A stretch of DNA of 64,000 bases from Steroidobacteraceae bacterium (lineage in GTDB: Bacteria > Pseudomonadota > Gammaproteobacteria > Steroidobacterales > Steroidobacteraceae): the NCBI GenBank assembly GCA_019634915.1, contig JAHCAN010000006.1, positions 1 through 64,000 of the forward strand. The letters run 5' to 3'. Below are positions 1 through 64,000 of the stretch, one piece after another. A program made the translations under genes and the position numbers. The notes under the pieces were generated by a model. That model had not been told where the DNA came from. It was given only the letters and a program-made list of their open reading frames with translations, and ran no database searches. Position 1 is the stretch's first letter; every line of letters starts with the position of its first letter.

Positions 1-4304
<4,304 letters not shown>

Positions 4305-4331
4305 CTGGATTTACCTCTGAAACTGCAACAC

Positions 4332-4388
4332 GCGCGCGTGGAAATCACGCGCGCAGCACGCTGCACCCGGCCGTCCCCGGCCGGGTGC
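4332..4388 (-). other. Two perfect hairpins in the rplL-rpoB intergenic region
   Basis: The 122-base gap between rplL and rpoB contains two inverted repeats. One has 9-bp arms (4332-4340 with 4346-4354, loop of 5). The other has 10-bp arms (4363-4372 with 4379-4388, loop of 6). Neither is followed by a T run on the minus strand, so they are not ordinary intrinsic terminators. In E. coli this interval carries an attenuator and an RNase III processing site that set the lower rpoBC expression relative to rplJL. An equivalent role here is an inference from position and folding. Confidence 0.6.
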
Positions 4389-4426
4389 GGTGCATACGCC
4401 ACGCGGCAGCACGCCGCGCATGGAGG

Positions 4427-4813
4427 TTATTTGACCTCCACCTTGGCGCCGGCTTCTTCGAGCTTCTTCTTGATTGCGTCGGAATCGGCCTTCGGAATGC
4501 CTTCCTTGACGAGCGCGGGCACGCCCTCGACCAGGTCCTTGGCTTCCTTGAGGCCGAGACCGGTGATCTCGCGGATCACCTTGATCACCGTGACCTTCTT
4601 GTCCGCCGGGTACTCCTTCAGGGTCACCGTGAACTCGGTCTGCTCCTCGGCCGGGGCCGCCGCCGCGGCGCCCGCGCCGGCAACCGCCGCCACTGCGACC
4701 GGAGCCGCGGCCGTGACGTTGAACTTCTTCTCCATGTCGGAGATGAGGTCCACCACGTCCATCACGCTCATCTTGGAAATCGCTTCGAGGATATCGTCTT
4801 TGCTAACAGCCAT
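4427..4813 (-). CDS. rplL: Ribosomal protein L7/L12
   Basis: This 128-residue acidic protein is the stalk protein of the 50S subunit that recruits translational GTPases. It has the N-terminal dimerisation segment ([20 protein letters not shown]), an Ala-rich hinge around residues 35-55 and the conserved C-terminal domain with [13 protein letters not shown]. The ATG at 4813 is preferred over the in-frame ATG two codons upstream at 4819. The AGGAG at 4826-4822 is 8 bases from the former and only 2 from the latter. It directly follows rplJ in the usual L10-L12 pair. Confidence 0.98.
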
Positions 4814-4845
4814 CGTCATGACTCCTGTGAATTTTCAATCTGCAT

Positions 4846-5379
4846 TCAGGCGCCGGCCGCCTGCTTCGCGTCCCTGACGGCCGCGAGCGTGCGCACGAGC
4901 TTCTGGTTCGGGGCCGCGATCGTGCCGACGAGCTTCTGGATCGGCGCCTTCAGCACGCCGAGAAGCATCGACAGCGCCTGATCGCGCGTCGGCATGCTCG
5001 CCACTTTCTCGATGTCCTTGCCGGGCAGCACGGGGCCGCCGAGCGACACCAGGGTCGCGACGAGCTTGTCGTTGTCCTTCGCGAAGGCCTTGATCACGCG
5101 CGCCGCGGCGCCCGGATCGTCCTTCGAGAAGGCGAGAACCAGCGGGCCCTTCAGGTGCGAGCCGATCGACTCGAACGACGTGCCTGCCACGGCCTTGCGC
5201 GCCAGCGTGTTCTTGACGACACGCATGTACACGCCCTCGGCCCTGGCTTTGGCACGCAGCTCGGTCATCTGCGTCACCGAGAGGCCGCGATACTCGGCGG
5301 CAACCACGGAAAGGGCCGAACCGGCCACCTCCGCGACTTCCGCGACGAGCGCTTTCTTGCTCTCTAGGTTAAGTGCCAT
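4846..5379 (-). CDS. rplJ: Ribosomal protein L10
   Basis: L10, 177 residues, is the base of the L7/L12 stalk and the translational repressor of its own operon. The start MALNLESKKALVAEVAE matches the family. An in-frame ATG eight codons upstream lacks this fit, while AGGAG and AGGA motifs sit just before 5379. The family signatures RGLSVTQMTELRAKAR and GPLVLAFSKDDPGAAARV are present. The C-terminal helix that binds L12 dimers is near residues 135-165. The gene is preceded by a folded leader at about 5446-5524, the expected binding site for the L10-L12 complex. Confidence 0.98.
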   Translation of the reverse strand: MALNLESKKALVAEVAEVAGSALSVVAAEYRGLSVTQMTELRAKARAEGVYMRVVKNTLARKAVAGTSFESIGSHLKGPLVLAFSKDDPGAAARVIKAFAKDNDKLVATLVSLGGPVLPGKDIEKVASMPTRDQALSMLLGVLKAPIQKLVGTIAAPNQKLVRTLAAVRDAKQAAGA

Positions 5380-5445
5380 TCCTGTCTCTCCTGGCCAGAT
5401 CACATCAACCGACGGCGATCCGCGGCCGAGGACATCCTCGAACGA

Positions 5446-5524
5446 GAGTCACCATCTGCGCAGGCACCGATTAAGGAGCGGGCCGGCGGCGCATGCCACC
5501 CGCCTCTCCGCCTGCGGTCTTCGA
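5446..5524 (-). promoter_or_regulatory. L10 leader (autoregulatory mRNA structure of rplJL)
   Basis: On the minus strand the 198-base rplA-rplJ gap contains AGACCGCAGGCGG (about 5521-5509). About 30 bases later comes CTTAATC, then GCCTGCGCAGATGGTGAC (5465-5448). GCAGGC pairs with GCCTGC, giving the long stem with an unpaired CAGAxGGTGA side that is typical of the L10 leader. In enterobacteria L10-L12 binds this RNA and represses rplJL translation. The match to the remembered E. coli leader is by eye. A covariance search with the Rfam L10_leader model would settle it. Confidence 0.8.
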
Positions 5525-5577
5525 TGGAACCGGCGCCCTGGATGCGACGCCGGGTCTCACGAATACGGAAAACTGCC

Positions 5578-6273
5578 TCAGACTCCGAGCGTCCCGGAAT
5601 CCACCGCGACACCCGGCCCCATCGTCGAGGACAGCGTGACGCGCTTCAGAAAAATGCCTTTCGACGTCGCCGGCTTCGCCTTCTGCAGGTCCTGGATCAG
5701 CGCCTGCAGGTTCTCGCGCAGCTGCTCGACCTCGAAGCTCGCCTTGCCGATCGTGCAATGCACGATGCCGGCCTTGTCGACGCGGTAGCGCACCTGGCCC
5801 GACTTGGCGTTCTTCACCGCCGTCGCCACGTCCGGCGTCACCGTGCCGACCTTCGGGTTCGGCATCAGGCCGCGCGGGCCGAGGATCTGGCCGAGCTGGC
5901 CGACGACGCGCATCGCATCGGGGCTCGCGACGACCACGTCGAAATTCAGCTCGCCGGCCTTGACCTTCTCGGCGAGGTCCTCGAGGCCGACGATGTCGGC
6001 GCCCGCGGCGCGCGCGACGTCCTGGTTCTTGCCCGACGTGAACACCGCGACGCGCACCGACTTGCCGATGCCATGCGGCATCACGGTCGAGCCGCGCACC
6101 TGCTGGTCCGACTTGGTCGCATCGATGCCGAGGTTGACCGCGGCATCGACCGATTCGTTGAACTTCGCGGTCGCGAACTCCTTGACGAGCTTCAGCGCCT
6201 CATCGAGCGGAAACTGCTTGCCGGGCGGCAGCTTTTCGGTCCAGCTCTTCACGCGTTTGGCCGTGGCGGACAT
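5578..6273 (-). CDS. rplA: Ribosomal protein L1
   Basis: L1, 231 residues, builds the L1 stalk of the 50S subunit that moves deacylated tRNA out of the E site, and in many bacteria represses rplKA translation. The family start [14 protein letters not shown] and the signature [15 protein letters not shown] are clear, as is the conserved stretch [20 protein letters not shown]. Only one base separates it from the rplK stop (TGAGATG), the usual coupled arrangement. Confidence 0.98.
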
Positions 6274-6274
6274 C

Positions 6275-6706
6275 TCAGAGCCCCTCCACGTCGACGCCCA
6301 TCGAGCGCGCGCTGCCGGCGATCGTGCGCACGGCGGCCTCGAGGCCCGCGGCGGTCAGATCGGGCTGCTTGGTCTTCGCGATCTCCTCGAGCTGCTGGCG
6401 CGAGATCTTGCCGACCTTGGTCGTGTTCGGCGTGCCGCTGCCCTTCTCGATGCCGATGCTCTTCCTGATCAGCACCGCGGCGGGCGGCGTCTTCATCACG
6501 AACGTGAAGCTGCGGTCCGAGTAGACGGTGATCACCGTCGGGATCGGCAGGCCCTTCTCGAGCTTCTGCGTCGCGGCATTGAACTGCTTGCAGAACTCCA
6601 TGATGTTGACGCCCTGCTGGCCGAGCGCGGGCCCGATCGGCGGCGACGGATTGGCCGCGCCGGCCGGCACCTGCAGCTTGATGTAGCCCTGAACCTTCTT
6701 CGCCAT
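6275..6706 (-). CDS. rplK: Ribosomal protein L11
   Basis: L11, 143 residues, binds the GTPase-associated region of 23S rRNA and is required for RelA activation and release-factor function. [30 protein letters not shown] is the canonical N-terminal domain with its proline-rich switch. The C-terminal RNA-binding domain ends [15 protein letters not shown]. The ATG at 6706 follows AAGGAG with 7-8 bases spacing, and an ATG two codons upstream is too close to it. The gene heads the rplKA pair after a 99-base gap from nusG. Confidence 0.98.
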
Positions 6707-6805
6707 CGTCACAACTCCTTGGGTGCGAACGCCTCACGGCTCCCCATGAACCAGCATCGAAACCAGGCGGCGGGCGGCCACGCGAGCCGCCCCTGACTCG
6801 CCGCG

Positions 6806-7339
6806 CTACGCCTTCTCGACCTGCGAGAAATCCAGCTCCACCGGCGTCGAGCGGCCGAGGATCTGCACCGCCACCTGCAGGCGGTTCTTCTCGTAGTTCA
6901 CGCTCTCGACCACGCCGTTGAAATCGTTGAACGGGCCGTCGTTGACGCGCACCACCTCGCCGGGCTCGAACAGCACCTTCGGCCGCGGCTTGTCGACGCC
7001 TTCCTCGACGCGGCGCAGGATCTGGTTCGCCTCGCGATCCGAGATCGGCGCCGGCCGGTCGGAAGTGCCGCCGATGAAACCGAGGACCTTCGGCACGTCG
7101 CGCACCAGGTGCCAGGTCTCCTCGTCCATCTCCATCTGCACGAGCACGTAGCCCGGGTAGAACTTGCGCTCGCTCTTCCTCTTCTGGCCGTCGCGCATCT
7201 CGACCACTTCCTCGGTCGGCACGAGGATCTCGCCGAACTTCGACTCGAGACCGGCGCGCGCGATGCGCTCCTTGAGCGCCTTCTGCACGGTGTGCTCGAA
7301 GTTCGAGTAGGCGTGTACGACATACCAGCGCAGCGCCAC
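6806..7339 (-). CDS. nusG: Transcription termination/antitermination factor NusG
   Basis: NusG, 177 residues, links RNA polymerase to Rho and to the leading ribosome. The NGN domain starts [19 protein letters not shown] and holds [21 protein letters not shown]. The C-terminal KOW domain (about 123-150) has [22 protein letters not shown]. The start is taken as the GTG at 7339, because the frame reads upstream only into secE and a GGAG lies 6 bases before it. The secE stop lies two bases upstream, so secE and nusG form one transcription unit. Confidence 0.97.
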
Positions 7340-7341
7340 GG

Positions 7342-7722
7342 TCAGCTCCCCTGCCCGGTCAGGGCGCGTGTCAGCCAGGCGAGCACGATGTCGAGCACCC
7401 AGAAGAACAGGCTCGCGACCGCGACGAACACGAACACGACGCCGGTCACTTTCAGCGTCTCCTCGCGCGTTGGCCAGAAGACCTTGCGCAACTCGATGCG
7501 CGAGTCGAGCGTGAACTGCCACAGCTCGCGGCCCTGCGTCGAGGTCGCGAACACGATCGCCGCGAGCACGACGCCGCCGCCCATCGCAAGCCAGCGCTGG
7601 TACGCGGGCTGCGCCGCGAGCGCGTAGAACGCCACGATGCCCGCGAGGACGAGGGTGACCGAGGTCACCAGCTTCGCGGTATCCAGCGTGCCGGCACCTG
7701 ATTGTTTGACTGCTTCGTTCAT
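7342..7722 (-). CDS. secE: Preprotein translocase subunit SecE
   Basis: SecE, 126 residues, is the clamp subunit of the SecYEG channel in the inner membrane. Like other gammaproteobacterial SecE it has three predicted membrane helices (about residues 15-35, 40-60 and 95-118). The conserved amphipathic segment before the last helix reads [20 protein letters not shown]. It sits between tRNA-Trp and nusG, the classical arrangement. Confidence 0.97.
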
Positions 7723-7735
7723 TGGACTTCAGTAG

Positions 7736-7811
7736 TGGCAGGCCAGGAGGGAATCGAACCCCCAACCTGCGGTTTTGGAGACCGCCGCTCTGCCAATTGA
7801 GCTACTGGCCT
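7736..7811 (-). tRNA. trpT: tRNA-Trp (anticodon CCA)
   Basis: A complete 76-base cloverleaf on the minus strand. It has a 7-bp acceptor stem (AGGCCAG with CTGGCCT), D arm with GCTC/GAGC, anticodon loop CTCCAAA with anticodon CCA, T loop TTCGATT, discriminator G and encoded CCA. It lies between tuf and secE, as in the conserved tufB-trpT-secE cluster. Confidence 0.97.
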
Positions 7812-7839
7812 GTATTGAATCGTCTCGTCTGCCGCCTGC

Positions 7840-9030
7840 CTACTTGAGTATCTTCGCGACGACGCCGGCGCCGACCGTGCGTCCGCCCTCGCGGATCGCG
7901 AAGCGCAGACCCTCTTCCATCGCGATCGGCTGGATCAGCGCCACCGTGATCGAGATGTTGTCGCCCGGCATCACCATCTCCGTGCCCTTCGGCAGCTCGA
8001 TGCTGCCCGTCACGTCCGTCGTCCGGAAGTAGAACTGCGGACGGTAGCCGTTGAAGAACGGGGTGTGACGGCCGCCTTCGTCCTTCGACAGCACGTAGAT
8101 CTCCGCCGTGAACTTGGTGTGCGGGGTGATGCTGCCCGGCTTCGCCAGCACCTGGCCGCGCTCCACTTCTTCACGCTTGGTGCCTCGCAGCAGGATGCCC
8201 ACGTTGTCACCCGCCTGCCCCTGGTCCAGCAGCTTGCGGAACATTTCGACGCCCGTGCACACGGTCTTCAGCGTCGGCTTCAGGCCGACGATTTCGATTT
8301 CTTCGCCGACCTTGATCACGCCGCGCTCCACCCGGCCCGTCACCACCGTGCCGCGGCCCGAGATCGAGAACACGTCTTCCACCGGCATCAGGAACGTGCC
8401 GTCCAACGCGCGCTTCGGCTCCGGGATGTAGCTGTCCAGCGCTTCGGCCAGCTTGAGGATCGCGCCTTCGCCCAGTTCGCCCTTGTCGCCTTCCAGCGCT
8501 TTCAGCGCCGAACCGATCACGATCGGGGTGTCGTCGCCCGGGAATTCGTATTTCGACAGCAGTTCGCGGACTTCCATTTCCACCAGGTCCAGCAGTTCCT
8601 TGTCATCGACCATGTCCGCCTTGTTCATGAACACGATGATGTAGGGCACGCCCACCTGGCGCGCCAGCAGGATGTGCTCGCGCGTCTGCGGCATCGGGCC
8701 GTCGGCCGCCGATACCACCAGGATTGCGCCGTCCATCTGCGCAGCACCCGTGATCATGTTCTTCACGTAGTCGGCGTGGCCCGGGCAGTCCACGTGCGCG
8801 TAGTGGCGGTTCGCCGTCTCGTATTCCACGTGCGCCGTGTTGATCGTGATCCCGCGCGCTTTCTCTTCCGGCGCCGCGTCAATCTGGTCGTAGCCCTTCG
8901 CCTCGCCGCCGAACTTCGTCGACAGCACCGTCGTGATCGCCGCCGTCAACGTCGTCTTCCCGTGGTCCACGTGGCCAATCGTCCCCACGTTCACGTGCGG
9001 CTTGCTGCGCTCAAACTTTTCCTTCGACAC
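7840..9030 (-). CDS. tuf: Elongation factor Tu
   Basis: EF-Tu, 396 residues, carries aminoacyl-tRNA to the ribosome as a GTPase. G1 is GHVDHGKT (18-25), G3 is DCPGHADY and G4 is NKADMVDD. The switch I segment with [12 protein letters not shown] and the C-terminal domain ending VAKILK are intact. The gene is flanked by tRNA-Thr and tRNA-Trp and is therefore the tufB-type copy. A tufA copy near rpsG/fusA would be expected elsewhere in the genome but is not visible here. Confidence 0.99.
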
Positions 9031-9084
9031 GGCGGTCTTCCTCTTGGCTGGCTGTACGCTGTACGCTGTTCGTTGATCGCTGTC

Positions 9085-9160
9085 TGGAGCTCACGACCGG
9101 GATCGAACCGGTGACCTCGTCCTTACCAAGGACGTGCTCTACCAACTGAGCTACGTGAGC
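9085..9160 (-). tRNA. tRNA-Thr (anticodon GGT)
   Basis: A 76-base cloverleaf: acceptor GCTCACG with CGTGAGC, D arm AGCTCAGTTGGTAGAGC, anticodon stem-loop CGTCC-TTGGTAA-GGACG with anticodon GGT, T loop TTCGATC, discriminator T and encoded CCA. It is the last tRNA before tuf and is presumably cotranscribed with it. Confidence 0.97.
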
Positions 9161-9173
9161 ATGGACCGGCATA

Positions 9174-9247
<74 letters not shown>

Positions 9248-9290
9248 GCTGATGGTCCGCCCTGCCCGCTTTCCGCCAGTCCCGCTCGGC

Positions 9291-9376
9291 TGGTGGAGGG
9301 GGTAGGATTCGAACCTACGAAGGCGTAAGCCGGCAGATTTACAGTCTGCTCCCGTTGGCCGCTTGGGTACCCCTCC
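9291..9376 (-). tRNA. tRNA-Tyr (anticodon GTA)
   Basis: An 86-base class II tRNA with long variable arm. Acceptor is GGAGGGG with CCCCTCC, anticodon stem-loop CAGA-CTGTAAA-TCTG with anticodon GTA, T loop TTCGAAT, discriminator A and encoded CCA. It is the first gene of the tRNA-tuf unit and starts about 19 bases downstream of the -10 element at 9400-9395. Confidence 0.97.
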
Positions 9377-9394
9377 GCGAAAAACGAGCCGCGT

Positions 9395-9423
9395 ATTCTC
9401 GTTTCCGGCTGGCGGCATGTCAA
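9395..9423 (-). promoter_or_regulatory. Sigma-70 promoter of the tRNA-Tyr-Gly-Thr-tuf unit
   Basis: On the minus strand a perfect -35 (TTGACA, 9423-9418), a 17-base spacer and GAGAAT (9400-9395, 4 of 6 to TATAAT) are followed by the GC-rich segment ACGCGGC. A GC-rich discriminator at this place is the known mark of stable-RNA promoters under stringent control. It is the only convincing promoter upstream of tRNA-Tyr. Confidence 0.8.
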
Positions 9424-9501
9424 TGCAGTTGGCGCGCCTCTTGCTAAGAATCCTTGCCGCGGCGCACCCCCCGCAGGGGCCCCGCCCGCACGGGAGGCGT
9501 A

Positions 9502-10479
9502 CTAAAGGAGTGGCGCAGCGAGATCGTGGACGATTCTCGCCGCCAGGCGCGCGGTACGCCCGTCCGGATCGAGGCGCGGGCACAGCTCCGCCACCTCCGC
9601 GAGCACCACTTTCGAGCCCGGCGAGCCGTGGCCTGCCCGTTCGAGCAGGTATTTGAGCATCGCCAGCGCGAAATCGGGCGCGATGCCGCGCGCGGCGGGT
9701 GCGCTGACGCCGGGCGCGGCCGCGGCCGGGAAGGCATCGAGGCACACGGTGACCTGCAGCGCGCCGACCGTCGCGACGAACTCGTCGATCGCCCGGGTGA
9801 CCGCCTCCCAGCGCGGCCAGACGAGTTCCTCGTCGAGCAGCCAGCGCGTGCCACAGTCCTGCGCGGCGCGAAACAGTGCCGGCGTATTCGCCGCGCGGGC
9901 GATGCCGAGGCACAGGTAGCGAAACGGCAGGCCGCGCGCGGCGAGCGCGTCGTGGATCTGCCGGAACGGCGTCCCGGAAGTCGCCGCCGGCCCGCCCCGC
10001 AGGTCGAAATGCGCATCGATATTGACGATGCCGAAGCCCGGCAGGCGCCCGTCGCGCCCGAGCGCCGCCGCGGTGCCCTGGAACGAGCCCCAGGCGATTT
10101 CGTGTCCGCCACCGCCCAGCAGCGGGAAATGGCCCGCTGCGAGCAGCGCCTCGACGCGCGCGCCGAGCGCGCGCTGCGCGCCCTCGAGGTCCTCGCCCGG
10201 GCAGGCCACGTCGCCGGCGTCGTAGAGCGGAATGCCGCGCGTGCCGTGCCAGGCGAGCGGCGCGAGAGCGCGGCGCAGCGCCCGCGGGCCCTCGGCGGCA
10301 CCGGTGCGGCCCTGGTTGCGCCGCACCCCCTCGTCCGACGCAAAGCCGAGCAGCGCGACGCCGGGCGGCCCGGCCGCGAGCGGCTGCACGACCTGGTGCC
10401 AGCGGCGGCCGGCTTCGCCGTCCTCCGCGTCAACCCGCCCCTGCCACTCGGGCGCCAGACCCTGCCCGGGGCCGCTCAT
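9502..10479 (-). CDS. hutG: Formimidoylglutamase HutG (arginase family)
   Basis: A 325-residue protein of the arginase/ureohydrolase fold that hydrolyses N-formimino-glutamate to glutamate and formamide, the last step of this histidine route. Visible metal motifs are GGGGHE (122-127) and NIDAHFD (153-159). The third motif reads VCLDAFPAAAAPGVSAP (from 245): Cys246 stands where arginases usually have the bridging Asp of SxDxD, while Asp248 is kept. The start overlaps the hutI stop (ATGA), and a longer reading upstream runs inside hutI, so 10479 was chosen. It is the last gene of hutU-hutI-hutG. Confidence 0.9.
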   Translation of the reverse strand: MSGPGQGLAPEWQGRVDAEDGEAGRRWHQVVQPLAAGPPGVALLGFASDEGVRRNQGRTGAAEGPRALRRALAPLAWHGTRGIPLYDAGDVACPGEDLEGAQRALGARVEALLAAGHFPLLGGGGHEIAWGSFQGTAAALGRDGRLPGFGIVNIDAHFDLRGGPAATSGTPFRQIHDALAARGLPFRYLCLGIARAANTPALFRAAQDCGTRWLLDEELVWPRWEAVTRAIDEFVATVGALQVTVCLDAFPAAAAPGVSAPAARGIAPDFALAMLKYLLERAGHGSPGSKVVLAEVAELCPRLDPDGRTARLAARIVHDLAAPLL

Positions 10480-11713
10480 GGCAGCGTGCCTCGCGCGAGC
10501 CGGCCGCGGCGGATCACGGCGCGGCAGCGGTTGAGCCCCGTCCAGTAGCTGAGCTCGTGCGGCGCGGCCAGATCCCAGACGACGAATTCGGCGTCGGCGC
10601 CGGCCTCGAGCGCACCGCGCGCCGGCGCGAGCCCGAGTGCGCGCGCCGCGTGGCAGGTCACGCCCGCGAGCGCTTCCTCGGCGGCAAGGCCGAACAGCCG
10701 GCAGGCCATGTTCATCGCCAGCAGCAGCGACGCGCACGGCGAGGTACCCGGATTGCAGTCGGTCGCGACCGCGAGCGGCACGCCGGCCGCGCGCAGCAGC
10801 CCGACCGGCGGCGGCTGCGTCTGGCCGAGCGTGTAGTACGCCACCGGCAGCAATACCGCGACGCTGCCCGCCTGCGCCATGCGCGCCGCATCGGCGGCGT
10901 CCAGCACTTCGAGGTGATCGCAGGACAGCGCCGCGAACTGCGCCGCGACCCCGATACCGCCGACGTCGGCGAACTGGCCGGCGTGCATCTTCACCGGCAG
11001 CTCGAGCGCGCGCGCGGCTTCGAACAGCGTGCGCGCATCCGCCGCGCTGAACGCGCCGCGGTCGCAGTAGATGTCGACCGCGTCGACGAGGCCGCGCCGT
11101 GCGAGCTCGGGCAGCCACTCGCGCGCGAGCACGCGCAGGTATTCGGCGCCGCGCCCGGCGAATTCCGGCGGCACGGCATGCGCGGCGAGATAAGTGGTGC
11201 GCACGTCGACGTCGTGCCGGCGGCCGAGCTCGCGCGCGACCCGCAGCATGCGGGCCTCGTCCTCGAGCGTGAGGCCATAGCCCGATTTGACCTCGATCGC
11301 GGTGACGCCCTCGCGCAGCAGCGCGCGCAGGCGCGGCTCGGCGGCATCGAGCAGGGCCGCCTCGCCGGCCGCGCGCGTCGCGCGCACCGTCGAGAGGATC
11401 CCGCCGCCGCGACGGGCGATCTCTTCATAGGACACGCCGCGCTGGCGCTCGGCAAATTCTTCGGCCCGGTCGCCCGCGAACACGAGGTGCGTGTGACAGT
11501 CGATCAGCGCCGGCGTGACCAGCCGCCCGCCGAGATCGTGCACGGCCGCGCAGCGGGCGCGTAGCCCGGGCGCGAGTTGCGCCTCCTCGCCGAGCCACTC
11601 GATGCGTTCGCCGACCGTGACCAGCGCATCGGCGTGCACGCTCGCGGCCGTCGCGACCGTCGTGCAGGGCACGATCCGCGCGTTGCGCCACAAGGCGGCC
11701 GGCAGCGCCATGC

Positions 11714-11717
<4 letters not shown>
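10476..11717 (-). CDS. hutI: Imidazolonepropionase HutI
   Basis: A 413-residue amidohydrolase-superfamily enzyme that opens the imidazolone ring to give N-formimino-glutamate. The metal site starts with the HxH motif in [14 protein letters not shown] (His75, His77). The family stretches [20 protein letters not shown]-like [12 protein letters not shown] and [11 protein letters not shown] are present, and [10 protein letters not shown] near the C-terminus carries the metal Asp. The start is the ATG at 11717, which overlaps the hutU stop by ATGA. A second ATG at 11711 is possible. Confidence 0.96.
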
Positions 11718-13374
<1,657 letters not shown>

Positions 13375-13375
<1 letters not shown>

Positions 13376-13779
13376 CAGCGCTCGATGTCGCCGAGCGCCT
13401 TGCGGATGCGGGCCGCGATCGCCGGTGTCGTGAGAAAATCGAGGTCCACCATCGACAGCTCGTCGACGAGCGCGCGCACGACGAGCGTGGCGGGCGCGCC
13501 GGCCTGCTCGACCTGGTAGGTCCACTGCCCCGCCTTGTCGGTCGGCAGTGCCTCGATCTCGCGCGCGAGCCGCTCGGCATCGGCGCGGCCGAAGCCGCTG
13601 CCGAAGAGCCGCGCGACGCGGCGCAACGTCTTCGCGCAGTCCTCGAGCTCGATATCGACGGTGACCCGCTCCGTGGCTCCGGCCGGCGCGGCCTGGGCGC
13701 GCGCGCGCGGCGGCACCGCGATCGCGATGATCAGCACGCCGGCGAGCAGGCCCAGCAGCGCGATGCGGCGGCAGGTCAT
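13375..13779 (-). CDS. Small secreted protein of unknown function, coupled to hutU
   Basis: A 134-residue protein I do not recognise. It begins [22 protein letters not shown] and has a clear signal peptide ending near ARAQA (about residue 33). The mature part is about 100 residues with [21 protein letters not shown] and a C-terminal helix [14 protein letters not shown]. The start is supported by AAGGA seven bases upstream of 13779. It lies 20 bases after the SRPBCC gene and overlaps hutU by one base, so it is in the same operon. A role in histidine metabolism is not shown. Confidence 0.7.
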
Positions 13780-13799
13780 GTCCCCGTCCTTTTCATGGC

Positions 13800-14342
13800 T
13801 CACTCCTTGCGCCCGACGTGGGCGGCGAAGCGCTGCAGCTGCGCGCCGAGCACCGAGTCGACGAGCTTCGACAGCTCGACCGCGTCGGTCGTGAAGCCGC
13901 CGTAGACACGATAGGTCAGCGTGACGTGCGCGCCGAAGGGCCGCGGCGCGAAGCCGAACGACAGCACGCCGGTGACGGCCATCTGCTGCAGCGGCCCGAG
14001 CGCCGACGACAGGCGCAGCATCTGGCCCGGGTCGGCGTAGATCACCGTGCCGTGGCTGACGCTGCCGCCGCCGTCCATCTGCTCGCAGAAGCAGCCGCCG
14101 GCGCGCGGATCGAGCGTGAGGCGCGCGGCATCGCCGCCGAAGGTGTGTTCGCTGTCCCACCAGTTGGCCGGACCCTGGGTGAGCGCCCGGTAGGCCACCG
14201 CCGGCGAGACCGTGACGTCGACCTCGGTGACGATCGTGAAGCCGGTTTCGGCCGCCGCGACGACGGTCGCCTGTGCGACGGCGGCCGCGAACGCCAGCGG
14301 GAGCGCGACCAGCGCCGCGATGATGAGTCTGCCCTGTCTCAT
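13800..14342 (-). CDS. Secreted SRPBCC (START-like) family protein
   Basis: A 180-residue protein with an N-terminal signal peptide (MRQGRLIIAALVALPLAFAAAVAQA). The domain resembles polyketide-cyclase/AHSA1-type SRPBCC folds: an early strand VTEVDVTVSPAVAYRALTQGPANWWDSEHTF, then LTLDPRAGGCFCEQMDGGG and a long C-terminal helix. Such folds bind hydrophobic ligands; the ligand is unknown. The start overlaps the rluB stop (TAATG), linking it to the rluB-hut run. The export signal is uncommon for this fold but has parallels. Confidence 0.75.
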   Translation of the reverse strand: MRQGRLIIAALVALPLAFAAAVAQATVVAAAETGFTIVTEVDVTVSPAVAYRALTQGPANWWDSEHTFGGDAARLTLDPRAGGCFCEQMDGGGSVSHGTVIYADPGQMLRLSSALGPLQQMAVTGVLSFGFAPRPFGAHVTLTYRVYGGFTTDAVELSKLVDSVLGAQLQRFAAHVGRKE

Positions 14343-15106
14343 TACGCCCTCCCCGCGGCAGCCGCCGCGACCAGCGCGTCGACGGCCCGCGGCTCGAGCC
14401 AGCGCGCGGTGCCGGGACGCATGTCCTGCGGCAAGCTTACAGGACCGTAGCGCACCCGCATCAAGCGGCTGACCTCAAAGCCCACTGCCATCCACAGGCG
14501 CCGCACCTCCCGGTTGCGGCCTTCGCGCAACACCACCCGGAACCAGTCGTGGCTGGCAGTGCGAGCGCCGCGCTCGATGCGATCGAAGCGCGCGAGGCCG
14601 TCCTCGAGCCGCACGCCGCGGCGCAGCCGCTCGAGCGTGGCCTCGTCCGGCTCGCCGCGCACGCGCACGAGGTACTCCCGCTCGACTTCGCCCGACGGGT
14701 GCATCAGCCGGTGCGCGAGCTCCCCGTCGGTCGTGAAGAGCAGCAGCCCGGTCGTGTTGACGTCGAGGCGCCCGACCACGATCCAGCGCCCCGAGCGGGG
14801 CGGCGGCAGGCGCTCGAACACGGTGGGCCGTTGCTGCGGATCCTGTCTCGTGGTCACCTCGCCGGCCGGCTTGTGATAAATAAGCACCTCGCGCCCGGCC
14901 TGTCGTGGCGCGAGGTCGACCGGGCGCCCGTCGAGCGTGATCACGGCATCGTGGCTTGCGCGCTCGCCGAGCGTCGCGGTGCGGCCGTCGACGGCGACGC
15001 GACCGGCGCGGATCCACGCCTCGATCGCGCGGCGCGAGCCGAGGCCGGCGGCGGCGAGCAGTTTCTGCAGGCGTTCAGGGGATGACACGGCCACCATCAT
15101 AATCAT
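14342..15106 (-). CDS. rluB: rRNA pseudouridine synthase of the RsuA/RluB family
   Basis: A 254-residue protein with an N-terminal S4 RNA-binding domain (about 9-55, ERLQKLLAAAGLGSRRAIEAWI) and a pseudouridine synthase domain. The catalytic Asp is in GRLDVNTTGLLLFTTDGEL (Asp115). The closing motifs LREGRNREVRRLW and RVRYGPVSLP are typical of RluB/RluE/RsuA; RluB modifies U2605 of 23S rRNA. Which of the paralogues it equals cannot be fixed by eye, and RluB is the best fit. No strong ribosome binding site is seen, so ATGs at 15106, 15100 or 15097 are all possible starts. Confidence 0.85.
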   Translation of the reverse strand: MIMMVAVSSPERLQKLLAAAGLGSRRAIEAWIRAGRVAVDGRTATLGERASHDAVITLDGRPVDLAPRQAGREVLIYHKPAGEVTTRQDPQQRPTVFERLPPPRSGRWIVVGRLDVNTTGLLLFTTDGELAHRLMHPSGEVEREYLVRVRGEPDEATLERLRRGVRLEDGLARFDRIERGARTASHDWFRVVLREGRNREVRRLWMAVGFEVSRLMRVRYGPVSLPQDMRPGTARWLEPRAVDALVAAAAAGRA

Positions 15107-15169
15107 TGGTTATCTGGACAGGTCTCGCCGGCAGCGATGCTGCCCACTCACCGGAGTTAGAGTGCCAAC

Positions 15170-16111
15170 ATGATCTACGACAGCATCCTCGGCACGATCG
15201 GCCGCACGCCCATCGTGCGCATCAACCGTCTCGCACCCCAGCACGTCACGATGTACGTGAAGTGCGAGTTCTTCAATCCGGCCTCCTCGGTCAAGGATCG
15301 CCTCGCGATCGCGATCATCGAGGACGCCGAGCGCCGCGGCACGCTGAAGCCCGGCCAGACCGTGGTCGAGGCGACCTCCGGCAACACCGGCGTCGCGCTC
15401 GCGATGGTCTGCGCCGCGAAGGGCTATCCGTTCGTCGCGGTGATGGCGGACAGCTTCTCGGTCGAGCGGCGCAAGATCATGCGCATGCTCGGCGCGCGCG
15501 TGATCCTGACGCCGGCCGCCGAGCGCGGCGTCGGCATGGTCAGGAAGGCCGCGGAGCTCGCGAAGCAGCACGGCTGGTTCCTCGCCAACCAGTTCGAGAA
15601 CCCCGCCAACCCCGCCTACCACCGCCAGACCACCGGCGCCGAAATCGTCAGCGACTTCACGGGCCGGCGGCTCGATTTCTTCGTCACCGGCTGGGGCACC
15701 GGCGGCACGCTGACCGGCGCGGGCGAGGTGATCAAGCTCGTGCTGCCGGGCACGAAAGTGATCGCGGCCGAGCCTGCGGCGGCATCGCTGCTGGCGGGCG
15801 CGCCGTTCACGCCGCACAAGATCCAGGGCTGGACGCCCGACTTCGTGCCGGGCGTGCTGAACGCCAAGGTCGCCGACCGCATCGTCACGGTCACGGACCA
15901 GGAAGCGATCGAGACGTCCCGCTCGCTCGCGCGCAGCGAGGGCGTCTTCTGCGGCATTTCGAGCGGCGCTACCTTCGCCGCCGCGCTCAAGGTCGCCGCC
16001 GAGGCGCCGCGCGGCAGCACGCTGCTCGCAATGCTGCCCGACACCTCCGAGCGGTACCTGTCGACGCCGCTCTATGAGGGCATCGCCGAGGGCAGCGACC
16101 CGGAACCATGA
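15170..16111 (+). CDS. cysK: Cysteine synthase (O-acylserine sulfhydrylase)
   Basis: A 313-residue PLP enzyme that makes cysteine from an activated serine and sulfide. The PLP lysine is Lys42 in NPASSVKDRLA, the substrate loop TSGNTG is at 69-74, and the phosphate-binding GTGGTLTG and GISSGA segments are present. The length fits CysK/CysM. The stop overlaps the start of the next gene by ATGA at 16108-16111, so the two enzymes are made together. The neighbour is a serine/homoserine acyltransferase, which suggests the substrate is the product of that enzyme. Confidence 0.95.
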   Translation: MIYDSILGTIGRTPIVRINRLAPQHVTMYVKCEFFNPASSVKDRLAIAIIEDAERRGTLKPGQTVVEATSGNTGVALAMVCAAKGYPFVAVMADSFSVERRKIMRMLGARVILTPAAERGVGMVRKAAELAKQHGWFLANQFENPANPAYHRQTTGAEIVSDFTGRRLDFFVTGWGTGGTLTGAGEVIKLVLPGTKVIAAEPAAASLLAGAPFTPHKIQGWTPDFVPGVLNAKVADRIVTVTDQEAIETSRSLARSEGVFCGISSGATFAAALKVAAEAPRGSTLLAMLPDTSERYLSTPLYEGIAEGSDPEP

Positions 16112-17178
16112 GCGCGCGCCAGTACGCGGCGCTGCCCGATCCATTCGTGATGCATCGGGGCGGCATGCTGCGCGGCGCGCGAATCGCCTACGAGAGCTGG
16201 GGCACGCTCAGTCCGGCGAAGGACAACGCGATCCTGCTGTTCACCGGGCTCTCGCCGTCGGCGCACGCCGCGCATTCCGCCGCCGACCCGTCACCGGGCT
16301 GGTGGGAGACCATGCTGGGTCCGGGCCTCGCGATCGACACGCAGCGCCACTTCGTGGTCGCAGTGAATTCGCTCGGCAGCTGTTTCGGCTCGACCGGACC
16401 CGCGTCGCCCGACCCCGCAACCGGCGAACCGTACCGGCTCAGCTTCCCGGTGCTCTCGGTCGAGGACATCGCGCGCGGCGGCATGGAAGTGCTGCGCTCG
16501 CTCGGCATCGCGCGCGCGCGCACGGTGATCGGCGCCTCGCTCGGCGGCATGGTCGTGCTCGCCTTCGCGGCGCAGTTCCCGGGCGCCTCGCACGGCCTCG
16601 TCAGCATCAGCGGCAGCGCGGCCTCCTCGCCGTTCGCGATCGCGCTGCGCAGCCTGCAGCGCGAGGCGATCCTGCGCGACCCCGCGTGGCGCGAGGGCCG
16701 GTACGCGCGCGACGCGCCGCCGCGCACGGGACTTGCGCTCGCGCGCAAGCTCGGCACGATCACCTACCGCTCGGCCGGCGAGTGGGCGCAGCGCTTCGGC
16801 CGGGAACGCGTCGCCGCGCGCGATCGCGCCGACGATGCGTTCACCGGCGAGTTCCAGGTCGAGGGCTATCTGGAGGCACAGGCGACCAGGTTCATCGACA
16901 GCTTCGACGCGAACTGCTACCTCTACCTGTCGCGCGCGATGGATCGCTTCGAAGTCGGCGCGCTGCCTCGCGGCTGCGTCGGGCGCGCGCTCGTGATCGG
17001 CGTCGAGACCGACATCCTCTTCCCGCTCGATGAGCAGCGCGGCATCGCCGCGCTGCTCGAGCGCGCCGGCGTCGGCACGCAGCTCGTCGCGATGCCCTCG
17101 ATCGAGGGCCATGACGCGTTCCTGGTCGACATTCCGCGCTTCTCCGCCGCGATCGGCGAGTTCCTTCACATTTCCTGA
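16108..17178 (+). CDS. MetX-like acyltransferase, probably serine O-succinyltransferase
   Basis: A 356-residue alpha/beta-hydrolase of the homoserine/serine O-acyltransferase family. Visible are the oxyanion region LGSCFGSTGPASPDPATG, the nucleophile elbow GASLGGM, the acid in GVETDILFPLDEQ and the histidine in IEGHDAFLVD. Family knowledge: in Xanthomonadales close relatives once called MetX were shown to succinylate serine, feeding an O-succinylserine-dependent cysteine synthase. The four-base overlap with cysK and the LSVEDIARGG stretch after the oxyanion region favour that assignment over methionine synthesis. A homoserine acyltransferase role is not excluded. Confidence 0.8.
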   Translation: MSARQYAALPDPFVMHRGGMLRGARIAYESWGTLSPAKDNAILLFTGLSPSAHAAHSAADPSPGWWETMLGPGLAIDTQRHFVVAVNSLGSCFGSTGPASPDPATGEPYRLSFPVLSVEDIARGGMEVLRSLGIARARTVIGASLGGMVVLAFAAQFPGASHGLVSISGSAASSPFAIALRSLQREAILRDPAWREGRYARDAPPRTGLALARKLGTITYRSAGEWAQRFGRERVAARDRADDAFTGEFQVEGYLEAQATRFIDSFDANCYLYLSRAMDRFEVGALPRGCVGRALVIGVETDILFPLDEQRGIAALLERAGVGTQLVAMPSIEGHDAFLVDIPRFSAAIGEFLHIS

Positions 17179-17244
17179 GCCGTCTCTTCACGTGCTTGTC
17201 ACGCGCGCTGCCGAGAATGCGCGCGCCAACACGAGGAGACAGAC

Positions 17245-17439
17245 ATGTACCAAGCATCGCTTGCGAAGCTGCCGCAGACCGACAACCTGGACGGGGTCGC
17301 GGCCCCGGCCATCACGCCGGCGCGACCGGCCCTCAGGATCGTCCCGGCGCCGGCGCGCGCGGCGCGACCCGCACGCCGGCGCAGGATGTTCCGGCTCGTC
17401 TTCAGCGACCAGAGCTACCGGCCCTTCCGCGTGCGCTGA
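17245..17439 (+). CDS. Possible small basic protein, unrecognised
   Basis: A 64-residue open frame (MYQASLAKLPQTDNL...) preceded by a good AGGAG seven bases before the ATG. The product is rich in Ala, Pro and Arg, with a basic cluster (ARPARRRRMFRLVF) and no signal peptide or membrane helix. It sits alone in the 377-base stretch between the acyltransferase and the pilin operon (17179-17555). The only other thing I see in that stretch is a CRP-like inverted repeat. The ribosome binding site is the main support; a chance frame in GC-rich DNA is possible. Confidence 0.4.
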   Translation: MYQASLAKLPQTDNLDGVAAPAITPARPALRIVPAPARAARPARRRRMFRLVFSDQSYRPFRVR

Positions 17440-17456
17440 GTTATGTCGCGCGCGCG

Positions 17457-17472
17457 CGTGACGTAGTTCACG
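17457..17472. promoter_or_regulatory. CRP/Vfr/Clp-like inverted repeat upstream of the pilin operon
   Basis: CGTGACGTAGTTCACG contains a perfect GTGA-N6-TCAC core, the half-site arrangement bound by CRP-family regulators such as CRP, Vfr and Clp. It lies about 84 bases before the fimU start. Eight specified bases are expected about once by chance in a window of this size, so only the intergenic position upstream of a pilus operon gives it weight. Confidence 0.35.
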
Positions 17473-17555
17473 GTCCGGCGCCATTCGTCCGCGCCCGCGC
17501 GCCTTTCATCGGGCGAACCCGCAAGCCGCTTGCGATCGCGGCAGACTGCCGGCCC

Positions 17556-18149
17556 ATGAAGACGCGAAACGCGGGTTTCACGCTGATGGAGCTGATGATC
17601 GTGCTGGCGCTGGCCGGGGTCATCCTCGCGATCGGCGCACCCAATTTCAACGAGTTCCGCCGCAACAACCGCCTGACCGGCGTCGGCAACGACCTGCTCG
17701 GCGCGGTGCAGACCGCACGCAACGAGGCGATCAAGCGCCAGGTGCCGGTCGCGGTGTGCCCGTCGGCCGATCCGGCAGACGACGACGCCACCTGCTCGGG
17801 CGGCGCGTTCAGCGGCTGGATCGTGTTCGCCGACCCGGACAACAACTGCGAGAGGAATCCCGCCGACCCCGACGAAGCCATCGTGCGCGTCGGCAACACG
17901 ATCGACGCGGCGGTCAATGCGACGTCGACCGGCGCATGCATTTCGTTCGGCGCGAACGGCTTCCTCCAGACCATCGCGGGCGTCGACACGGCCACGAACA
18001 CGATTTTCTGCGACGACCGCGGCACTGCCGAACAGGCGGGCACGGGCCTGTCCGCAGCGCGCGGCGTCGACGTCACGGTCACCGGCCGCTCGCGCGTGAC
18101 GCGTGACATGGCCGAACTTGCGGCGGCCCCCTGGCCGGCCTGTCCGTGA
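17556..18149 (+). CDS. fimU: Type IV pilus minor pilin, GspH/FimT/FimU type
   Basis: A 197-residue prepilin. The class III signal peptide is MKTRNAG followed by FTLMELMIVLALAGVILAIG, with the +5 Glu required for PilD processing and pilin assembly. The globular domain has paired cysteines (AVCPS, ATCSGGAFSGWIVFAD, NNCERNP, ACISFGANG, IFCDDRG), typical of FimT/GspH proteins with GWxVF. It starts the minor pilin operon. The ATG at 17556 was chosen because the prepilin peptide begins there. Confidence 0.9.
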   Translation: MKTRNAGFTLMELMIVLALAGVILAIGAPNFNEFRRNNRLTGVGNDLLGAVQTARNEAIKRQVPVAVCPSADPADDDATCSGGAFSGWIVFADPDNNCERNPADPDEAIVRVGNTIDAAVNATSTGACISFGANGFLQTIAGVDTATNTIFCDDRGTAEQAGTGLSAARGVDVTVTGRSRVTRDMAELAAAPWPACP

Positions 18150-18159
18150 GGTGCCCGCC

Positions 18160-18645
18160 ATGATCCACTCCCGCATCCACAGGCAGCGCGGCTTCACGAT
18201 GGTCGAATCGCTGGTCGCGCTGGTCGTGCTCTCGGTCGGCCTGCTCGGCATCGCGAGCCTCTATGTCACGAGCCTGCGCACCGGGCGCACGGCGATGATC
18301 CGCACGCAGGCCGTCACGCTGGTCGGCGACATGGCCGACCGCATCCGCGCCAACGGCCGCGCCGGCGATGCCTACGACACCACCGCGTATGGTGGCGCGC
18401 CCGAGGCGCAGGGCTGCGTCGTGGACGCCAACTGTACGGCCGAGGCGCTGGCCGAAGACGATCTCGCGAGCTGGATCGAGGCCGTGAATGCGGCGCTGCC
18501 GGCACCGGTGGCCACCGTGACCTTCACGCCGGCGGCCGGCGGTGTCGGCCGACCCGACCAGTACACGATCGACGTGGCCTGGAACGAGGCCGGCGAGGCA
18601 TTCAACTACACGTCGAACATCATGCTGATCCCGGTGACGCCATGA
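18160..18645 (+). CDS. pilV: Type IV pilus minor pilin PilV
   Basis: A 161-residue prepilin. After a basic leader (MIHSRIHRQRG) comes FTMVESLVALVVLSVGLLGIASLY, the PilV-type N-terminus with the +5 Glu and GLLG segment. The C-terminal part has CVVDANCTAEALAEDDLASW and a closing beta strand region. The start is the ATG at 18160, ten bases after the fimU stop, and the end overlaps pilW by ATGA. PilV belongs to the priming complex at the pilus tip. Confidence 0.88.
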   Translation: MIHSRIHRQRGFTMVESLVALVVLSVGLLGIASLYVTSLRTGRTAMIRTQAVTLVGDMADRIRANGRAGDAYDTTAYGGAPEAQGCVVDANCTAEALAEDDLASWIEAVNAALPAPVATVTFTPAAGGVGRPDQYTIDVAWNEAGEAFNYTSNIMLIPVTP

Positions 18646-19697
18646 GAGCGCGCGAGAAGGGTCTCAGCCTGATCGAACTGCTGGTCGCGCTCGCGATCGG
18701 CTCGGTGCTGATCGTCGGCGCGGTCTATGTGTATTCGCAGAGCCGCAGCACCTACCGGGTCAGCGACAAGCTCGCGCGGTTGCAGGAGGATGCGCGCTAT
18801 GCGCTGTCGGTGCTCGAGCCCGACCTGCAGCTCGCCGGTTACTACGGCTTCACCAACACGCCGGACGACTTCAAGTACATGACCGGCGGCTCCACCGCGA
18901 GCGTCGTGACCTCCTCGCGCCTGCAGCCGGCCGACGCGGCCGTTGCCGGGCTCGAGGCCGGCTTCCAGGCCTGCGGCAACAATTACGCGATCGACGTCGT
19001 CGCGACGGTCGAAGGCACCGACAGCGCCTACGGCCTCGCCTGCGCCGCCGCGGGCGGCGGCTACCTCGCCGGCACCGACACGCTGACCATCCGGCGCGCC
19101 TCACCCGACGACCTCGGCGCGGCGACCGCGAACCGTCTGCAGCTGCTGGTCAGCCGGCTGAGCCCGACCAACCAGTACATCCTCTCCGACGGCAGCCTGC
19201 CGGCCTCGCCGGCGCTCGATGCCGACAACGTGCAGGTACGCGACCTGATCGTGCGCACCTACTACATCTCGCAGAACTCGACCGGGCCCGATCGCGCAGG
19301 CCTGCCGGCGCTGCGCGTGAAGGCGCTCGATGGCGCCGGTTTCACCGACACCCAGGTCATGCCGGGCGTCGAGGATCTGCAGGTGCAGTTCGGCATCGAC
19401 ACCGGCGACTACAACAACGACGGCGTGATCGATGCCGGCCTCGACGCCGACGGCAACGGCATACCCGACGCGCCGCGCGGCATCGCGACGCGCTATGTCG
19501 ACCCCGACGACGTGCCACCGGGCTTCCAGGTCGTCTCGGTGCGCCTGTGGCTGATGGTGCGCAGCTCGGAGTTCGAAGCGGGCTTCACCGACGATCGCAC
19601 TTATGAATACGCCGGCAAGACCGTGACGCCGGGCGACGGCAACCGCCGCATGCTCGTCATGAAAACCATCCAGCTGCGCAATGCGCGCGCCCTGTGA
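18642..19697 (+). CDS. pilW: Type IV pilus minor pilin PilW, with calcium-loop motifs
   Basis: A 351-residue prepilin with leader MRAREKG and core LSLIELLVALAIGSVLIVGAVYVYSQS, followed by the PilW-type stretch LARLQEDARYALSVLEPDLQLAGYYG. Residues 256-276 read DYNNDGVID then D.DGNGIPD, two consecutive DxNxDG/DxDGNG loops like dockerin or EF-hand calcium sites. This suggests calcium-dependent folding or partner binding; that part is inference. It overlaps pilV and pilX by four bases each. Confidence 0.9.
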   Translation: MRAREKGLSLIELLVALAIGSVLIVGAVYVYSQSRSTYRVSDKLARLQEDARYALSVLEPDLQLAGYYGFTNTPDDFKYMTGGSTASVVTSSRLQPADAAVAGLEAGFQACGNNYAIDVVATVEGTDSAYGLACAAAGGGYLAGTDTLTIRRASPDDLGAATANRLQLLVSRLSPTNQYILSDGSLPASPALDADNVQVRDLIVRTYYISQNSTGPDRAGLPALRVKALDGAGFTDTQVMPGVEDLQVQFGIDTGDYNNDGVIDAGLDADGNGIPDAPRGIATRYVDPDDVPPGFQVVSVRLWLMVRSSEFEAGFTDDRTYEYAGKTVTPGDGNRRMLVMKTIQLRNARAL

Positions 19698-20224
19698 CGA
19701 TGAGAAAGACCATGCCAGCCGCCCGCTCGATCAACCGCCGCCCGCAGCCTCATCGCCAGCACGCGCGCCGCCAGCAGGGCGCCGCGCTCGTGATCGGCCT
19801 GATCCTGCTGCTGATCCTGACGCTGCTCGCCGTGACCGGCATGAACACGGCCAGCTCCGAGCTGATCATGGCCGGCAACGAGCAGTTCCGGCAGAACGCC
19901 TTCCAGGCCGCCGAGACCGGCATCGAGGAAGCGATCACCGTGCTCGCGACCGTGCCGCAGACCGGCGCACCGGTCACCGCCACGGGCGCGGTACCGGACT
20001 CGGCGGTCGACGAGTACACGACCGAGAGCCAGTACATGGGCGACGACCTCAACCTGCCGGGCTTCAGCGCCGGCAAGTTCGTCGGCTTCCATTACCAGAT
20101 CACGAGCAGCGGCACGTCGGCGCGCAATGCCAACGCGCGCAACCGCCAGGGCGCGTTCGTGATCCAGAGCGCCGGCGGCGGCGGCTCGTTCGGCAGCATC
20201 AATCCGCCACCCGTCAGCCCCTGA
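19694..20224 (+). CDS. pilX: Type IV pilus assembly protein PilX
   Basis: A 176-residue protein with a long basic leader and then QQGAALVIGLILLLILTLLAVTGMNTASSELIMAGN, the PilX_N pattern. The conserved NAFQAAETGIEEAI follows. PilX joins PilV, PilW and FimU in the tip complex that also holds PilY1. The start may be the GTG at 19694, which overlaps the pilW stop, or the ATG two codons later at 19700. The C-terminus is Gly/Pro-rich and short. Confidence 0.88.
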   Translation: MTMRKTMPAARSINRRPQPHRQHARRQQGAALVIGLILLLILTLLAVTGMNTASSELIMAGNEQFRQNAFQAAETGIEEAITVLATVPQTGAPVTATGAVPDSAVDEYTTESQYMGDDLNLPGFSAGKFVGFHYQITSSGTSARNANARNRQGAFVIQSAGGGGSFGSINPPPVSP

Positions 20225-20244
20225 CACCGTCAGCAGGAACGACC

Positions 20245-20613
20245 ATGAAACACTTCATCCATCGCTCACTGGCCGCCGCTGCGCTCGGCGCGGTGCTCGC
20301 CGCGACTGCGATTGCGCAAACGCCGGCGCGCGGTACCGCACTGCGCCTGCAGAGCATCACCAATGCGGTCGAGGCTGTCGCCGGCATGGTCACATTGCCG
20401 TCGATACCGGACGGCACGCTCGTGATGGCTGTCTGCCACGAATGCGCTCCTCAATCTTTCACGGTGGACGCCACGACCGAATATTTCATCGGCGACAAGC
20501 CTGTGACCCTTGCCGAGTTGCGTGCGGCGGTTGCCGCGTCGCCCGGCAATACGCTGACCGTGTCATACGTCATCGAGACCGGCGTCGTGACACAGATCTC
20601 CGCGGTGCCCTGA
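20245..20613 (+). CDS. Unrecognised secreted protein between pilX and pilY1
   Basis: A 122-residue protein with signal peptide MKHFIHRSLAAAALGAVLAATAIAQ. The mature part (about 97 residues) contains the pair CHEC in MAVCHECAPQSFTVDATTEYFIG and ends VSYVIETGVVTQISAVP, looking like a small beta-rich domain. AGGAA precedes the ATG at 20245. It is not one of the usual pilin operon genes; the place is near where PilY2 or other accessory genes are found in some species, but I see no firm similarity. Its placement implies a role in PilY1 or tip assembly, as inference only. Confidence 0.75.
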   Translation: MKHFIHRSLAAAALGAVLAATAIAQTPARGTALRLQSITNAVEAVAGMVTLPSIPDGTLVMAVCHECAPQSFTVDATTEYFIGDKPVTLAELRAAVAASPGNTLTVSYVIETGVVTQISAVP

Positions 20614-20641
20614 GCTCCGCGCCGTATCCGAGGACACCATC

Positions 20642-23600
20642 ATGTCGACCTTCAACAAACCGCTTCGCATCACGCTCGGCGCCACGCTGTGCACGATTTT
20701 CGTGAGCCTGCCCGCGGTCGCGGACGATACCGAAATCTACATGAGCCAGCAGGAGTCGACGGAAGCACAGCCGAACGTGCTGTTCATCCTGGATACCTCC
20801 GGAAGTATGGACGGCAAGGTCGACACGACGCCGCTGTACAACCCGAGTACCGTCTACACGGGTACCTGTGACGAGAACCGCATCTACTACAGCACCAACG
20901 ACACGCCGCCGTCCTGCGGGACCAGCAACTGGTTTCCGCGCAGTTCGAATCACTGCGAGGCGTCCAGGGAAGCACTGACGAACATCGGCGGCAGCGGCAC
21001 GTGGCCGGCATTCGGCAACAGCCGCGAGCGCGCGGCCCAGTATCGCAGCAACAAGTGGCAGGGCATCAACGCCGGCAACTCCGGGCAGGTGGACTGCGCC
21101 GACGACGACGGTATCCATGGTGAAAACGGCACTGTCACGAACAAGTATGTCCGCAATGGCGGGCCCTGGGGCAACAGTTCCACGCTCAGCTGGGGCAGTC
21201 TCGGCAGCCGTTACCGTTTCTATACCGCGAATTATCTGAACTTCCGCAACGGCGTCGGCACGCCGACCACGATGACCCGCCTCGAGATCGTCCGTGACGT
21301 TGCGATCAGCCTCGCCTCCTCGCTGCAGAAGGTCAACCTCGGGCTGATGCGCTACAACACGGACGGCCAGGGTGGCTATGTGCTCAATGCCATAGCTGAC
21401 ATCGCCACGAACCGCAATACGATCATCAGTACGCTGAAGAACTTCGATCCGCTCGACGGCAACGGCAGCACGCCACTGTCCGAGACATACTTCGAGGCTG
21501 CGAACTACCTGCGTGGCGGTGCGGTCACTTACGGCGATCGGAACTCGCCAGGCAACAGCGACGATGCGGCGCGCACGGCGCCCGGCGGCAAGACCTACCA
21601 GTCGCCGATCCAGTATCAGTGCCAGAAGAACTATGTCGTCTACCTGACCGACGGCGCGCCGACGGGTGACGCGAACGCGAACAACCTGATCGGGACCATG
21701 ATCGGCAGTTCGTGCAAGGCGGATCCGATCGAGCCCTACCACGACGGCGGCTGGACCACAGGCAGCGGCATGTGCATGGACGACCTGGCGGCCTGGCTCA
21801 ACACCGCCGACCTTTCGCCGTCGCTGCCCGGCGTGCAGACCGCGGCAACTTACATGGTCGGCTTCGGCGACAGCCTGACGAACCAGACTCCCGGGGATAC
21901 ACCGGGCTACCTGAACGAGATCGCGAAGGCCGGTGGAACCGATCACGCGTTTTCTGCCGGCGACGTTCCGACACTGACCGAGGCCCTGCAGACGATCTTC
22001 AGCGGCATCCAGGAGAACAGCTCGACCTTCATCACACCTTCAATCTCGGTCAACACGTTCAACCGTGCGCAGACGAGCAGCGACCTGTACTTCTCGCTGT
22101 TCAAGGTCGCACCGGGCTCCCATTGGCCGGGCAACCTGAAGAAGTACAAGCTCGACGGCACGACGATCCGTGACGCGAACGATGCCAATGCCGTCGACAG
22201 CAACGGCTTCTTCGCGGCCGGCACGACGAGCATCTGGTCGGCCTCGTCCGACGGCAACGACGTGACGCGCGGCGGCGCCGTGAGCCGGCTACCCGACCCG
22301 GCGTCCCGCAAGCTGTATACATACCTGGGCAGCGAAGCGCGACTGTCGAACACGGCCAATGCGCTGACGACCACCAACCTGAACGACGCGCTGGTCGGCG
22401 CCGGAGCGGACACGGGCGCTTGCAGCGAGGAATGCCAGAACGCGATTGGCTGGGCGCGGGGTTATGACGTGCGGGACAACAATGGCGACGGCAGCACGAC
22501 CGACGCGGTCCGCTTCATGGGCGACCCGCTGCACGGCCGCCCCGCTGTGGTTGGTTACGGCGGCAGTACGTCGACGCCTGACGAGAACGACACCGTCATC
22601 TACTTCCCGACCAATGACGGGTTCCTGCATGCAATCACCGGGCGTACCGGCACCGGCGGCGGCGCGGAGCTGTGGGCCTTCATGCCGCCCGAGCTGCTGG
22701 GCCGGCTCCATGATCTGTACCAGGACACGCCGGTCTCGCAGCGCAGCTACGGCCTCGACGGCGACGTGCAGGTTCTGAAACTCGACGTGAACCAGGACGG
22801 CATCGTCGACGCGAGCGCGGGCGATCGCGTCTGGCTGTTCTTCGGCATGCGCGCCGGTGGCGAACACTACTACGCGCTCGACGTCACTGACCGCGACGAC
22901 CCGCGGCTGCTGTGGTCGATCGGGCCGGACGAATTGCCGGGTGTGGGCCAGACATGGTCGACGCCAATCATCACCCGCGTTACGGTCGGCACGAACGGCG
23001 CCAACAACGATGACGACGAGCGCTTCGTGCTGATTTTCGGCGGTGGCTACGACACCGGCCAGGAAATACAGCAGTACAGCGAGGACTTCGTCGGCAACCG
23101 CATCTACATGGTCGACGCCAGCTCGGGCAACCTGCTGTGGTTCGCGGGTGGCGCCGGTACCGGCACGCCGAATCTTGCGCTCACGAAGATGACCAACTCG
23201 ATCCCGGGCCGCATCACGGTGATCGACATCGACGGCGACCGCTTCGCCGATCGCCTGTACGCTGCCGACATGGGCGGGCGCGTGTGGCGCTTCGATATCT
23301 GGAACGGCAATACGGCATCTTCGCTGGTGACCGGCGGCGTCATCGCTCAGCTCGGCGTGGGCAGCAACAGCCCCGCGCCGGCCAATGCCGCAAACCGGCG
23401 CTTCTATAACGCGCCCGACGTATCACTGGTGCAACGCCGCGCCGAGGATCCGTACTACAATATCGCCATCGGCTCCGGCTATCGCGGGCATCCCCTCGAC
23501 CAGGTGACGCAGGACCGCTTCTACTCGATCCGCGACAAGCAGCCGTACGCGCGCTTCACGCAGGCGACCTACAACGCGCGCACGCCGATCGTCGACGGCG

Positions 23601-24079
23601 ACCTGGTCGACATCACCGCCGATCCGGCCGGCTCGACCGTGACGCCGCTGCACGACGGCTGGAAGCTGGTCCTGCCGGACCAGCCGGGCCGCAGCGGCGA
23701 GAAAGTGCTGGCGGAGGCGACCACGGTGAACAACGTGATCCTCTTCACGACGTTCCAGCCGCTGCCGGCCGGCGGCGCCGACCCGTGCTACCCGGCGAAC
23801 ATCAACCGCGCCTACGCGGTGTTCGTCGACACCGGCAAGCCGGCGCTCGATTTCAACGACGACGGCGTGATCGACAACGACGACCTGTCGGTGGATCTCA
23901 GCCAGAGCGGCATCGTCGGCGAGATCAGCGTCGCGCTGATCCGCAACGGCTCCGACGACGGCAACGCCGCGCCGACCGAGCCGCCGACCGTTTGCGTGGC
24001 CGGTGTTGAAGTGCTGAAGAAGTGCGTCAGCGCGGGCGGCACGATCCGCACGTTCTGGCAACGCGACGTCACCGACTGA
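20642..24079 (+). CDS. pilY1: Type IV pilus tip adhesin/assembly factor PilY1
   Basis: A 1145-residue secreted protein. The signal peptide ends near residue 28 (SLPAVADDT). An N-terminal von Willebrand A domain has the MIDAS start LDTSGSMDG (Asp51, Ser53, Ser55) and YLTDGAPTGD. The C-terminal half is the PilY1 beta-propeller with GDPLHGRPAVVGY, VIYFPTNDGFLHAI and GNRIYMVDASSGNLLWF. A calcium loop DVNQDGIVD begins at residue 715, equivalent to the regulatory EF-hand-like site of Pseudomonas PilY1. A second one, DFNDDGVIDNDD, begins at 1070. PilY1 counters PilT retraction and mediates adhesion. Confidence 0.95.
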   Translation: MSTFNKPLRITLGATLCTIFVSLPAVADDTEIYMSQQESTEAQPNVLFILDTSGSMDGKVDTTPLYNPSTVYTGTCDENRIYYSTNDTPPSCGTSNWFPRSSNHCEASREALTNIGGSGTWPAFGNSRERAAQYRSNKWQGINAGNSGQVDCADDDGIHGENGTVTNKYVRNGGPWGNSSTLSWGSLGSRYRFYTANYLNFRNGVGTPTTMTRLEIVRDVAISLASSLQKVNLGLMRYNTDGQGGYVLNAIADIATNRNTIISTLKNFDPLDGNGSTPLSETYFEAANYLRGGAVTYGDRNSPGNSDDAARTAPGGKTYQSPIQYQCQKNYVVYLTDGAPTGDANANNLIGTMIGSSCKADPIEPYHDGGWTTGSGMCMDDLAAWLNTADLSPSLPGVQTAATYMVGFGDSLTNQTPGDTPGYLNEIAKAGGTDHAFSAGDVPTLTEALQTIFSGIQENSSTFITPSISVNTFNRAQTSSDLYFSLFKVAPGSHWPGNLKKYKLDGTTIRDANDANAVDSNGFFAAGTTSIWSASSDGNDVTRGGAVSRLPDPASRKLYTYLGSEARLSNTANALTTTNLNDALVGAGADTGACSEECQNAIGWARGYDVRDNNGDGSTTDAVRFMGDPLHGRPAVVGYGGSTSTPDENDTVIYFPTNDGFLHAITGRTGTGGGAELWAFMPPELLGRLHDLYQDTPVSQRSYGLDGDVQVLKLDVNQDGIVDASAGDRVWLFFGMRAGGEHYYALDVTDRDDPRLLWSIGPDELPGVGQTWSTPIITRVTVGTNGANNDDDERFVLIFGGGYDTGQEIQQYSEDFVGNRIYMVDASSGNLLWFAGGAGTGTPNLALTKMTNSIPGRITVIDIDGDRFADRLYAADMGGRVWRFDIWNGNTASSLVTGGVIAQLGVGSNSPAPANAANRRFYNAPDVSLVQRRAEDPYYNIAIGSGYRGHPLDQVTQDRFYSIRDKQPYARFTQATYNARTPIVDGDLVDITADPAGSTVTPLHDGWKLVLPDQPGRSGEKVLAEATTVNNVILFTTFQPLPAGGADPCYPANINRAYAVFVDTGKPALDFNDDGVIDNDDLSVDLSQSGIVGEISVALIRNGSDDGNAAPTEPPTVCVAGVEVLKKCVSAGGTIRTFWQRDVTD

Positions 24080-24099
24080 TCACTGGGAGAGTCCGCATC

Positions 24100-24528
24100 A
24101 TGCGATCGAGACAACACGGTGTGACGCTGATGGAGCTGCTGACGGTGATCGTCGTGCTCGGCATCCTCGCGTCGATCGCGGTGCCGAGCTACCGCAACTA
24201 CCTGATCCGCGCGCAGCGGACCGAGGCAACCACCGCGCTGCTGAACCTGCAGGCGGCCCAGGAGAAGTTCTACCTGCAGAACAACGCCTACACCGACAAC
24301 GTCACCGATGCGCCGCCGGCAGGCCTCGGCCTGCTGGCGACCACGGAGCGCGGTTTCTATGCGATAGACGTCGAGCTCGGCGCCGACGGACAAAGCTACG
24401 AAGCCACGGCGACGCCGGTCGCGGGTGCCGGCCAGGCCGACGACAGCAAGTGCACGGGCTTCTCGGTGACCGACGCCGGCAAACGCGGCGCGACCGGCCC
24501 GGGTGGCCTGGAGCAATGCTGGCGCTGA
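24100..24528 (+). CDS. pilE: Type IV pilus minor pilin PilE
   Basis: A 142-residue prepilin: leader MRSRQHG, then VTLMELLTVIVVLGILASIAVPSYRNYLIRAQRTEA, followed by LQAAQEKFYLQNNAYT, the pattern of PilE-type minor pilins that connect the tip complex to the major pilin. A single cysteine pair (KCTGF, EQCWR) closes the C-terminal D-region. It is the last gene of the fimU-pilVWX-pilY1-pilE series, 20 bases after pilY1. The ATG at 24100 is required by the leader. Confidence 0.9.
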   Translation: MRSRQHGVTLMELLTVIVVLGILASIAVPSYRNYLIRAQRTEATTALLNLQAAQEKFYLQNNAYTDNVTDAPPAGLGLLATTERGFYAIDVELGADGQSYEATATPVAGAGQADDSKCTGFSVTDAGKRGATGPGGLEQCWR

Positions 24529-24550
24529 TCGCCTGAGGGCGCGACGCGGC

Positions 24551-24556
24551 TACAAT
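24551..24556 (+). promoter_or_regulatory. Near-consensus -10 element; possible leaderless start
   Basis: TACAAT (5 of 6 to TATAAT) lies only six bases upstream of the ATG at 24563. A transcription start seven or so bases after this element would fall at or next to the start codon, giving a leaderless mRNA. No good -35 or Shine-Dalgarno sequence is visible. Support is positional only. Confidence 0.4.
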
Positions 24557-24562
24557 GCCGCG

Positions 24563-25537
24563 ATGCGCCTCGCCGCCTCGATCCTGTGCCTCCTGCCCGC
24601 CTGCGCGCTCGCCGGCGGCGGCGAGCTGAAACTCGCCACCTGGAATCTCGAGTGGCTGATCTCGCCGCAGAGCCTGCAGGCGCTGCGCACGAACTGCACG
24701 CCGCAGGGCGTGCGCCCGCCGGCGAACGCGCGCACGATCCCGTGTGACGTCGCCGCGAAACTCACCCGCGGCCGTGCCGATTTCGACGCGCTCGCCCGCT
24801 ATGCCCGCCTGCTCGATGCCGACGTCGTGGCGCTGCAGGAAGTCGACGGCCCCGACGCCGCGCGCCTCGTGTTCCCGGGCTACCGCTTCTGCTTCACCGG
24901 CCGGCGCCACGTGCAGAACAATGGCTTCGCGATCCGCCGGGGCATTGCATACCGCTGCGGCCGGGATTTCCGCCCGCTGTCACTCGGCGACTCGGTGCGC
25001 CGGGGCGCCGAGCTCGTGCTGTATCCCGGCGAGCCGCGCGAGCTGCGGTTGCTGTCCGTGCACCTGAAGTCCGGCTGCGGCAACCGCCTGCTCGACGACC
25101 GGCGCAAGGAGTGCACGGCGCTCGCCCGCCAGGTCACCTTCCTCGAGGAATGGATCGACGGCGAGGCGGCCGCGGGGCGTGCGTTCGCGGTGCTCGGCGA
25201 CTTCAACCGGGACCTGCTGCGCGACCAGGGCGAGGCGCGCTCGGAGAGCGGCCGCCTGCTGCGGCTGTGGCCCGAAATCGACGACGGCGAGCCGCCCGAG
25301 GCCGACCTCTCGAACGCCGCGGAGGGCCAGCGTTTCGTCAACTGCGCGATGAACCAGGCTTTTCCGGGCTATATCGACCATATCGTGCTGTCGCGCACGC
25401 TCGCGACGGGCGTCGTGCCCGGCTCGTTCGAGCGCGTGGTCTACCGCACGCAGGATGCCGTGGCCCGCAAGCTCTCCGACCACTGTCCGGTTGCGCTGCG
25501 GGTCCGGCCGCCGGTGGGGGCAAAGTCGGCCAATTAA
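24563..25537 (+). CDS. Secreted endonuclease/exonuclease/phosphatase-fold protein
   Basis: A 324-residue protein with signal peptide (MRLAASILCLLPACALAGGG) and a DNase-I-like domain. The fold's motifs are visible in order: LATWNLEWL, VVALQEVD (metal Glu), SVHLKSGC, VLGDFNRDL (catalytic Asp/Asn), YIDHIVLS and SDHCPVAL (catalytic His). Three or four cysteines suggest disulphides in the periplasm or outside. Substrate may be nucleic acid or a phosphate ester; the sequence does not decide. It stands alone after the pilin operon. Confidence 0.85.
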   Translation: MRLAASILCLLPACALAGGGELKLATWNLEWLISPQSLQALRTNCTPQGVRPPANARTIPCDVAAKLTRGRADFDALARYARLLDADVVALQEVDGPDAARLVFPGYRFCFTGRRHVQNNGFAIRRGIAYRCGRDFRPLSLGDSVRRGAELVLYPGEPRELRLLSVHLKSGCGNRLLDDRRKECTALARQVTFLEEWIDGEAAAGRAFAVLGDFNRDLLRDQGEARSESGRLLRLWPEIDDGEPPEADLSNAAEGQRFVNCAMNQAFPGYIDHIVLSRTLATGVVPGSFERVVYRTQDAVARKLSDHCPVALRVRPPVGAKSAN

Positions 25538-25591
25538 GTTCAGTCGTGTTTGGCAAACGGGGGCCGGCAGGCATAATTGCGGGCAGGGGCC

Positions 25592-25900
25592 ATGAAGTAC
25601 ACCAGCGAAGAAGAGCGTATCGAGTTGGAACGCCGCCTGCACACACGTCACCGGGCACGCACGACCGTGTACATCACGGTCCCCGGGGGCCGCAAACGCC
25701 TGTGCCGGGCGATCAACCTGTCGGCGACCGGCGTATTCATCGAGACCACCAATCTCGGCCTGCGCAAGGGGCAGCAGGTCCAGCTCGCGTTCGCGATCAA
25801 TCTCGGTGCCGTCACCAAACTGCACCGGCGCACCGCGACGGTCGCGCACGTCTCGCGTGGCGGCACCGGCCTGATGATGGACGCCTACGCCACGCGCTGA
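25592..25900 (+). CDS. PilZ-domain protein (putative c-di-GMP receptor)
   Basis: A 102-residue single-domain protein. The c-di-GMP binding signature is readable as RHRAR (RxxxR, about residues 19-23), then RAINLSATGVFIET (N-x-S-x-x-G, near 44-50), with a closing VAHVSRGGTGLMMD. The ATG at 25592 is preceded by GGGCAGGGG. It may act as a small adaptor; its partner is not visible. The uppP gene starts 24 bases downstream. Confidence 0.85.
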   Translation: MKYTSEEERIELERRLHTRHRARTTVYITVPGGRKRLCRAINLSATGVFIETTNLGLRKGQQVQLAFAINLGAVTKLHRRTATVAHVSRGGTGLMMDAYATR

Positions 25901-25924
25901 GCGCGTCGGCCGCTCCCCGCATCC

Positions 25925-26719
25925 ATGGAAGCCATTAGCGCATTCGCCGCGCTCGTGCTCGGCATCGTCGAGGGGCTGACCGAATTCCTGCCGATCTCGA
26001 GCACCGGCCACCTGATCATCACGAGCCATCTGCTCGGCCTGTCGGGCTCCAAGGTGCTCGCGTTCGAGATCATCATCCAGGGCGCGGCGATCCTCGCGGT
26101 GTGCTGGGAGTACCGCAGGCTGCTGTGGGGCACCACGGTGTCGATCACGCGCGACGCGGGTTCGCGGCGCTTCGCGCTGAACATCTTCCTCGGCTTCGTG
26201 CCCCTTGCGGTGCTCGGCCTCGCCTTCAAGGAGCCGATCGAGCGGCATCTGTTCCACCCGGTACCGGTCGCGATCGCGCTGATCCTCGGCGGCATCGCGA
26301 TCCTGTGGGTCGACCGGCGCGCGACGCAGGCCACGCTCGATCGCGTCGATGAAGTGCCGCCCGCGAAAGCCTTCCTGCTCGGCATCTGGCAGGCGCTCGC
26401 GCTGATCCCGGGCACTTCGCGCTCCGGCGCGACGATCATCGGCGGCGTCTGGATCGGCATGTCGCGCCGCCTCGCGACCGAGTACTCGTTCTTCCTCGCG
26501 ATCCCGACGCTGCTCGCGGCTACGGCCTACAAGCTCTACGAGGAACGCGCGCTGTTCGCGGCCGACGACATCCTGCCGTTCGCGATCGGCGGCATCGTCG
26601 CGTTCATCACGGCCCTGCTCGCGGTGCGCGGCTTCATCCGCTACATCAGCACGCACAGCTTCGCGGCGTTCGCCTGGTACCGGATCGTCTTCGGGCTGAT
26701 GGTGCTCTTCATCGCCTGA
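25925..26719 (+). CDS. uppP: Undecaprenyl-diphosphatase UppP (BacA)
   Basis: A 264-residue inner-membrane enzyme that dephosphorylates undecaprenyl diphosphate to recycle the carrier lipid for peptidoglycan synthesis. Motif 1 is LGIVEGLTEFLPISSTGHLII, with the catalytic Glu residues and Ser, and motif 2 is PGTSRSGATIIGG. Seven or eight hydrophobic segments fit the family. Overproduction of this family gives bacitracin resistance in other bacteria. Confidence 0.97.
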   Translation: MEAISAFAALVLGIVEGLTEFLPISSTGHLIITSHLLGLSGSKVLAFEIIIQGAAILAVCWEYRRLLWGTTVSITRDAGSRRFALNIFLGFVPLAVLGLAFKEPIERHLFHPVPVAIALILGGIAILWVDRRATQATLDRVDEVPPAKAFLLGIWQALALIPGTSRSGATIIGGVWIGMSRRLATEYSFFLAIPTLLAATAYKLYEERALFAADDILPFAIGGIVAFITALLAVRGFIRYISTHSFAAFAWYRIVFGLMVLFIA

Positions 26720-26760
26720 CAGGAGTAGCATGGCGCCCCTGCCACAGAAGGGGGTGCCCC

Positions 26761-28239
26761 GTGAGAAGAAGGACTTTCCTGGGCAGCGGCATCGCCGCCG
26801 TCACTGTCGCCGCCAATCCGCTGCGTCATCTGCTGGCCGCGGACGGCGTTCCCGCGATCTCCAGAACCGGCAAGGCACTGCTGCTGCCGCCCGGCGACAT
26901 CACCGAGTTGCGCGCGCGCCTGCGCGGTGCGCTACTGCTGGCGAGCGACGCGGGCTACGACGAGGCGCGGCGCATCTGGAACGGCGCCTTCGATCGCCGC
27001 CCGGCACTGATCGCGCGCTGCGCCGGCGCCGCCGACGTGATGAGTGCCGTCGAATTCGGCCACAGCCACGACCTGCTCGTCTCGGTACGCGGCGGCGGTC
27101 ACAGCCTCTCGGGCCAGTCGGCCTGTGAAGGCGGCCTGATGATCGACCTCGCCGACATGCACGGCGTACGCATCGATCCCGCCGCGCGCAGCGCCCGCGT
27201 CGGGCCCGGCGCACTGCTCAGCCAATTCGATGGCGAAGCGCAGGCCTTCGGCCTCGTGACGCCGGCCGGCACGGTCTCGCATACCGGCGTCGCGGGCCTG
27301 ACGCTCGGCGGCGGCATCGGCCGGCTCGCCCGCAAGTACGGCCTCGCCTGCGACAACCTGCTGTCCGCCGACGTCGTGACCGCCGACGGCCGGCTCGTGC
27401 ACGCCAGCGACACGGAGAATGCCGACCTGATGTGGGCACTGCGCGGCGGCGGCGGCAACTTCGGCGTCGTCACGTCGTTCGAGTTCCGGCTGCACGCCTC
27501 GCCGCAGGTCCTGCTCGGCGGGCCGATCATCTATCCGCTCGAACAGGCACGCGACGTGCTGCGCGCCTTCGCGGACTTCTCGGCCGGCGCACCCGACGAG
27601 GTCTACACGGACGTCATGCTCGCGACGCCGCCGGGAGGCGCGCGGGTGCTGATCTTCGACACCTGCTACGCGGGCCGCATCGCCGATGGCGAGAAGGCGC
27701 TCGCGCCGCTGCGCAAGTTCGGCACGCCGGCACGCGACCTGATTGCGCCGATGCCCTACGTCGCGATGCAGAAGACCAATGACGAGACCTTCGCCCCCGG
27801 CCGCCGCTACTACCTCAAGTCCGGCTTCCTCGGCGGGATCGAGACCGCGATGACCGATGCGATCGTCGAGCATGCGGCCGCCCTGCCTCCGAGCGTCGCG
27901 TTCGCCTTCGCCGACATGGGCGGCGCGACGAGCCGCGTCGCGCCGACCGCGACCGCGTTCTGGCACCGGCCGGCGCGCACGAGCTTCCTCGTCGCGACCA
28001 TGTGGGACGACCCGGCCGACGACGAACGCAACATCGCGGCCGGCCGTGCCGCATACCGCGTCAGCGAACCGTTCCTGAAGGGGTTCTATGTCAACGACGT
28101 AAACCTGACCGACATGACGCAGCAGACGATCGACGCCAACTATGGCGGCAACCTCGAGCGCCTCATGGCGGTGAAGACGCAGTACGACCCGACCAATCTC
28201 TTCCATCTGAATGCCAACGTCAGACCGAAAAACGCATAA
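26761..28239 (+). CDS. Tat-exported FAD-linked oxidase (berberine-bridge type)
   Basis: A 492-residue flavoprotein with an FAD_binding_4 domain and a C-terminal BBE segment (YGGNLERLMAVKTQYDPTNLFHLN). It starts at a GTG with MRRRTFLGSGIAAVTV, a twin-arginine signal. VSVRGGGHSLSGQS places the flavin-linking His at 114. The second, cysteinyl attachment position lies in TPAGTVSHTGVAGLTLGGGIG, where no Cys is found, so a single covalent link is expected. Such enzymes oxidise alcohols, sugars or alkaloid-like compounds with oxygen. The substrate is unknown. Confidence 0.88.
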   Translation: MRRRTFLGSGIAAVTVAANPLRHLLAADGVPAISRTGKALLLPPGDITELRARLRGALLLASDAGYDEARRIWNGAFDRRPALIARCAGAADVMSAVEFGHSHDLLVSVRGGGHSLSGQSACEGGLMIDLADMHGVRIDPAARSARVGPGALLSQFDGEAQAFGLVTPAGTVSHTGVAGLTLGGGIGRLARKYGLACDNLLSADVVTADGRLVHASDTENADLMWALRGGGGNFGVVTSFEFRLHASPQVLLGGPIIYPLEQARDVLRAFADFSAGAPDEVYTDVMLATPPGGARVLIFDTCYAGRIADGEKALAPLRKFGTPARDLIAPMPYVAMQKTNDETFAPGRRYYLKSGFLGGIETAMTDAIVEHAAALPPSVAFAFADMGGATSRVAPTATAFWHRPARTSFLVATMWDDPADDERNIAAGRAAYRVSEPFLKGFYVNDVNLTDMTQQTIDANYGGNLERLMAVKTQYDPTNLFHLNANVRPKNA

Positions 28240-28254
28240 CCGAAAGGGGGACTT

Positions 28255-28524
28255 ATGGATGCAGGCATGGTGAATCTTCTCGTGAGCCTCGTCAGCGGCA
28301 TCGTCGGCGGCAACGTCGGCGGGGCGCTTGCGAAGGCAAAAAGCATGGGCCCGGTATGGAACTCGATCCTCGGCGCCATCGGCGGCGTCGGCGGCGGGCA
28401 GATCGCCGCCGCGGTCGGTGGCCTCGCGTCGCTCGGCCAGGCGGGCAACATCGGCAGCTCCGCCGTGATCGGCGCGCTGCTGCCGGTGATCATCGGCATG
28501 CTGACGAAGAAAAAGACGACCTGA
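28255..28524 (+). CDS. Small Gly/Ala-rich membrane protein, conserved hypothetical type
   Basis: An 89-residue hydrophobic protein (MDAGMVNLLVSLVSGIVGGNVGGALAKAKSMGPVWNS) with two Gly-rich stretches, GAIGGVGGGQIAAAVGGLASLG and the C-terminal helix SAVIGALLPVIIGMLTKKK. GGGGG lies just before the ATG. Short proteins of this composition are met in several Gammaproteobacteria next to unrelated genes; their function is not known to me. Gly-zipper-type membrane association is likely. Confidence 0.65.
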   Translation: MDAGMVNLLVSLVSGIVGGNVGGALAKAKSMGPVWNSILGAIGGVGGGQIAAAVGGLASLGQAGNIGSSAVIGALLPVIIGMLTKKKTT

Positions 28525-28572
28525 ACGGGAGAGTGGCGGGGCGCGATGCTCCGCCACTTCTCTCCGGCGGGA

Positions 28573-28614
28573 TGGTCGGCTGCAGGGATCGAACCCGCGA
28601 TTCCCTGATTACAA
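28573..28614 (-). repeat. attL-like copy of the tRNA-Thr 3' end
   Basis: 28577-28614 repeats 32176-32213 with 36 of 38 identical bases, the first 24 in a row. The outer four bases tggt equal the CCA end plus discriminator of the tRNA, with two acceptor bases lost between them. No 5' half follows, so it is not a tRNA gene but the displaced 3' end left by integration. Confidence 0.85.
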
Positions 28615-28744
28615 GCCGATGCGTGAAACCGCCAAGCACCATCTGACGCCATTTGATTCGGCTGAATAACTCAGCGGAGTGAGGGTTTCGCGACGAGCGG
28701 GCAATTGGCGGCGTCAGCGCTCGGGCGCCCGGCGCCAACTGCGG

Positions 28745-28773
28745 TTGACATACTGTTAACCATGGTTTACATT
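28745..28773 (+). promoter_or_regulatory. Promoter of the toxin-antitoxin operon
   Basis: A perfect TTGACA (28745-28750), a 17-base spacer and TACATT (28768-28773, 4 of 6) form the best promoter in the element. Transcription would begin near 28780, at or beside the GTG proposed as the toxin start. The spacer holds GTTAAC/CATGG sequence that could be an operator. Confidence 0.7.
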
Positions 28774-28779
28774 TGCGCC

Positions 28780-29073
28780 GTGCTCGAAATCGTCCAGTCC
28801 GCGACGTTCGCCAAGTGGCTCTCGGGTCTGCGGGATCCTCAAGCACGGGCGCGGATTCAGGCCCGCCTCGATCGGCTGGCCACGGGCAATCCCGGCGACG
28901 TGAAGCCTACGCAGAAAGGCATCGGCGAAATGAGGATCGACTACGGCCCCGGTTACCGGGTGTATTACCTGCGGCGCGGCTTGGTACTTATTGTGCTGCT
29001 CTGCGGGGGCGATAAGCGCACGCAGGACAAGGACATCAAGAACGCCATCCGCATTGCGAAAGACTGGAGGTGA
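28780..29073 (+). CDS. RelE/ParE-type addiction-module toxin
   Basis: A 97-residue basic protein of the RelE/HigB superfamily, subfamily of 'addiction module killer proteins'. Its signatures are FAKWLSGLRDPQARARIQARLDRLATGNPGD, then GEMRIDYGPGYRVYYLRRG and LCGGDKRTQDKDIKNAIRIAKDW. Family members usually cleave ribosome-bound mRNA. An ATG at 28762 is in frame but lies inside the promoter, upstream of the expected transcript start. The GTG at 28780, giving MLEIVQSATF, also fits the family length of about 100 residues. The antitoxin follows after three bases. Confidence 0.85.
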   Translation: MLEIVQSATFAKWLSGLRDPQARARIQARLDRLATGNPGDVKPTQKGIGEMRIDYGPGYRVYYLRRGLVLIVLLCGGDKRTQDKDIKNAIRIAKDWR

Positions 29074-29076
29074 ACC

Positions 29077-29376
29077 ATGGCACCCAGGAAAGAAACCTTC
29101 TCCCGCTACGACACGGCCGACTATCTGAAGACCGAGGAGGATATGGTCGCGTATCTGGAGGCGTGCATGGAGGAAGCCGGCGACGATCCGGCCTACGTCG
29201 CAGTGGCGCTGGGCAATATCGCTCGCGCTCACGGGATGATGCGGCTGGCCAAGGAGACCGGATTGACCCGCGAGGGGCTGTACAAGGCACTGTCGGCCGA
29301 GGGCAACCCCAGCCTGGGAACGGTGCTGAAGGTTCTTCGAGCATTGGGACTGAAGTTCACGCCGCAGGCAGTGTGA
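29077..29376 (+). CDS. HigA-type antitoxin with helix-turn-helix
   Basis: A 99-residue protein with start MAPRKETFSRYDTADYLKTEEDMVAYLEACMEE. The N-terminal segment is typical of the antitoxins paired with killer-type RelE proteins. The HTH spans about residues 55-90 (MMRLAKETGLTREGLYKALSAEGNPSLGTVLKVLRALGL). AGACTGGAGG supplies a ribosome binding site. Such antitoxins bind the toxin and repress their shared promoter. The toxin-first gene order is the HigBA order. Confidence 0.88.
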   Translation: MAPRKETFSRYDTADYLKTEEDMVAYLEACMEEAGDDPAYVAVALGNIARAHGMMRLAKETGLTREGLYKALSAEGNPSLGTVLKVLRALGLKFTPQAV

Positions 29377-29383
29377 GGATTCG

Positions 29384-29427
29384 TGGTGTGGCTACAGGAT
29401 TCGAACCTGTGACCCTCTGATTTCAAA
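29384..29427 (-). repeat. Second tRNA-3'-end-like remnant within the element
   Basis: On the minus strand this reads as the 3' half of a tRNA: anticodon-side bases, T arm with ACAGG-TTCGAAT-CCTGT, then an acceptor end with CCA. It aligns with 32170-32214 of tRNA-Thr at about 36 of 45 positions with one gap, in the same orientation. No D arm or 5' acceptor half follows, so it is not functional. It looks like an older or secondary attachment site. The parent tRNA cannot be named with certainty. Confidence 0.6.
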
Positions 29428-29544
29428 GGGGTCCATGCGCGCATCGGGTTGCAAGAATCAACACCTTGCATCGCTCGCCACTGCCTGAGACAGCCGCAAG
29501 CAGCGGCCCAATCGATCAAGTCAGTTACGAAATCGCTACGGGTA

Positions 29545-29652
29545 CGTTGTCCCCGTAATCCACAGCCCGAAGCCTGCGGCGGCCCGGCGGCTCTTGCCAG
29601 CCGGGCCAAGCCGCAGGGCGCGAAGCGCGGCTGTGGATCCACGGGGGCAACG
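29545..29652. repeat. Nested inverted repeat, candidate replication or transfer origin
   Basis: The outer arms 29545-29567 and 29629-29652 pair almost completely (cgttg.ccccgt..atccacagcc). Inside, 29573-29588 pairs with 29600-29617 (CCTGCGGC GGCCCGGC with GCCGGGCC aa GCCGCAGG) around an 11-base loop. The whole can extrude as one 108-base branched hairpin. It lies 230 bases upstream of a Rep_trans-type initiator, where double-strand origins or oriT sites of rolling-circle elements are often found. Function is inferred. Confidence 0.6.
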
Positions 29653-29852
29653 TTGCTTGACGACGCCGGCACCATTTGCGATTCTCGATCTCGCACAAGC
29701 GCAAGAATTCGAGTTACCCGCAAGAGCAGGTCATCCATCGCGTAGCCGCCGTGCCGCGATTTCGGAGCCAAGAGAAAGACGGGTCATAGCAGCAGACCCG
29801 CTTGTGACTTCAACGCAGTTCACGCGATGAGGTCACGCACCCGATAGGCGCA

Positions 29853-29880
29853 CGTGACTCCATCGCCAACAGGAGTCACG
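29853..29880 (+). promoter_or_regulatory. Hairpin covering the ribosome binding site of the initiator gene
   Basis: cgtgactcc (29853-29861) and ggagtcacg (29872-29880) are perfect 9-bp arms around a 10-base loop. The right arm contains most of the AGGAG that serves the ATG at 29884. Folding of the mRNA would hide the site, and the same palindrome could also be bound by the initiator as DNA. Either would limit copy number. Confidence 0.55.
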
Positions 29881-29883
29881 ACC

Positions 29884-30900
29884 ATGAGTTCCGTAGATCA
29901 GCATTCAAGCGGCGCGAACGCGCCAGTGACCCGCGTCGCGGGTCACGGCGGCGTCGCGCCGCAACGGTCGCCCCGTCAAGTAACACGGGGCGAAACACCT
30001 GTGCACGAGGGAGTCACGTCCGCTGCGTCCGCGCTCGTCGACTGGCTTGCGTTCAGCGTTCGACCTCCGCCAGGTCAAGGCCGTGCGTGGCTTGAGGCCG
30101 CCATTTCAACGGTCTTCTGCGTCCCGCGTGAGGGCTGGTCATCGAAGGGTCGCGGTTGGTTCGGTTACGCACATCGCCTTGACCTCGGCGCATTCGGATT
30201 GCTTGCGCATGGCGGCAAGGCTCAGAAGGAGACGCTGCACGTTGAGCTCAATGCGCATGCGTGCGCGCGCATCAGCGATTGGAATGCGGTGCGGCTCTGG
30301 GGCGACGTATACGGGGCGAACATCACACGCATTGACGTGGCGCACGACGATTTCTCGGGCGCAGTGGTCAATATCGCGCGCGCGATGCAGTGGTGGCAGG
30401 AGGGTGCGTTCAATTCGAACGGTCGCCCACCACGTTCCGAACTGATCGACGATCTCGGCTCCAACAGGGGGAAGACGCTGTACGTAGGACGACGGGGCAG
30501 CGGCAAGCTCCTGCGGGTCTACGAGAAGGGCAAGCAGCTGGGCGACCCCGCCAGTCCTTGGGTGCGCGCTGAGGTCGAACTGCGCAACAAGGGACGCATC
30601 GTGCCGTGGGATACAGTGCGGGCACCTGGACGATATCTGGCCGGCGCGTATCCGGCCTTGGGGATTCTGAGCGGCGAGCAATCACGCATCCGCACGGTGA
30701 GGCGAGCGGTCGAAATCAGCTATGCCGCGATGGTGAAAACCCTCCGTATGCAGGGGGGAAAGTCCCTCAATGTCATGTGCGCGGTCAACGAGGGTGATGC
30801 CGAGGCCGTGCTGTCGCAGGTCGTCCGGGAGGGCGCGCCCAAGCGCCTTGCGGGCCTGTCAGACGCCGTGCGGCGCGTGTTGGGCGGTGCTGAGTCGTGA
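29884..30900 (+). CDS. Replication initiation factor, Rep_trans/MobT family
   Basis: A 338-residue protein of the Rep_trans family, which covers initiators of filamentous phages and small rolling-circle plasmids and the MobT relaxases of some integrative conjugative elements. Visible family stretches are VDWLAFSV (near 54), ITRIDVAHDDFSG and TLYVGRRGSGKLLRVYEKGKQLGDPASPWVRAEVELRNKGR. The ATG at 29884 with AGGAG eight bases upstream is chosen over an in-frame GTG ten codons earlier, which lies within a hairpin. Its end overlaps the next gene by GTGA. It may nick the nearby inverted repeat. Confidence 0.85.
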   Translation: MSSVDQHSSGANAPVTRVAGHGGVAPQRSPRQVTRGETPVHEGVTSAASALVDWLAFSVRPPPGQGRAWLEAAISTVFCVPREGWSSKGRGWFGYAHRLDLGAFGLLAHGGKAQKETLHVELNAHACARISDWNAVRLWGDVYGANITRIDVAHDDFSGAVVNIARAMQWWQEGAFNSNGRPPRSELIDDLGSNRGKTLYVGRRGSGKLLRVYEKGKQLGDPASPWVRAEVELRNKGRIVPWDTVRAPGRYLAGAYPALGILSGEQSRIRTVRRAVEISYAAMVKTLRMQGGKSLNVMCAVNEGDAEAVLSQVVREGAPKRLAGLSDAVRRVLGGAES

Positions 30901-31244
30901 AAACGCTCAACCTGCAACAGGCCGCCGCGCTGCTCCTGATCCATCCCGTGACGCTACAGGCGAAGGCGCGTGCCGGCGAGATTCCCGGCGCGAAGCCCGG
31001 CCGGCGATGGGTGTTTGTGGAGGATGACCTGCGCGCGTACCTGCGCGCACAATATGCGCGGCGAGCGTTGCAGGGTGACAGCATGGAGAACGTCCAATGT
31101 CGCTCTACAGACGCAAGGATTCACCTTACTGGTGGATCAAGTTGTCCCACAACGGCCGCGCGATACAGCGAAGCACTGGGACTTCCGACCGGAACAAGGC
31201 ACGGGAGTACCACGACAAGCTCAAGGCGCAGCTGTGGGACGTGA
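30897..31244 (+). CDS. HTH excisionase-like protein, tail overlapping the integrase gene
   Basis: A 115-residue protein. The N-terminal 55 residues form an excisionase/MerR-like winged helix: LNLQQAAALLLIHPVTLQAKARAGEIPGAKPGRRWVFVEDDLRAYLRAQ. The tail, with GGSSCPTTAARYSEALGLPTG, is encoded in the first 148 bases of the integrase gene in another frame. A tail of this type (GG..SPT..., LGLPT) is what I recall from other proteins of this small family. That suggests the overlap is real and not a missed early stop. The start is a GTG overlapping the stop of the initiator. Confidence 0.75.
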   Translation: MKTLNLQQAAALLLIHPVTLQAKARAGEIPGAKPGRRWVFVEDDLRAYLRAQYARRALQGDSMENVQCRSTDARIHLTGGSSCPTTAARYSEALGLPTGTRHGSTTTSSRRSCGT

Positions 31245-32140
31245 CACGGCTCGGCATGAAGGCGAGTCACACGTGGGAGGAAGCCGTGCTCCGCTGGCTT
31301 GAGGAGAAAGGGCACAAAGCGTCGATCAAGGAAGACCGGCGCAACTTCGTCTGGCTGCATACGCATCTCTGCGGCAAGGAGCTTTCGGCCATCGACCGCG
31401 CGACGATAGATGACATCGTGAAGGCTCGAAGAAGCAAGGGCGTAGCCAACGCCACGGTAAATCGCACTCTGGCGCTTCTGCGTGCAGTGCTGCGGGCGGC
31501 CGAAGGTGAGTGGGAATGGATCGAGCGTGCGCCGAAGGTGCGGTTGCTGCCGGAAGCGAAGGGACGCGATCGCACACTCACGCGTGATGAAGCCGCGCGA
31601 CTGTTGGCAGAGTTGCCGGAACATCTGCGGGTGATGGCGGCGTTCGCGCTTCTCACCGGTGCCAGACAGCGGAACGTACGGGAACTGCAATGGTCGCAAG
31701 TGGACCTTGAGCGAGGCTTGGCATGGATTCATCCCGACCAGGCGAAGGCCGGCCGCGGGATTGCCCTGCCACTGACGGGCGAGGCGGTGCAGCTGCTGCG
31801 CAGTCTGCAGGGCCGGCATGCCGAGTACGTGTTCACCTATCGCGGCCAGCCGCTGCGCTACGTGCGTAACACGGCGTGGCGGTCAGCGCTGCGCCGGGCG
31901 GGGATCGGCGGCTTTCGGTGGCACGATCTGCGCCACACGTGGGCGTCGTGGCACGCTGAAGCGGGCACGCCGATGCACGTCCTGCGCGAGCTGGGCGGAT
32001 GGGCGTCTGACGTAATGGTGAGGCGGTACGCTCACCTGAGCCCAGGACACTTGTCCGCCTATGTGCAGTCCTTCGGCGAGCAGGTGCGCTTGCAGCCGGG
32101 CGACTACGATTCAGCTACGAAGGGAGGTGCTACCGCCTGA
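31097..32140 (+). CDS. Tyrosine recombinase (site-specific integrase)
   Basis: A 347-residue integrase. It has an N-terminal arm-binding segment (SLYRRKDSPYWWIKLSHNG), a SAM-like core-binding domain (about 60-145) and a catalytic domain with the full set of residues: Arg190 (TGARQRNVREL), Lys217, His276 and Arg279 (WHDLRHTWASWH), Trp302 (GGWAS) and the nucleophile Tyr311 (VRRYAHLSP). It ends 29 bases from the tRNA-Thr gene into which the element is inserted, the usual place for such enzymes. Confidence 0.95.
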   Translation: MSLYRRKDSPYWWIKLSHNGRAIQRSTGTSDRNKAREYHDKLKAQLWDVTRLGMKASHTWEEAVLRWLEEKGHKASIKEDRRNFVWLHTHLCGKELSAIDRATIDDIVKARRSKGVANATVNRTLALLRAVLRAAEGEWEWIERAPKVRLLPEAKGRDRTLTRDEAARLLAELPEHLRVMAAFALLTGARQRNVRELQWSQVDLERGLAWIHPDQAKAGRGIALPLTGEAVQLLRSLQGRHAEYVFTYRGQPLRYVRNTAWRSALRRAGIGGFRWHDLRHTWASWHAEAGTPMHVLRELGGWASDVMVRRYAHLSPGHLSAYVQSFGEQVRLQPGDYDSATKGGATA

Positions 32141-32169
32141 GTCGTCGGGCGTAACTGCTTGATCGTAAT

Positions 32170-32245
<76 letters not shown>

Positions 32246-32249
32246 TGCG

Positions 32250-32900
32250 TCAGGGCGATTCTACCGCCCCCGGGCAGGGTTTCATCTCGAGCGCGCCCGA
32301 GCCGCCCTGGTTGAACGCCTCCGCTTCCGCGATCTCGGCGGCGGTGCGCAGCGCGAGGTCGATCCACCAGGTCGTGCCGATGTGCAGCCGCTCGGTCACG
32401 TCGGGCACATAGCCGAGGCCGCGCAGTTCGGCCGCGCGGCGATCGGCGCGCCCGCGCTCACTGAAGAGACCCACCGAGATGCGCCGCGCGTCCGTATCGG
32501 CCATCACGCGCGCATCGGTGATGCCGGCGCGCGCGAGCCGCGCGAGCACGCGCGTCTCGGCCGCGTTGTCGCGCTGCGCCGGCAGCGACACCCAGTAGCC
32601 CTCGGCGACACGTGCCTCCTCGGTGCGCACCTGCGCCTCGTAGCCACCCTCGTGGAAGGCCGCCGCCGCGCGCGCCGCTTCCTGCTCGCCGGCGAACGGC
32701 CCGATCGAGCGGCACGCGGCCGACGGGTCCGCGTCACCGGTCGCCGCGGTCGCCGGCGTGCTCTCAGCCTCGGCTGCGAGCACGAGCCGCGGCACATCGG
32801 GCGGCGGCGAGTTGTACATCGGTGGCGCCTCGGGACTGAGCCAGGCCCAGCCGAGCACGGCGAGGTTGGCGGCGAGCAGCGCGATGAAGAGCGTACGCAC
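32250..32900 (-). CDS. SPOR-domain protein
   Basis: A 216-residue protein with one N-terminal membrane segment (RTLFIALLAANLAVLGWAWLS) and a periplasmic part. CRSIGPFAGEQEAARAAAAFHEGGYEAQVRTEEARVAEGYWVSLPAQ and then a second unit GLFSERGRADRRAAELRGLGYVPDV have the look of SPOR repeats, which bind denuded glycan strands. It follows coaX by 27 bases and is probably in its operon. Its stop falls five bases from the tRNA-Thr gene. Exact role unknown. Confidence 0.75.
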   Translation of the reverse strand: MRTLFIALLAANLAVLGWAWLSPEAPPMYNSPPPDVPRLVLAAEAESTPATAATGDADPSAACRSIGPFAGEQEAARAAAAFHEGGYEAQVRTEEARVAEGYWVSLPAQRDNAAETRVLARLARAGITDARVMADTDARRISVGLFSERGRADRRAAELRGLGYVPDVTERLHIGTTWWIDLALRTAAEIAEAEAFNQGGSGALEMKPCPGAVESP

Positions 32901-32927
32901 GGACGCGAGTCTACCGCAGCCGCCCGC

Positions 32928-33683
32928 TCAGCCGAGCGCGAGCAGGCCGCGCAGCACGAGATCGGGCACGATCCGGCAGGGGACCTGCAGGTAAGGCAGC
33001 AGGCCGGCCGCGCCACCGCCGGTCAGCACGAGTTCGGGCCGCCCGCCGTGCCGGCGCCGGGCTTCGTGCAGCGCGCGCTCGATGAACGCCGCCGCCGCGT
33101 AGTGCGCGCCCTGCACGATCGCCGCATGCGTGCCGCGCGCGAACAGCGCGCGACCCGTGTCCGCCCGCGGCGCGGCGCGCACCTGGATGCCCTGCGTGCC
33201 ACCGAGCAGGCTCGCGACCATCAGCGCCGGCCCCGGCACGATCGCCCCGCCGCCATGGCGCCCGCCGGGCGATACGTAATCGACGGTCATCGCGGTGCCG
33301 ACGTCGACGACGCAGATCGCCCGCGCCGGCGTGTGGAGGTGATGCGCGCCGATCACGGCGGCCCAGCGATCGGCGCCGAGCCGCCACGGCTCGTCGTAAC
33401 CGCAGCGCACGCCGCCGGCCTGCGCCGCCGTGTGCAGGACGCGCGGCTGCACGCCGGTCGCACGCCGCAATGCCTGCGCGAGCCGGCGGGTCGCGCGCGG
33501 GGCCGCGACCGAGACGATGCGCACGCCGTCGATGCGCTTCGGCAAGGCCGCACACAGCGCCGCCACCGGCAGCGCGCCGCGCGCGCCGATCGGCAGCGCC
33601 CGCTGGCGACCGAGGCGACCGTCGACGGCGAGCGCCCATTTCAGGCGGCTGTTGCCGACGTCGAGGAGCAGAAGGCGCGTCAT
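32928..33683 (-). CDS. coaX: Type III pantothenate kinase CoaX
   Basis: A 251-residue ASKHA-fold kinase that phosphorylates pantothenate as the first step of CoA synthesis. The phosphate loop is LLLLDVGNSRLKWAL (Asp8), then PWRLGADRWAAVIGAHH and VVDVGTAMTVDYV with the catalytic Asp. GGGAIVPGPALMVASLLGGTQGI and LTGGGAAGLLP follow. The start overlaps the birA stop by four bases. birA-coaX pairs are common in Beta- and Gammaproteobacteria. Confidence 0.95.
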   Translation of the reverse strand: MTRLLLLDVGNSRLKWALAVDGRLGRQRALPIGARGALPVAALCAALPKRIDGVRIVSVAAPRATRRLAQALRRATGVQPRVLHTAAQAGGVRCGYDEPWRLGADRWAAVIGAHHLHTPARAICVVDVGTAMTVDYVSPGGRHGGGAIVPGPALMVASLLGGTQGIQVRAAPRADTGRALFARGTHAAIVQGAHYAAAAFIERALHEARRRHGGRPELVLTGGGAAGLLPYLQVPCRIVPDLVLRGLLALG

Positions 33684-34684
33684 GCCTGCGCCCTCACGCT
33701 GACCTCGCCCGCGACGAAACGCCGCAATCCCCCGGGCGTCTCGACGAGCAGCGCGCCGGCGGCATCGATGCCGCGCGCGATGCCGACCTCACGTTCCGCG
33801 CCGAGCAGCACGCTGACCGGCCGGCCCCGCAACACGTCGGCCGCGCGCCACTCGGCGCTGAAGGGCGCGAAGCCCTTCGCCGCGAACCGCGGCAGCGCAT
33901 CGAGCAGCTGCTCGAGCAGCGCGGCGGCGAGCCGGTTGCGATTCACGTCACCGCCGAGCTCGAGGATGTCGACGGCCTCGGTCCCGGCGGCGGTGACGCG
34001 CGCACGCGCGGCCTCGCCGAGCGCGACGTTCAGGCCGATGCCGATCACGACGAGCACCGGGCCCGCCGATTCCGCACGCATCTCGATCAGGATGCCGCCG
34101 AGCTTGCGCCCGCCGGCCACCAGGTCATTGGGCCACTTGAGCGCAAGGCCCGCCGCGCCCGCCGCGGTGAGCGAGCGCAGCGCACAGACACCGACGACCA
34201 GCGACAGTGCGCCGAGATCCTGCGGCAACGCCGGAAAAGTCCATGCGAGCGACAGGCACAGCGCGCCGCCGAGCGGCGCGATCCATTCGCGGCCGCGCCG
34301 GCCGCGCCCCGTGGTCTGGTGCTCGGCGAGCAGCGCGACGGCGCGCCCGGGCGCCGGCTCCGCACCGGCGAGCAGCGCGGCATTGGTCGACGGCAGTGTC
34401 CATGCGACCTCGCAGGCCGCGAGCCGCGAGCGCGCCGCCGGCGTGAGGCCCACCGTGATGCGCGCCGCGTCGAGCGCGACGAGGCCGGTCGCGAGCCGAT
34501 AGCCACGGTGGGTGACGGCGTCGATACGCACGCCGGCCGCTTCCAGCGAGCGCACCGCTTTCCACACGGCGCCGCGGCTGACGCCTAGCTCGGCGGCGAG
34601 CGCCTCGCCCGACGAATATTCGCCATCGCCGAGACGCTGGAAGACACGCTGTGCGAGCGTCGCGGTCTGCGGCTGCGCGCTCAT
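33680..34684 (-). CDS. birA: Biotin-protein ligase and biotin operon repressor BirA
   Basis: A 334-residue bifunctional protein. Residues 10-70 are a winged-helix DNA-binding domain (SSGEALAAELGVSRGAVWKAVRSLEAAGV). The central ligase domain has PSTNAALL, the biotinyl-AMP loop GRGRRGREWIAP and KWPNDLVAGGRKLGGILIE; the C-terminal SH3-like domain is near 285-330. It attaches biotin to acetyl-CoA carboxylase carrier protein and represses biotin genes. The ATG at 34684 overlaps the plsY stop by ATGA. Confidence 0.95.
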   Translation of the reverse strand: MSAQPQTATLAQRVFQRLGDGEYSSGEALAAELGVSRGAVWKAVRSLEAAGVRIDAVTHRGYRLATGLVALDAARITVGLTPAARSRLAACEVAWTLPSTNAALLAGAEPAPGRAVALLAEHQTTGRGRRGREWIAPLGGALCLSLAWTFPALPQDLGALSLVVGVCALRSLTAAGAAGLALKWPNDLVAGGRKLGGILIEMRAESAGPVLVVIGIGLNVALGEAARARVTAAGTEAVDILELGGDVNRNRLAAALLEQLLDALPRFAAKGFAPFSAEWRAADVLRGRPVSVLLGAEREVGIARGIDAAGALLVETPGGLRRFVAGEVSVRAQA

Positions 34685-35337
34685 CGGCGCGGCCCGAGGA
34701 GCCACAGGCGGCGCGCGCGCGACTCGGTGCCGGCGCGCATGCGCGCGACGTTGGCGCGATGCGTGAAGATCACGAGCAGCGCGGCCGCGATGCCGAACGC
34801 GAGCAGCGCGCCGAGCGGCTCGAGTTTCGCGACCGCGACATACAGTGGCAGTGCCGCCGCGCCCGCCATCGACGCGAGACCCACGTAGCCGGTCAGCATC
34901 ACGACGACGAGCCACACGCCGAGCACGACCGCGAGCGCGGCCGGTGCGAGCGCGACGAGCACACCGGCGAACGTCGCCACGCCCTTGCCGCCCCGGAAAC
35001 CGTGCCACAGCGGCCAGACGTGGCCGACGATGGCCGCGAGCGCGCAGGCCGCCGGCAGCCACGCCGGCACGATCTGCCCTCCATGCGCTGCGCCGTAGTG
35101 CACCGCGGCCAGCGGCAGCAGCGCGGCGGCGATCCAGCCCTTCGCGAGATCGATGACCAGGACCGCGAGCGCGAACGAGGGACCCTGCGTGCGCAGCGCA
35201 TTGGTGCCCCCCGCATTGCCGCTGCCGAGCGTGCGGATGTCGACGCCGCCGCGCAGGCGGCCGACCAGCAGCGCGCCGCTGACCGAGCCGAGCAGATAGG
35301 CGGCGACGACGACGGCCGCGGCCAGCAGCGCGCTCAA
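34681..35337 (-). CDS. plsY: Glycerol-3-phosphate acyltransferase PlsY
   Basis: A 218-residue inner-membrane protein that transfers an acyl group from acyl-phosphate to glycerol-3-phosphate. The three conserved cytoplasmic loops are present: GSGNAGGTNALRT (loop 1, after DIRTL), GHVWPLWHGFRGGKGVAT (loop 2) and a C-terminal FTHRANVARMRAGTE with the phosphate-binding Arg. Five or more hydrophobic helices fit. It overlaps both its upstream (ctlX) and downstream (birA) neighbours by four bases. Confidence 0.95.
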   Translation of the reverse strand: MSALLAAAVVVAAYLLGSVSGALLVGRLRGGVDIRTLGSGNAGGTNALRTQGPSFALAVLVIDLAKGWIAAALLPLAAVHYGAAHGGQIVPAWLPAACALAAIVGHVWPLWHGFRGGKGVATFAGVLVALAPAALAVVLGVWLVVVMLTGYVGLASMAGAAALPLYVAVAKLEPLGALLAFGIAAALLVIFTHRANVARMRAGTESRARRLWLLGPRR

Positions 35338-36266
35338 TGGAAGACCTCTGCGATCATGCAGCGCACGCTGCCGCCGCCGAGCTGCTCGACCGTCGGCACC
35401 GGAGCCACAATCAGCGCATCGGTACAGGCCGCGAGGCGCGCGAGCGTGTCGGGCGCGAGACCCGCGCGCGCCGTGGCCGACAGCACGACGACGCCGCTGT
35501 CGCCGAGCGCCTCGTCCCAGGTCGCGAGTTCGAGCAGGTTGCCGGCGAAAGCCTCGATCTCCGCGCGCTCGAGCGCGATGACCTCACGGCCGCCCGCCGC
35601 GAGCCGCGCGAGCACGCGTTCGCGGTCGGCCACCGCGATGCACCCGGCGCCGATCGCGGCGAAGTTGCGTCCTATCCCCATCAGCACATTCGTGTGATAG
35701 AGCGGCACGCCGTCACGGTCGGTCGCGTCGAAGACCTCGGCCTCGTAGTTCATCGCCGCGCACCATTCGGCGAGCACCTGCTCGTCGGTGCGCGGCGAGC
35801 GGCACGCATAGGCGATGCGCTGCACATGGTCGAGCACGAGGCTGCCGGTGCCTTCGAGGAAACGGCCGTCACGTTCGTGGGCGGTCAGATCGAGCACGCG
35901 CCGGCGCGGATGCCCGGTCGCTGCGGCCACTTGGTCGAGTATCTCCGGCCGCCGTTCGAGCCGCCTGTTCGGCGCGCACATCGGATAGAGCACGACGGTA
36001 CCGTCGGCATGCCAGCTGACCCAGTTGTTCGGAAAGACCGCGTCGGGCTTCACGGGATCGGGCGTGTCGTCGATCACGCAGGTCGTGATGCCCTCGCTGC
36101 GCAGCGCCGCGACCAGCCCGTCGAACTCGAGCATGGCGCGCGCGCGCGCAGCCTCGCCGCCCGACGGCGAGGCACGCTGCATGCGATTGGTCGCGGCCGT
36201 TTCGGCATTGAAGCCGAATGCCGCGGGCCTCACCAGGAAGACCGTGTCGGAACACTGGTCGGACAT
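35334..36266 (-). CDS. ctlX: CtlX-like citrulline/arginine-type hydrolase
   Basis: A 310-residue member of the amidinotransferase/arginine deiminase fold. Motifs: PDAVFPNNWVSWH (Asp), FLEGTGSLVLD (Glu), PLYHTNVLMGIGRNFAAIG (His) and the nucleophilic Cys near the C-terminus in LGGGSVRCMIAEVF. This set matches the CtlX family, shown to hydrolyse citrulline to ornithine in some bacteria. Other members are only called arginine-deiminase-related. It is the first gene of the ctlX-plsY-birA-coaX run. Confidence 0.85.
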   Translation of the reverse strand: MSDQCSDTVFLVRPAAFGFNAETAATNRMQRASPSGGEAARARAMLEFDGLVAALRSEGITTCVIDDTPDPVKPDAVFPNNWVSWHADGTVVLYPMCAPNRRLERRPEILDQVAAATGHPRRRVLDLTAHERDGRFLEGTGSLVLDHVQRIAYACRSPRTDEQVLAEWCAAMNYEAEVFDATDRDGVPLYHTNVLMGIGRNFAAIGAGCIAVADRERVLARLAAGGREVIALERAEIEAFAGNLLELATWDEALGDSGVVVLSATARAGLAPDTLARLAACTDALIVAPVPTVEQLGGGSVRCMIAEVFH

Positions 36267-36446
36267 TGGCGCCGTCGAAGGGGTTTACAGTTTTCGGCCG
36301 CGGCGTTGTCGCGGCTTCGCGAAGATATAGGATTTTCAGCCGGTTATCACGCGTGGCACGCCGGTTGCTGCTTCCGTGTCGCTCTTCAGCAGAGCGTCCA
36401 CCGGGGGGCCGAGGGCTCCGGCACAAGGGGCTCCGGAAAAGGCGAA

Positions 36447-36480
36447 GGCTCCACGACCCAGGGTCGTGGAGCCTTTTTTT
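36447..36480 (+). terminator. Strong intrinsic terminator without an obvious plus-strand gene
   Basis: A perfect 13-bp inverted repeat (GGCTCCACGACCC 36447-36459, GGGTCGTGGAGCC 36461-36473) is followed by seven Ts on the plus strand. No plus-strand gene lies upstream, since ctlX starts at 36266 on the minus strand. On the minus strand the hairpin follows aqpZ but has no T run. It therefore either ends an intergenic RNA read from about 36267-36446 or serves aqpZ as a weak bidirectional stop. Confidence 0.85.
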
Positions 36481-36505
36481 GCCGATCAGGAAATCGCAGC
36501 GGCCG

Positions 36506-37204
36506 TCAGTCCCTGCCGCCCCAGAGCCAGCGGTACGCAGCCCCGCCCAGCACGCCGCCGAGTATCGGCGCGACCCAGAACATCCACAGCTGGCCGATCG
36601 CCCAGTCGCCCACCATCAGCGCAGGCCCGGTGCTGCGGGCGGGATTCACCGAAGTGTTGGTCACCGGAATGCTGATCAGATGGATCAGCGTGAGCGCAAG
36701 ACCGATCGCGATGCCGGCCGCGGCCGGCGAGGACAGCTTGTCGGTCGCACCCATGATGATCAGCACGAAGAAGAAGGTCATCACGACCTCGCAGAGGAAC
36801 GCGGCACCGGCCGCGTAACCGCCGGGCGAATGTTCGCCGAAGCCGTTCGACGCGAGGCCGCCGGCCAGCACGTCGGTGCCGTTGCCGCTCGCGATCGTCA
36901 GCAGTATCCACGCGGCCACGATCGCTCCCGCGACCTGCGCGACCACGTAGGGCACGACGTCACCGGCCTTGCAGCGACCGCCGGCGAACAGCCCGATCGT
37001 CACGGCCGGATTCAGATGACAGCCCGAGATATGGCCGATCGCATACACCATCGTCAGCAACGTGAGGCCGAAGGCGAGCGCGACGCCCACGAGCCCCACC
37101 CCGACTTCCGGAAACTTCGCGGCGAGCACCGCAGTGCCGCAGCCTCCCAGCACCAGCCAGAGCGTGCCGAGGAATTCGGCCGCCGCACGTTTGAGCAATG
37201 ACAT
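36506..37204 (-). CDS. aqpZ: Aquaporin Z-type water channel
   Basis: A 232-residue MIP-family channel with six membrane helices and both half-helix motifs, [12 protein letters not shown] and [13 protein letters not shown]. The selectivity filter residues expected for a water channel (Phe in the first helices, His in [10 protein letters not shown], Arg after the second NPA) are consistent with AqpZ rather than a glycerol facilitator. The ATG at 37204 has GGAG four bases upstream; an in-frame ATG 11 codons earlier has no site. Confidence 0.95.
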
Positions 37205-37270
37205 GGTTCTCCCCCTGCTTCTTGTTGACCGCCCCAATTATGGCGCGGCGTGACGCCCGCGTCCCGCATA

Positions 37271-39118
37271 TCACCGCCCGGCGCGCTCGAGGCAGGCGAT
37301 CACGAGATCGGCGGCCTCTTCCGGCGTGGTCGTCGCCGTGTCGATGCGCAGTTCGGGATGCCCGGGCGGCTCGTACGGCGAGTCGATGCCGGTGAAATTG
37401 GCGAGCTCGCCGCGCCGCGCCTTCGCGTACAGGCCCTTGGCGTCCCGGCTCTCGGCGGCTTCGAGCGTCGTGTCGACGTGGATCTCGAGAAACTCGCCGG
37501 CCGCGAACAGCTCGCGCGCCATGCGCCGCTCGGAACGGAACGGCGAGATGAACGAGACGAGCACGATCAGCCCCGCGTCGGTCATCAGGCGCGCCACCTC
37601 GGCGACGCGCCGGATGTTCTCGACCCGGTCGGCATCGCGAAAGCCGAGATCGCGATTCAGGCCGTGGCGCACGTTGTCGCCGTCCAGCAGATAGGTGTGC
37701 CTTCCTGCCGCGTGCAGTTTCTTCTCGACGAGATTCGCGATCGTCGACTTGCCGGCGCCGGAGAGGCCGGTGAACCACAGCACGCGCGGCCGCTGCGCCT
37801 TCTGCGCCGCGCGCTGCGCCTTGTCGACGTCGAGTGACTGCCAATGCACGTTCTGCGCGCGGCGCAGCGCGAAGCGCACGGTGCCGGCACCGACCGTGTC
37901 GTTCGTGAGCCGGTCGATCAGCACCAGGGCGCCGGTCGCGCGATTGTCGGCGTAGGAGTCGAAAGCGACGGGCTGGTCGAAGGCAAGCGTGCAGACGCCG
38001 ATGTCGTTCAGCTCGAGCGTGCGCGCCGCGAGCTCGCCGTGCGTCGCGACGTCGATGCGATGCTTCAGCGCGGTGATCGTGCCGGTCACGGTGCGCGTGC
38101 CGATGCGCGCGAAATAGGCGCGCCCGGGCAGCATCGGTGCCTCGTGCATCCAGATGATCGTCGCCTCCAGCTGGTCGGCGACGGCAGGCGGGTCGGTGAC
38201 GTGCGCGAGCAGGTCGCCGCGGCCGACGTCGATGCCGGTCTCGAGCGTCAGCGTGACGGCCTGGCCGGCTACCGCGGCCTCGAGATCGCCGCCCGGCGCG
38301 ACGATGCGCGCGACGCGCGACTGCGCGCCCGAGGGCAGCGCGACGAGCGTATCGCCGCGCCGCACGGCGCCGCTCTCGAGCGTGCCGGCGAAGCCGCGGA
38401 AGCGGGCATCTGGCCGGTTGACCCACTGCACCGGCAGGCGCAGCGGCTTGCCGACGCGATCGCTGTCGACGTCGATCGTCTCGAGCCAGCCGAGCAATGT
38501 CGGTCCCGCGTACCATGGCGAGTTCGTGCTGGCGGCAGTCACGTTGTCGCCATACAGGGCCGACAGCGGCACGCAGGCGATGTCCGCGAAGCCGAGTGGG
38601 CACGCGAAGTCGCGGAAGGCGTCGGCCAGCCGTTCGAAGGTCGCGCGCGACCACCCGACCCGATCCATCTTGTTGATCGCGACGAGCACGTGGCGGATGC
38701 CGAGCAGCGACACGAGGCGGGCGTGGCGCTGCGTCTGCGCGAGCAGGCCCTCGTGCGCATCGACCAGCAGCACCGCGGCATCGGCGGTGGTCGCGCCGGT
38801 GACCATGTTGCGCGTGTACTGCTCGTGCCCGGGCGTGTCGGCGACGATGAAGCGGCGCCGCGCGGTCGCGAAGTGGCGGTACGCGACGTCGATCGTGATC
38901 GACTGTTCGCGCTCGGCGGCGAGGCCGTCGACGAGCAGCGAGAAATCGGGCGTGCCCGCAGGCTGGCCGCGCCGCCGCGAGTCGGCGTCGAGCGCGGCGA
39001 GCTGGTCGGCAGGCAGCACATGCGACTCGTAGAGCAGCCGGCCGATCAGCGTGCTCTTGCCGTCGTCGACGCTGCCGCAGGTGATGAAGCGCAGCAGATC
39101 CGCGCCGGCCGCGGCCAT
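37271..39118 (-). CDS. cysNC: Fused sulfate adenylyltransferase GTPase and APS kinase (CysN-CysC)
   Basis: A 615-residue two-enzyme protein. Residues 1-430 are CysN, the GTPase that drives ATP sulfurylase, with GSVDDGKST (15-23), DTPGHEQY and NKMD. From 451, [11 protein letters not shown] opens the CysC domain, which phosphorylates APS to PAPS, with [10 protein letters not shown] and [16 protein letters not shown]. Fusion of the two is common in Gamma- and Alphaproteobacteria. The start overlaps the cysD stop by one base (TGATG). Confidence 0.97.
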
Positions 39119-40029
39119 CAGAAATAGCCCTCCCGCTTCTTGCGTTCCATCGACGCCGCGCCGTCGTGGTCGATCAGCCGGCCCTGCCGCTCCGAGACGC
39201 GCACGCCCTCGAGCTCGCGCACGATGTCGGCAACGCTGGCCGCTTCGCTCGGCATCGCCGCGGTCAGCGGATAGCAGCCGAGCGTGCGAAAGCGCACGCG
39301 GCGCAGCACCGGGCGCTCGCCGGGCGCGAGCGGCAGGCGCCCGTCGTCGACCATGATCAGCTGCCCGTCGCGCTCGACGACCGGGCGCTCGGCGGCGAAG
39401 TACAGCGGCACTACGTCGATGCGCTCGCGCGCGATGTACTGCCACACGTCGAGTTCGGTCCAGTTCGACAGCGGGAACACGCGCAGGCTCTCGCCGGGCC
39501 CGTGGCGCGTGTTGTAGAGATTCCACAGCTCGGGGCGCTGCCGGCGCGGGTCCCAGCGATGTTGCGCCGAGCGGAGCGAGAAGATGCGCTCCTTGGCGCG
39601 CGAGCGCTCCTCGTCGCGGCGCGCACCGCCGATCGCGGCGTCGAAGCCATGCGCGTCGAGCGCCTCGCGCAGCGCCTGGGTCTTCATGATGTCGGTGTAG
39701 GCCGCCGAGCCGTGCGTGAACGGGCTCACCCCCGCGCGCAGGCCCGCCTCGTTCCGGTGCACGATCAGCTCGAGCCCGAGCTGCCGCGCGGTGGCGTCGC
39801 GGAACGCGATCATTTCGCGGAATTTCCAGCCCGTGTCGACGTGCAGCAGCGGCAGCGGCAACCGGCCCGGATGACAGGCCCTGGCCGCGAGGTGCAACAG
39901 CACCGAGCTGTCCTTGCCGATCGAGTACAGCAGCACCGGCCGCTCGCAGGCCGCGAATACCTCGCGCAGGATGTGGATGCTCTCGGCCTCGAGCCGGTCG
40001 AGATGCGTGAGACGCGGCAGGGCGGGCAT
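39118..40029 (-). CDS. cysD: Sulfate adenylyltransferase subunit 2 CysD
   Basis: A 303-residue PP-loop ATPase that adenylates sulfate. The PP-loop is [17 protein letters not shown], followed by [14 protein letters not shown] and [39 protein letters not shown] and the C-terminal REGYF complete the family pattern. It heads cysD-cysNC and is divergent from cysB across a 72-base gap, where CysB would be expected to act. Confidence 0.97.
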
Positions 40030-40101
40030 CCGGGCAGATTACGTTACCGCGCGGTGCCGCGTCGAGACGGCGCCGGTGGCGTCCCGTAGAATCACCGGGC
40101 C

Positions 40102-41076
40102 ATGAAACTGCATCAGCTGCGCTATCTGGTCGCGGTCGTCGAGAACGGCCTGAACATCACCGCCGCCGCGCAGCGCCTGCATACTTCGCAGCCCGGCGTC
40201 AGCAAGCAGCTGAAGCTGCTCGAGGACGAACTCGGCTTCCAGATCTTCATGCGCGAGGGCCGCGCGCTGACCCGGGTGACGCCGACCGGCCAGCAGGTCG
40301 TCGAGCGCGCGCAGCGCATCCTCGGCGAGATCAAGTCGATCAAGCGGCTGTCGGAGGACCTGCGCAACGTGTCGGGTGGCACGCTGTCGATCGGCACGAC
40401 CCATACACAGGCGCGCTACGTGCTGCCCGGGGTGATCCGCGAGTTCCGGCTGCGCTATCCGGGCGTGCAGCTGCACCTGCACCAGGGCACGTCCGAGCAG
40501 ATCGCCGAGATGATGGCGCGCGACCAGATCGATTTCGCGATCGCGACCGGTTCGCACGAGCTGTTCCCGGACACCACGCTGCTGCCGCTGTACCACTGGC
40601 ATCGCACGGTGGCGGTGCCGCAAGGCCATCCGCTGACGCACGAGAGGAAGCTCACGCTCAAGGCGCTCGCCCGCTATCCGATCGTCACCTACTCATTCAG
40701 CTTCACCGGCCCGTCGTCGCTGAACGAGATCTTCGCGGCCGGCGGCCTCGAGCCCGACGTCGCGCTGACCGCGCGTGATGCCGACGTGATCAAGACCTAT
40801 GTGCGCCTCGGTCTCGGCGTCGGCATCGTCGCCTCGGTCGCGATCGAGGCCGGCGCCGACGCCGATCTGGTCGCGCTCGATGCGTCGCACATCTTTCCCC
40901 GGCACACGACCTGGGTCGGCTTCCGCCGCGGCACGCTGCTGCGCAGGTACATGTACGAGTTCCTGCAGGCGCTCGGCGGCCACCTCGACCGCCGCAGCAT
41001 CGACCGTGCCCGGGAACTGCCGACGCCGGCCGACGTCGAACGCCAGTTCGCCGGGGTCGAGCTGCCGGTGCGCTGA
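40102..41076 (+). CDS. cysB: LysR-type regulator CysB
   Basis: A 324-residue LTTR. The DNA-binding part ([56 protein letters not shown]) and effector domain with [25 protein letters not shown] and [12 protein letters not shown] are those of CysB/Cbl, which senses O-acetylserine or N-acetylserine and activates sulfate assimilation. A -10-like TAGAAT lies at 40087-40092, nine bases before the ATG. If cysK here uses O-succinylserine, the inducer may differ from the enterobacterial one. Confidence 0.93.
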
Positions 41077-41149
41077 GCGGCGGCGGCCAGCCGGCCGACC
41101 TCCCTGGCGAACCTGCAGGCCCGCCCTTCCACCGGGCGCCGCCCGGCCT

Positions 41150-41169
41150 TATAGTAAGCCTCCCTTATT
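41150..41169 (+). promoter_or_regulatory. Promoter with candidate MarR operator
   Basis: TATAGT (41150-41155) is a good -10 element. Overlapping it, AGTAAG at 41153-41158 and CTTATT at 41164-41169 form a near-perfect inverted repeat (5 of 6) with a 5-base centre. It lies 17 bases before the marR start. MarR-family repressors usually bind such palindromes at their own promoter. Confidence 0.45.
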
Positions 41170-41185
41170 ATCGCCCAGGCTGATC

Positions 41186-41620
41186 ATGCCCCGGCCCGAA
41201 GAAACCCTCGGCTTCCTGCTCGGTGACGCGGTGCGGCTGATGCGTGCCGACTTCAACCGGCGCGTCGGCCAGCACGGCATCACGCTCGCCCAGGCGCGCA
41301 CGCTGCGCTACCTCGCGCTGCGACCCGGACTGCGGCAGGTGGAGCTCGCGGCGATGCTCGAGATCGCACCGATGACGCTCGTGCGCCTGCTCGACCAGCT
41401 GGCGCGCGCCGGCCACATCGAGCGCCGGCGCGATCCGGAGGACCGCCGGGCCTTCCGGCTGTACGCGACGCCGGCGGCCAGGCCGATGCTCGCCGTGATC
41501 GCGCGAACCGTCGGCGAGGTGCGTGGCGTCGCGCTGCGCGGGCTGAGCGGCCCCGAGCGCCGCACGCTCGTGCGCGCGCTGCAGGTGATCAAGCACAATC
41601 TCGCGGCGGCGGCCCCGTGA
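41186..41620 (+). CDS. MarR-family transcriptional regulator
   Basis: A 144-residue winged-helix protein. ITLAQARTLRYLALRPGLRQVELAAMLEIAPMTLVRLLDQLARAGHIERRRDPEDRRAFRLYAT carries the recognition helix and the DxRx6 wing of MarR proteins. The C-terminal helices for dimerisation follow. It overlaps the EmrA-like gene (GTGA) and is therefore likely the repressor of this efflux operon, responding to a substrate of the pump. Confidence 0.92.
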   Translation: MPRPEETLGFLLGDAVRLMRADFNRRVGQHGITLAQARTLRYLALRPGLRQVELAAMLEIAPMTLVRLLDQLARAGHIERRRDPEDRRAFRLYATPAARPMLAVIARTVGEVRGVALRGLSGPERRTLVRALQVIKHNLAAAAP

Positions 41621-42615
41621 GGCGCTGGCTGCGACCGCTGCTGCTCGGCGGCGTGCCGCTCGCGATCGTCGCGGTCGCGGCGGTGCTGTGGCTGGCCGGC
41701 GGCCGCTACGTCGACACCAACGATGCGTACGTCAAGGCCGACAAGGCGCCGGTCAGCGTCGAGGTGGCCGGCACCGTGCGCACTGTGCTGGTCCGAGAGA
41801 ACCAGGCGGTCACCGCCGGCGAGCCGCTTCTCACGCTCGACAAGGCGCCGTTCGAGGTCGCGCTCGCGAAGGCCACCGCCCAGCTGGCGCGCGCGCGCAC
41901 CGACATCGCCGCGCTCGAGGCGAGCTACCGCGAGCAGCAGGCGCAGATCGCGCTGTCGAAGACGCGCACGGCGTTCGCCGAGAAGGAGTACCGGCGCCAG
42001 GCCGATCTCGCCGCGAAGGGCTACATCTCCGCCGTCAACCTCGACAAGGCGCAGGAGGAGGTGGACCTCGACCGCCAGCAGACCACCGCGCTCGAGCAAG
42101 ACCTCGCGCGCATTGCCGCCGCACTCGGCGGCAGCGCCGATCTGCCGGTCGAACAGCACGCCGAGTATCTCGCCGCCGCCGCGGCTCTCGCCGAGGCGAA
42201 GCTCGACCTCGAGCGCACGACCGTCTACGCGCCTTTCGACGGCGTCGTCTCGAAGCTGCCGAAGGCCGGCACCTGGCTCGCGCCCGGCACGGCCGCGCTC
42301 GCGCTGGTCGGCGGCCCGCCGCCGTGGGTCGAGGCGAACTTCACCGAGAAGGACCTGGCGCACGTGCACCCGGGCCAGCCGGTCGAACTCGAGTTCGACA
42401 TCTATCCCGGCCAGCGCTGGCGAGGCATCGTCGACAGCATCAGCCCGGCGACCGGCGCCGAGTTCTCGGTGATCCCGCCGCAGAACGCGACCGGCAACTG
42501 GATCAAGATCACGCAGCGCATCCCGGTGCGCATCGAGCTCGTGCCGGATGCCGACGCGCCGGTGCTGCGTGCGGGGCTGTCGGCCTGGGCGAGGATCGAC
42601 ACGGGCCGCCGATGA
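41617..42615 (+). CDS. EmrA/HlyD-type membrane fusion protein
   Basis: A 332-residue periplasmic adaptor with one N-terminal helix (LLLGGVPLAIVAVAAVLWLAGG). It has the lipoyl half-motif VSVEVAGTVRTVLVRENQAVTAGEPLLTLD, a coiled-coil hairpin (about 80-190), then TTVYAPFDGVVSKLPKAGTWLAPG and a beta-barrel with GQPVELEFDIYPGQRWRG. It connects the EmrB-like pump to an outer-membrane channel not encoded here. The start is a GTG overlapping marR. Confidence 0.92.
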   Translation: MRRWLRPLLLGGVPLAIVAVAAVLWLAGGRYVDTNDAYVKADKAPVSVEVAGTVRTVLVRENQAVTAGEPLLTLDKAPFEVALAKATAQLARARTDIAALEASYREQQAQIALSKTRTAFAEKEYRRQADLAAKGYISAVNLDKAQEEVDLDRQQTTALEQDLARIAAALGGSADLPVEQHAEYLAAAAALAEAKLDLERTTVYAPFDGVVSKLPKAGTWLAPGTAALALVGGPPPWVEANFTEKDLAHVHPGQPVELEFDIYPGQRWRGIVDSISPATGAEFSVIPPQNATGNWIKITQRIPVRIELVPDADAPVLRAGLSAWARIDTGRR

Positions 42616-44132
42616 CCCGTCCCGTCCACCGCCTGTGGATCACCGCGTCGATCATGGTCGCGACCGTGATGCAGGCGATCGACATGACGATCGCGAACGT
42701 CGCGCTGCCGCACATGCAGGGCGCGCTGTCCGCCTCGCTCGAGCAGATCGCCTGGGTACTCACCTCATACATCGTCGCGGCAGCGATCTTCATGCCGCTC
42801 ACGGGCTTCCTCGCCGAGCGCTTCGGCCGCAAGCGGGTCTTCACGACCGCGATCGTCGGCTTCACGATCGCCTCGATCCTGTGCGGCGCGGCGCAGTCAC
42901 TCGGCGAGATCGTCGCCGCGCGGCTGCTGCAGGGCATGTTCGGCGCGGCGCTGGTGCCGCTGTCGCAGGCGATCATGCTCGACACCTGGCCGCGCGAGCG
43001 CCATGCATCGGCGATGGCCTGGTGGGGCGTCGGCGTGATGGTCGGGCCGATCCTCGGGCCGACGGCAGGCGGCTTCATCACCGAGTACTACAGCTGGCGC
43101 TGGGCGTTCTACATCAACGTGCCGATCGGCATCATCGCCTGGCTCGGCGTCACCGCCTTCCTGCCCGAGACCACGCCGCAGCGCGACCGCCGCTTCGATC
43201 TGTTCGGCTTCGGTCTGCTCGGCATCGGCATCGGTGCACTGCAGCTGTGCCTCGACCGCGGCGAGACGCTCGACTGGTTTGCATCGCCGGAGATCGTCAT
43301 CGAGGCACTGCTCGCCGGCATCTGTCTCTACATGTTCATCGTGCACATGCTGACGCACCGCGCGCCGTTCCTCGAGCCGAGGCTGTTCCGCGACCGCAAT
43401 TTCGCTGCCGGCACGGCGTTCGCGTTCGGCATCGGCATGATCCTGCTCACGACGATCACGCTGCTGCCGCCGTTCCTGCAGACGCTGCTCGGCTATCCGG
43501 TCAGCGACGTCGGCGTGCTGCTCGCCTCGCGCGGCGTCGGCACGATGCTCGCGATGCTGACCGTCGGGCGGATCGGCAACCGCATCGCGCCGCTGCGGCT
43601 GATCTTCCCGGGCATGCTGCTCACCTGCGCCTCGCTCTGGTGGATGGGCCTGTTCAGCCTCGACACGACACCGATGATGGTCATCGGTTCGGGTTTCGTG
43701 CAGGGGCTCGGCATCGGCTTCATCTTCGTGCCGCTCACCACGCTCAGCTTCTCGACGCTGGATCCGCGCCTGCGCAACGAGGGCGCGGCGCTCTTCACGC
43801 TGACGCGCAACATCGGCAGCAGCGTCGGCGTATCGATCGTCGCGAGCATGCTCGCGCGCAACACGCAGGCGAATCACGCCGCGTTCGCGCAATACGCCTC
43901 GCCATTCAACCCTGCGACGCAGCTGCCGGGCTATCCGGCCGAGTGGAGCCTGCAGGCGGGCGCATCGGTGGCCGCGCTCGAGCACGAGATCACGCGCCAA
44001 GCCACGCTGCTCGCCTACCTGCAGGATTTCCGGCTGATGCTCTGGCTATCGGTGCTGAGCCTGCCGCTGCTGCTGGTGTTCCGCGCGCGCAGCGCACGCG
44101 CGCGCGAGGACTCACCGCTGCTGGTCGAGTGA
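42612..44132 (+). CDS. DHA2-family MFS efflux transporter, EmrB type
   Basis: A 506-residue 14-helix transporter. Motifs: LDxT-like AIDMTIANVALPHM in helix 1, GFLAERFGRKRVF (motif A), RLLQGMFGAALVPLSQAI (motif B) and GPILGPTAGGFITEYYSWRWAFYINVPIG (motif C and D2). It is the pump of the MarR-EmrA-EmrB operon. The ATG overlaps the emrA stop. Its 3' end overlaps the convergent DUF3187 gene by 21 bases, so the two transcripts can interfere. Confidence 0.93.
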   Translation: MTRPVHRLWITASIMVATVMQAIDMTIANVALPHMQGALSASLEQIAWVLTSYIVAAAIFMPLTGFLAERFGRKRVFTTAIVGFTIASILCGAAQSLGEIVAARLLQGMFGAALVPLSQAIMLDTWPRERHASAMAWWGVGVMVGPILGPTAGGFITEYYSWRWAFYINVPIGIIAWLGVTAFLPETTPQRDRRFDLFGFGLLGIGIGALQLCLDRGETLDWFASPEIVIEALLAGICLYMFIVHMLTHRAPFLEPRLFRDRNFAAGTAFAFGIGMILLTTITLLPPFLQTLLGYPVSDVGVLLASRGVGTMLAMLTVGRIGNRIAPLRLIFPGMLLTCASLWWMGLFSLDTTPMMVIGSGFVQGLGIGFIFVPLTTLSFSTLDPRLRNEGAALFTLTRNIGSSVGVSIVASMLARNTQANHAAFAQYASPFNPATQLPGYPAEWSLQAGASVAALEHEITRQATLLAYLQDFRLMLWLSVLSLPLLLVFRARSARAREDSPLLVE

Positions 44133-45230
44133 CGCTGCGGCGGGCGGCTCCGCCGGCAGCAGCGCCCAGCCGATCTGGAAGCCGATGTCGGGCGTGTTGT
44201 TCAGGTTCTGCAGGTTCTCGGTGATCGCGAACGTGAACATGTGCCGGCCGCGCCGCTGGCGCAGGCCGCCGCTCAGCTGGAACTTGGTCGCGAGCAGCTC
44301 GCGCAGGTCCGTGTCCGCGTGCGAGTACGGGCTCGTGCTCGCGTATCCCTGCAGGATCACGGTGGTGCGCGCCGTCAGGCGCCGCTCGTAGCCGAGCACG
44401 AGCGTCGGCACGATCTGGCTGCCGGAGCGCACCAGGCCGCCGGTGCCGGCGTAGTACACGGCCGCCGCGTTGATGTAGAAGGCCTGCCACGCGCCGAGAC
44501 GCTGCAGCGTGCCCTGCGCGCCGACGTCGGCGCGCCCGGTCGAGAGCAGCATGCGGCGGCCGGAGAGCGGCAGCTTGACCGCGCCTTCGAGCACGAGGCT
44601 CCACGGCTCGCGCAGCGCAACGCCGGTGTAGCGCAGGCCGAGCGTCGGGTCGAGCAGCCCGCCGCGGGTCGGCGCCTCGAGCTGCGTGCTCTGCATCGAC
44701 TTCAGGTCGAGGATGATGTTGACGTCGTTGCGCGCCACGGCCTTGCGGCCGAAGGTGCTGAAGCCGAAGGTCTCGTGGAAACGCTCGATCCCGCTGTCGA
44801 GCAGGCCGCCGCCATAGTGCGCACCGCTGACGATCGCGTACGCGCTCAGGTGCTCCGTCAGCTGGCGGCGCACCGTGATGTCGAGCTGCGCAAGCTCCAT
44901 GTCGACCAGGTAATTCTCACCGGGCAGGGCACGGATCGCCGCGACTTCCGCCGGACCGAGCTCGCGGCGCCCGGGCAGCGCCGTCAGATAGGCCTCGACG
45001 TTCGGACTCAGCGCCCAGGTGTTCTGGTAGGCGAGCTCGGCGGCGATCGCCCATTCGCCGGGGGCGAGATCGCGCGCATAGGTCGGGCGCATATCGAGAC
45101 GCAGATAGCCGAACGGCGACAGGTCGCGCGCGCGCAGCGGCCCGAAGAACTGCGCCGTCTGCGCGCACGCCGCCGCGGTGGCGGCGCTCGCCACGATCCA
45201 GGCCAACCAGCGGAAAACCCGACGCATCAT
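44112..45230 (-). CDS. DUF3187 family protein, probable outer-membrane beta-barrel
   Basis: A 372-residue protein with signal peptide (MMRRVFRWLAWIVASAATAAACA). FFGPLRARDLSPFGYLRLDMRP, LSPNVEAYLTALPGRRELGP and GENYLVDMELAQLDITVRR match what I know of DUF3187 proteins. Alternating strands (LVLEGAVKLPLSG, VPTLVLGYERRLTARTTVILQGYASTSPY) and the final FQIGWALL suggest an outer-membrane barrel. Function unknown. AGG seven bases upstream supports the ATG at 45230. Confidence 0.8.
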   Translation of the reverse strand: MMRRVFRWLAWIVASAATAAACAQTAQFFGPLRARDLSPFGYLRLDMRPTYARDLAPGEWAIAAELAYQNTWALSPNVEAYLTALPGRRELGPAEVAAIRALPGENYLVDMELAQLDITVRRQLTEHLSAYAIVSGAHYGGGLLDSGIERFHETFGFSTFGRKAVARNDVNIILDLKSMQSTQLEAPTRGGLLDPTLGLRYTGVALREPWSLVLEGAVKLPLSGRRMLLSTGRADVGAQGTLQRLGAWQAFYINAAAVYYAGTGGLVRSGSQIVPTLVLGYERRLTARTTVILQGYASTSPYSHADTDLRELLATKFQLSGGLRQRRGRHMFTFAITENLQNLNNTPDIGFQIGWALLPAEPPAAASLDQQR

Positions 45231-45285
45231 CAGCCAACCTCGATGCCCCATGCGGGGTCTCAGCGCTATAGTAGGCCAGTATCGA

Positions 45286-45299
45286 TCCACTGCAGTGGA
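45286..45299. repeat. 14-bp perfect palindrome before the lipoprotein gene
   Basis: TCCACTGCAGTGGA lies 14 bases upstream of the ATG at 45313 and 14 bases downstream of a -10-like TATAGT (45267-45272). It may be an operator or a small 5'-UTR hairpin. No known regulator can be named. Confidence 0.35.
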
Positions 45300-45312
45300 C
45301 ACGGGGGTCTCC

Positions 45313-46167
45313 ATGGACGTGGAAACGACCACTCGGCCGGGCGCATCCGCGCGCCTCGCAACGTTCGCCTGTCTCATGGCGCTCGCAGCATGCACGACGC
45401 TGCCAGGCAGCGCGGCGCCGCCGGGCCCTGCGCTGCGCGCGCACGCCTGGCCGGTGCCCGAATGCCCGTCGGATCGCTCACCCGCGGCGGGTGTGTTGCC
45501 CGCACCGGTGATCGGCACGGCCGTCGACATGCTGCTCGATCGCATCGCCGGCGCGCTCGGGGCCGCGGCGGCGGCCGACCGTGACGGCCGCGCCTACTCC
45601 GGCACCGATGCCGGTTACCTTTACTTCGGTCGCGACACCGGCGGAGCGGCCCCGGTCGCGGTGCTCGCCGGTTGCGTCATCATCGCGGTGGCGGGCGACG
45701 ATGAGCCCGCACGGGCGCCGCTCACGCCGGCCGCGAAGCCCGCGCTGCTCGCCGAACTGCGGCTCGAACCCTCGCGCGACGGTGCGGCGATCCGGCCGCG
45801 GGTCGTCGCACTGTACTATCCGCAAGCCTTGCAGCGGCGCGCGCACGCGAGCCGCGATCTCGCGTTCACGCTGCAGCTGCGCCTGCCCGAGCAGTCGAAG
45901 GGCGCCAACCTCTTCGTGCTGCTGCGCGGCCTCGAGCCGGGTCGCGCCGACTACGACGCCACCGCACTCGGCGCGTACCAGACCCTGTGGACCGTGGCGC
46001 CCGCTTATTCCGGGCGCAAGCTCACCGCCGATGACCTCGGCGCGGGCATCGGCGCGATCAACATCCACACCGAGGTGCGCGAGACCGGCAACACCAACGC
46101 GTTCCTGCAGGCGCTCGCGGCAAGCTTCGCCGATACCCGCTCCGGCTACGCAAAGGCGTTACAGTAA
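45313..46167 (+). CDS. Probable lipoprotein of unknown function
   Basis: A 284-residue protein with an N-terminal signal ending LMALAAC, a good lipobox with Cys at about residue 30. The mature part has no family I recognise. Notable stretches are VIGTAVDMLLDRIAGALGAAAAADRDGRAYSG, LRLPEQSKGANLFVLLRGLEPG and TEVRETGNTNAFLQALAASF near the end. It is divergent from the DUF3187 gene across 82 bases and precedes the gamma-glutamyltransferase gene by 34 bases. Confidence 0.7.
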   Translation: MDVETTTRPGASARLATFACLMALAACTTLPGSAAPPGPALRAHAWPVPECPSDRSPAAGVLPAPVIGTAVDMLLDRIAGALGAAAAADRDGRAYSGTDAGYLYFGRDTGGAAPVAVLAGCVIIAVAGDDEPARAPLTPAAKPALLAELRLEPSRDGAAIRPRVVALYYPQALQRRAHASRDLAFTLQLRLPEQSKGANLFVLLRGLEPGRADYDATALGAYQTLWTVAPAYSGRKLTADDLGAGIGAINIHTEVRETGNTNAFLQALAASFADTRSGYAKALQ

Positions 46168-46201
46168 CGCCCCACCGCCGGGGAAACGCCGAGGAGCCAC
46201 C

Positions 46202-48061
46202 ATGCACCGACCTGCCCTGCCCTGTCTCGCGTTTGCCCTGACGCTGCTCGTCGCCACGGCAGCTGCCGAAGCCCGCACCGCCAAGCCGCCGCTGCACGGC
46301 CAGGACTGGGTCGCGATCACCGGCAAGCCGCTCGCTGCGACGGCCGGCGCGAAGATCTTCGAGCGCGGCGGCAACGCCGTCGACGCCGCCTGCGCGATGA
46401 TCGCGGCGACCTCGACGATGTGGGACGTGCTGTCCTGGGGCGGAGAGACGCAGGCACTGATCTACAACCCGCATACCGGCAAGGTGATCGGCGTGAATGC
46501 GCTCGGCGTGGCGCCAACCGGCGCGAGCGCGGAGTTCTTCAAGGCACAGGGCATGAAGTATCCGCCGGAGTACGGCCCGCTCGCCGCGGTCACGCCCGGC
46601 ACGCCGGGCGGCATCATGGTGATGCTCGCCGAGTACGGCACGCTGAGCCTCGCCGAAGTGCTCGCGCCGGCGATCCGGCTCGCCGACGGCTACCCGATCG
46701 AGGCCTCGACGGCCGATCGCATCGAGGCCGAGAAGGCACGGCTGAAGCAGTGGCCGGACTCGAAGCGCATCATGCTGCCGCACGCCGGCGAGGCGCGTGA
46801 AGCGCCGCACGCAGGCGAGATCTTCCGCCAGCCCGAGCTCGCCGCGACGCTGCGCAAGCTCGTCGCCGCCGAACGCGCCGCACTCGATGCCGGACAGGAC
46901 CGCAAGAGCGCGATCCTCGCCGCCTACGAGCGCTTCTACCGCGGCGACATCGCGGCCGACCTCGTCGCGGCCACGCGCGCCGCCGGCGGCCTGTTCACGC
47001 TCGAGGACCTCGCGAACTGGCGCGTCGAGCTCGAGGAGCCGGTGCACGTCAACTACAAGGGCATCGACGTCTACAAGCTCACGACCTGGGTGCAGGGCCC
47101 GGCGATGCTGCAGACCCTCAACATCCTCGAGAACTTCGACCTCAAGGGCATGGGCTACAACAGCGCGCGCTACATCCACACGCTCTACCAGGCGATGAGC
47201 CTCGCGTTCGCGGATCGCGACTTCTACTACGGCGACCCGTACTTCCCGCCCGCCGAGCCGATCCGCGGCCTGCTGTCGAAAGACTACGCGCGCGAGCGCG
47301 CGAAGCTGATCCGCGCCGACCGCAACGATCCGGACATCCGGCCCGGCGACCCGTATCCATTCCAGGGCGAGCGCAATCCGTATGCCAGGGCGCTCGGCAA
47401 GTGGCATACCGTGCCGTCCGGCACGGTCTCGGCGCCGCCGACCGCCGCGCGGCTCGAAGCGCTCGCGAGCCAGTTCACGCGCGGAACCACGTCAGTGATC
47501 GCGGCCGACAAGGCCGGCTGGGTCGTGTCGGTGACCCCGAGCGGCGGCTGGGTGCCTGCGGTGATCGCCGGCCATACCGGGATCGGCCTCTCGCAGCGCA
47601 TGCAGAGCTTCGTGCTCGACGCCGACGAGAACCCGTTCAACGTCGTCGAGCCCGGCAAGCGGCCGCGCGCGACGCTGACACCGAGCCTCGCGATGAAGGA
47701 CGGCAAACCGCTGATGGCCTTCGCGGTGCAGGGCGGCGATTCCCAGGACCAGAACCTGCTGCAGTTCTTCCTGGACATGGTCGAGTTCGGCATGACCGTG
47801 CAGGAGGCAACCGAGGCGGCGAACATCAACAGCTACCAGATGCGCGCCTCGTTCGGCGGCCACGAATCACAGCCCGGCCGGCTGCTGCTCTCGACTGCCA
47901 CGCCGCCGTGGGTGCGTGATGAGCTCAAGCGCATGGGCTATACGTTCGAGTACGCCGAGCGCACCTCCGGCCCGATCAACGCGGTCTGGCTCGATCGCGA
48001 GCACGGCACGCTGTGGGGCGGCTCGAGCCACCACGGCGAGGACTACGGCATCGCGTGGTAA
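46202..48061 (+). CDS. Gamma-glutamyltransferase family protein (Ntn hydrolase)
   Basis: A 619-residue secreted protein with signal peptide ending near ATAAAEA. It belongs to the GGT family: ERGGNAVDAACAMIAA, PGTPGGIMVML and ALNILENFDLKGMGY-like TLNILENFDL. The autocleavage/nucleophile region is FTRGTTSVIAADKAG, with Thr429 as the likely nucleophile, followed by RATLTPSLAMKDGKP. The classical GGT arginine loop is not clearly seen, so the substrate may be a gamma-glutamyl compound or an acylated amine or lactam. It should be processed into two chains in the periplasm. Confidence 0.88.
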   Translation: MHRPALPCLAFALTLLVATAAAEARTAKPPLHGQDWVAITGKPLAATAGAKIFERGGNAVDAACAMIAATSTMWDVLSWGGETQALIYNPHTGKVIGVNALGVAPTGASAEFFKAQGMKYPPEYGPLAAVTPGTPGGIMVMLAEYGTLSLAEVLAPAIRLADGYPIEASTADRIEAEKARLKQWPDSKRIMLPHAGEAREAPHAGEIFRQPELAATLRKLVAAERAALDAGQDRKSAILAAYERFYRGDIAADLVAATRAAGGLFTLEDLANWRVELEEPVHVNYKGIDVYKLTTWVQGPAMLQTLNILENFDLKGMGYNSARYIHTLYQAMSLAFADRDFYYGDPYFPPAEPIRGLLSKDYARERAKLIRADRNDPDIRPGDPYPFQGERNPYARALGKWHTVPSGTVSAPPTAARLEALASQFTRGTTSVIAADKAGWVVSVTPSGGWVPAVIAGHTGIGLSQRMQSFVLDADENPFNVVEPGKRPRATLTPSLAMKDGKPLMAFAVQGGDSQDQNLLQFFLDMVEFGMTVQEATEAANINSYQMRASFGGHESQPGRLLLSTATPPWVRDELKRMGYTFEYAERTSGPINAVWLDREHGTLWGGSSHHGEDYGIAW

Positions 48062-48130
48062 GTCTCCATTGCGGGCCAGGTCCGGTTGATCGAGACTTTC
48101 GGTCACGACGATACCGGACGGGGAATCATC

Positions 48131-49642
48131 ATGCGTGTGTCGAAGCGGCGCTTCGTTCAGGCCCTCGGCGCGGTTGCCGCGACGGCAACGCTTGCATCCG
48201 GAGGCGCGCGCGCGCGCGGGATGCGTCGGCGCTGCGATCTGCTGATCATCGGCGCCGGGACCGCCGGCCTGCCCGCGGCGATCTTCGCGGCGCAGCGCGG
48301 CGCGAGGGTGGTGGTGGTCGACGCCGCGGCGCAGATCGGCGGCACGCTGCTGCTGTCGAGCGGGCAGATGAGCGCCGCCGGCACGCGGCTGCAGCGCGAG
48401 AAGGGCATCGCCGATTCGCCGCAGGAGCACTTCGACGACCTGATGCGCATCAGCCGCGGCACGATCGATCCGGTGATCGCACGGCTGGCCGTCGATCATG
48501 CGGCCCCGACCTTCGACTGGCTGATGGACCAGGGCTACCAGGTGCTGCCGGACTACCCCGTCGACGGGGTTGCGCACGAGCCGTACAGCAAACCGCGCTA
48601 TTACTGGAGTGAGAGGCGCGGCCTCGCGGTGCTCGACGCCATGCGTCCCGCCTTTTCCAGGGCGGTGGCCCGCGGACGGATCGAGCTGCACCTCGAGCAT
48701 CGTGCGGTGGCGCTGCGGCTCGATGCTTCGGGCGCAGCCAGCGGCGTTGTGGTCGAGGACTCCGGCGGGAAACGCAGCGAGCTGCAGGCGCAAAACGTGC
48801 TGATCGCGTCCGGCGGCTATGCGTCGAACGCCGCGCTGTTCGAGAAGCTGAGCGGCGTGCCGAAATTCCTCGATCACTCGTATCCGCTGGCACAGGGCGA
48901 CGGCCTCGCGCTGGCCGAATCCGCCGGCGGCTATGTCCGTGGAGCGGAGAAATATCTCACGAACTTCGGCGTGATCCTCGCCTCCGACGACGTGCCGACC
49001 TCACAGCTCGCCCGTGCGAATTTCTATCCGCAGCGCCGCCAGCCCTGGGAGATCTATGTCAACGCCGAAGCGCAGCGCTTCGTCAGGGAGGACGTGCCGA
49101 GCGTCGATGCGCGCGAACAGGCGCTGCGCTTCCAGCCGGTGATGCGGCACTGGGTCGTCTTCGACCAGTCGGTCGTCGAACAGGCGCCGCCGCTGATCGA
49201 AGACTGGACCACGCAGGACATGCTCGACGCCTTCGAAAGCAGGCTGCCTTGCTTCTACCGCGCCGGTTCGATCGAGGCGCTCGCGCAGGCCGCGGGGCTT
49301 CCCGAACGCGCCCTTGCGGCAACGCTCGAGGCCTACAACTACGGCGTGCACACGGGCAATGATTTTCTCGGGCGCAGGCATCTGCCGTGCAAGCTCGTGA
49401 AGCCCCCGTTCTACGCCATCCGGCACCAGGGCACGTCCATCACCAGCACCGCGGGCGTTGCCGTCAACGAACGCCTGCAGGTCGTGCGGCGCGATGGCTC
49501 CGCGGTGCCCAATCTCTACGCGGCGGGCGAGATCCTCGGCTCGGGCGCGACGCAGGGCCAGGCGTTCTGCGGCGGAATGATGGTGACCCCGGCCATCACT
49601 TTCGGGCGGCTGCTCGGCCAGCAACTCATCCGCTTCAGCTAG
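48131..49642 (+). CDS. Tat-exported FAD-dependent oxidoreductase (fumarate reductase/KstD-like)
   Basis: A 503-residue flavoprotein of the FAD_binding_2 family. The start MRVSKRRFVQALGAVAATATLASGG is a twin-arginine-type signal. The Rossmann motif DLLIIGAGTAGLPAAIFAAQRG is at 37-58, and the C-terminal cap return is PNLYAAGEILGSGATQGQAFCGGMMVTPAITFGR. Relatives include flavocytochrome c fumarate reductases, urocanate reductase and 3-ketosteroid dehydrogenases. No haem motif is present, so electrons must go to a separate partner. Substrate unassigned. It ends 15 bases from the convergent acyl-CoA dehydrogenase gene. Confidence 0.82.
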   Translation: MRVSKRRFVQALGAVAATATLASGGARARGMRRRCDLLIIGAGTAGLPAAIFAAQRGARVVVVDAAAQIGGTLLLSSGQMSAAGTRLQREKGIADSPQEHFDDLMRISRGTIDPVIARLAVDHAAPTFDWLMDQGYQVLPDYPVDGVAHEPYSKPRYYWSERRGLAVLDAMRPAFSRAVARGRIELHLEHRAVALRLDASGAASGVVVEDSGGKRSELQAQNVLIASGGYASNAALFEKLSGVPKFLDHSYPLAQGDGLALAESAGGYVRGAEKYLTNFGVILASDDVPTSQLARANFYPQRRQPWEIYVNAEAQRFVREDVPSVDAREQALRFQPVMRHWVVFDQSVVEQAPPLIEDWTTQDMLDAFESRLPCFYRAGSIEALAQAAGLPERALAATLEAYNYGVHTGNDFLGRRHLPCKLVKPPFYAIRHQGTSITSTAGVAVNERLQVVRRDGSAVPNLYAAGEILGSGATQGQAFCGGMMVTPAITFGRLLGQQLIRFS

Positions 49643-49657
49643 CGGGACAGTACCAGC

Positions 49658-51520
49658 TCAGAACCATTCGTCGCGCATCTCGCGGCATACGGGGTCGCGA
49701 CCGGAAACCACGCCGAGCCAGGCGGCGACCAGCGGCAGCTCGTAGGCATGGAAGTAACGCATCGCCTGCAGCTTGCCGCGCAGGAAATCGGCATCGCCCT
49801 GGCCGGACTGCAGTTGCTGCACGGCGACGCGCGCGAGGTCGAGCCAGACCCACGCGATCACCGTATGGCCGAAGGCCTGCATGTAGGCCATCGCGTTGCT
49901 GAGCGCGTCGTCCGGCTCGCCGGAGGCCCAGGCGGCACGCGTGGCGTCGCCAACGGCCTCGATGGCCGCAGCCAGCGCCTGCGCATGCGGCTGCAACTCG
50001 GGAAACCGCGCGGCAGCCGCGAGGCTCGATTGCATGCGCTCCGTCAGCAACGCAAGGCCGGCGCCACCGTCCATCACGACCTTGCGGCCCAGCAGGTCGA
50101 GCGCCTGGATGCCGTGCGTGCCCTCGTGGATCATGTTCAGCCGGTTGTCGCGCCAGTACTGCTCGACCGGGAAATCGCGCGTGTAGCCATAGCCGCCGTG
50201 AACCTGGATCGCCAGCGAGTTGGCCTCCAGGCACCACTGGCTGGGCCAGCTCTTGGCGATCGGTGTCAGCACTTCGAGCAGCGTGACCGCCTCGCGCGCC
50301 GCCTGCGGTGCCCCCGTGTGCTGCTCGTCGACGAGGCGCGCGCAGTACAGGGCCAGCGCGAGCCCGCCCTCCACATAGGCCTTCTGCGCGAGCAGCATGC
50401 GCTTGACGTCGGCATGCTCGACGATGCGCACCGGCGGCTGCGACGCGTCCTTGCCACCGGGCCCGACCGGCCGGCCTTGCGCACGCTCGCGCGCGTACTT
50501 CAGGCTCGCCTCGTAACCCGCGTAGCCGATCATCGCCGCGCCGAGGCCGATCGCGATGCGCGCCTCGTTCATCATGTGGAACATGCAGCGCAGTCCTTCG
50601 CCCGGCCGGCCGACCCGGTAGCCGATGGCGCCGGCACCGCGACCATCGAGGCCGCCTCCTGCATCCGCACGCACCGGGAACCTGCCGTCGCCGAAGTTGA
50701 GCAACGTGTTCGGAATGCCGCGATAGCCGAGCTTGTGGTTCAGGCCCGCGAGCGCGACATCGTTGCGCTCGCCGGTCAGGCGTGCCTCGGTGTCCACCAG
50801 TTTCTTCGGCACGATGAAGAGCGATATGCCCTTCGTACCGGGAACCAGCCGGCCGTCCGGTCCCGGGATCTTGGCCAGCACCAGATGCACGATGTTCTCG
50901 GTCAGCTCGTGATCGCCATTGCTGATCCACATCTTCTGGCCGCGAAGCCGGTAGCGCGGCCCGAGCGGATCGGCGTCGTGCCCCTCGCCATCCGGCTCGG
51001 CGCGCGTGGTGATGTCGCTCAGCGACGAGCCGGCCTGCGGCTCCGACAGGCACATCGTGCCGGACCAGCGGCCGGCGAATTCCTGTTTCGCGAACACGGC
51101 CTTCTGCATGGGCGTGCCGTGGACCCGCAGCAGATTCGCATTGCCGGCCGTGAGCATGCCCGCACCGCCGAGACCGATGCCGGCCTTGGAGAAGAAGGCC
51201 TGCGCCGCCATCTCCACCGTGCAGGGCAGCTGCATGCCGCCCATCTCATGGTCCTGGGCCGCGGCCAGCATGCCGGAGTCGACGTAGGCCCGCGCTGCTT
51301 CGACCGCGCAGGCCGGCAGCACGACCTTGCCGCCTTCGATCCGCGGCTCCTCGGTGTCGACCACGCGATTGAACGGCGCGAACTTCTCGTCCGCGATGCG
51401 CTCGCAGGCGTCGAGCACCGAGCCGAAGGTCTCGAGGGAATGGTCCGAGAAGCGCGGTCGCGCGGGCAGCTCGCCGATGTCGAGCCAGTGCTGCAGCAGG
51501 AAATCGAGTGTTCGACGCAT
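49658..51520 (-). CDS. Acyl-CoA dehydrogenase, large (about 600-residue) type
   Basis: A 620-residue flavoenzyme with the ACAD N, middle (GTMCLSEPQAGSSLSDI, KMWISNGDHEL) and C-terminal domains plus the extra C-terminal helical domain of the DmdC/AidB-like long forms. The catalytic base is Glu466 in NMIHEGTHGIQALDLLGRK. Long forms act on various acyl-CoAs, including 3-methylmercaptopropionyl-CoA. It lies 31 bases after the MFS-cytochrome c gene and is most likely the last gene of the molybdoenzyme operon. Confidence 0.9.
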   Translation of the reverse strand: MRRTLDFLLQHWLDIGELPARPRFSDHSLETFGSVLDACERIADEKFAPFNRVVDTEEPRIEGGKVVLPACAVEAARAYVDSGMLAAAQDHEMGGMQLPCTVEMAAQAFFSKAGIGLGGAGMLTAGNANLLRVHGTPMQKAVFAKQEFAGRWSGTMCLSEPQAGSSLSDITTRAEPDGEGHDADPLGPRYRLRGQKMWISNGDHELTENIVHLVLAKIPGPDGRLVPGTKGISLFIVPKKLVDTEARLTGERNDVALAGLNHKLGYRGIPNTLLNFGDGRFPVRADAGGGLDGRGAGAIGYRVGRPGEGLRCMFHMMNEARIAIGLGAAMIGYAGYEASLKYARERAQGRPVGPGGKDASQPPVRIVEHADVKRMLLAQKAYVEGGLALALYCARLVDEQHTGAPQAAREAVTLLEVLTPIAKSWPSQWCLEANSLAIQVHGGYGYTRDFPVEQYWRDNRLNMIHEGTHGIQALDLLGRKVVMDGGAGLALLTERMQSSLAAAARFPELQPHAQALAAAIEAVGDATRAAWASGEPDDALSNAMAYMQAFGHTVIAWVWLDLARVAVQQLQSGQGDADFLRGKLQAMRYFHAYELPLVAAWLGVVSGRDPVCREMRDEWF

Positions 51521-51551
51521 GGTGTCCAGTCAGCCTTCGGATCGAACCATT

Positions 51552-53402
51552 CTAGCGTCGGATCCGACGCAGATGCTGCACCACCAGCTCGATGCGGTCG
51601 TCGGGAATGACGCCGGCCATCGGTGGCATCGGCATGCCGGTCGTGTTTCGCGGATCATCGATCGAGCGCCCTTTGCGAATGAAGTCCGCGAGGGCGGAAT
51701 CGGGCGTTTCGGCGATGAAGCGGCTGGTCGTCAGATCGATTCCGAACCCCTGCGGCGGTGGCAGGCCGCGGCCGTCCTGGCCGTGGCAGGCGGCACAGAG
51801 ACCCGCGAAGATTCCGGCACCACTGTCACCCTGCGTTCCCGCTGCCGCTTGCAGTTCGATGCGCTGCCGCGAAGCCATGCCGAACGGCGCGACCACGGAT
51901 TGCGCCACCGCAGGCGGCCCGCTGACGGCGGCTCCGGTTCCGACGACGTTGGATCGCCCGAGCAAGGCGGGGATGGCGAGCCCTGCGAACGCAATAGCGG
52001 CGGCCGCCGCGAGTAAGTGATCGCGCAGCCGCAGACTCGAGCCGCGAATCGAGTACATGACGGCGAACAGCAACATCGCCGCTGCCACCAGTGCCCCGAC
52101 GTGCAGGGCCAGCGTCAGCAGATCCGCGGACCAGATCCCGCCACGCTGGAAGATCTGCTCATAGCGCAGTGCCTCGGCTTGCGGCATGACCGCGGCGGCG
52201 CGGCCACTCCAGACGTACTCCAGTCGATCCTGCATCAGCGTGATCAGGCCTGCCATGATCGCGACGCCGAGCGCATGGCCGCCCAGACGCACGGTGCCGA
52301 CGAGGCCGTCGGCCATCGCCAGCCGATGCGGCGGGACGCCTTTCATCAGCAGGCTCCTGTTGGGCGCGAGGAACAGACCGGACCCGACTCCGATCAGCGC
52401 CACCGGCAGCATGAACTGCCAGAGCGGCGCGCGCGGATGGACCAGAAGCAGCGCCAGATTGCCAAGGCCGACAGCGATGGCGCCGGCGATACCGAGCCGT
52501 TCCGGTCCAAGCCGGTCCGACCACTTGCGCGCTTGCGGATTGACGAGCGCCGCGATCAGCGCGATCGACCCGAGCATCAGGCCCAGATTCCGCGCGCTCG
52601 TCTCCGCGCCGCCGAGCATCACGATCGGCAGCATGAAAAAGCAGACGGCAAGGCTCGCAAACACCGCGATGGAGGCGAGCGATGCCCTGGCAAACGCCGC
52701 ACGCCGCTGGCCCGGTTCCAGGTCTTCCGGATTGTCGAGCTCGCGTCGGTCCGGGCCAGGCGAACGACCGGTTGGCTCCCGGCGCACGACCCAGAGCGCA
52801 AGCGCGATCGCGAGGATCACGAGCGGCAGGCGCGCGAGGAAGATCGACCGCCAGCCGTAGACGTCGAGGAGCCAGCCGCCCACCGGCGGGCCGACGATCA
52901 GGCCGATGGCACCGCCCACCGCCAGGATCCCGAGCGCGCGAGCGCGCCGCTCGGGCGGATACGCCGCGGCGGCGAGGACGATGGCCGGCGGCACGAACAT
53001 CGCCATGCCGAGACCCTGCAGCGCGCGCAGCGCGATCAACGTGCCGACGTCGGGCGCCATGCCGCAAAGCACCGTCATGACGCCGTACAGCGCCACACCG
53101 ATCCGGAAGCTGCGGGCACTGCCGATGGCGGCGGCGACGCGTGTCATCGACCACATCGGGGCGGCCGCGGCGATCAGGTAAGCGAGCGCGACCCACACGA
53201 CGACGGTGAGGCTCGAGGCGAAGTCGTCGACGAGTTCCCGGAAGGCGAGATTGAGCATGCCCGAATCGAGCGTGCCCATGAGTACTGCGAGCAGCAGCGC
53301 CGTCATCCACATGCGCCGGCCGCCGCGCACCGCAGGCGGCGCCATCGGCGCCGAGGCTTCGCCGACCGCCAGACGATGCGATGGCCCGGCGGGCTCAGCC
53401 AT
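51552..53402 (-). CDS. MFS transporter fused to a C-terminal cytochrome c domain
   Basis: A 616-residue fusion. Residues about 28-465 are a DHA2-like MFS transporter with 12 hydrophobic helices, including LMGTLDSGMLNLAF (helix 1), RALQGLGMAMFVPPAIVLA and GLIVGPPVGGWLLDVYGWRSIF. A 13th helix (LRDHLLAAAAAIAFAGLAIPALL) then leads to a class I cytochrome c domain with GLCAACHGQDGRG (Cys536, Cys539, His540) and Met ligands in GMPMPPM (590-595). The odd helix count puts the haem domain in the periplasm, where the molybdoenzyme works. It overlaps the Fe-S subunit gene by 8 bases and occupies the usual place of a gamma subunit. Confidence 0.88.
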   Translation of the reverse strand: MAEPAGPSHRLAVGEASAPMAPPAVRGGRRMWMTALLLAVLMGTLDSGMLNLAFRELVDDFASSLTVVVWVALAYLIAAAAPMWSMTRVAAAIGSARSFRIGVALYGVMTVLCGMAPDVGTLIALRALQGLGMAMFVPPAIVLAAAAYPPERRARALGILAVGGAIGLIVGPPVGGWLLDVYGWRSIFLARLPLVILAIALALWVVRREPTGRSPGPDRRELDNPEDLEPGQRRAAFARASLASIAVFASLAVCFFMLPIVMLGGAETSARNLGLMLGSIALIAALVNPQARKWSDRLGPERLGIAGAIAVGLGNLALLLVHPRAPLWQFMLPVALIGVGSGLFLAPNRSLLMKGVPPHRLAMADGLVGTVRLGGHALGVAIMAGLITLMQDRLEYVWSGRAAAVMPQAEALRYEQIFQRGGIWSADLLTLALHVGALVAAAMLLFAVMYSIRGSSLRLRDHLLAAAAAIAFAGLAIPALLGRSNVVGTGAAVSGPPAVAQSVVAPFGMASRQRIELQAAAGTQGDSGAGIFAGLCAACHGQDGRGLPPPQGFGIDLTTSRFIAETPDSALADFIRKGRSIDDPRNTTGMPMPPMAGVIPDDRIELVVQHLRRIRR

Positions 53403-54390
53403 GGCGCGGCTCGGGGATGTTGAACAGCGTCTTCCAGTCGCGCGCGACCAGCAGGTCCATCAGCTCCGAGGGCTCGCCACGTTGCCGGCGCTCCATTTCC
53501 GCGCGGATCGTCGCGAGCGCAGCGTCGACGCCCGGGCCGAACAGTGATCGCAGGTAGGCCGTCGGGATACGGGGGTCATCGATCACGCGGCCGTCCGGTC
53601 CGAAGCCCGGCGGCAGCACGGGCGGCACGTAGTAGACGTTCGGGCCGGTCCCATACTCCGGATGCAGCGGCAGCGCGACTTTGTAGTCGTTGACCAGCCG
53701 ATGGATGGGCCCCGCGGAATCGTCCAGCATGCCGACGAAGCGCAATCGTCCGGGGCATTGCCGGGCGCAAGCCGGCGGCACGCCGGACTCGACACGCGGG
53801 AAGCAGAAAATGCACTTCTGCGAGCGGCCTGCCGTGGCATTGAAATAGATCTTCTTGTAGGGACAGGCCTTGACGCACTCGCGCTTGCCCTGACACTTGT
53901 CCTGGTCGATCAGCACGATGCCGTCTTCCTCGCGCTTGTAGATCGCGCCGACTGGGCAGGCATGCATGCAGGCCGGGTGCGTGCAGTGATTGCACAGCCG
54001 CGGCAGGTAGAAGTGGAAGTTGTTGGGGTAAGTGCCCGAGCTCGAGTCCTCGTCCCAGTTCACGCCCCATTCCGGTTGTTTCTCGTACACGCGCAGCCGA
54101 TCGGCCCGGCCGGACCAGGCTTCGTCGTGATTCGGCTCGCCGTCGAAGCCATATGCGGCTTGCGGCGGAATCACGCCCGGTTTGAGCTTGCCGCCACCCT
54201 GGCCGCCGGCCCAGCCACCGCCCGAATGCTCCCAGTCGCGGGGGTAGCCCTGGCCCGGGCGTGTCTCGACATTGTTCCAGAACATCTGCTCCTGGCCGGC
54301 TTCGTCGGTCCAGAGCGATTTGCAGGCCACCGTGCACGACTGGCAGCCGATGCATTTGTTCAGGTCGATGACCATCGCGATCTGCGGCAT
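53395..54390 (-). CDS. Fe-S (beta) subunit of a type II DMSO reductase family enzyme
   Basis: A 331-residue four-cluster ferredoxin related to NarH, EbdB, DdhB and SerB. The cysteine groups are C13-C16-C19-C23, C133-C136-C141-C145, C166-x5-C172-C176 and C193-C196-C208-C212. In the third group the second cysteine position is Lys169 (CQGKREC); NarH has Trp here, which marks a 3Fe-4S cluster. MFWNNVETRPGQGYP and CPYKKIYFN are typical. It has no signal peptide and should be carried out with the Tat-exported alpha subunit. The ATG at 54390 lies two bases after the chaperone stop. Confidence 0.93.
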   Translation of the reverse strand: MPQIAMVIDLNKCIGCQSCTVACKSLWTDEAGQEQMFWNNVETRPGQGYPRDWEHSGGGWAGGQGGGKLKPGVIPPQAAYGFDGEPNHDEAWSGRADRLRVYEKQPEWGVNWDEDSSSGTYPNNFHFYLPRLCNHCTHPACMHACPVGAIYKREEDGIVLIDQDKCQGKRECVKACPYKKIYFNATAGRSQKCIFCFPRVESGVPPACARQCPGRLRFVGMLDDSAGPIHRLVNDYKVALPLHPEYGTGPNVYYVPPVLPPGFGPDGRVIDDPRIPTAYLRSLFGPGVDAALATIRAEMERRQRGEPSELMDLLVARDWKTLFNIPEPRHG

Positions 54391-54392
54391 GT

Positions 54393-55085
54393 TCAGTATC
54401 CGTCCAGGGTCGTCGCCAGCCAGAGCCGATCGCTCTCGAGATAGCGGTGCAGGCCGTCCCACAGCAGCTGCCACCACGAGCCGGGGACGCGATCACCGAC
54501 CGACGTGGCGGCCGCCGGCAGCCAGGCCAGCAGGTGCCGCGAGAGGAAGTCGCGGCTGGCCAGCAGATGCTGCAGGTCGTCCCGCCTGCCGGCCTCGTGT
54601 CTGGCAGCCAGCAGGTGCAGGAATTCGAGCTCGACCGACAGATGATCCGGGCACCACTGTTCGTCGGCGTTCAGGCGATAGCCGAAAAAGTCGTAGTAGC
54701 GCACGATCTCTTCGAGCGCCCGCCGCGCGTCGTCGCGCACGAGGCTTTCCCGTATCGCCACCGGCGGACCGGGCTGCCCCACCTCGAACAGCGATGCATA
54801 CTGCGCCGCCAGCGCCGCATCGTCGTCGCACAGATCGACCGCGGCCGCGGCGAGCGCGGACGCATCGAACCCGAACGGCAGGACGCGGCCGAGCTCCGCG
54901 AGCAACTCCGGCAGGTCGGCGGGCGGCAGCGCGACGATGCTGCCGTCCGGCCTGAACGGCGAGCGCGTCAGCTCGGAGAACAGCGCGTAAGCCGCACCGC
55001 GTGCGCGCAGCGCGGCATCGCCGGGCGGCGCGTCGACGGTCCGCGCCACGGACGGCTTGGACCGGGCTGTGCCGTGACTGCGCAT
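54393..55085 (-). CDS. TorD/DdhD-type molybdoenzyme chaperone
   Basis: A 230-residue all-helical protein. YALFSELTRSPF near the start, QYASLFEVGQPGPPVAIRESLVRDD in the middle and LSVELEFLHLLAARHEAG are the segments shared by TorD/NarJ-type chaperones. They bind the Tat signal of the alpha subunit and hold it for cofactor loading. It lies 9 bases after the alpha gene and 2 before the beta gene, so the order is alpha-delta-beta. Confidence 0.9.
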   Translation of the reverse strand: MRSHGTARSKPSVARTVDAPPGDAALRARGAAYALFSELTRSPFRPDGSIVALPPADLPELLAELGRVLPFGFDASALAAAAVDLCDDDAALAAQYASLFEVGQPGPPVAIRESLVRDDARRALEEIVRYYDFFGYRLNADEQWCPDHLSVELEFLHLLAARHEAGRRDDLQHLLASRDFLSRHLLAWLPAAATSVGDRVPGSWWQLLWDGLHRYLESDRLWLATTLDGY

Positions 55086-55094
55086 GCCGCCGCC

Positions 55095-57884
55095 TCAGGC
55101 AAACCTCTCGGATGCCGCCGTGTACTTCTCGAAATTCACGGTGAAGTCCTTGTAGGTCTGATTCGGCGCGAAGGACAGCGGGCGATGGCCGAGGTGGCCG
55201 TAGCCGCCCGCCATCGACGTCGGCTTGATCAGCCCGGCCGTGCAGATCACCGACGAAAAGTTCTGCCGGCCGCGGAACATCATCGGGTCCCAGCCGTGAT
55301 ACATGAACAGCATGCCCGGCGGCATGCCGTTCGACAGATGCGCCTGCGCGATGAATTGCCCGGCGGGGTTGTGCACGCGCACGAGATCGCCGTCGATGAC
55401 GCCACGCGCAGTTGCGTCCGCGGGATTGATGTAGATGTCGGGCTCGCCGCGCTGCAGCTTCAGCAGCACCGGATCGTCGCGCCACATCGAGTGAATGCCG
55501 TGGCGGGCATGACCCATCATCATCTGCAATGGATAGCCATCGATCCTGAGCGGCTCCCTGTGTCCCGGCAGCGCTTCGTCGAATTTCAGGAACCACTCGT
55601 GGTCGATGTAGAACTGCTGCCGGCCGGTCAGGGTCTTGTACGCGCGCTTGCGGACCACGCTGTTCGCGAACTCCGACTGATAGGACGCGCGCTCGTCGTC
55701 CCAAGCCGTGGTCGCCGAGTGCTCGAGCCGGACCATGCCACGGGCGGCCAGTTCGTCGAAAGTGATCTTCGGCACCCCCGGCGTCGTGTTGATCAGGAAC
55801 TGGATGACATCCCGGGCGTCCCTGATGCGGCCGTCCATCGTGTAGAGCTCGAGGTAGCGCGTGAAGTCGCGTTTCAGGCTGCGGCCGTCCACGTCGTCGT
55901 GAATGGCGCCGATGCCCCGCTCGGCGGCGCGCCGGCTGATGGCCTCCGTCAGGCGGCGGAAGATCGTCCAGTCGTCGGCCGATTCGCCGAGCGGCGGCAC
56001 GGCCTCGACCAGGCACTGCAGGTACGGCACCCGCGACTGCATCATGATGTCGTTGCGCTCGTAGTGGTGCGCGACCGGCAGCACGTAGTCGGCCTGATGG
56101 GCGGTCAGGCCCAAGTCCGGCACGATCGCCACGATCGTCTCGAGCTTGTCGAAGGCCTCCTTGCGCCAGGCGTTGCCCGAGGCACGCCAGTTGGCGCCGT
56201 TCTCGCCGGCGAAGATCCCCATCTTCCAGCCCTTGCCGGGATAGGTCGGGAACCACTTCCTGCGCAGGCTCTCCTGGTAGTACTCGTCGTATTCGCGCGC
56301 GAGCTCGCTGCCGTAGATCCTCTCGTTGAGCTCGCGCATCCGGCCGGTTTCATAGTCGAAGGTCGCGCCGGACACCATGCGGATCGCCGGCCCGACGCCT
56401 GCGGTCATGAACTGGCCCATGCCGCCGGACTTCGACGTGTTGCCGATCTGCAGGCCTCCGCCTTCGACGCCGAGATTCCCGGTCAGCGACAGCATCAGCA
56501 TCATCGAGCGCTGCAGCAGATCGCCGTGCTGCCATTTGCACACCGCGTAACCGGCATAGATCATCGCCGGCCTGGCCGCGGCGAAGCGTCGTGCCACGTC
56601 CACGATGACTTCGGCGTTGACGCCGGTGATCCGCGCCGCTACCTCCGGCGAATGCTGCGCGGCGCGCGTCTTCAGCAGCTCGAATACGGTCGTCACCTCG
56701 ACGCTGTCGCCGGTCCTGGTGCGGACTTTCCAGCGCCCTTCGAGTGCCGGGCGGATGTCGCCGAGCTTCAGGCTGCCACGGGGCGGCCGCCTGCGCCCGG
56801 CCGCGGTCGGCGGCATGTCCGTGGCAGGCGCCTTGACCAGACTGTCGGTCGCCTCGTCCCACAGATAGAAAACGCTGTCGCGCTTCGCGAGCGCGGCCGG
56901 AATGCTCAGATCGCTTTCCCGCAGGAAGCGGCCGTCGTCCGCGCGGACGAGGAACGGCAGATCGGTCTGCTCGCGGACATAGGGCGCGTCGTAGAGGCGC
57001 TCGCTCAGCAGCACATGGATCATCGCCATCGCGAGCGCGATGTCGGAACCCGGCTTCGGGTTGATCCACAGGCTCGAATGCATCGACGTGGGCGTGAACT
57101 CGGGGGAGACCGCGATCACGTCGGTGCCGTTGTAGCGCGCCTCCCAGAAGAAGTGCGCGTCCGGGATGCGGGTCACCGCGGGATTCGCGGCCCACACCAG
57201 CACGCAGCGCGACTTGAACACCGAGGCCATCGTGTCGCCCGGGTTGGCCACGCCCGTGGTCATGTAGGCGCCCGACGGGAGATCGCCAACACCCGAGTAG
57301 AACTCCGGGACCGTGAAGCCGCAGATGTTCGCGAAACGGCCCAGTGCCGCCATCGAGGCGCGTTTGACCGCCAGCTGTGTCCCCGACCCCAGCGAGATCG
57401 ATTGCGGGCCGTATTGCACCGAACAGTCGATGATCCTGTCGGCGATCTCGCGTGCAGCCTGCTCCCAGCTGATGCGCTGCCACTTGCCTTCGCCGCGCAC
57501 GCCGGCCCGCTTCATCGGATAGAGCACCCGTTGGCGCCCGTACATGTAGGCCGAATGCCGCAGTCCCTTGTTGCAGCCGCGCGGGCCGTAGTCGGGCGCA
57601 TCACCGATCGCCTCGTACTCGCCCTGCTGCTCTTCGCGCCAGACGATGCCGTCCTTCACGTAGACGTCGAAGGCGCAATTGCCGGCGCAATTCGTGCCGT
57701 GCGTGCCGCGCACGACCCGGTCCCAGGTCCACTTGTTGCGATAGACGTCCTCGAAGCGCCGATAAGCGACCGCGCCGGGCGCCAGCGCCTCGGCAGCGGA
57801 CAACGGCGAATGCCGCAACATCAGCCCGGCCGAGGCGATCGAACCCAGCAGGAACCGGCGGCGGGAGATCGTCGCTTCGTTCAC
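55095..57884 (-). CDS. Molybdopterin (alpha) subunit of a type II DMSO reductase family enzyme
   Basis: A 929-residue bis-MGD enzyme. A twin-arginine signal (ISRRRFLLGSIASAGLML) directs it to the periplasm. The FS0 cluster motif is His62-x3-Cys66-x3-Cys70 and Cys104, the His-first form of the NarG/EbdA/DdhA/SerA branch. The likely molybdenum ligand is Asp201 in FYSGVGDLPSGAY. Related enzymes hydroxylate ethylbenzene, p-cymene or steroid side chains with water, or reduce selenate/chlorate. The GTG at 57884 was chosen because GGAGG is five bases upstream. An ATG 15 codons earlier has none. Confidence 0.93.
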   Translation of the reverse strand: MNEATISRRRFLLGSIASAGLMLRHSPLSAAEALAPGAVAYRRFEDVYRNKWTWDRVVRGTHGTNCAGNCAFDVYVKDGIVWREEQQGEYEAIGDAPDYGPRGCNKGLRHSAYMYGRQRVLYPMKRAGVRGEGKWQRISWEQAAREIADRIIDCSVQYGPQSISLGSGTQLAVKRASMAALGRFANICGFTVPEFYSGVGDLPSGAYMTTGVANPGDTMASVFKSRCVLVWAANPAVTRIPDAHFFWEARYNGTDVIAVSPEFTPTSMHSSLWINPKPGSDIALAMAMIHVLLSERLYDAPYVREQTDLPFLVRADDGRFLRESDLSIPAALAKRDSVFYLWDEATDSLVKAPATDMPPTAAGRRRPPRGSLKLGDIRPALEGRWKVRTRTGDSVEVTTVFELLKTRAAQHSPEVAARITGVNAEVIVDVARRFAAARPAMIYAGYAVCKWQHGDLLQRSMMLMLSLTGNLGVEGGGLQIGNTSKSGGMGQFMTAGVGPAIRMVSGATFDYETGRMRELNERIYGSELAREYDEYYQESLRRKWFPTYPGKGWKMGIFAGENGANWRASGNAWRKEAFDKLETIVAIVPDLGLTAHQADYVLPVAHHYERNDIMMQSRVPYLQCLVEAVPPLGESADDWTIFRRLTEAISRRAAERGIGAIHDDVDGRSLKRDFTRYLELYTMDGRIRDARDVIQFLINTTPGVPKITFDELAARGMVRLEHSATTAWDDERASYQSEFANSVVRKRAYKTLTGRQQFYIDHEWFLKFDEALPGHREPLRIDGYPLQMMMGHARHGIHSMWRDDPVLLKLQRGEPDIYINPADATARGVIDGDLVRVHNPAGQFIAQAHLSNGMPPGMLFMYHGWDPMMFRGRQNFSSVICTAGLIKPTSMAGGYGHLGHRPLSFAPNQTYKDFTVNFEKYTAASERFA

Positions 57885-57959
57885 GTGTTCCTCCGAACGG
57901 CCCGGCCGATTCTTGAGGAAGATGAACAATTACTCCAATTAAAGACGCCTAGAGAAGAA

Positions 57960-58937
57960 TCACTTTTTCTTATTCTTCGGAGCGAGTGAACGAGCCGTGA
58001 CCGGGACATCCGGTTGCCGCGCATCCACCTCGACCCAGTCGAGGATCGCGGCGCGCAGTTCGTCGATGAAGCACTGGTGGAACGGGCGAACCACCATGCG
58101 TGCACGCCGGGAGATGCCGAAGTGACGCTCCTGCCCGATCTCCGGCACGGCGAAATACTTGACCTGACCCGATACTCCGCCAGAGGTACGGAACAACTTC
58201 GGGGAGAGGATTCCGATCGCGTGCCCGCCCTTGATCAGCGCGGCGGCGAGAGTCTCCGAATTCGTCCGCAGAATGCGGGGAGTCGAGTAGATGTCGGCCG
58301 AGGCGAAGATGCGGGCCAGATACTCGGGCCAGTCCGGCCTCGTGGAGACCGCGACCCACCAGTGATCCGCGAGGTCCGCGAGACCGAGCGTGTCGCGCCC
58401 GTACAGCTCGTGCCCGGCGCCGACGACGATCTGGACGTGGTCCCGAAAGAGCGGCTCCCATTTCATCTCCGCCATGTCGCGAGGCAGGAAGAGATCGGAC
58501 AGAAAGGCGAAGTCGATCTCGCCCCCGGCGAGCAGGGTCGCCAGGCTCGCCGACCAGTCCTTGATGATCTTGATGTTGTAGTCAGGCCAGGCGCGATTGA
58601 ACGCCGTGATGGCCTCGATCAGGATCCGGTCATCCAGACTCTGGACGACACCGACCCTGATCTCGGCGCCCGCCTGGCGGGCCTGGGCCATCAGCTCGGC
58701 CTTGGCCGCCTCGAACTGGCCCGTGATCACTTTCGCGTGGTCATACAGCTTCCGGCCGTGCTCGGTCAGCACGGACCCCGTCTTGCTGCGAACGAACAGT
58801 TGCAGGCCGAGCTCTTCCTCCAGTCTGGAGATCGACTGCGTCAGGGCGGACTGGGTCACGCCGACGCTCTCGGCCGCCTTGTAGAAATGCGTGCCGCCCG
58901 CGAGCGCCATGAAATGCCTCAGTTGACGTAAGTCCAA
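57960..58937 (-). CDS. LysR-family transcriptional regulator
   Basis: A 325-residue LTTR. The N-terminal HTH reads LRHFMALAGGTHFYKAAESVGVTQSALTQSISRLEEELGLQLFVRSKTG. The effector domain starts IRVGVVQSLDDRILIEAI. The C-terminus is unusually basic (APKNKKK). It lies 75 bases upstream of the alpha subunit gene on the same strand and is divergent from the SUMF1-domain gene. It is a natural candidate regulator of the molybdoenzyme operon. Confidence 0.92.
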   Translation of the reverse strand: MDLRQLRHFMALAGGTHFYKAAESVGVTQSALTQSISRLEEELGLQLFVRSKTGSVLTEHGRKLYDHAKVITGQFEAAKAELMAQARQAGAEIRVGVVQSLDDRILIEAITAFNRAWPDYNIKIIKDWSASLATLLAGGEIDFAFLSDLFLPRDMAEMKWEPLFRDHVQIVVGAGHELYGRDTLGLADLADHWWVAVSTRPDWPEYLARIFASADIYSTPRILRTNSETLAAALIKGGHAIGILSPKLFRTSGGVSGQVKYFAVPEIGQERHFGISRRARMVVRPFHQCFIDELRAAILDWVEVDARQPDVPVTARSLAPKNKKK

Positions 58938-59040
58938 AGCTGTTCCCTCCGACGCTGCTAGCCTCCTTCGCGGACATGCGAAACCGGCTTTGGAATCAAC
59001 GACCTGCCGTGCCGGAGCCGGTCGCGTCGGGAATACCTGA

Positions 59041-60030
59041 ATGACTGAATCTTATCAAACGCTCGATACTATTAGCTGCTCTAATTTCAGGCCATACGGT
59101 GGGGGTCTTCGCCTCCTGCGACGCGGACTCGCGGCGCTGTTGATGGCGATACCGCTCGCACTCGTCGGCAGCTGTCAGGCGACGACGCAAGCCCCCGGCA
59201 CCGAGTTCACCGATTGCGAGAGCTGCCCGGTGATGGTCGTGGTCGCGCCCGGCCGCTTCATGATGGGATCCGACGAAGGCGAAGAAGGGCGCCCGAACGG
59301 CCCGGTGCACGAGGTCACGATCGGGTACCCGCTCGCCGTCGGCAAATTCGAAGTCACCGTCGCGCAGTTCCGCCGGTTCGTCGAGGAATCGGGACACCAG
59401 CCTGGTGAGCCCTGCATCGTGTTCACCGACAAGTGGGAACCCGTGCCGGGCACGGGTTGGCACAATCCCGGCTTCGGACGCGCGCCGCTCGACGATGAGC
59501 CGGTGGGCTGCATCAGCTGGCTCGATGCGAAGGCCTATGCGGCCTGGCTGTCCCGCAGGACCGGCAAGCCCTACCGTCTTCCGTCGGAAGCGGAATGGGA
59601 ATACTTCGCGCGCGCGGGCACGACGACCCGCTACTTCTGGGGCGACAGCGACGAGGGGATATGCCAGCGCATCAACCTCTTCGACCGATCCGGCCGCAAG
59701 GCGTCCGCGCTTTCATACATACCCGCCGAATGCGACGATGGCCATGCGTTCGCAGCGCCAGTGGGCAGCTTCCCGCCGAACCCGTTCGGCCTCCACGACA
59801 CGACCGGCAATGTGTGGGAGTGGACCGAGGATTGCTACGCGGTTCCCTATCCGGAACGCCCCGCGGATGGCAGCAGCTACCAGGTGGATGGGCCTTGCGA
59901 ACTGCGATCCATTCGTGGCGGCAGCTGGATCACGAGCCCTCCGCGCCAACGCCCGGCGTGGCGGGGCCGCGATCCCGAAGCGCTGGTCTTCAGTCCTTTC
60001 GGCTTGCGCGTCGTGCGCGAGCTGCGATGA
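59041..60030 (+). CDS. SUMF1/FGE-sulfatase-domain protein, probable lipoprotein, no catalytic Cys pair
   Basis: A 329-residue protein. The N-terminus has a basic and hydrophobic stretch (LRLLRRGLAALLMAIPLALVGSC) with a possible lipobox Cys. The domain is clearly formylglycine-generating-enzyme-like: PGRFMMGSDEGEEGRPNGPVHEVTIG, PVGCISWLDAKAYAAWLSRRTGKPYRLPSEAEWEYFARAG, NVWEWTEDC and RSIRGGSW. After RGGSW, where true FGE has its copper-binding cysteines, the sequence is ITSPPRQRPAWRGRDPEAL without Cys. An FGE reaction is therefore unlikely, and it may be a binding or structural relative. The start could lie further in. Confidence 0.82.
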   Translation: MTESYQTLDTISCSNFRPYGGGLRLLRRGLAALLMAIPLALVGSCQATTQAPGTEFTDCESCPVMVVVAPGRFMMGSDEGEEGRPNGPVHEVTIGYPLAVGKFEVTVAQFRRFVEESGHQPGEPCIVFTDKWEPVPGTGWHNPGFGRAPLDDEPVGCISWLDAKAYAAWLSRRTGKPYRLPSEAEWEYFARAGTTTRYFWGDSDEGICQRINLFDRSGRKASALSYIPAECDDGHAFAAPVGSFPPNPFGLHDTTGNVWEWTEDCYAVPYPERPADGSSYQVDGPCELRSIRGGSWITSPPRQRPAWRGRDPEALVFSPFGLRVVRELR

Positions 60031-60041
60031 GACTGCAGTGA

Positions 60042-60503
60042 CTACGGCAGCTTCGCGGCGACGGCCTCGATCTCGATGCGCACATCCGGCGTGGCCAGGG
60101 CTTTGACGTACACCAGCGTGCCCGCCTGCTTGCCGGACGGGTTGTACTTGCGGCCCGCCTCGATCAGCGCACCGACGTCGGCCGGGTCGATCAGGTACAC
60201 GGTGGTCTTGACCAGGTCGGCCATGGACATGCCCGCATCCGCCAGCGAGCGCGCGATCTTCTGATAGACGATCTCCGCCTGGGTGCGCGCATCGGCCGGC
60301 GTCCGGCCTTCCGCGTCGGTCGCGGTCTGCCCGCTGATGTAGAGGATCCTGGAACCGGGCGGAATCTCCACCGTTCGATGGGTGTAGCCGCCGGTCGGAT
60401 TGCGCAGCACGTTGCCCGATGAGGGCTGCGTCTCCTCCGCCCCTCCGGTCGCCGCGAACGAAGTGGCGGTCAACGCGATCAGCACGGGGACACAGTATCG
60501 CAT
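60042..60503 (-). CDS. Secreted RidA/YjgF-family protein
   Basis: A 153-residue protein with a signal peptide (MRYCVPVLIALTATSFAATGGAEE) and a RidA domain: ILYISGQTATDAEGRTPADARTQAEIVYQKIARSLADAGMSMADLVKTTVYLID ends the first half. The C-terminal half has GTLVYVKALATPDVRIEIEAVA, which keeps the Arg of the imine-deaminase site. Cytoplasmic RidA removes reactive enamines; an exported form must act on another substrate in the periplasm. It follows the acyl-CoA ligase gene by 37 bases. Confidence 0.88.
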   Translation of the reverse strand: MRYCVPVLIALTATSFAATGGAEETQPSSGNVLRNPTGGYTHRTVEIPPGSRILYISGQTATDAEGRTPADARTQAEIVYQKIARSLADAGMSMADLVKTTVYLIDPADVGALIEAGRKYNPSGKQAGTLVYVKALATPDVRIEIEAVAAKLP

Positions 60504-60540
60504 CGGGATTCTCCGGTTCGGGGCGGACGGCGCGAGCCGC

Positions 60541-62208
60541 TCATCTGTACTGGGCTCTGAGCGCTTTCTTGTCGAGCTTGCCGACGCTGGTGCGCGGCAG
60601 CGCATCGACCAGCTCGATCCGGTCGGGCAGCGCATACCTCGGGATCGTGCCGGCCGCCACATGGGTCTCGAGGTGGGCGGTGATGTCATCGAGTGTCGGC
60701 GGACCACCTGCCCCGCTGCGCGGCACGATCACGGCCAGCGGCCGCTCGCCCCAGCGCTGATCCTGTACCGCGATCACGGCGACTTCGGCGACGCCCGGAT
60801 GCCGCGCGATCAGCTCCTCGAGCTGCAGCGAGGAGATCCACTCGCCGCCGCTCTTGATCATGTCCTTCGCGCGATCGCGGATCTGCACGTAGCCGGCCGG
60901 ATCGATGCTCGCAATGTCCCGCGTATGCAGGTAGCCGTCGGCCCACAACTGCGCCGAGGCGGCCGGGTCTCCGACGTAGCCGGCCGTCAGCCACGGCGCG
61001 CGGACCACCAGTTCGCCGACCGTGCGCCCGTCATGCGGCACATCGTTCATCTGCTCGTCGACGATACGCAGGTCCACGAGCGGCAGCGGCAGGCCGGTGA
61101 GGCAGCGCGTCGCGACCTCGTCGTTGCCCACCTCGTCATCAGCCGGCCGGTCGTCACCGGATCCGCTCCCGCTCCGTTGCAGCAGCCGGTTGGCCAGCAG
61201 GAACGGGCAGGTCTCGGACATGCCGTAGGCGGCGAACACGTCGATGCCGCGATCGAGCGCCTGGCGCGCGAGCGCCGTGCTCATCGCCGAACCGCCCACC
61301 GTGATCTTCCAGCCGCTGAAATCGGTGTTCGCCGCCGACGGCGCCGACAGCAGCATCTGCAGGATCGTCGGCACGCAATGGGAATACGTCACCTGCTCGC
61401 GGCGGCGCAGCGCGAGGATCCGGTCGGCATCGTAGCGCCCGGGATAGACCTGCTTCAGCCCGAGCAGCGTCGCGACATAGGGCAGCCCCCAGGCGTGCAC
61501 GTGGAACATCGGCGTGAGCGGCATGTAGACGTCGCCGTGGCGCACGGACTGGCCGAACTGCGGGCTCGCGAGCGCACCGAGCACGCCGAGCGTGTGCAGG
61601 ACCAGCTGCCGGTGGCTGAAGCACACGGCCTTCGGCGAGCCGGTCGTGCCGGTCGTGTAGAACGTGGTCGCCACCGCATTCTCGTCGAACTCGGGGAACG
61701 GGAAGTCCGCCGTTTCGCGGGCGAGCAGCGCTTCGTACTCGCCGGCCACGCCCGCCGGATCCACGCCGGCGGCGGGCTCGAGCACGACGATGTGTCTGAG
61801 GCGCGGCAGCGTGCCGCGCAGCCGCATCGCCAGCTCGAGGAAGTCCGCGTGGACCAGCAATACCTCGGCCTGCGCATGATCCAGCGTCTCGCGGATCTGC
61901 GCGGCCGACAGGCGCAGGTTCACCGTCATCAGCACGGCACCCATCATCGGCACCGCGAAATACGCTTCGAGGTAGCGATGGCTGTCCCAGTCCATCACCG
62001 CGACCGTCGTGCCCTCGGCGACGCCGAGGCGCGCGAGGCCGGACGCGAGGCGCCCGATGCGTTGCCGCAGCGTCCGATAGTCGTAGCGCAACTCGCCGCG
62101 ATAGACGATTTCCTGCGCCGGCGACACCGCGAGCGGCGTGCGCAGCAGCTTGCCGACCAGCAGCGGCTCGGCGGCGCGCCCGCCGGGCACGTCGAGCAGC
62201 CGGATCAT
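60541..62208 (-). CDS. Acyl-CoA ligase (AMP-binding, long/medium-chain type)
   Basis: A 555-residue ANL-superfamily enzyme. The P-loop is FYTTGTTGSPKAVCFSHRQ. LTPMFHVHAWGLPYVATLLG follows, then AAYGMSETCPFL (A5), HTRDIASIDPAGYVQIRDRAKDMIKSGGEWIS (A7-A8) and the catalytic Lys in RTSVGKLDKKALR (A10). It should activate a carboxylic acid to its CoA ester and could supply the acyl-CoA dehydrogenase gene product. The isochorismatase gene ends two bases upstream of its start. Confidence 0.93.
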   Translation of the reverse strand: MIRLLDVPGGRAAEPLLVGKLLRTPLAVSPAQEIVYRGELRYDYRTLRQRIGRLASGLARLGVAEGTTVAVMDWDSHRYLEAYFAVPMMGAVLMTVNLRLSAAQIRETLDHAQAEVLLVHADFLELAMRLRGTLPRLRHIVVLEPAAGVDPAGVAGEYEALLARETADFPFPEFDENAVATTFYTTGTTGSPKAVCFSHRQLVLHTLGVLGALASPQFGQSVRHGDVYMPLTPMFHVHAWGLPYVATLLGLKQVYPGRYDADRILALRRREQVTYSHCVPTILQMLLSAPSAANTDFSGWKITVGGSAMSTALARQALDRGIDVFAAYGMSETCPFLLANRLLQRSGSGSGDDRPADDEVGNDEVATRCLTGLPLPLVDLRIVDEQMNDVPHDGRTVGELVVRAPWLTAGYVGDPAASAQLWADGYLHTRDIASIDPAGYVQIRDRAKDMIKSGGEWISSLQLEELIARHPGVAEVAVIAVQDQRWGERPLAVIVPRSGAGGPPTLDDITAHLETHVAAGTIPRYALPDRIELVDALPRTSVGKLDKKALRAQYR

Positions 62209-62210
62209 TC

Positions 62211-62882
62211 TCAGCCGGCCGCGTTCCAGGTGGCGATGATTTCGGCCACCGTCGGGCAGGGCGTGCGGCCGAGCCAGCCGGCCATCACGCGATCGTGCCG
62301 CTCCCGGCTGGTCGAGCCGATCACATCCTTCGCGAGCACGGTGTAGTAGTCGGCGTCACGCGCGGCGCGGATCGTGCTCTCGACGCAACCCTCGGTCACC
62401 TGCCCGGCAATGATCAGCGTCCTGATGCCGCGCTGCTTCAGCAGGAACTCGAGGACCGTGTCCTTGAAGCACGACGCGCGGTACTTGCGAAACACGTGGT
62501 CGGTCGGCTCGACGACCATGTCCTCGTACAGCTCGGCGCCCCAGGTGTCCTCGATCGTGTAGAACCGTTCCTGGTCGAGCGCCTTCAGCCCGGCGTTGGC
62601 GTGCATCGCCAGCCACATCGGCGAATCGGTCGTGAAGCCCTTGCCGATCACGAACTGCGAGAAGAACACCGTCACGCCGCTGGCACGCGCCGCGGCGGTC
62701 AGCTGGTTGATCGACCCGGTCATTTCCCGGGTCATCGACACGTCGAGCTTCAGCGCCTCCGCGTAATAGCCTTTCGGGTGGCAGAAGTCGTTCTGCTGGT
62801 CGATCACCAGCACGGCCGTGTGGACCGGGTCGATGAGCTCGCCCAGCTCGGTGAAGAATTCACGATTGCCAATCTTTTTCAT
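62211..62882 (-). CDS. Isochorismatase-family cysteine hydrolase
   Basis: A 223-residue alpha/beta hydrolase of the isochorismatase fold. The triad is visible as Asp28 (VLVIDQQNDFC), Lys133 (VFRKYRASCF) and Cys166 (GQVTEGCVESTIRAARD). Members hydrolyse amides such as N-carbamoylsarcosine, nicotinamide or biuret; the pocket residues do not tell which. The start lies 9 bases after the stop of the DapA-like gene, in one operon. Confidence 0.88.
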   Translation of the reverse strand: MKKIGNREFFTELGELIDPVHTAVLVIDQQNDFCHPKGYYAEALKLDVSMTREMTGSINQLTAAARASGVTVFFSQFVIGKGFTTDSPMWLAMHANAGLKALDQERFYTIEDTWGAELYEDMVVEPTDHVFRKYRASCFKDTVLEFLLKQRGIRTLIIAGQVTEGCVESTIRAARDADYYTVLAKDVIGSTSRERHDRVMAGWLGRTPCPTVAEIIATWNAAG

Positions 62883-62891
62883 GTTCCGCTC

Positions 62892-63806
62892 TCAGTCGAG
62901 ATAGTTCTTGAGGACCGCGTCGATCGCCTTGCGCTCCTCGGCGCGCGCCGGGAACATCGGCATGCGGATGTTCGGCGTCGGAATCCACCCGGCCGCGTGC
63001 AGCGCGTACTTGAGGCGCGCCGACCAGCGGTAGCTGGGCCGGCCGTAGATCGCGTCCGAAAGCGGCATCAGGCGCGCCGCGGCCGCGCGCGCACCGACGA
63101 GGTCATCGGCCCAGAGGCGGTCCTGCAGCGCCTTCACCGGCTTGACGAAATTGGCGAGGCCGATCGTGCAGCCGTCGGCACCCAGCGCGTAATTGCCGAA
63201 CAGGCCGCAGTCGGTCGCGCTGAACACGGCCAGTTTCGGGTTGGCCTCACGCAGCACCACGAGGTCGCGCTCGTACTCGATGGCGTCCTCGACCTCCTGC
63301 TTGATGCCCATGACGTTCGGCAGCGATGCGACCGCCTTCAGCACGTGGCGCGGCATCATCAGGTTGGTCAGCGGGCGGTACTGCATGAACCACATCGGAA
63401 TCGGCGTGAGCTCTGCCGCCCGGCGGTAGTAGTCGATCACCGCCTCGGGCGCGAACTGGAATGCGCCGCGCGCGAACGAGAACGGCGAGAACACCAGCAC
63501 CGCATCGGCGCCGCACTCGGCCGCCGACTCGCACTGCGCCGCGAACTTGCGGCCGAGCCCCTGCGTGTGCACGCCGGCGATGATCGGCACGTCCTTGCCG
63601 ACGGCGGCACGGACGGTCCTGATCGCCTCGCGGCGCTCGTCGCCGCTCAGCACGCTCAGTTCGCCCGTATGGCCGTTGACCAGGAAGCCGCCGGCGCCGT
63701 CGCGCACCTGGCGCCTGGCGAGATCCCCCATCACGTCGAAGAGAATCGAATTGTCGTCGTCCTGCGGCGCGACGATCGCGGGGAATACACCTCTGTATGT
63801 CTTCAT
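62892..63806 (-). CDS. DapA-family class I aldolase/lyase
   Basis: A 304-residue (alpha/beta)8 barrel of the dihydrodipicolinate synthase/N-acetylneuraminate lyase family. FLVNGHTGELSVLSGDER has the NGxxGE signature at 44-49, Tyr143 (FMQYRPL) is the proton relay and Lys169 (NVMGIKQEVED) forms the Schiff base. The usual YYN or YYH context is changed to MQY. The length is slightly over DapA and the operon partners are catabolic, so a hydratase-aldolase or lyase role in degradation is more likely than lysine synthesis. GGAG nine bases upstream supports the ATG at 63806. Confidence 0.88.
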   Translation of the reverse strand: MKTYRGVFPAIVAPQDDDNSILFDVMGDLARRQVRDGAGGFLVNGHTGELSVLSGDERREAIRTVRAAVGKDVPIIAGVHTQGLGRKFAAQCESAAECGADAVLVFSPFSFARGAFQFAPEAVIDYYRRAAELTPIPMWFMQYRPLTNLMMPRHVLKAVASLPNVMGIKQEVEDAIEYERDLVVLREANPKLAVFSATDCGLFGNYALGADGCTIGLANFVKPVKALQDRLWADDLVGARAAAARLMPLSDAIYGRPSYRWSARLKYALHAAGWIPTPNIRMPMFPARAEERKAIDAVLKNYLD

Positions 63807-63823
63807 CTGTCACTTCTCCAGCA

Positions 63824-64000
63824 TCAACTCGGCTTGTCCGAACCCAGATCGGTGGCGAGCGGGCCCAGCGTCATCAGGCGGCGCGCCGGCCAGGCCGGCA
63901 AGGTCCAACCCGTTTCGCGCAGCACGCAGCTCGTCACCTCGGCGGGCCCGAGGAGTCCGAGCTCCTCGTCGGGCGCATCGCCGAACTCGACCGTCGCCGA
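63824..64000 (-). CDS. C-terminal end of an unidentified protein
   Basis: The last 58 codons of a frame that enters from the right edge: SATVEFGDAPDEELGLLGPA, then EVTSCVLRETGWTLPAWPAR, and the end LMTLGPLATDLGSDKPS. The stop lies 17 bases before the start of the DapA-like gene, so it belongs to the same operon. The fragment is too short for me to assign a family. Confidence 0.6.
   Translation of the reverse strand, partial: SATVEFGDAPDEELGLLGPAEVTSCVLRETGWTLPAWPARRLMTLGPLATDLGSDKPS

Follow-up and report, generated by a model that had tools for sequence, protein, structure and literature searches.

Gene organization of the molybdoenzyme operon

The analyzed stretch of DNA, referred to here as the window, comprises 64,000 nucleotides and carries on its minus strand the genes of a molybdenum (Mo) enzyme in the order alpha–chaperone–beta–fusion. 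The alpha subunit gene (55095..57929, minus strand) encodes a putative Mo-bis-MGD subunit of the type II DMSO reductase family with the Tat-type motif SRRRFL, and its start is unsure, lying either at the TTG codon at 57929 or at a later codon. It is followed by a gene for a TorD-like chaperone (54393..55085, minus strand), which matches PF02613 above the cut-off (53.8 bits, cut-off 22.2) and has TIGR03482 as its best model below the cut-off (95.6 bits, cut-off 152.3). The Fe-S beta subunit gene (53395..54390, minus strand) matches TIGR03478 above the cut-off (507.6, cut-off 480.7); its start is placed at the M of MPQIAMVIDLNKC, and a longer frame runs from 54477. The fourth gene (51552..53402, minus strand; P0001) starts with ATG at 53402 and encodes, in a frame of 616 amino acids with no internal stop, a fusion of a major facilitator superfamily (MFS) transporter with a cytochrome c domain. 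As the stop codon of the beta gene ends at 53395, the two genes overlap by 8 nt. The preliminary description of this DNA had placed the fusion inside a molybdoenzyme operon and had given the overlap with the Fe-S subunit gene as eight bases, and both statements agree with the gene order and coordinates.

Upstream of the alpha gene lies a gene with a domain match to LysR-family regulators (57960..58937, minus strand), which is probably the regulator of the operon. An acyl-CoA dehydrogenase-like gene (49658..51520, minus strand) follows 31 nt downstream of the fusion and is possibly co-transcribed with it, and a CoA ligase is also present in the window. Scanning of positions 49500-59200 for promoters and terminators returned 0 and 2, respectively, against means of 1.0 and 3.4 in shuffled sequence.

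Domain architecture and topology of the fusion protein

The N-terminal part of the fusion matches the Pfam family MFS_1 at residues 36-379 (52266..53297, minus strand; 165.3 bits, cut-off 33.4). A simple hydropathy script assigns 12 helices to this transporter part and a 13th transmembrane helix to residues 463-481 (51960..52016, minus strand), which is predicted to take the chain to the periplasm. The loop preceding helix 13 consists of 13 residues, three of them basic and one acidic. Basic loops face the cytoplasm side according to the positive-inside rule, and the tail of the protein is therefore predicted to be periplasmic. This topology supports the earlier suggestion that the haem domain lies on the same side of the membrane as the Tat-exported alpha subunit.

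The cytochrome c domain occupies residues 525-611 (51570..51830, minus strand; Pfam, with Cytochrome_CBB3 at 29.9 bits against a cut-off of 27), and its closest solved sequence is CcoP of the cbb3 oxidase (3mk7_C, 1.3e-11, best solved match for the cytochrome part of a profile of four fusions). Both proteins carry a tethered c-type cytochrome; they differ in that the membrane part of the fusion is a transporter and not an oxidase subunit. The haem c motif C-A-A-C-H is found at residues 536-540 (51783..51797, minus strand), and Met590, Met592 and Met595 lie downstream of it. Only Met592 (51627..51629, minus strand) is invariant among these methionines in the window protein and its five homologues described below, which makes it the candidate sixth haem ligand. 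Thus the uninterrupted 616-codon frame, the 12-helix transporter with a 13th helix and a cytochrome c domain, and the haem motif followed by a Met-rich stretch near residue 590, all read from the DNA in the preliminary description, are borne out by open reading frame, Pfam and hydropathy analysis.

Each of the six fusions contains exactly one CxxCH motif, with C, C and H invariant, together with the distal Met. The models PF13442 and/or PF00034 exceed their cut-offs in four of the six (the window protein, L010, L036 and L059). For L043 (limit 1e-5) and for L060, which is cut by a contig end (limit 0.01), the listed matches include no cytochrome model, and in these two proteins the cytochrome domain is assigned by motif and alignment, both retaining CxxCH and Met. 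A NarI-like binding of haem b within the MFS helices was set aside because the sole invariant His in the six sequences is that of CxxCH. A structure prediction of the fusion made from two sequences was discarded (mean pLDDT 37.0, pTM 0.25).

The transporter half

With the profile of four fusions, matches were obtained to an antiseptic resistance protein (5e-45), which we take to be QacA, and to EmrB, over positions 15-444 of 665. When aligned with the two DHA2 transporters, Asp46 in TM1, Arg126 of motif B and Gly171-Pro172 of motif C are in register with their counterparts in QacA and EmrB, and all are invariant in the six fusions; these residues presumably have roles in proton-coupled antiport. 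The EmrB-type model TIGR00711 scores 154.5 bits, under its cut-off of 230.2. Apart from the added helix and cytochrome c domain, the fusion of the window differs from QacA and EmrB in having 12 helices, whereas DHA2 transporters have 14. It is without a stretch after TM6 that three aligned relatives have, and this stretch holds two hydrophobic segments. Helix counts from the hydropathy script are uneven in the relatives (14, 13 and 15, the tail helix and one false cytochrome call included), and for their topology we rely on the alignment.

Both halves of the protein are under purifying selection in the pair L043/L059, with dN 0.0633 and dS 0.742 for the MFS part and dN 0.0772 and dS 1.549 for the cytochrome part, while the linker has dN 0.221 and dS 1.106. 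Comparison of the window with its near-identical match L009 over residues 1-453 points in the same direction on few changes (6 nonsynonymous and 9 synonymous).

Conservation of the fusion in other genomes

Five homologues of the fusion, 32-38% identical to the window protein, occur in four genomes that belong to a single alphaproteobacterial order: L010 and L036 in G597, L043 in G799, L059 in G886 and L060 in G887. Four of them align end to end, and L060 is truncated by its contig end downstream of both the haem motif and the Met. L010 comes from a metagenome-assembled genome (MAG) titled Alphaproteobacteria and encodes the fusion in full (669 aa), immediately downstream of a beta gene. Of the 11 loci from a scan of genome contigs, L009 and L010 alone concern the gene in its entirety, while L011-L019 match only parts of the MFS domain. 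L009, in a Rubrivivax MAG, is 98.3% identical to the window over 1970 nt and covers the end of the beta gene and the fusion up to residue 453, where its contig ends. None of 72,556 plasmid records contained a relative with 80% coverage of the fusion, and the five matches obtained were Streptomyces MFS genes with 17-21% coverage; four pattern matches in viral contigs included no relative.

The preliminary description had itself raised two ways in which the fusion might prove spurious, a frameshift in the assembly joining two separate genes and a loss of the haem motif in close relatives. Neither is found, since the same open two-domain frame recurs in the five homologues and all five keep CxxCH and Met. 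In favour of an assembly error or frameshift that joined two genes, the near-identical L009 ends at residue 453 and leaves the linker uncovered, and on the L009 contig itself narH is joined to the beta gene. Against it stand the five homologues of the same architecture in four other genomes, with the linker open in all of them, and on this comparison an assembly error can be regarded as excluded for practical purposes. As judged from these sequences, the fusion is a conserved arrangement. It is rare in the sampled family (1 of 200 genomes, the window's own) and phylum (1 of 398), and this rarity suggests horizontal transfer of the fusion into the lineage of the window.

Linkage of the fusion to one clade of alpha subunits

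The preliminary description had proposed examining the neighbours of such MFS–cytochrome fusions, and enzyme genes adjoin the fusion in all five homologous loci, with an alpha, chaperone or beta gene directly upstream in each. The order is beta–fusion in L010, where the contig starts in the beta gene, alpha–fusion in L036, where it starts in the alpha gene, chaperone–beta–fusion in L043 and L059, and alpha–chaperone–fusion in L060. In L036 and L060, no beta gene lies between the alpha or chaperone gene and the fusion. The start of the fusion overlaps the upstream gene in five of the six loci, and a gap of 15 nt is found in L060.

The distribution of the fusion coincides with that of a clade of alpha subunits. 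In the phylum sample, each was found in 1 of 398 genomes, one and the same genome, and in the class of G597 each was found in 2 of 289, again the same two genomes; both searches scored the best few candidates per genome, so that weaker matches may be missed. Among five genomes of the order of G597, four have both the fusion and the alpha clade, and G688 has neither. Among all genomes searched for both (E thresholds of 1e-70 or 1e-60 for the fusion, 1e-150 or 1e-60 for alpha), five carry the alpha clade, and the same five carry the fusion. All of these sequences come from fragmented draft assemblies.

Within these genomes, alpha genes may outnumber fusions: G597 has four alpha genes and two fusions, and G887 has three and one, while one alpha of the clade is seen in each of G000, G799 and G886. 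At L065 an alpha–beta pair stands without an adjoining fusion, L037 carries alpha–beta up to the contig end, and L038 and L066 break off at their contig ends or just before them. In the alpha tree, the window alpha groups with four alphaproteobacterial alphas (95/95), and the other four clade alphas (L065, L037, L038 and L066) fall outside this fusion group. All three members of the five-membered group with a known downstream side lead to a fusion, and the other two end with their contigs. When the label "fusion next" (three rows) was mapped on the tree, two changes were needed, and 119 of 500 shuffles did as well. The tree has an arbitrary root and a long ClrA branch, and it left out the partial alpha of G799 (L044), NarG, PcrA and EbdA. 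Taken across loci and genomes, the fusion appears tightly linked to a single clade of type II enzymes, a link for which the formal tree test is weak.

Enzyme type of the alpha and beta subunits

The best model for the alpha subunit is TIGR03479, at 857.7 under a cut-off of 984.75. Among solved sequences it is closest to 5e7o/4ydd (E 6e-176), which is labelled as a type II enzyme and which we take to be perchlorate reductase PcrAB, followed by ethylbenzene dehydrogenase (EbDH; 1.7e-120). For the beta subunit the order is reversed, with EbDH as the best solved match and 4ydd_B as the second. The FS0 ligands H77, C81, C85 and C119 are invariant in five aligned alphas and in register with 4ydd. 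The candidate Mo-ligand Asp lies in the GD of the alpha segment YSGVGDLPSG, in register with YDWYGDHPTG of 4ydd and VDIGDTYMG of EbDH; GD is present in all nine clade alphas and in ClrA, and the pattern found no match in two haloarchaeal alphas. An Asp ligand to Mo is given as a rule for type II enzymes in excerpts of PMC8840923.

Three further positions concern the active site, since Phe164, Tyr165 and Trp461 of PcrA are active-site residues. Phe164 and Tyr165 align with Phe and Tyr in the window alpha, and Trp461 aligns with Thr. At positions 164/165, the alphas of the fusion group have FY, FF, FF, FY and FF, and the other clade alphas have AY, SF, SF and LF.

The third subunit and related enzyme systems

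The preliminary description had held that type II enzymes possess a haem-b gamma subunit and that none is seen at this locus. The first part holds for EbDH, steroid C-25 dehydrogenase (S25DH) and chlorate reductase (ClrABDC), and this haem-b subgroup has further members; it does not hold for perchlorate reductase, whose partner carries haem c. The second part is in keeping with a search for PF09459 (EB_dh), which covered three of the five fusion genomes and found no match in G000, G597 and G799, all incomplete assemblies (78.6% for G000); controls of this search gave matches in 2 of 14. A separate gamma subunit encoded elsewhere, which the preliminary description had raised as a possible partner, was thus sought as EB_dh and not found in three incomplete assemblies. 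In two haloarchaeal records, an ethylbenzene dehydrogenase-related gene lies beside the beta gene.

Perchlorate reductase PcrABC of Azospira suillum resembles the window system in that its alpha is the best and its beta the second-best solved match, and in that a c-type cytochrome serves as electron partner (excerpts of PMC8840923 and PMC5845722). According to the same excerpts, its gamma subunit is soluble and carries haem c (PMC8840923) and the tetrahaem PcrC feeds PcrB (PMC5845722), whereas here a single haem c is fused to a 12-helix transporter. Trp461 of PcrA, moreover, is not kept in the window alpha. Chlorate reductase ClrABDC, encoded on a plasmid of Ideonella dechloratans, likewise has alpha, beta, chaperone and third subunit in one operon, and its mobB gene lies a little downstream, just as the L010 fusion is followed by mobA/mobB-like genes (identified by eye). 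In contrast, its gamma gene is separate, placed after the chaperone gene and followed by a separate gene for a c-type cytochrome, with no transporter in the annotated stretch, and ClrA is 34% identical to the window alpha. EbDH and S25DH share with the window system a type II alpha and beta and, probably, a dedicated chaperone, and they differ by having a haem-b gamma subunit of the EB_dh type, the family not found in three fusion genomes, and no fused transporter. Excerpts of PMC6016249 describe several alpha paralogues in Sterolibacterium that are thought to share fewer beta-gamma partners.

Proposed function and alternative explanations

The fusion is best explained as a membrane-anchored third component that replaces the gamma subunit, with its haem c taking the electrons of beta and its MFS part moving the substrate or product, a reading to which we assign a probability only slightly above one half (about 0.53). 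In this arrangement, the alpha subunit, exported with beta by the Tat system, would probably oxidize a hydrophobic organic compound with water. The Fe-S clusters of beta would hand electrons to the haem c domain, which helix 13 tethers to the membrane, and from this domain they would reach the respiratory chain, while the DHA2-like MFS part may bring the substrate to the enzyme or take the product away, so that conversion and transport would sit in one complex. That electrons flow from beta to haem c, that the enzyme works oxidatively, that its substrate is organic and that transport is active are all inferred.

An organic substrate is suggested by the alpha paralogues in two genomes, by the gate residues that differ between groups and by catabolic-looking neighbours. 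The latter comprise UbiD, CN_hydrolase, DUF1838 and luciferase-like genes in loci of the clade, genes following the L059 fusion for a Rieske protein and for a protein resembling 2OG-Fe(II) oxygenases, TonB-receptor-like frames, read by eye, near the L036 fusion, and the acyl-CoA dehydrogenase-like and CoA ligase genes of the window. Since the UbiD and CN_hydrolase genes adjoin alphas for which no fusion is known, they tell more about the wider clade than about the fusion loci. The argument is further weakened because the aromatic gate pair is constant within the fusion group, as in perchlorate reductase, and because three of the five genomes show one clade alpha only.

Several other explanations share parts of this evidence. 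The oxidation of a molecule and its vectorial movement might be linked, by channelling or redox gating, in a redox-coupled transporter; this stronger form of coupling is considered unlikely, and redox group translocation of this kind has no description for molybdenum enzymes in the literature searched. Equally unlikely is that the MFS part transports no more and has been re-used as an anchor that holds haem c and the enzyme near the respiratory chain. The loop of motif A is degenerate in the fusions (TRVAAAIGSARSF in the window against SAFADKWGRKKAL in the QacA record) and the window copy is without the post-TM6 stretch, both as an anchor would permit. EmrB, however, is degenerate in motif A at the corresponding position (GWLAKRVGEVKLF), so this feature counts for little as a sign of lost transport, and the invariance of Asp46, Arg126 and Gly171-Pro172 and the low dN/dS of the MFS part also argue against an anchor, for which one helix would suffice instead of 12.

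Two further alternatives appear less probable still. If the cytochrome domain were a redox sensor or gate of an exporter that guards against a toxic substrate or product, it would lie off the main electron path; the closeness of the MFS part to multidrug exporters and the two loci without an adjoining beta gene (L036 and L060) are compatible with such a role. This would, however, leave the enzyme without an obvious electron partner, given that EB_dh was not found in the three genomes searched, and wherever a genome searched for both yielded the alpha clade or the fusion, it yielded the other as well. With a similarly small probability, the enzyme may be a reductase, in which haem c would pass respiratory electrons to beta and alpha and the transporter would remove the reduced product. 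The likeness to what we take to be PcrA, with its c-type cytochrome partner, and the retention of the Phe164/Tyr165 pair as FF or FY in all five fusion-group alphas favour this direction, while the Thr at the position of Trp461, the variable gate pair of the sister alphas and the catabolic appearance of the neighbouring genes count against it.

Biological implications

No description of such a fusion was found in the literature searched, a search with most subscription journals and bioRxiv preprints outside its scope. Steroid C-25 dehydrogenases have been tested by heterologous expression with Thauera aromatica as host, according to excerpts of PMC6016249. A clade of uncharacterized Mo enzymes is marked by the fusion, and two of the five genomes found carry several of its paralogues. 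The source or destination of the electrons handled by a type II Mo enzyme is set by its third subunit. If the preferred reading is true, a haem-carrying transporter as third subunit would represent a new way to wire a Mo enzyme to the membrane and would place the uptake or export of a compound at the enzyme itself.

Within the MFS transporter–cytochrome c fusion of the window, alignment with the other fusions locates a missing stretch at residues 206-232 (window 52707-52787, minus strand). This stretch follows TM6 and contains two hydrophobic segments, which are present in the other aligned fusions and absent from the window copy. Loss of such a segment pair would leave the side on which the C-terminus lies unchanged. 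In the same window, frames resembling a MarR regulator, an EmrA-type adaptor and an EmrB-type transporter were read by eye on the plus strand (40799-44132), the EmrB-like frame showing a 32% match to fusion residues 12-199. By eye, the minus strand at 36506-40029 also carries genes resembling those for sulfate adenylyltransferase subunits, including an APS kinase fusion (cysD, cysNC), together with one that resembles an aquaporin gene.

The near-identical contig of a Rubrivivax MAG (L009) presents a gene order of narG-like, narH-like frame and fusion, and the C-terminal part of its narH-like frame turns into the beta subunit of the window operon at about 8394 (L009:8394-8630). This narH/beta junction probably arose when the assembly joined two different genes where both encode the conserved ferredoxin region, giving a chimera. 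A narG-like gene is also carried by the genome of the window (G000:C2:16555-20160, within stretch L053, G000:C2:14000-28000).

DUF1838 proteins with a Tat-like start, as read by eye, are encoded near the molybdenum enzyme genes at L037:6565-7437, a locus with alpha and beta genes, and at L010:5212-6243, one of two fusion loci in an alphaproteobacterial genome. In the other fusion locus of that genome, alpha leads directly into the fusion (L036:8328-13108), and in genome G887 the alpha–chaperone pair does so (L060:4133-9594). Because alpha or alpha–chaperone adjoins the fusion in these two loci with no beta gene between, this arrangement suggests that beta is shared and encoded elsewhere in the genome.
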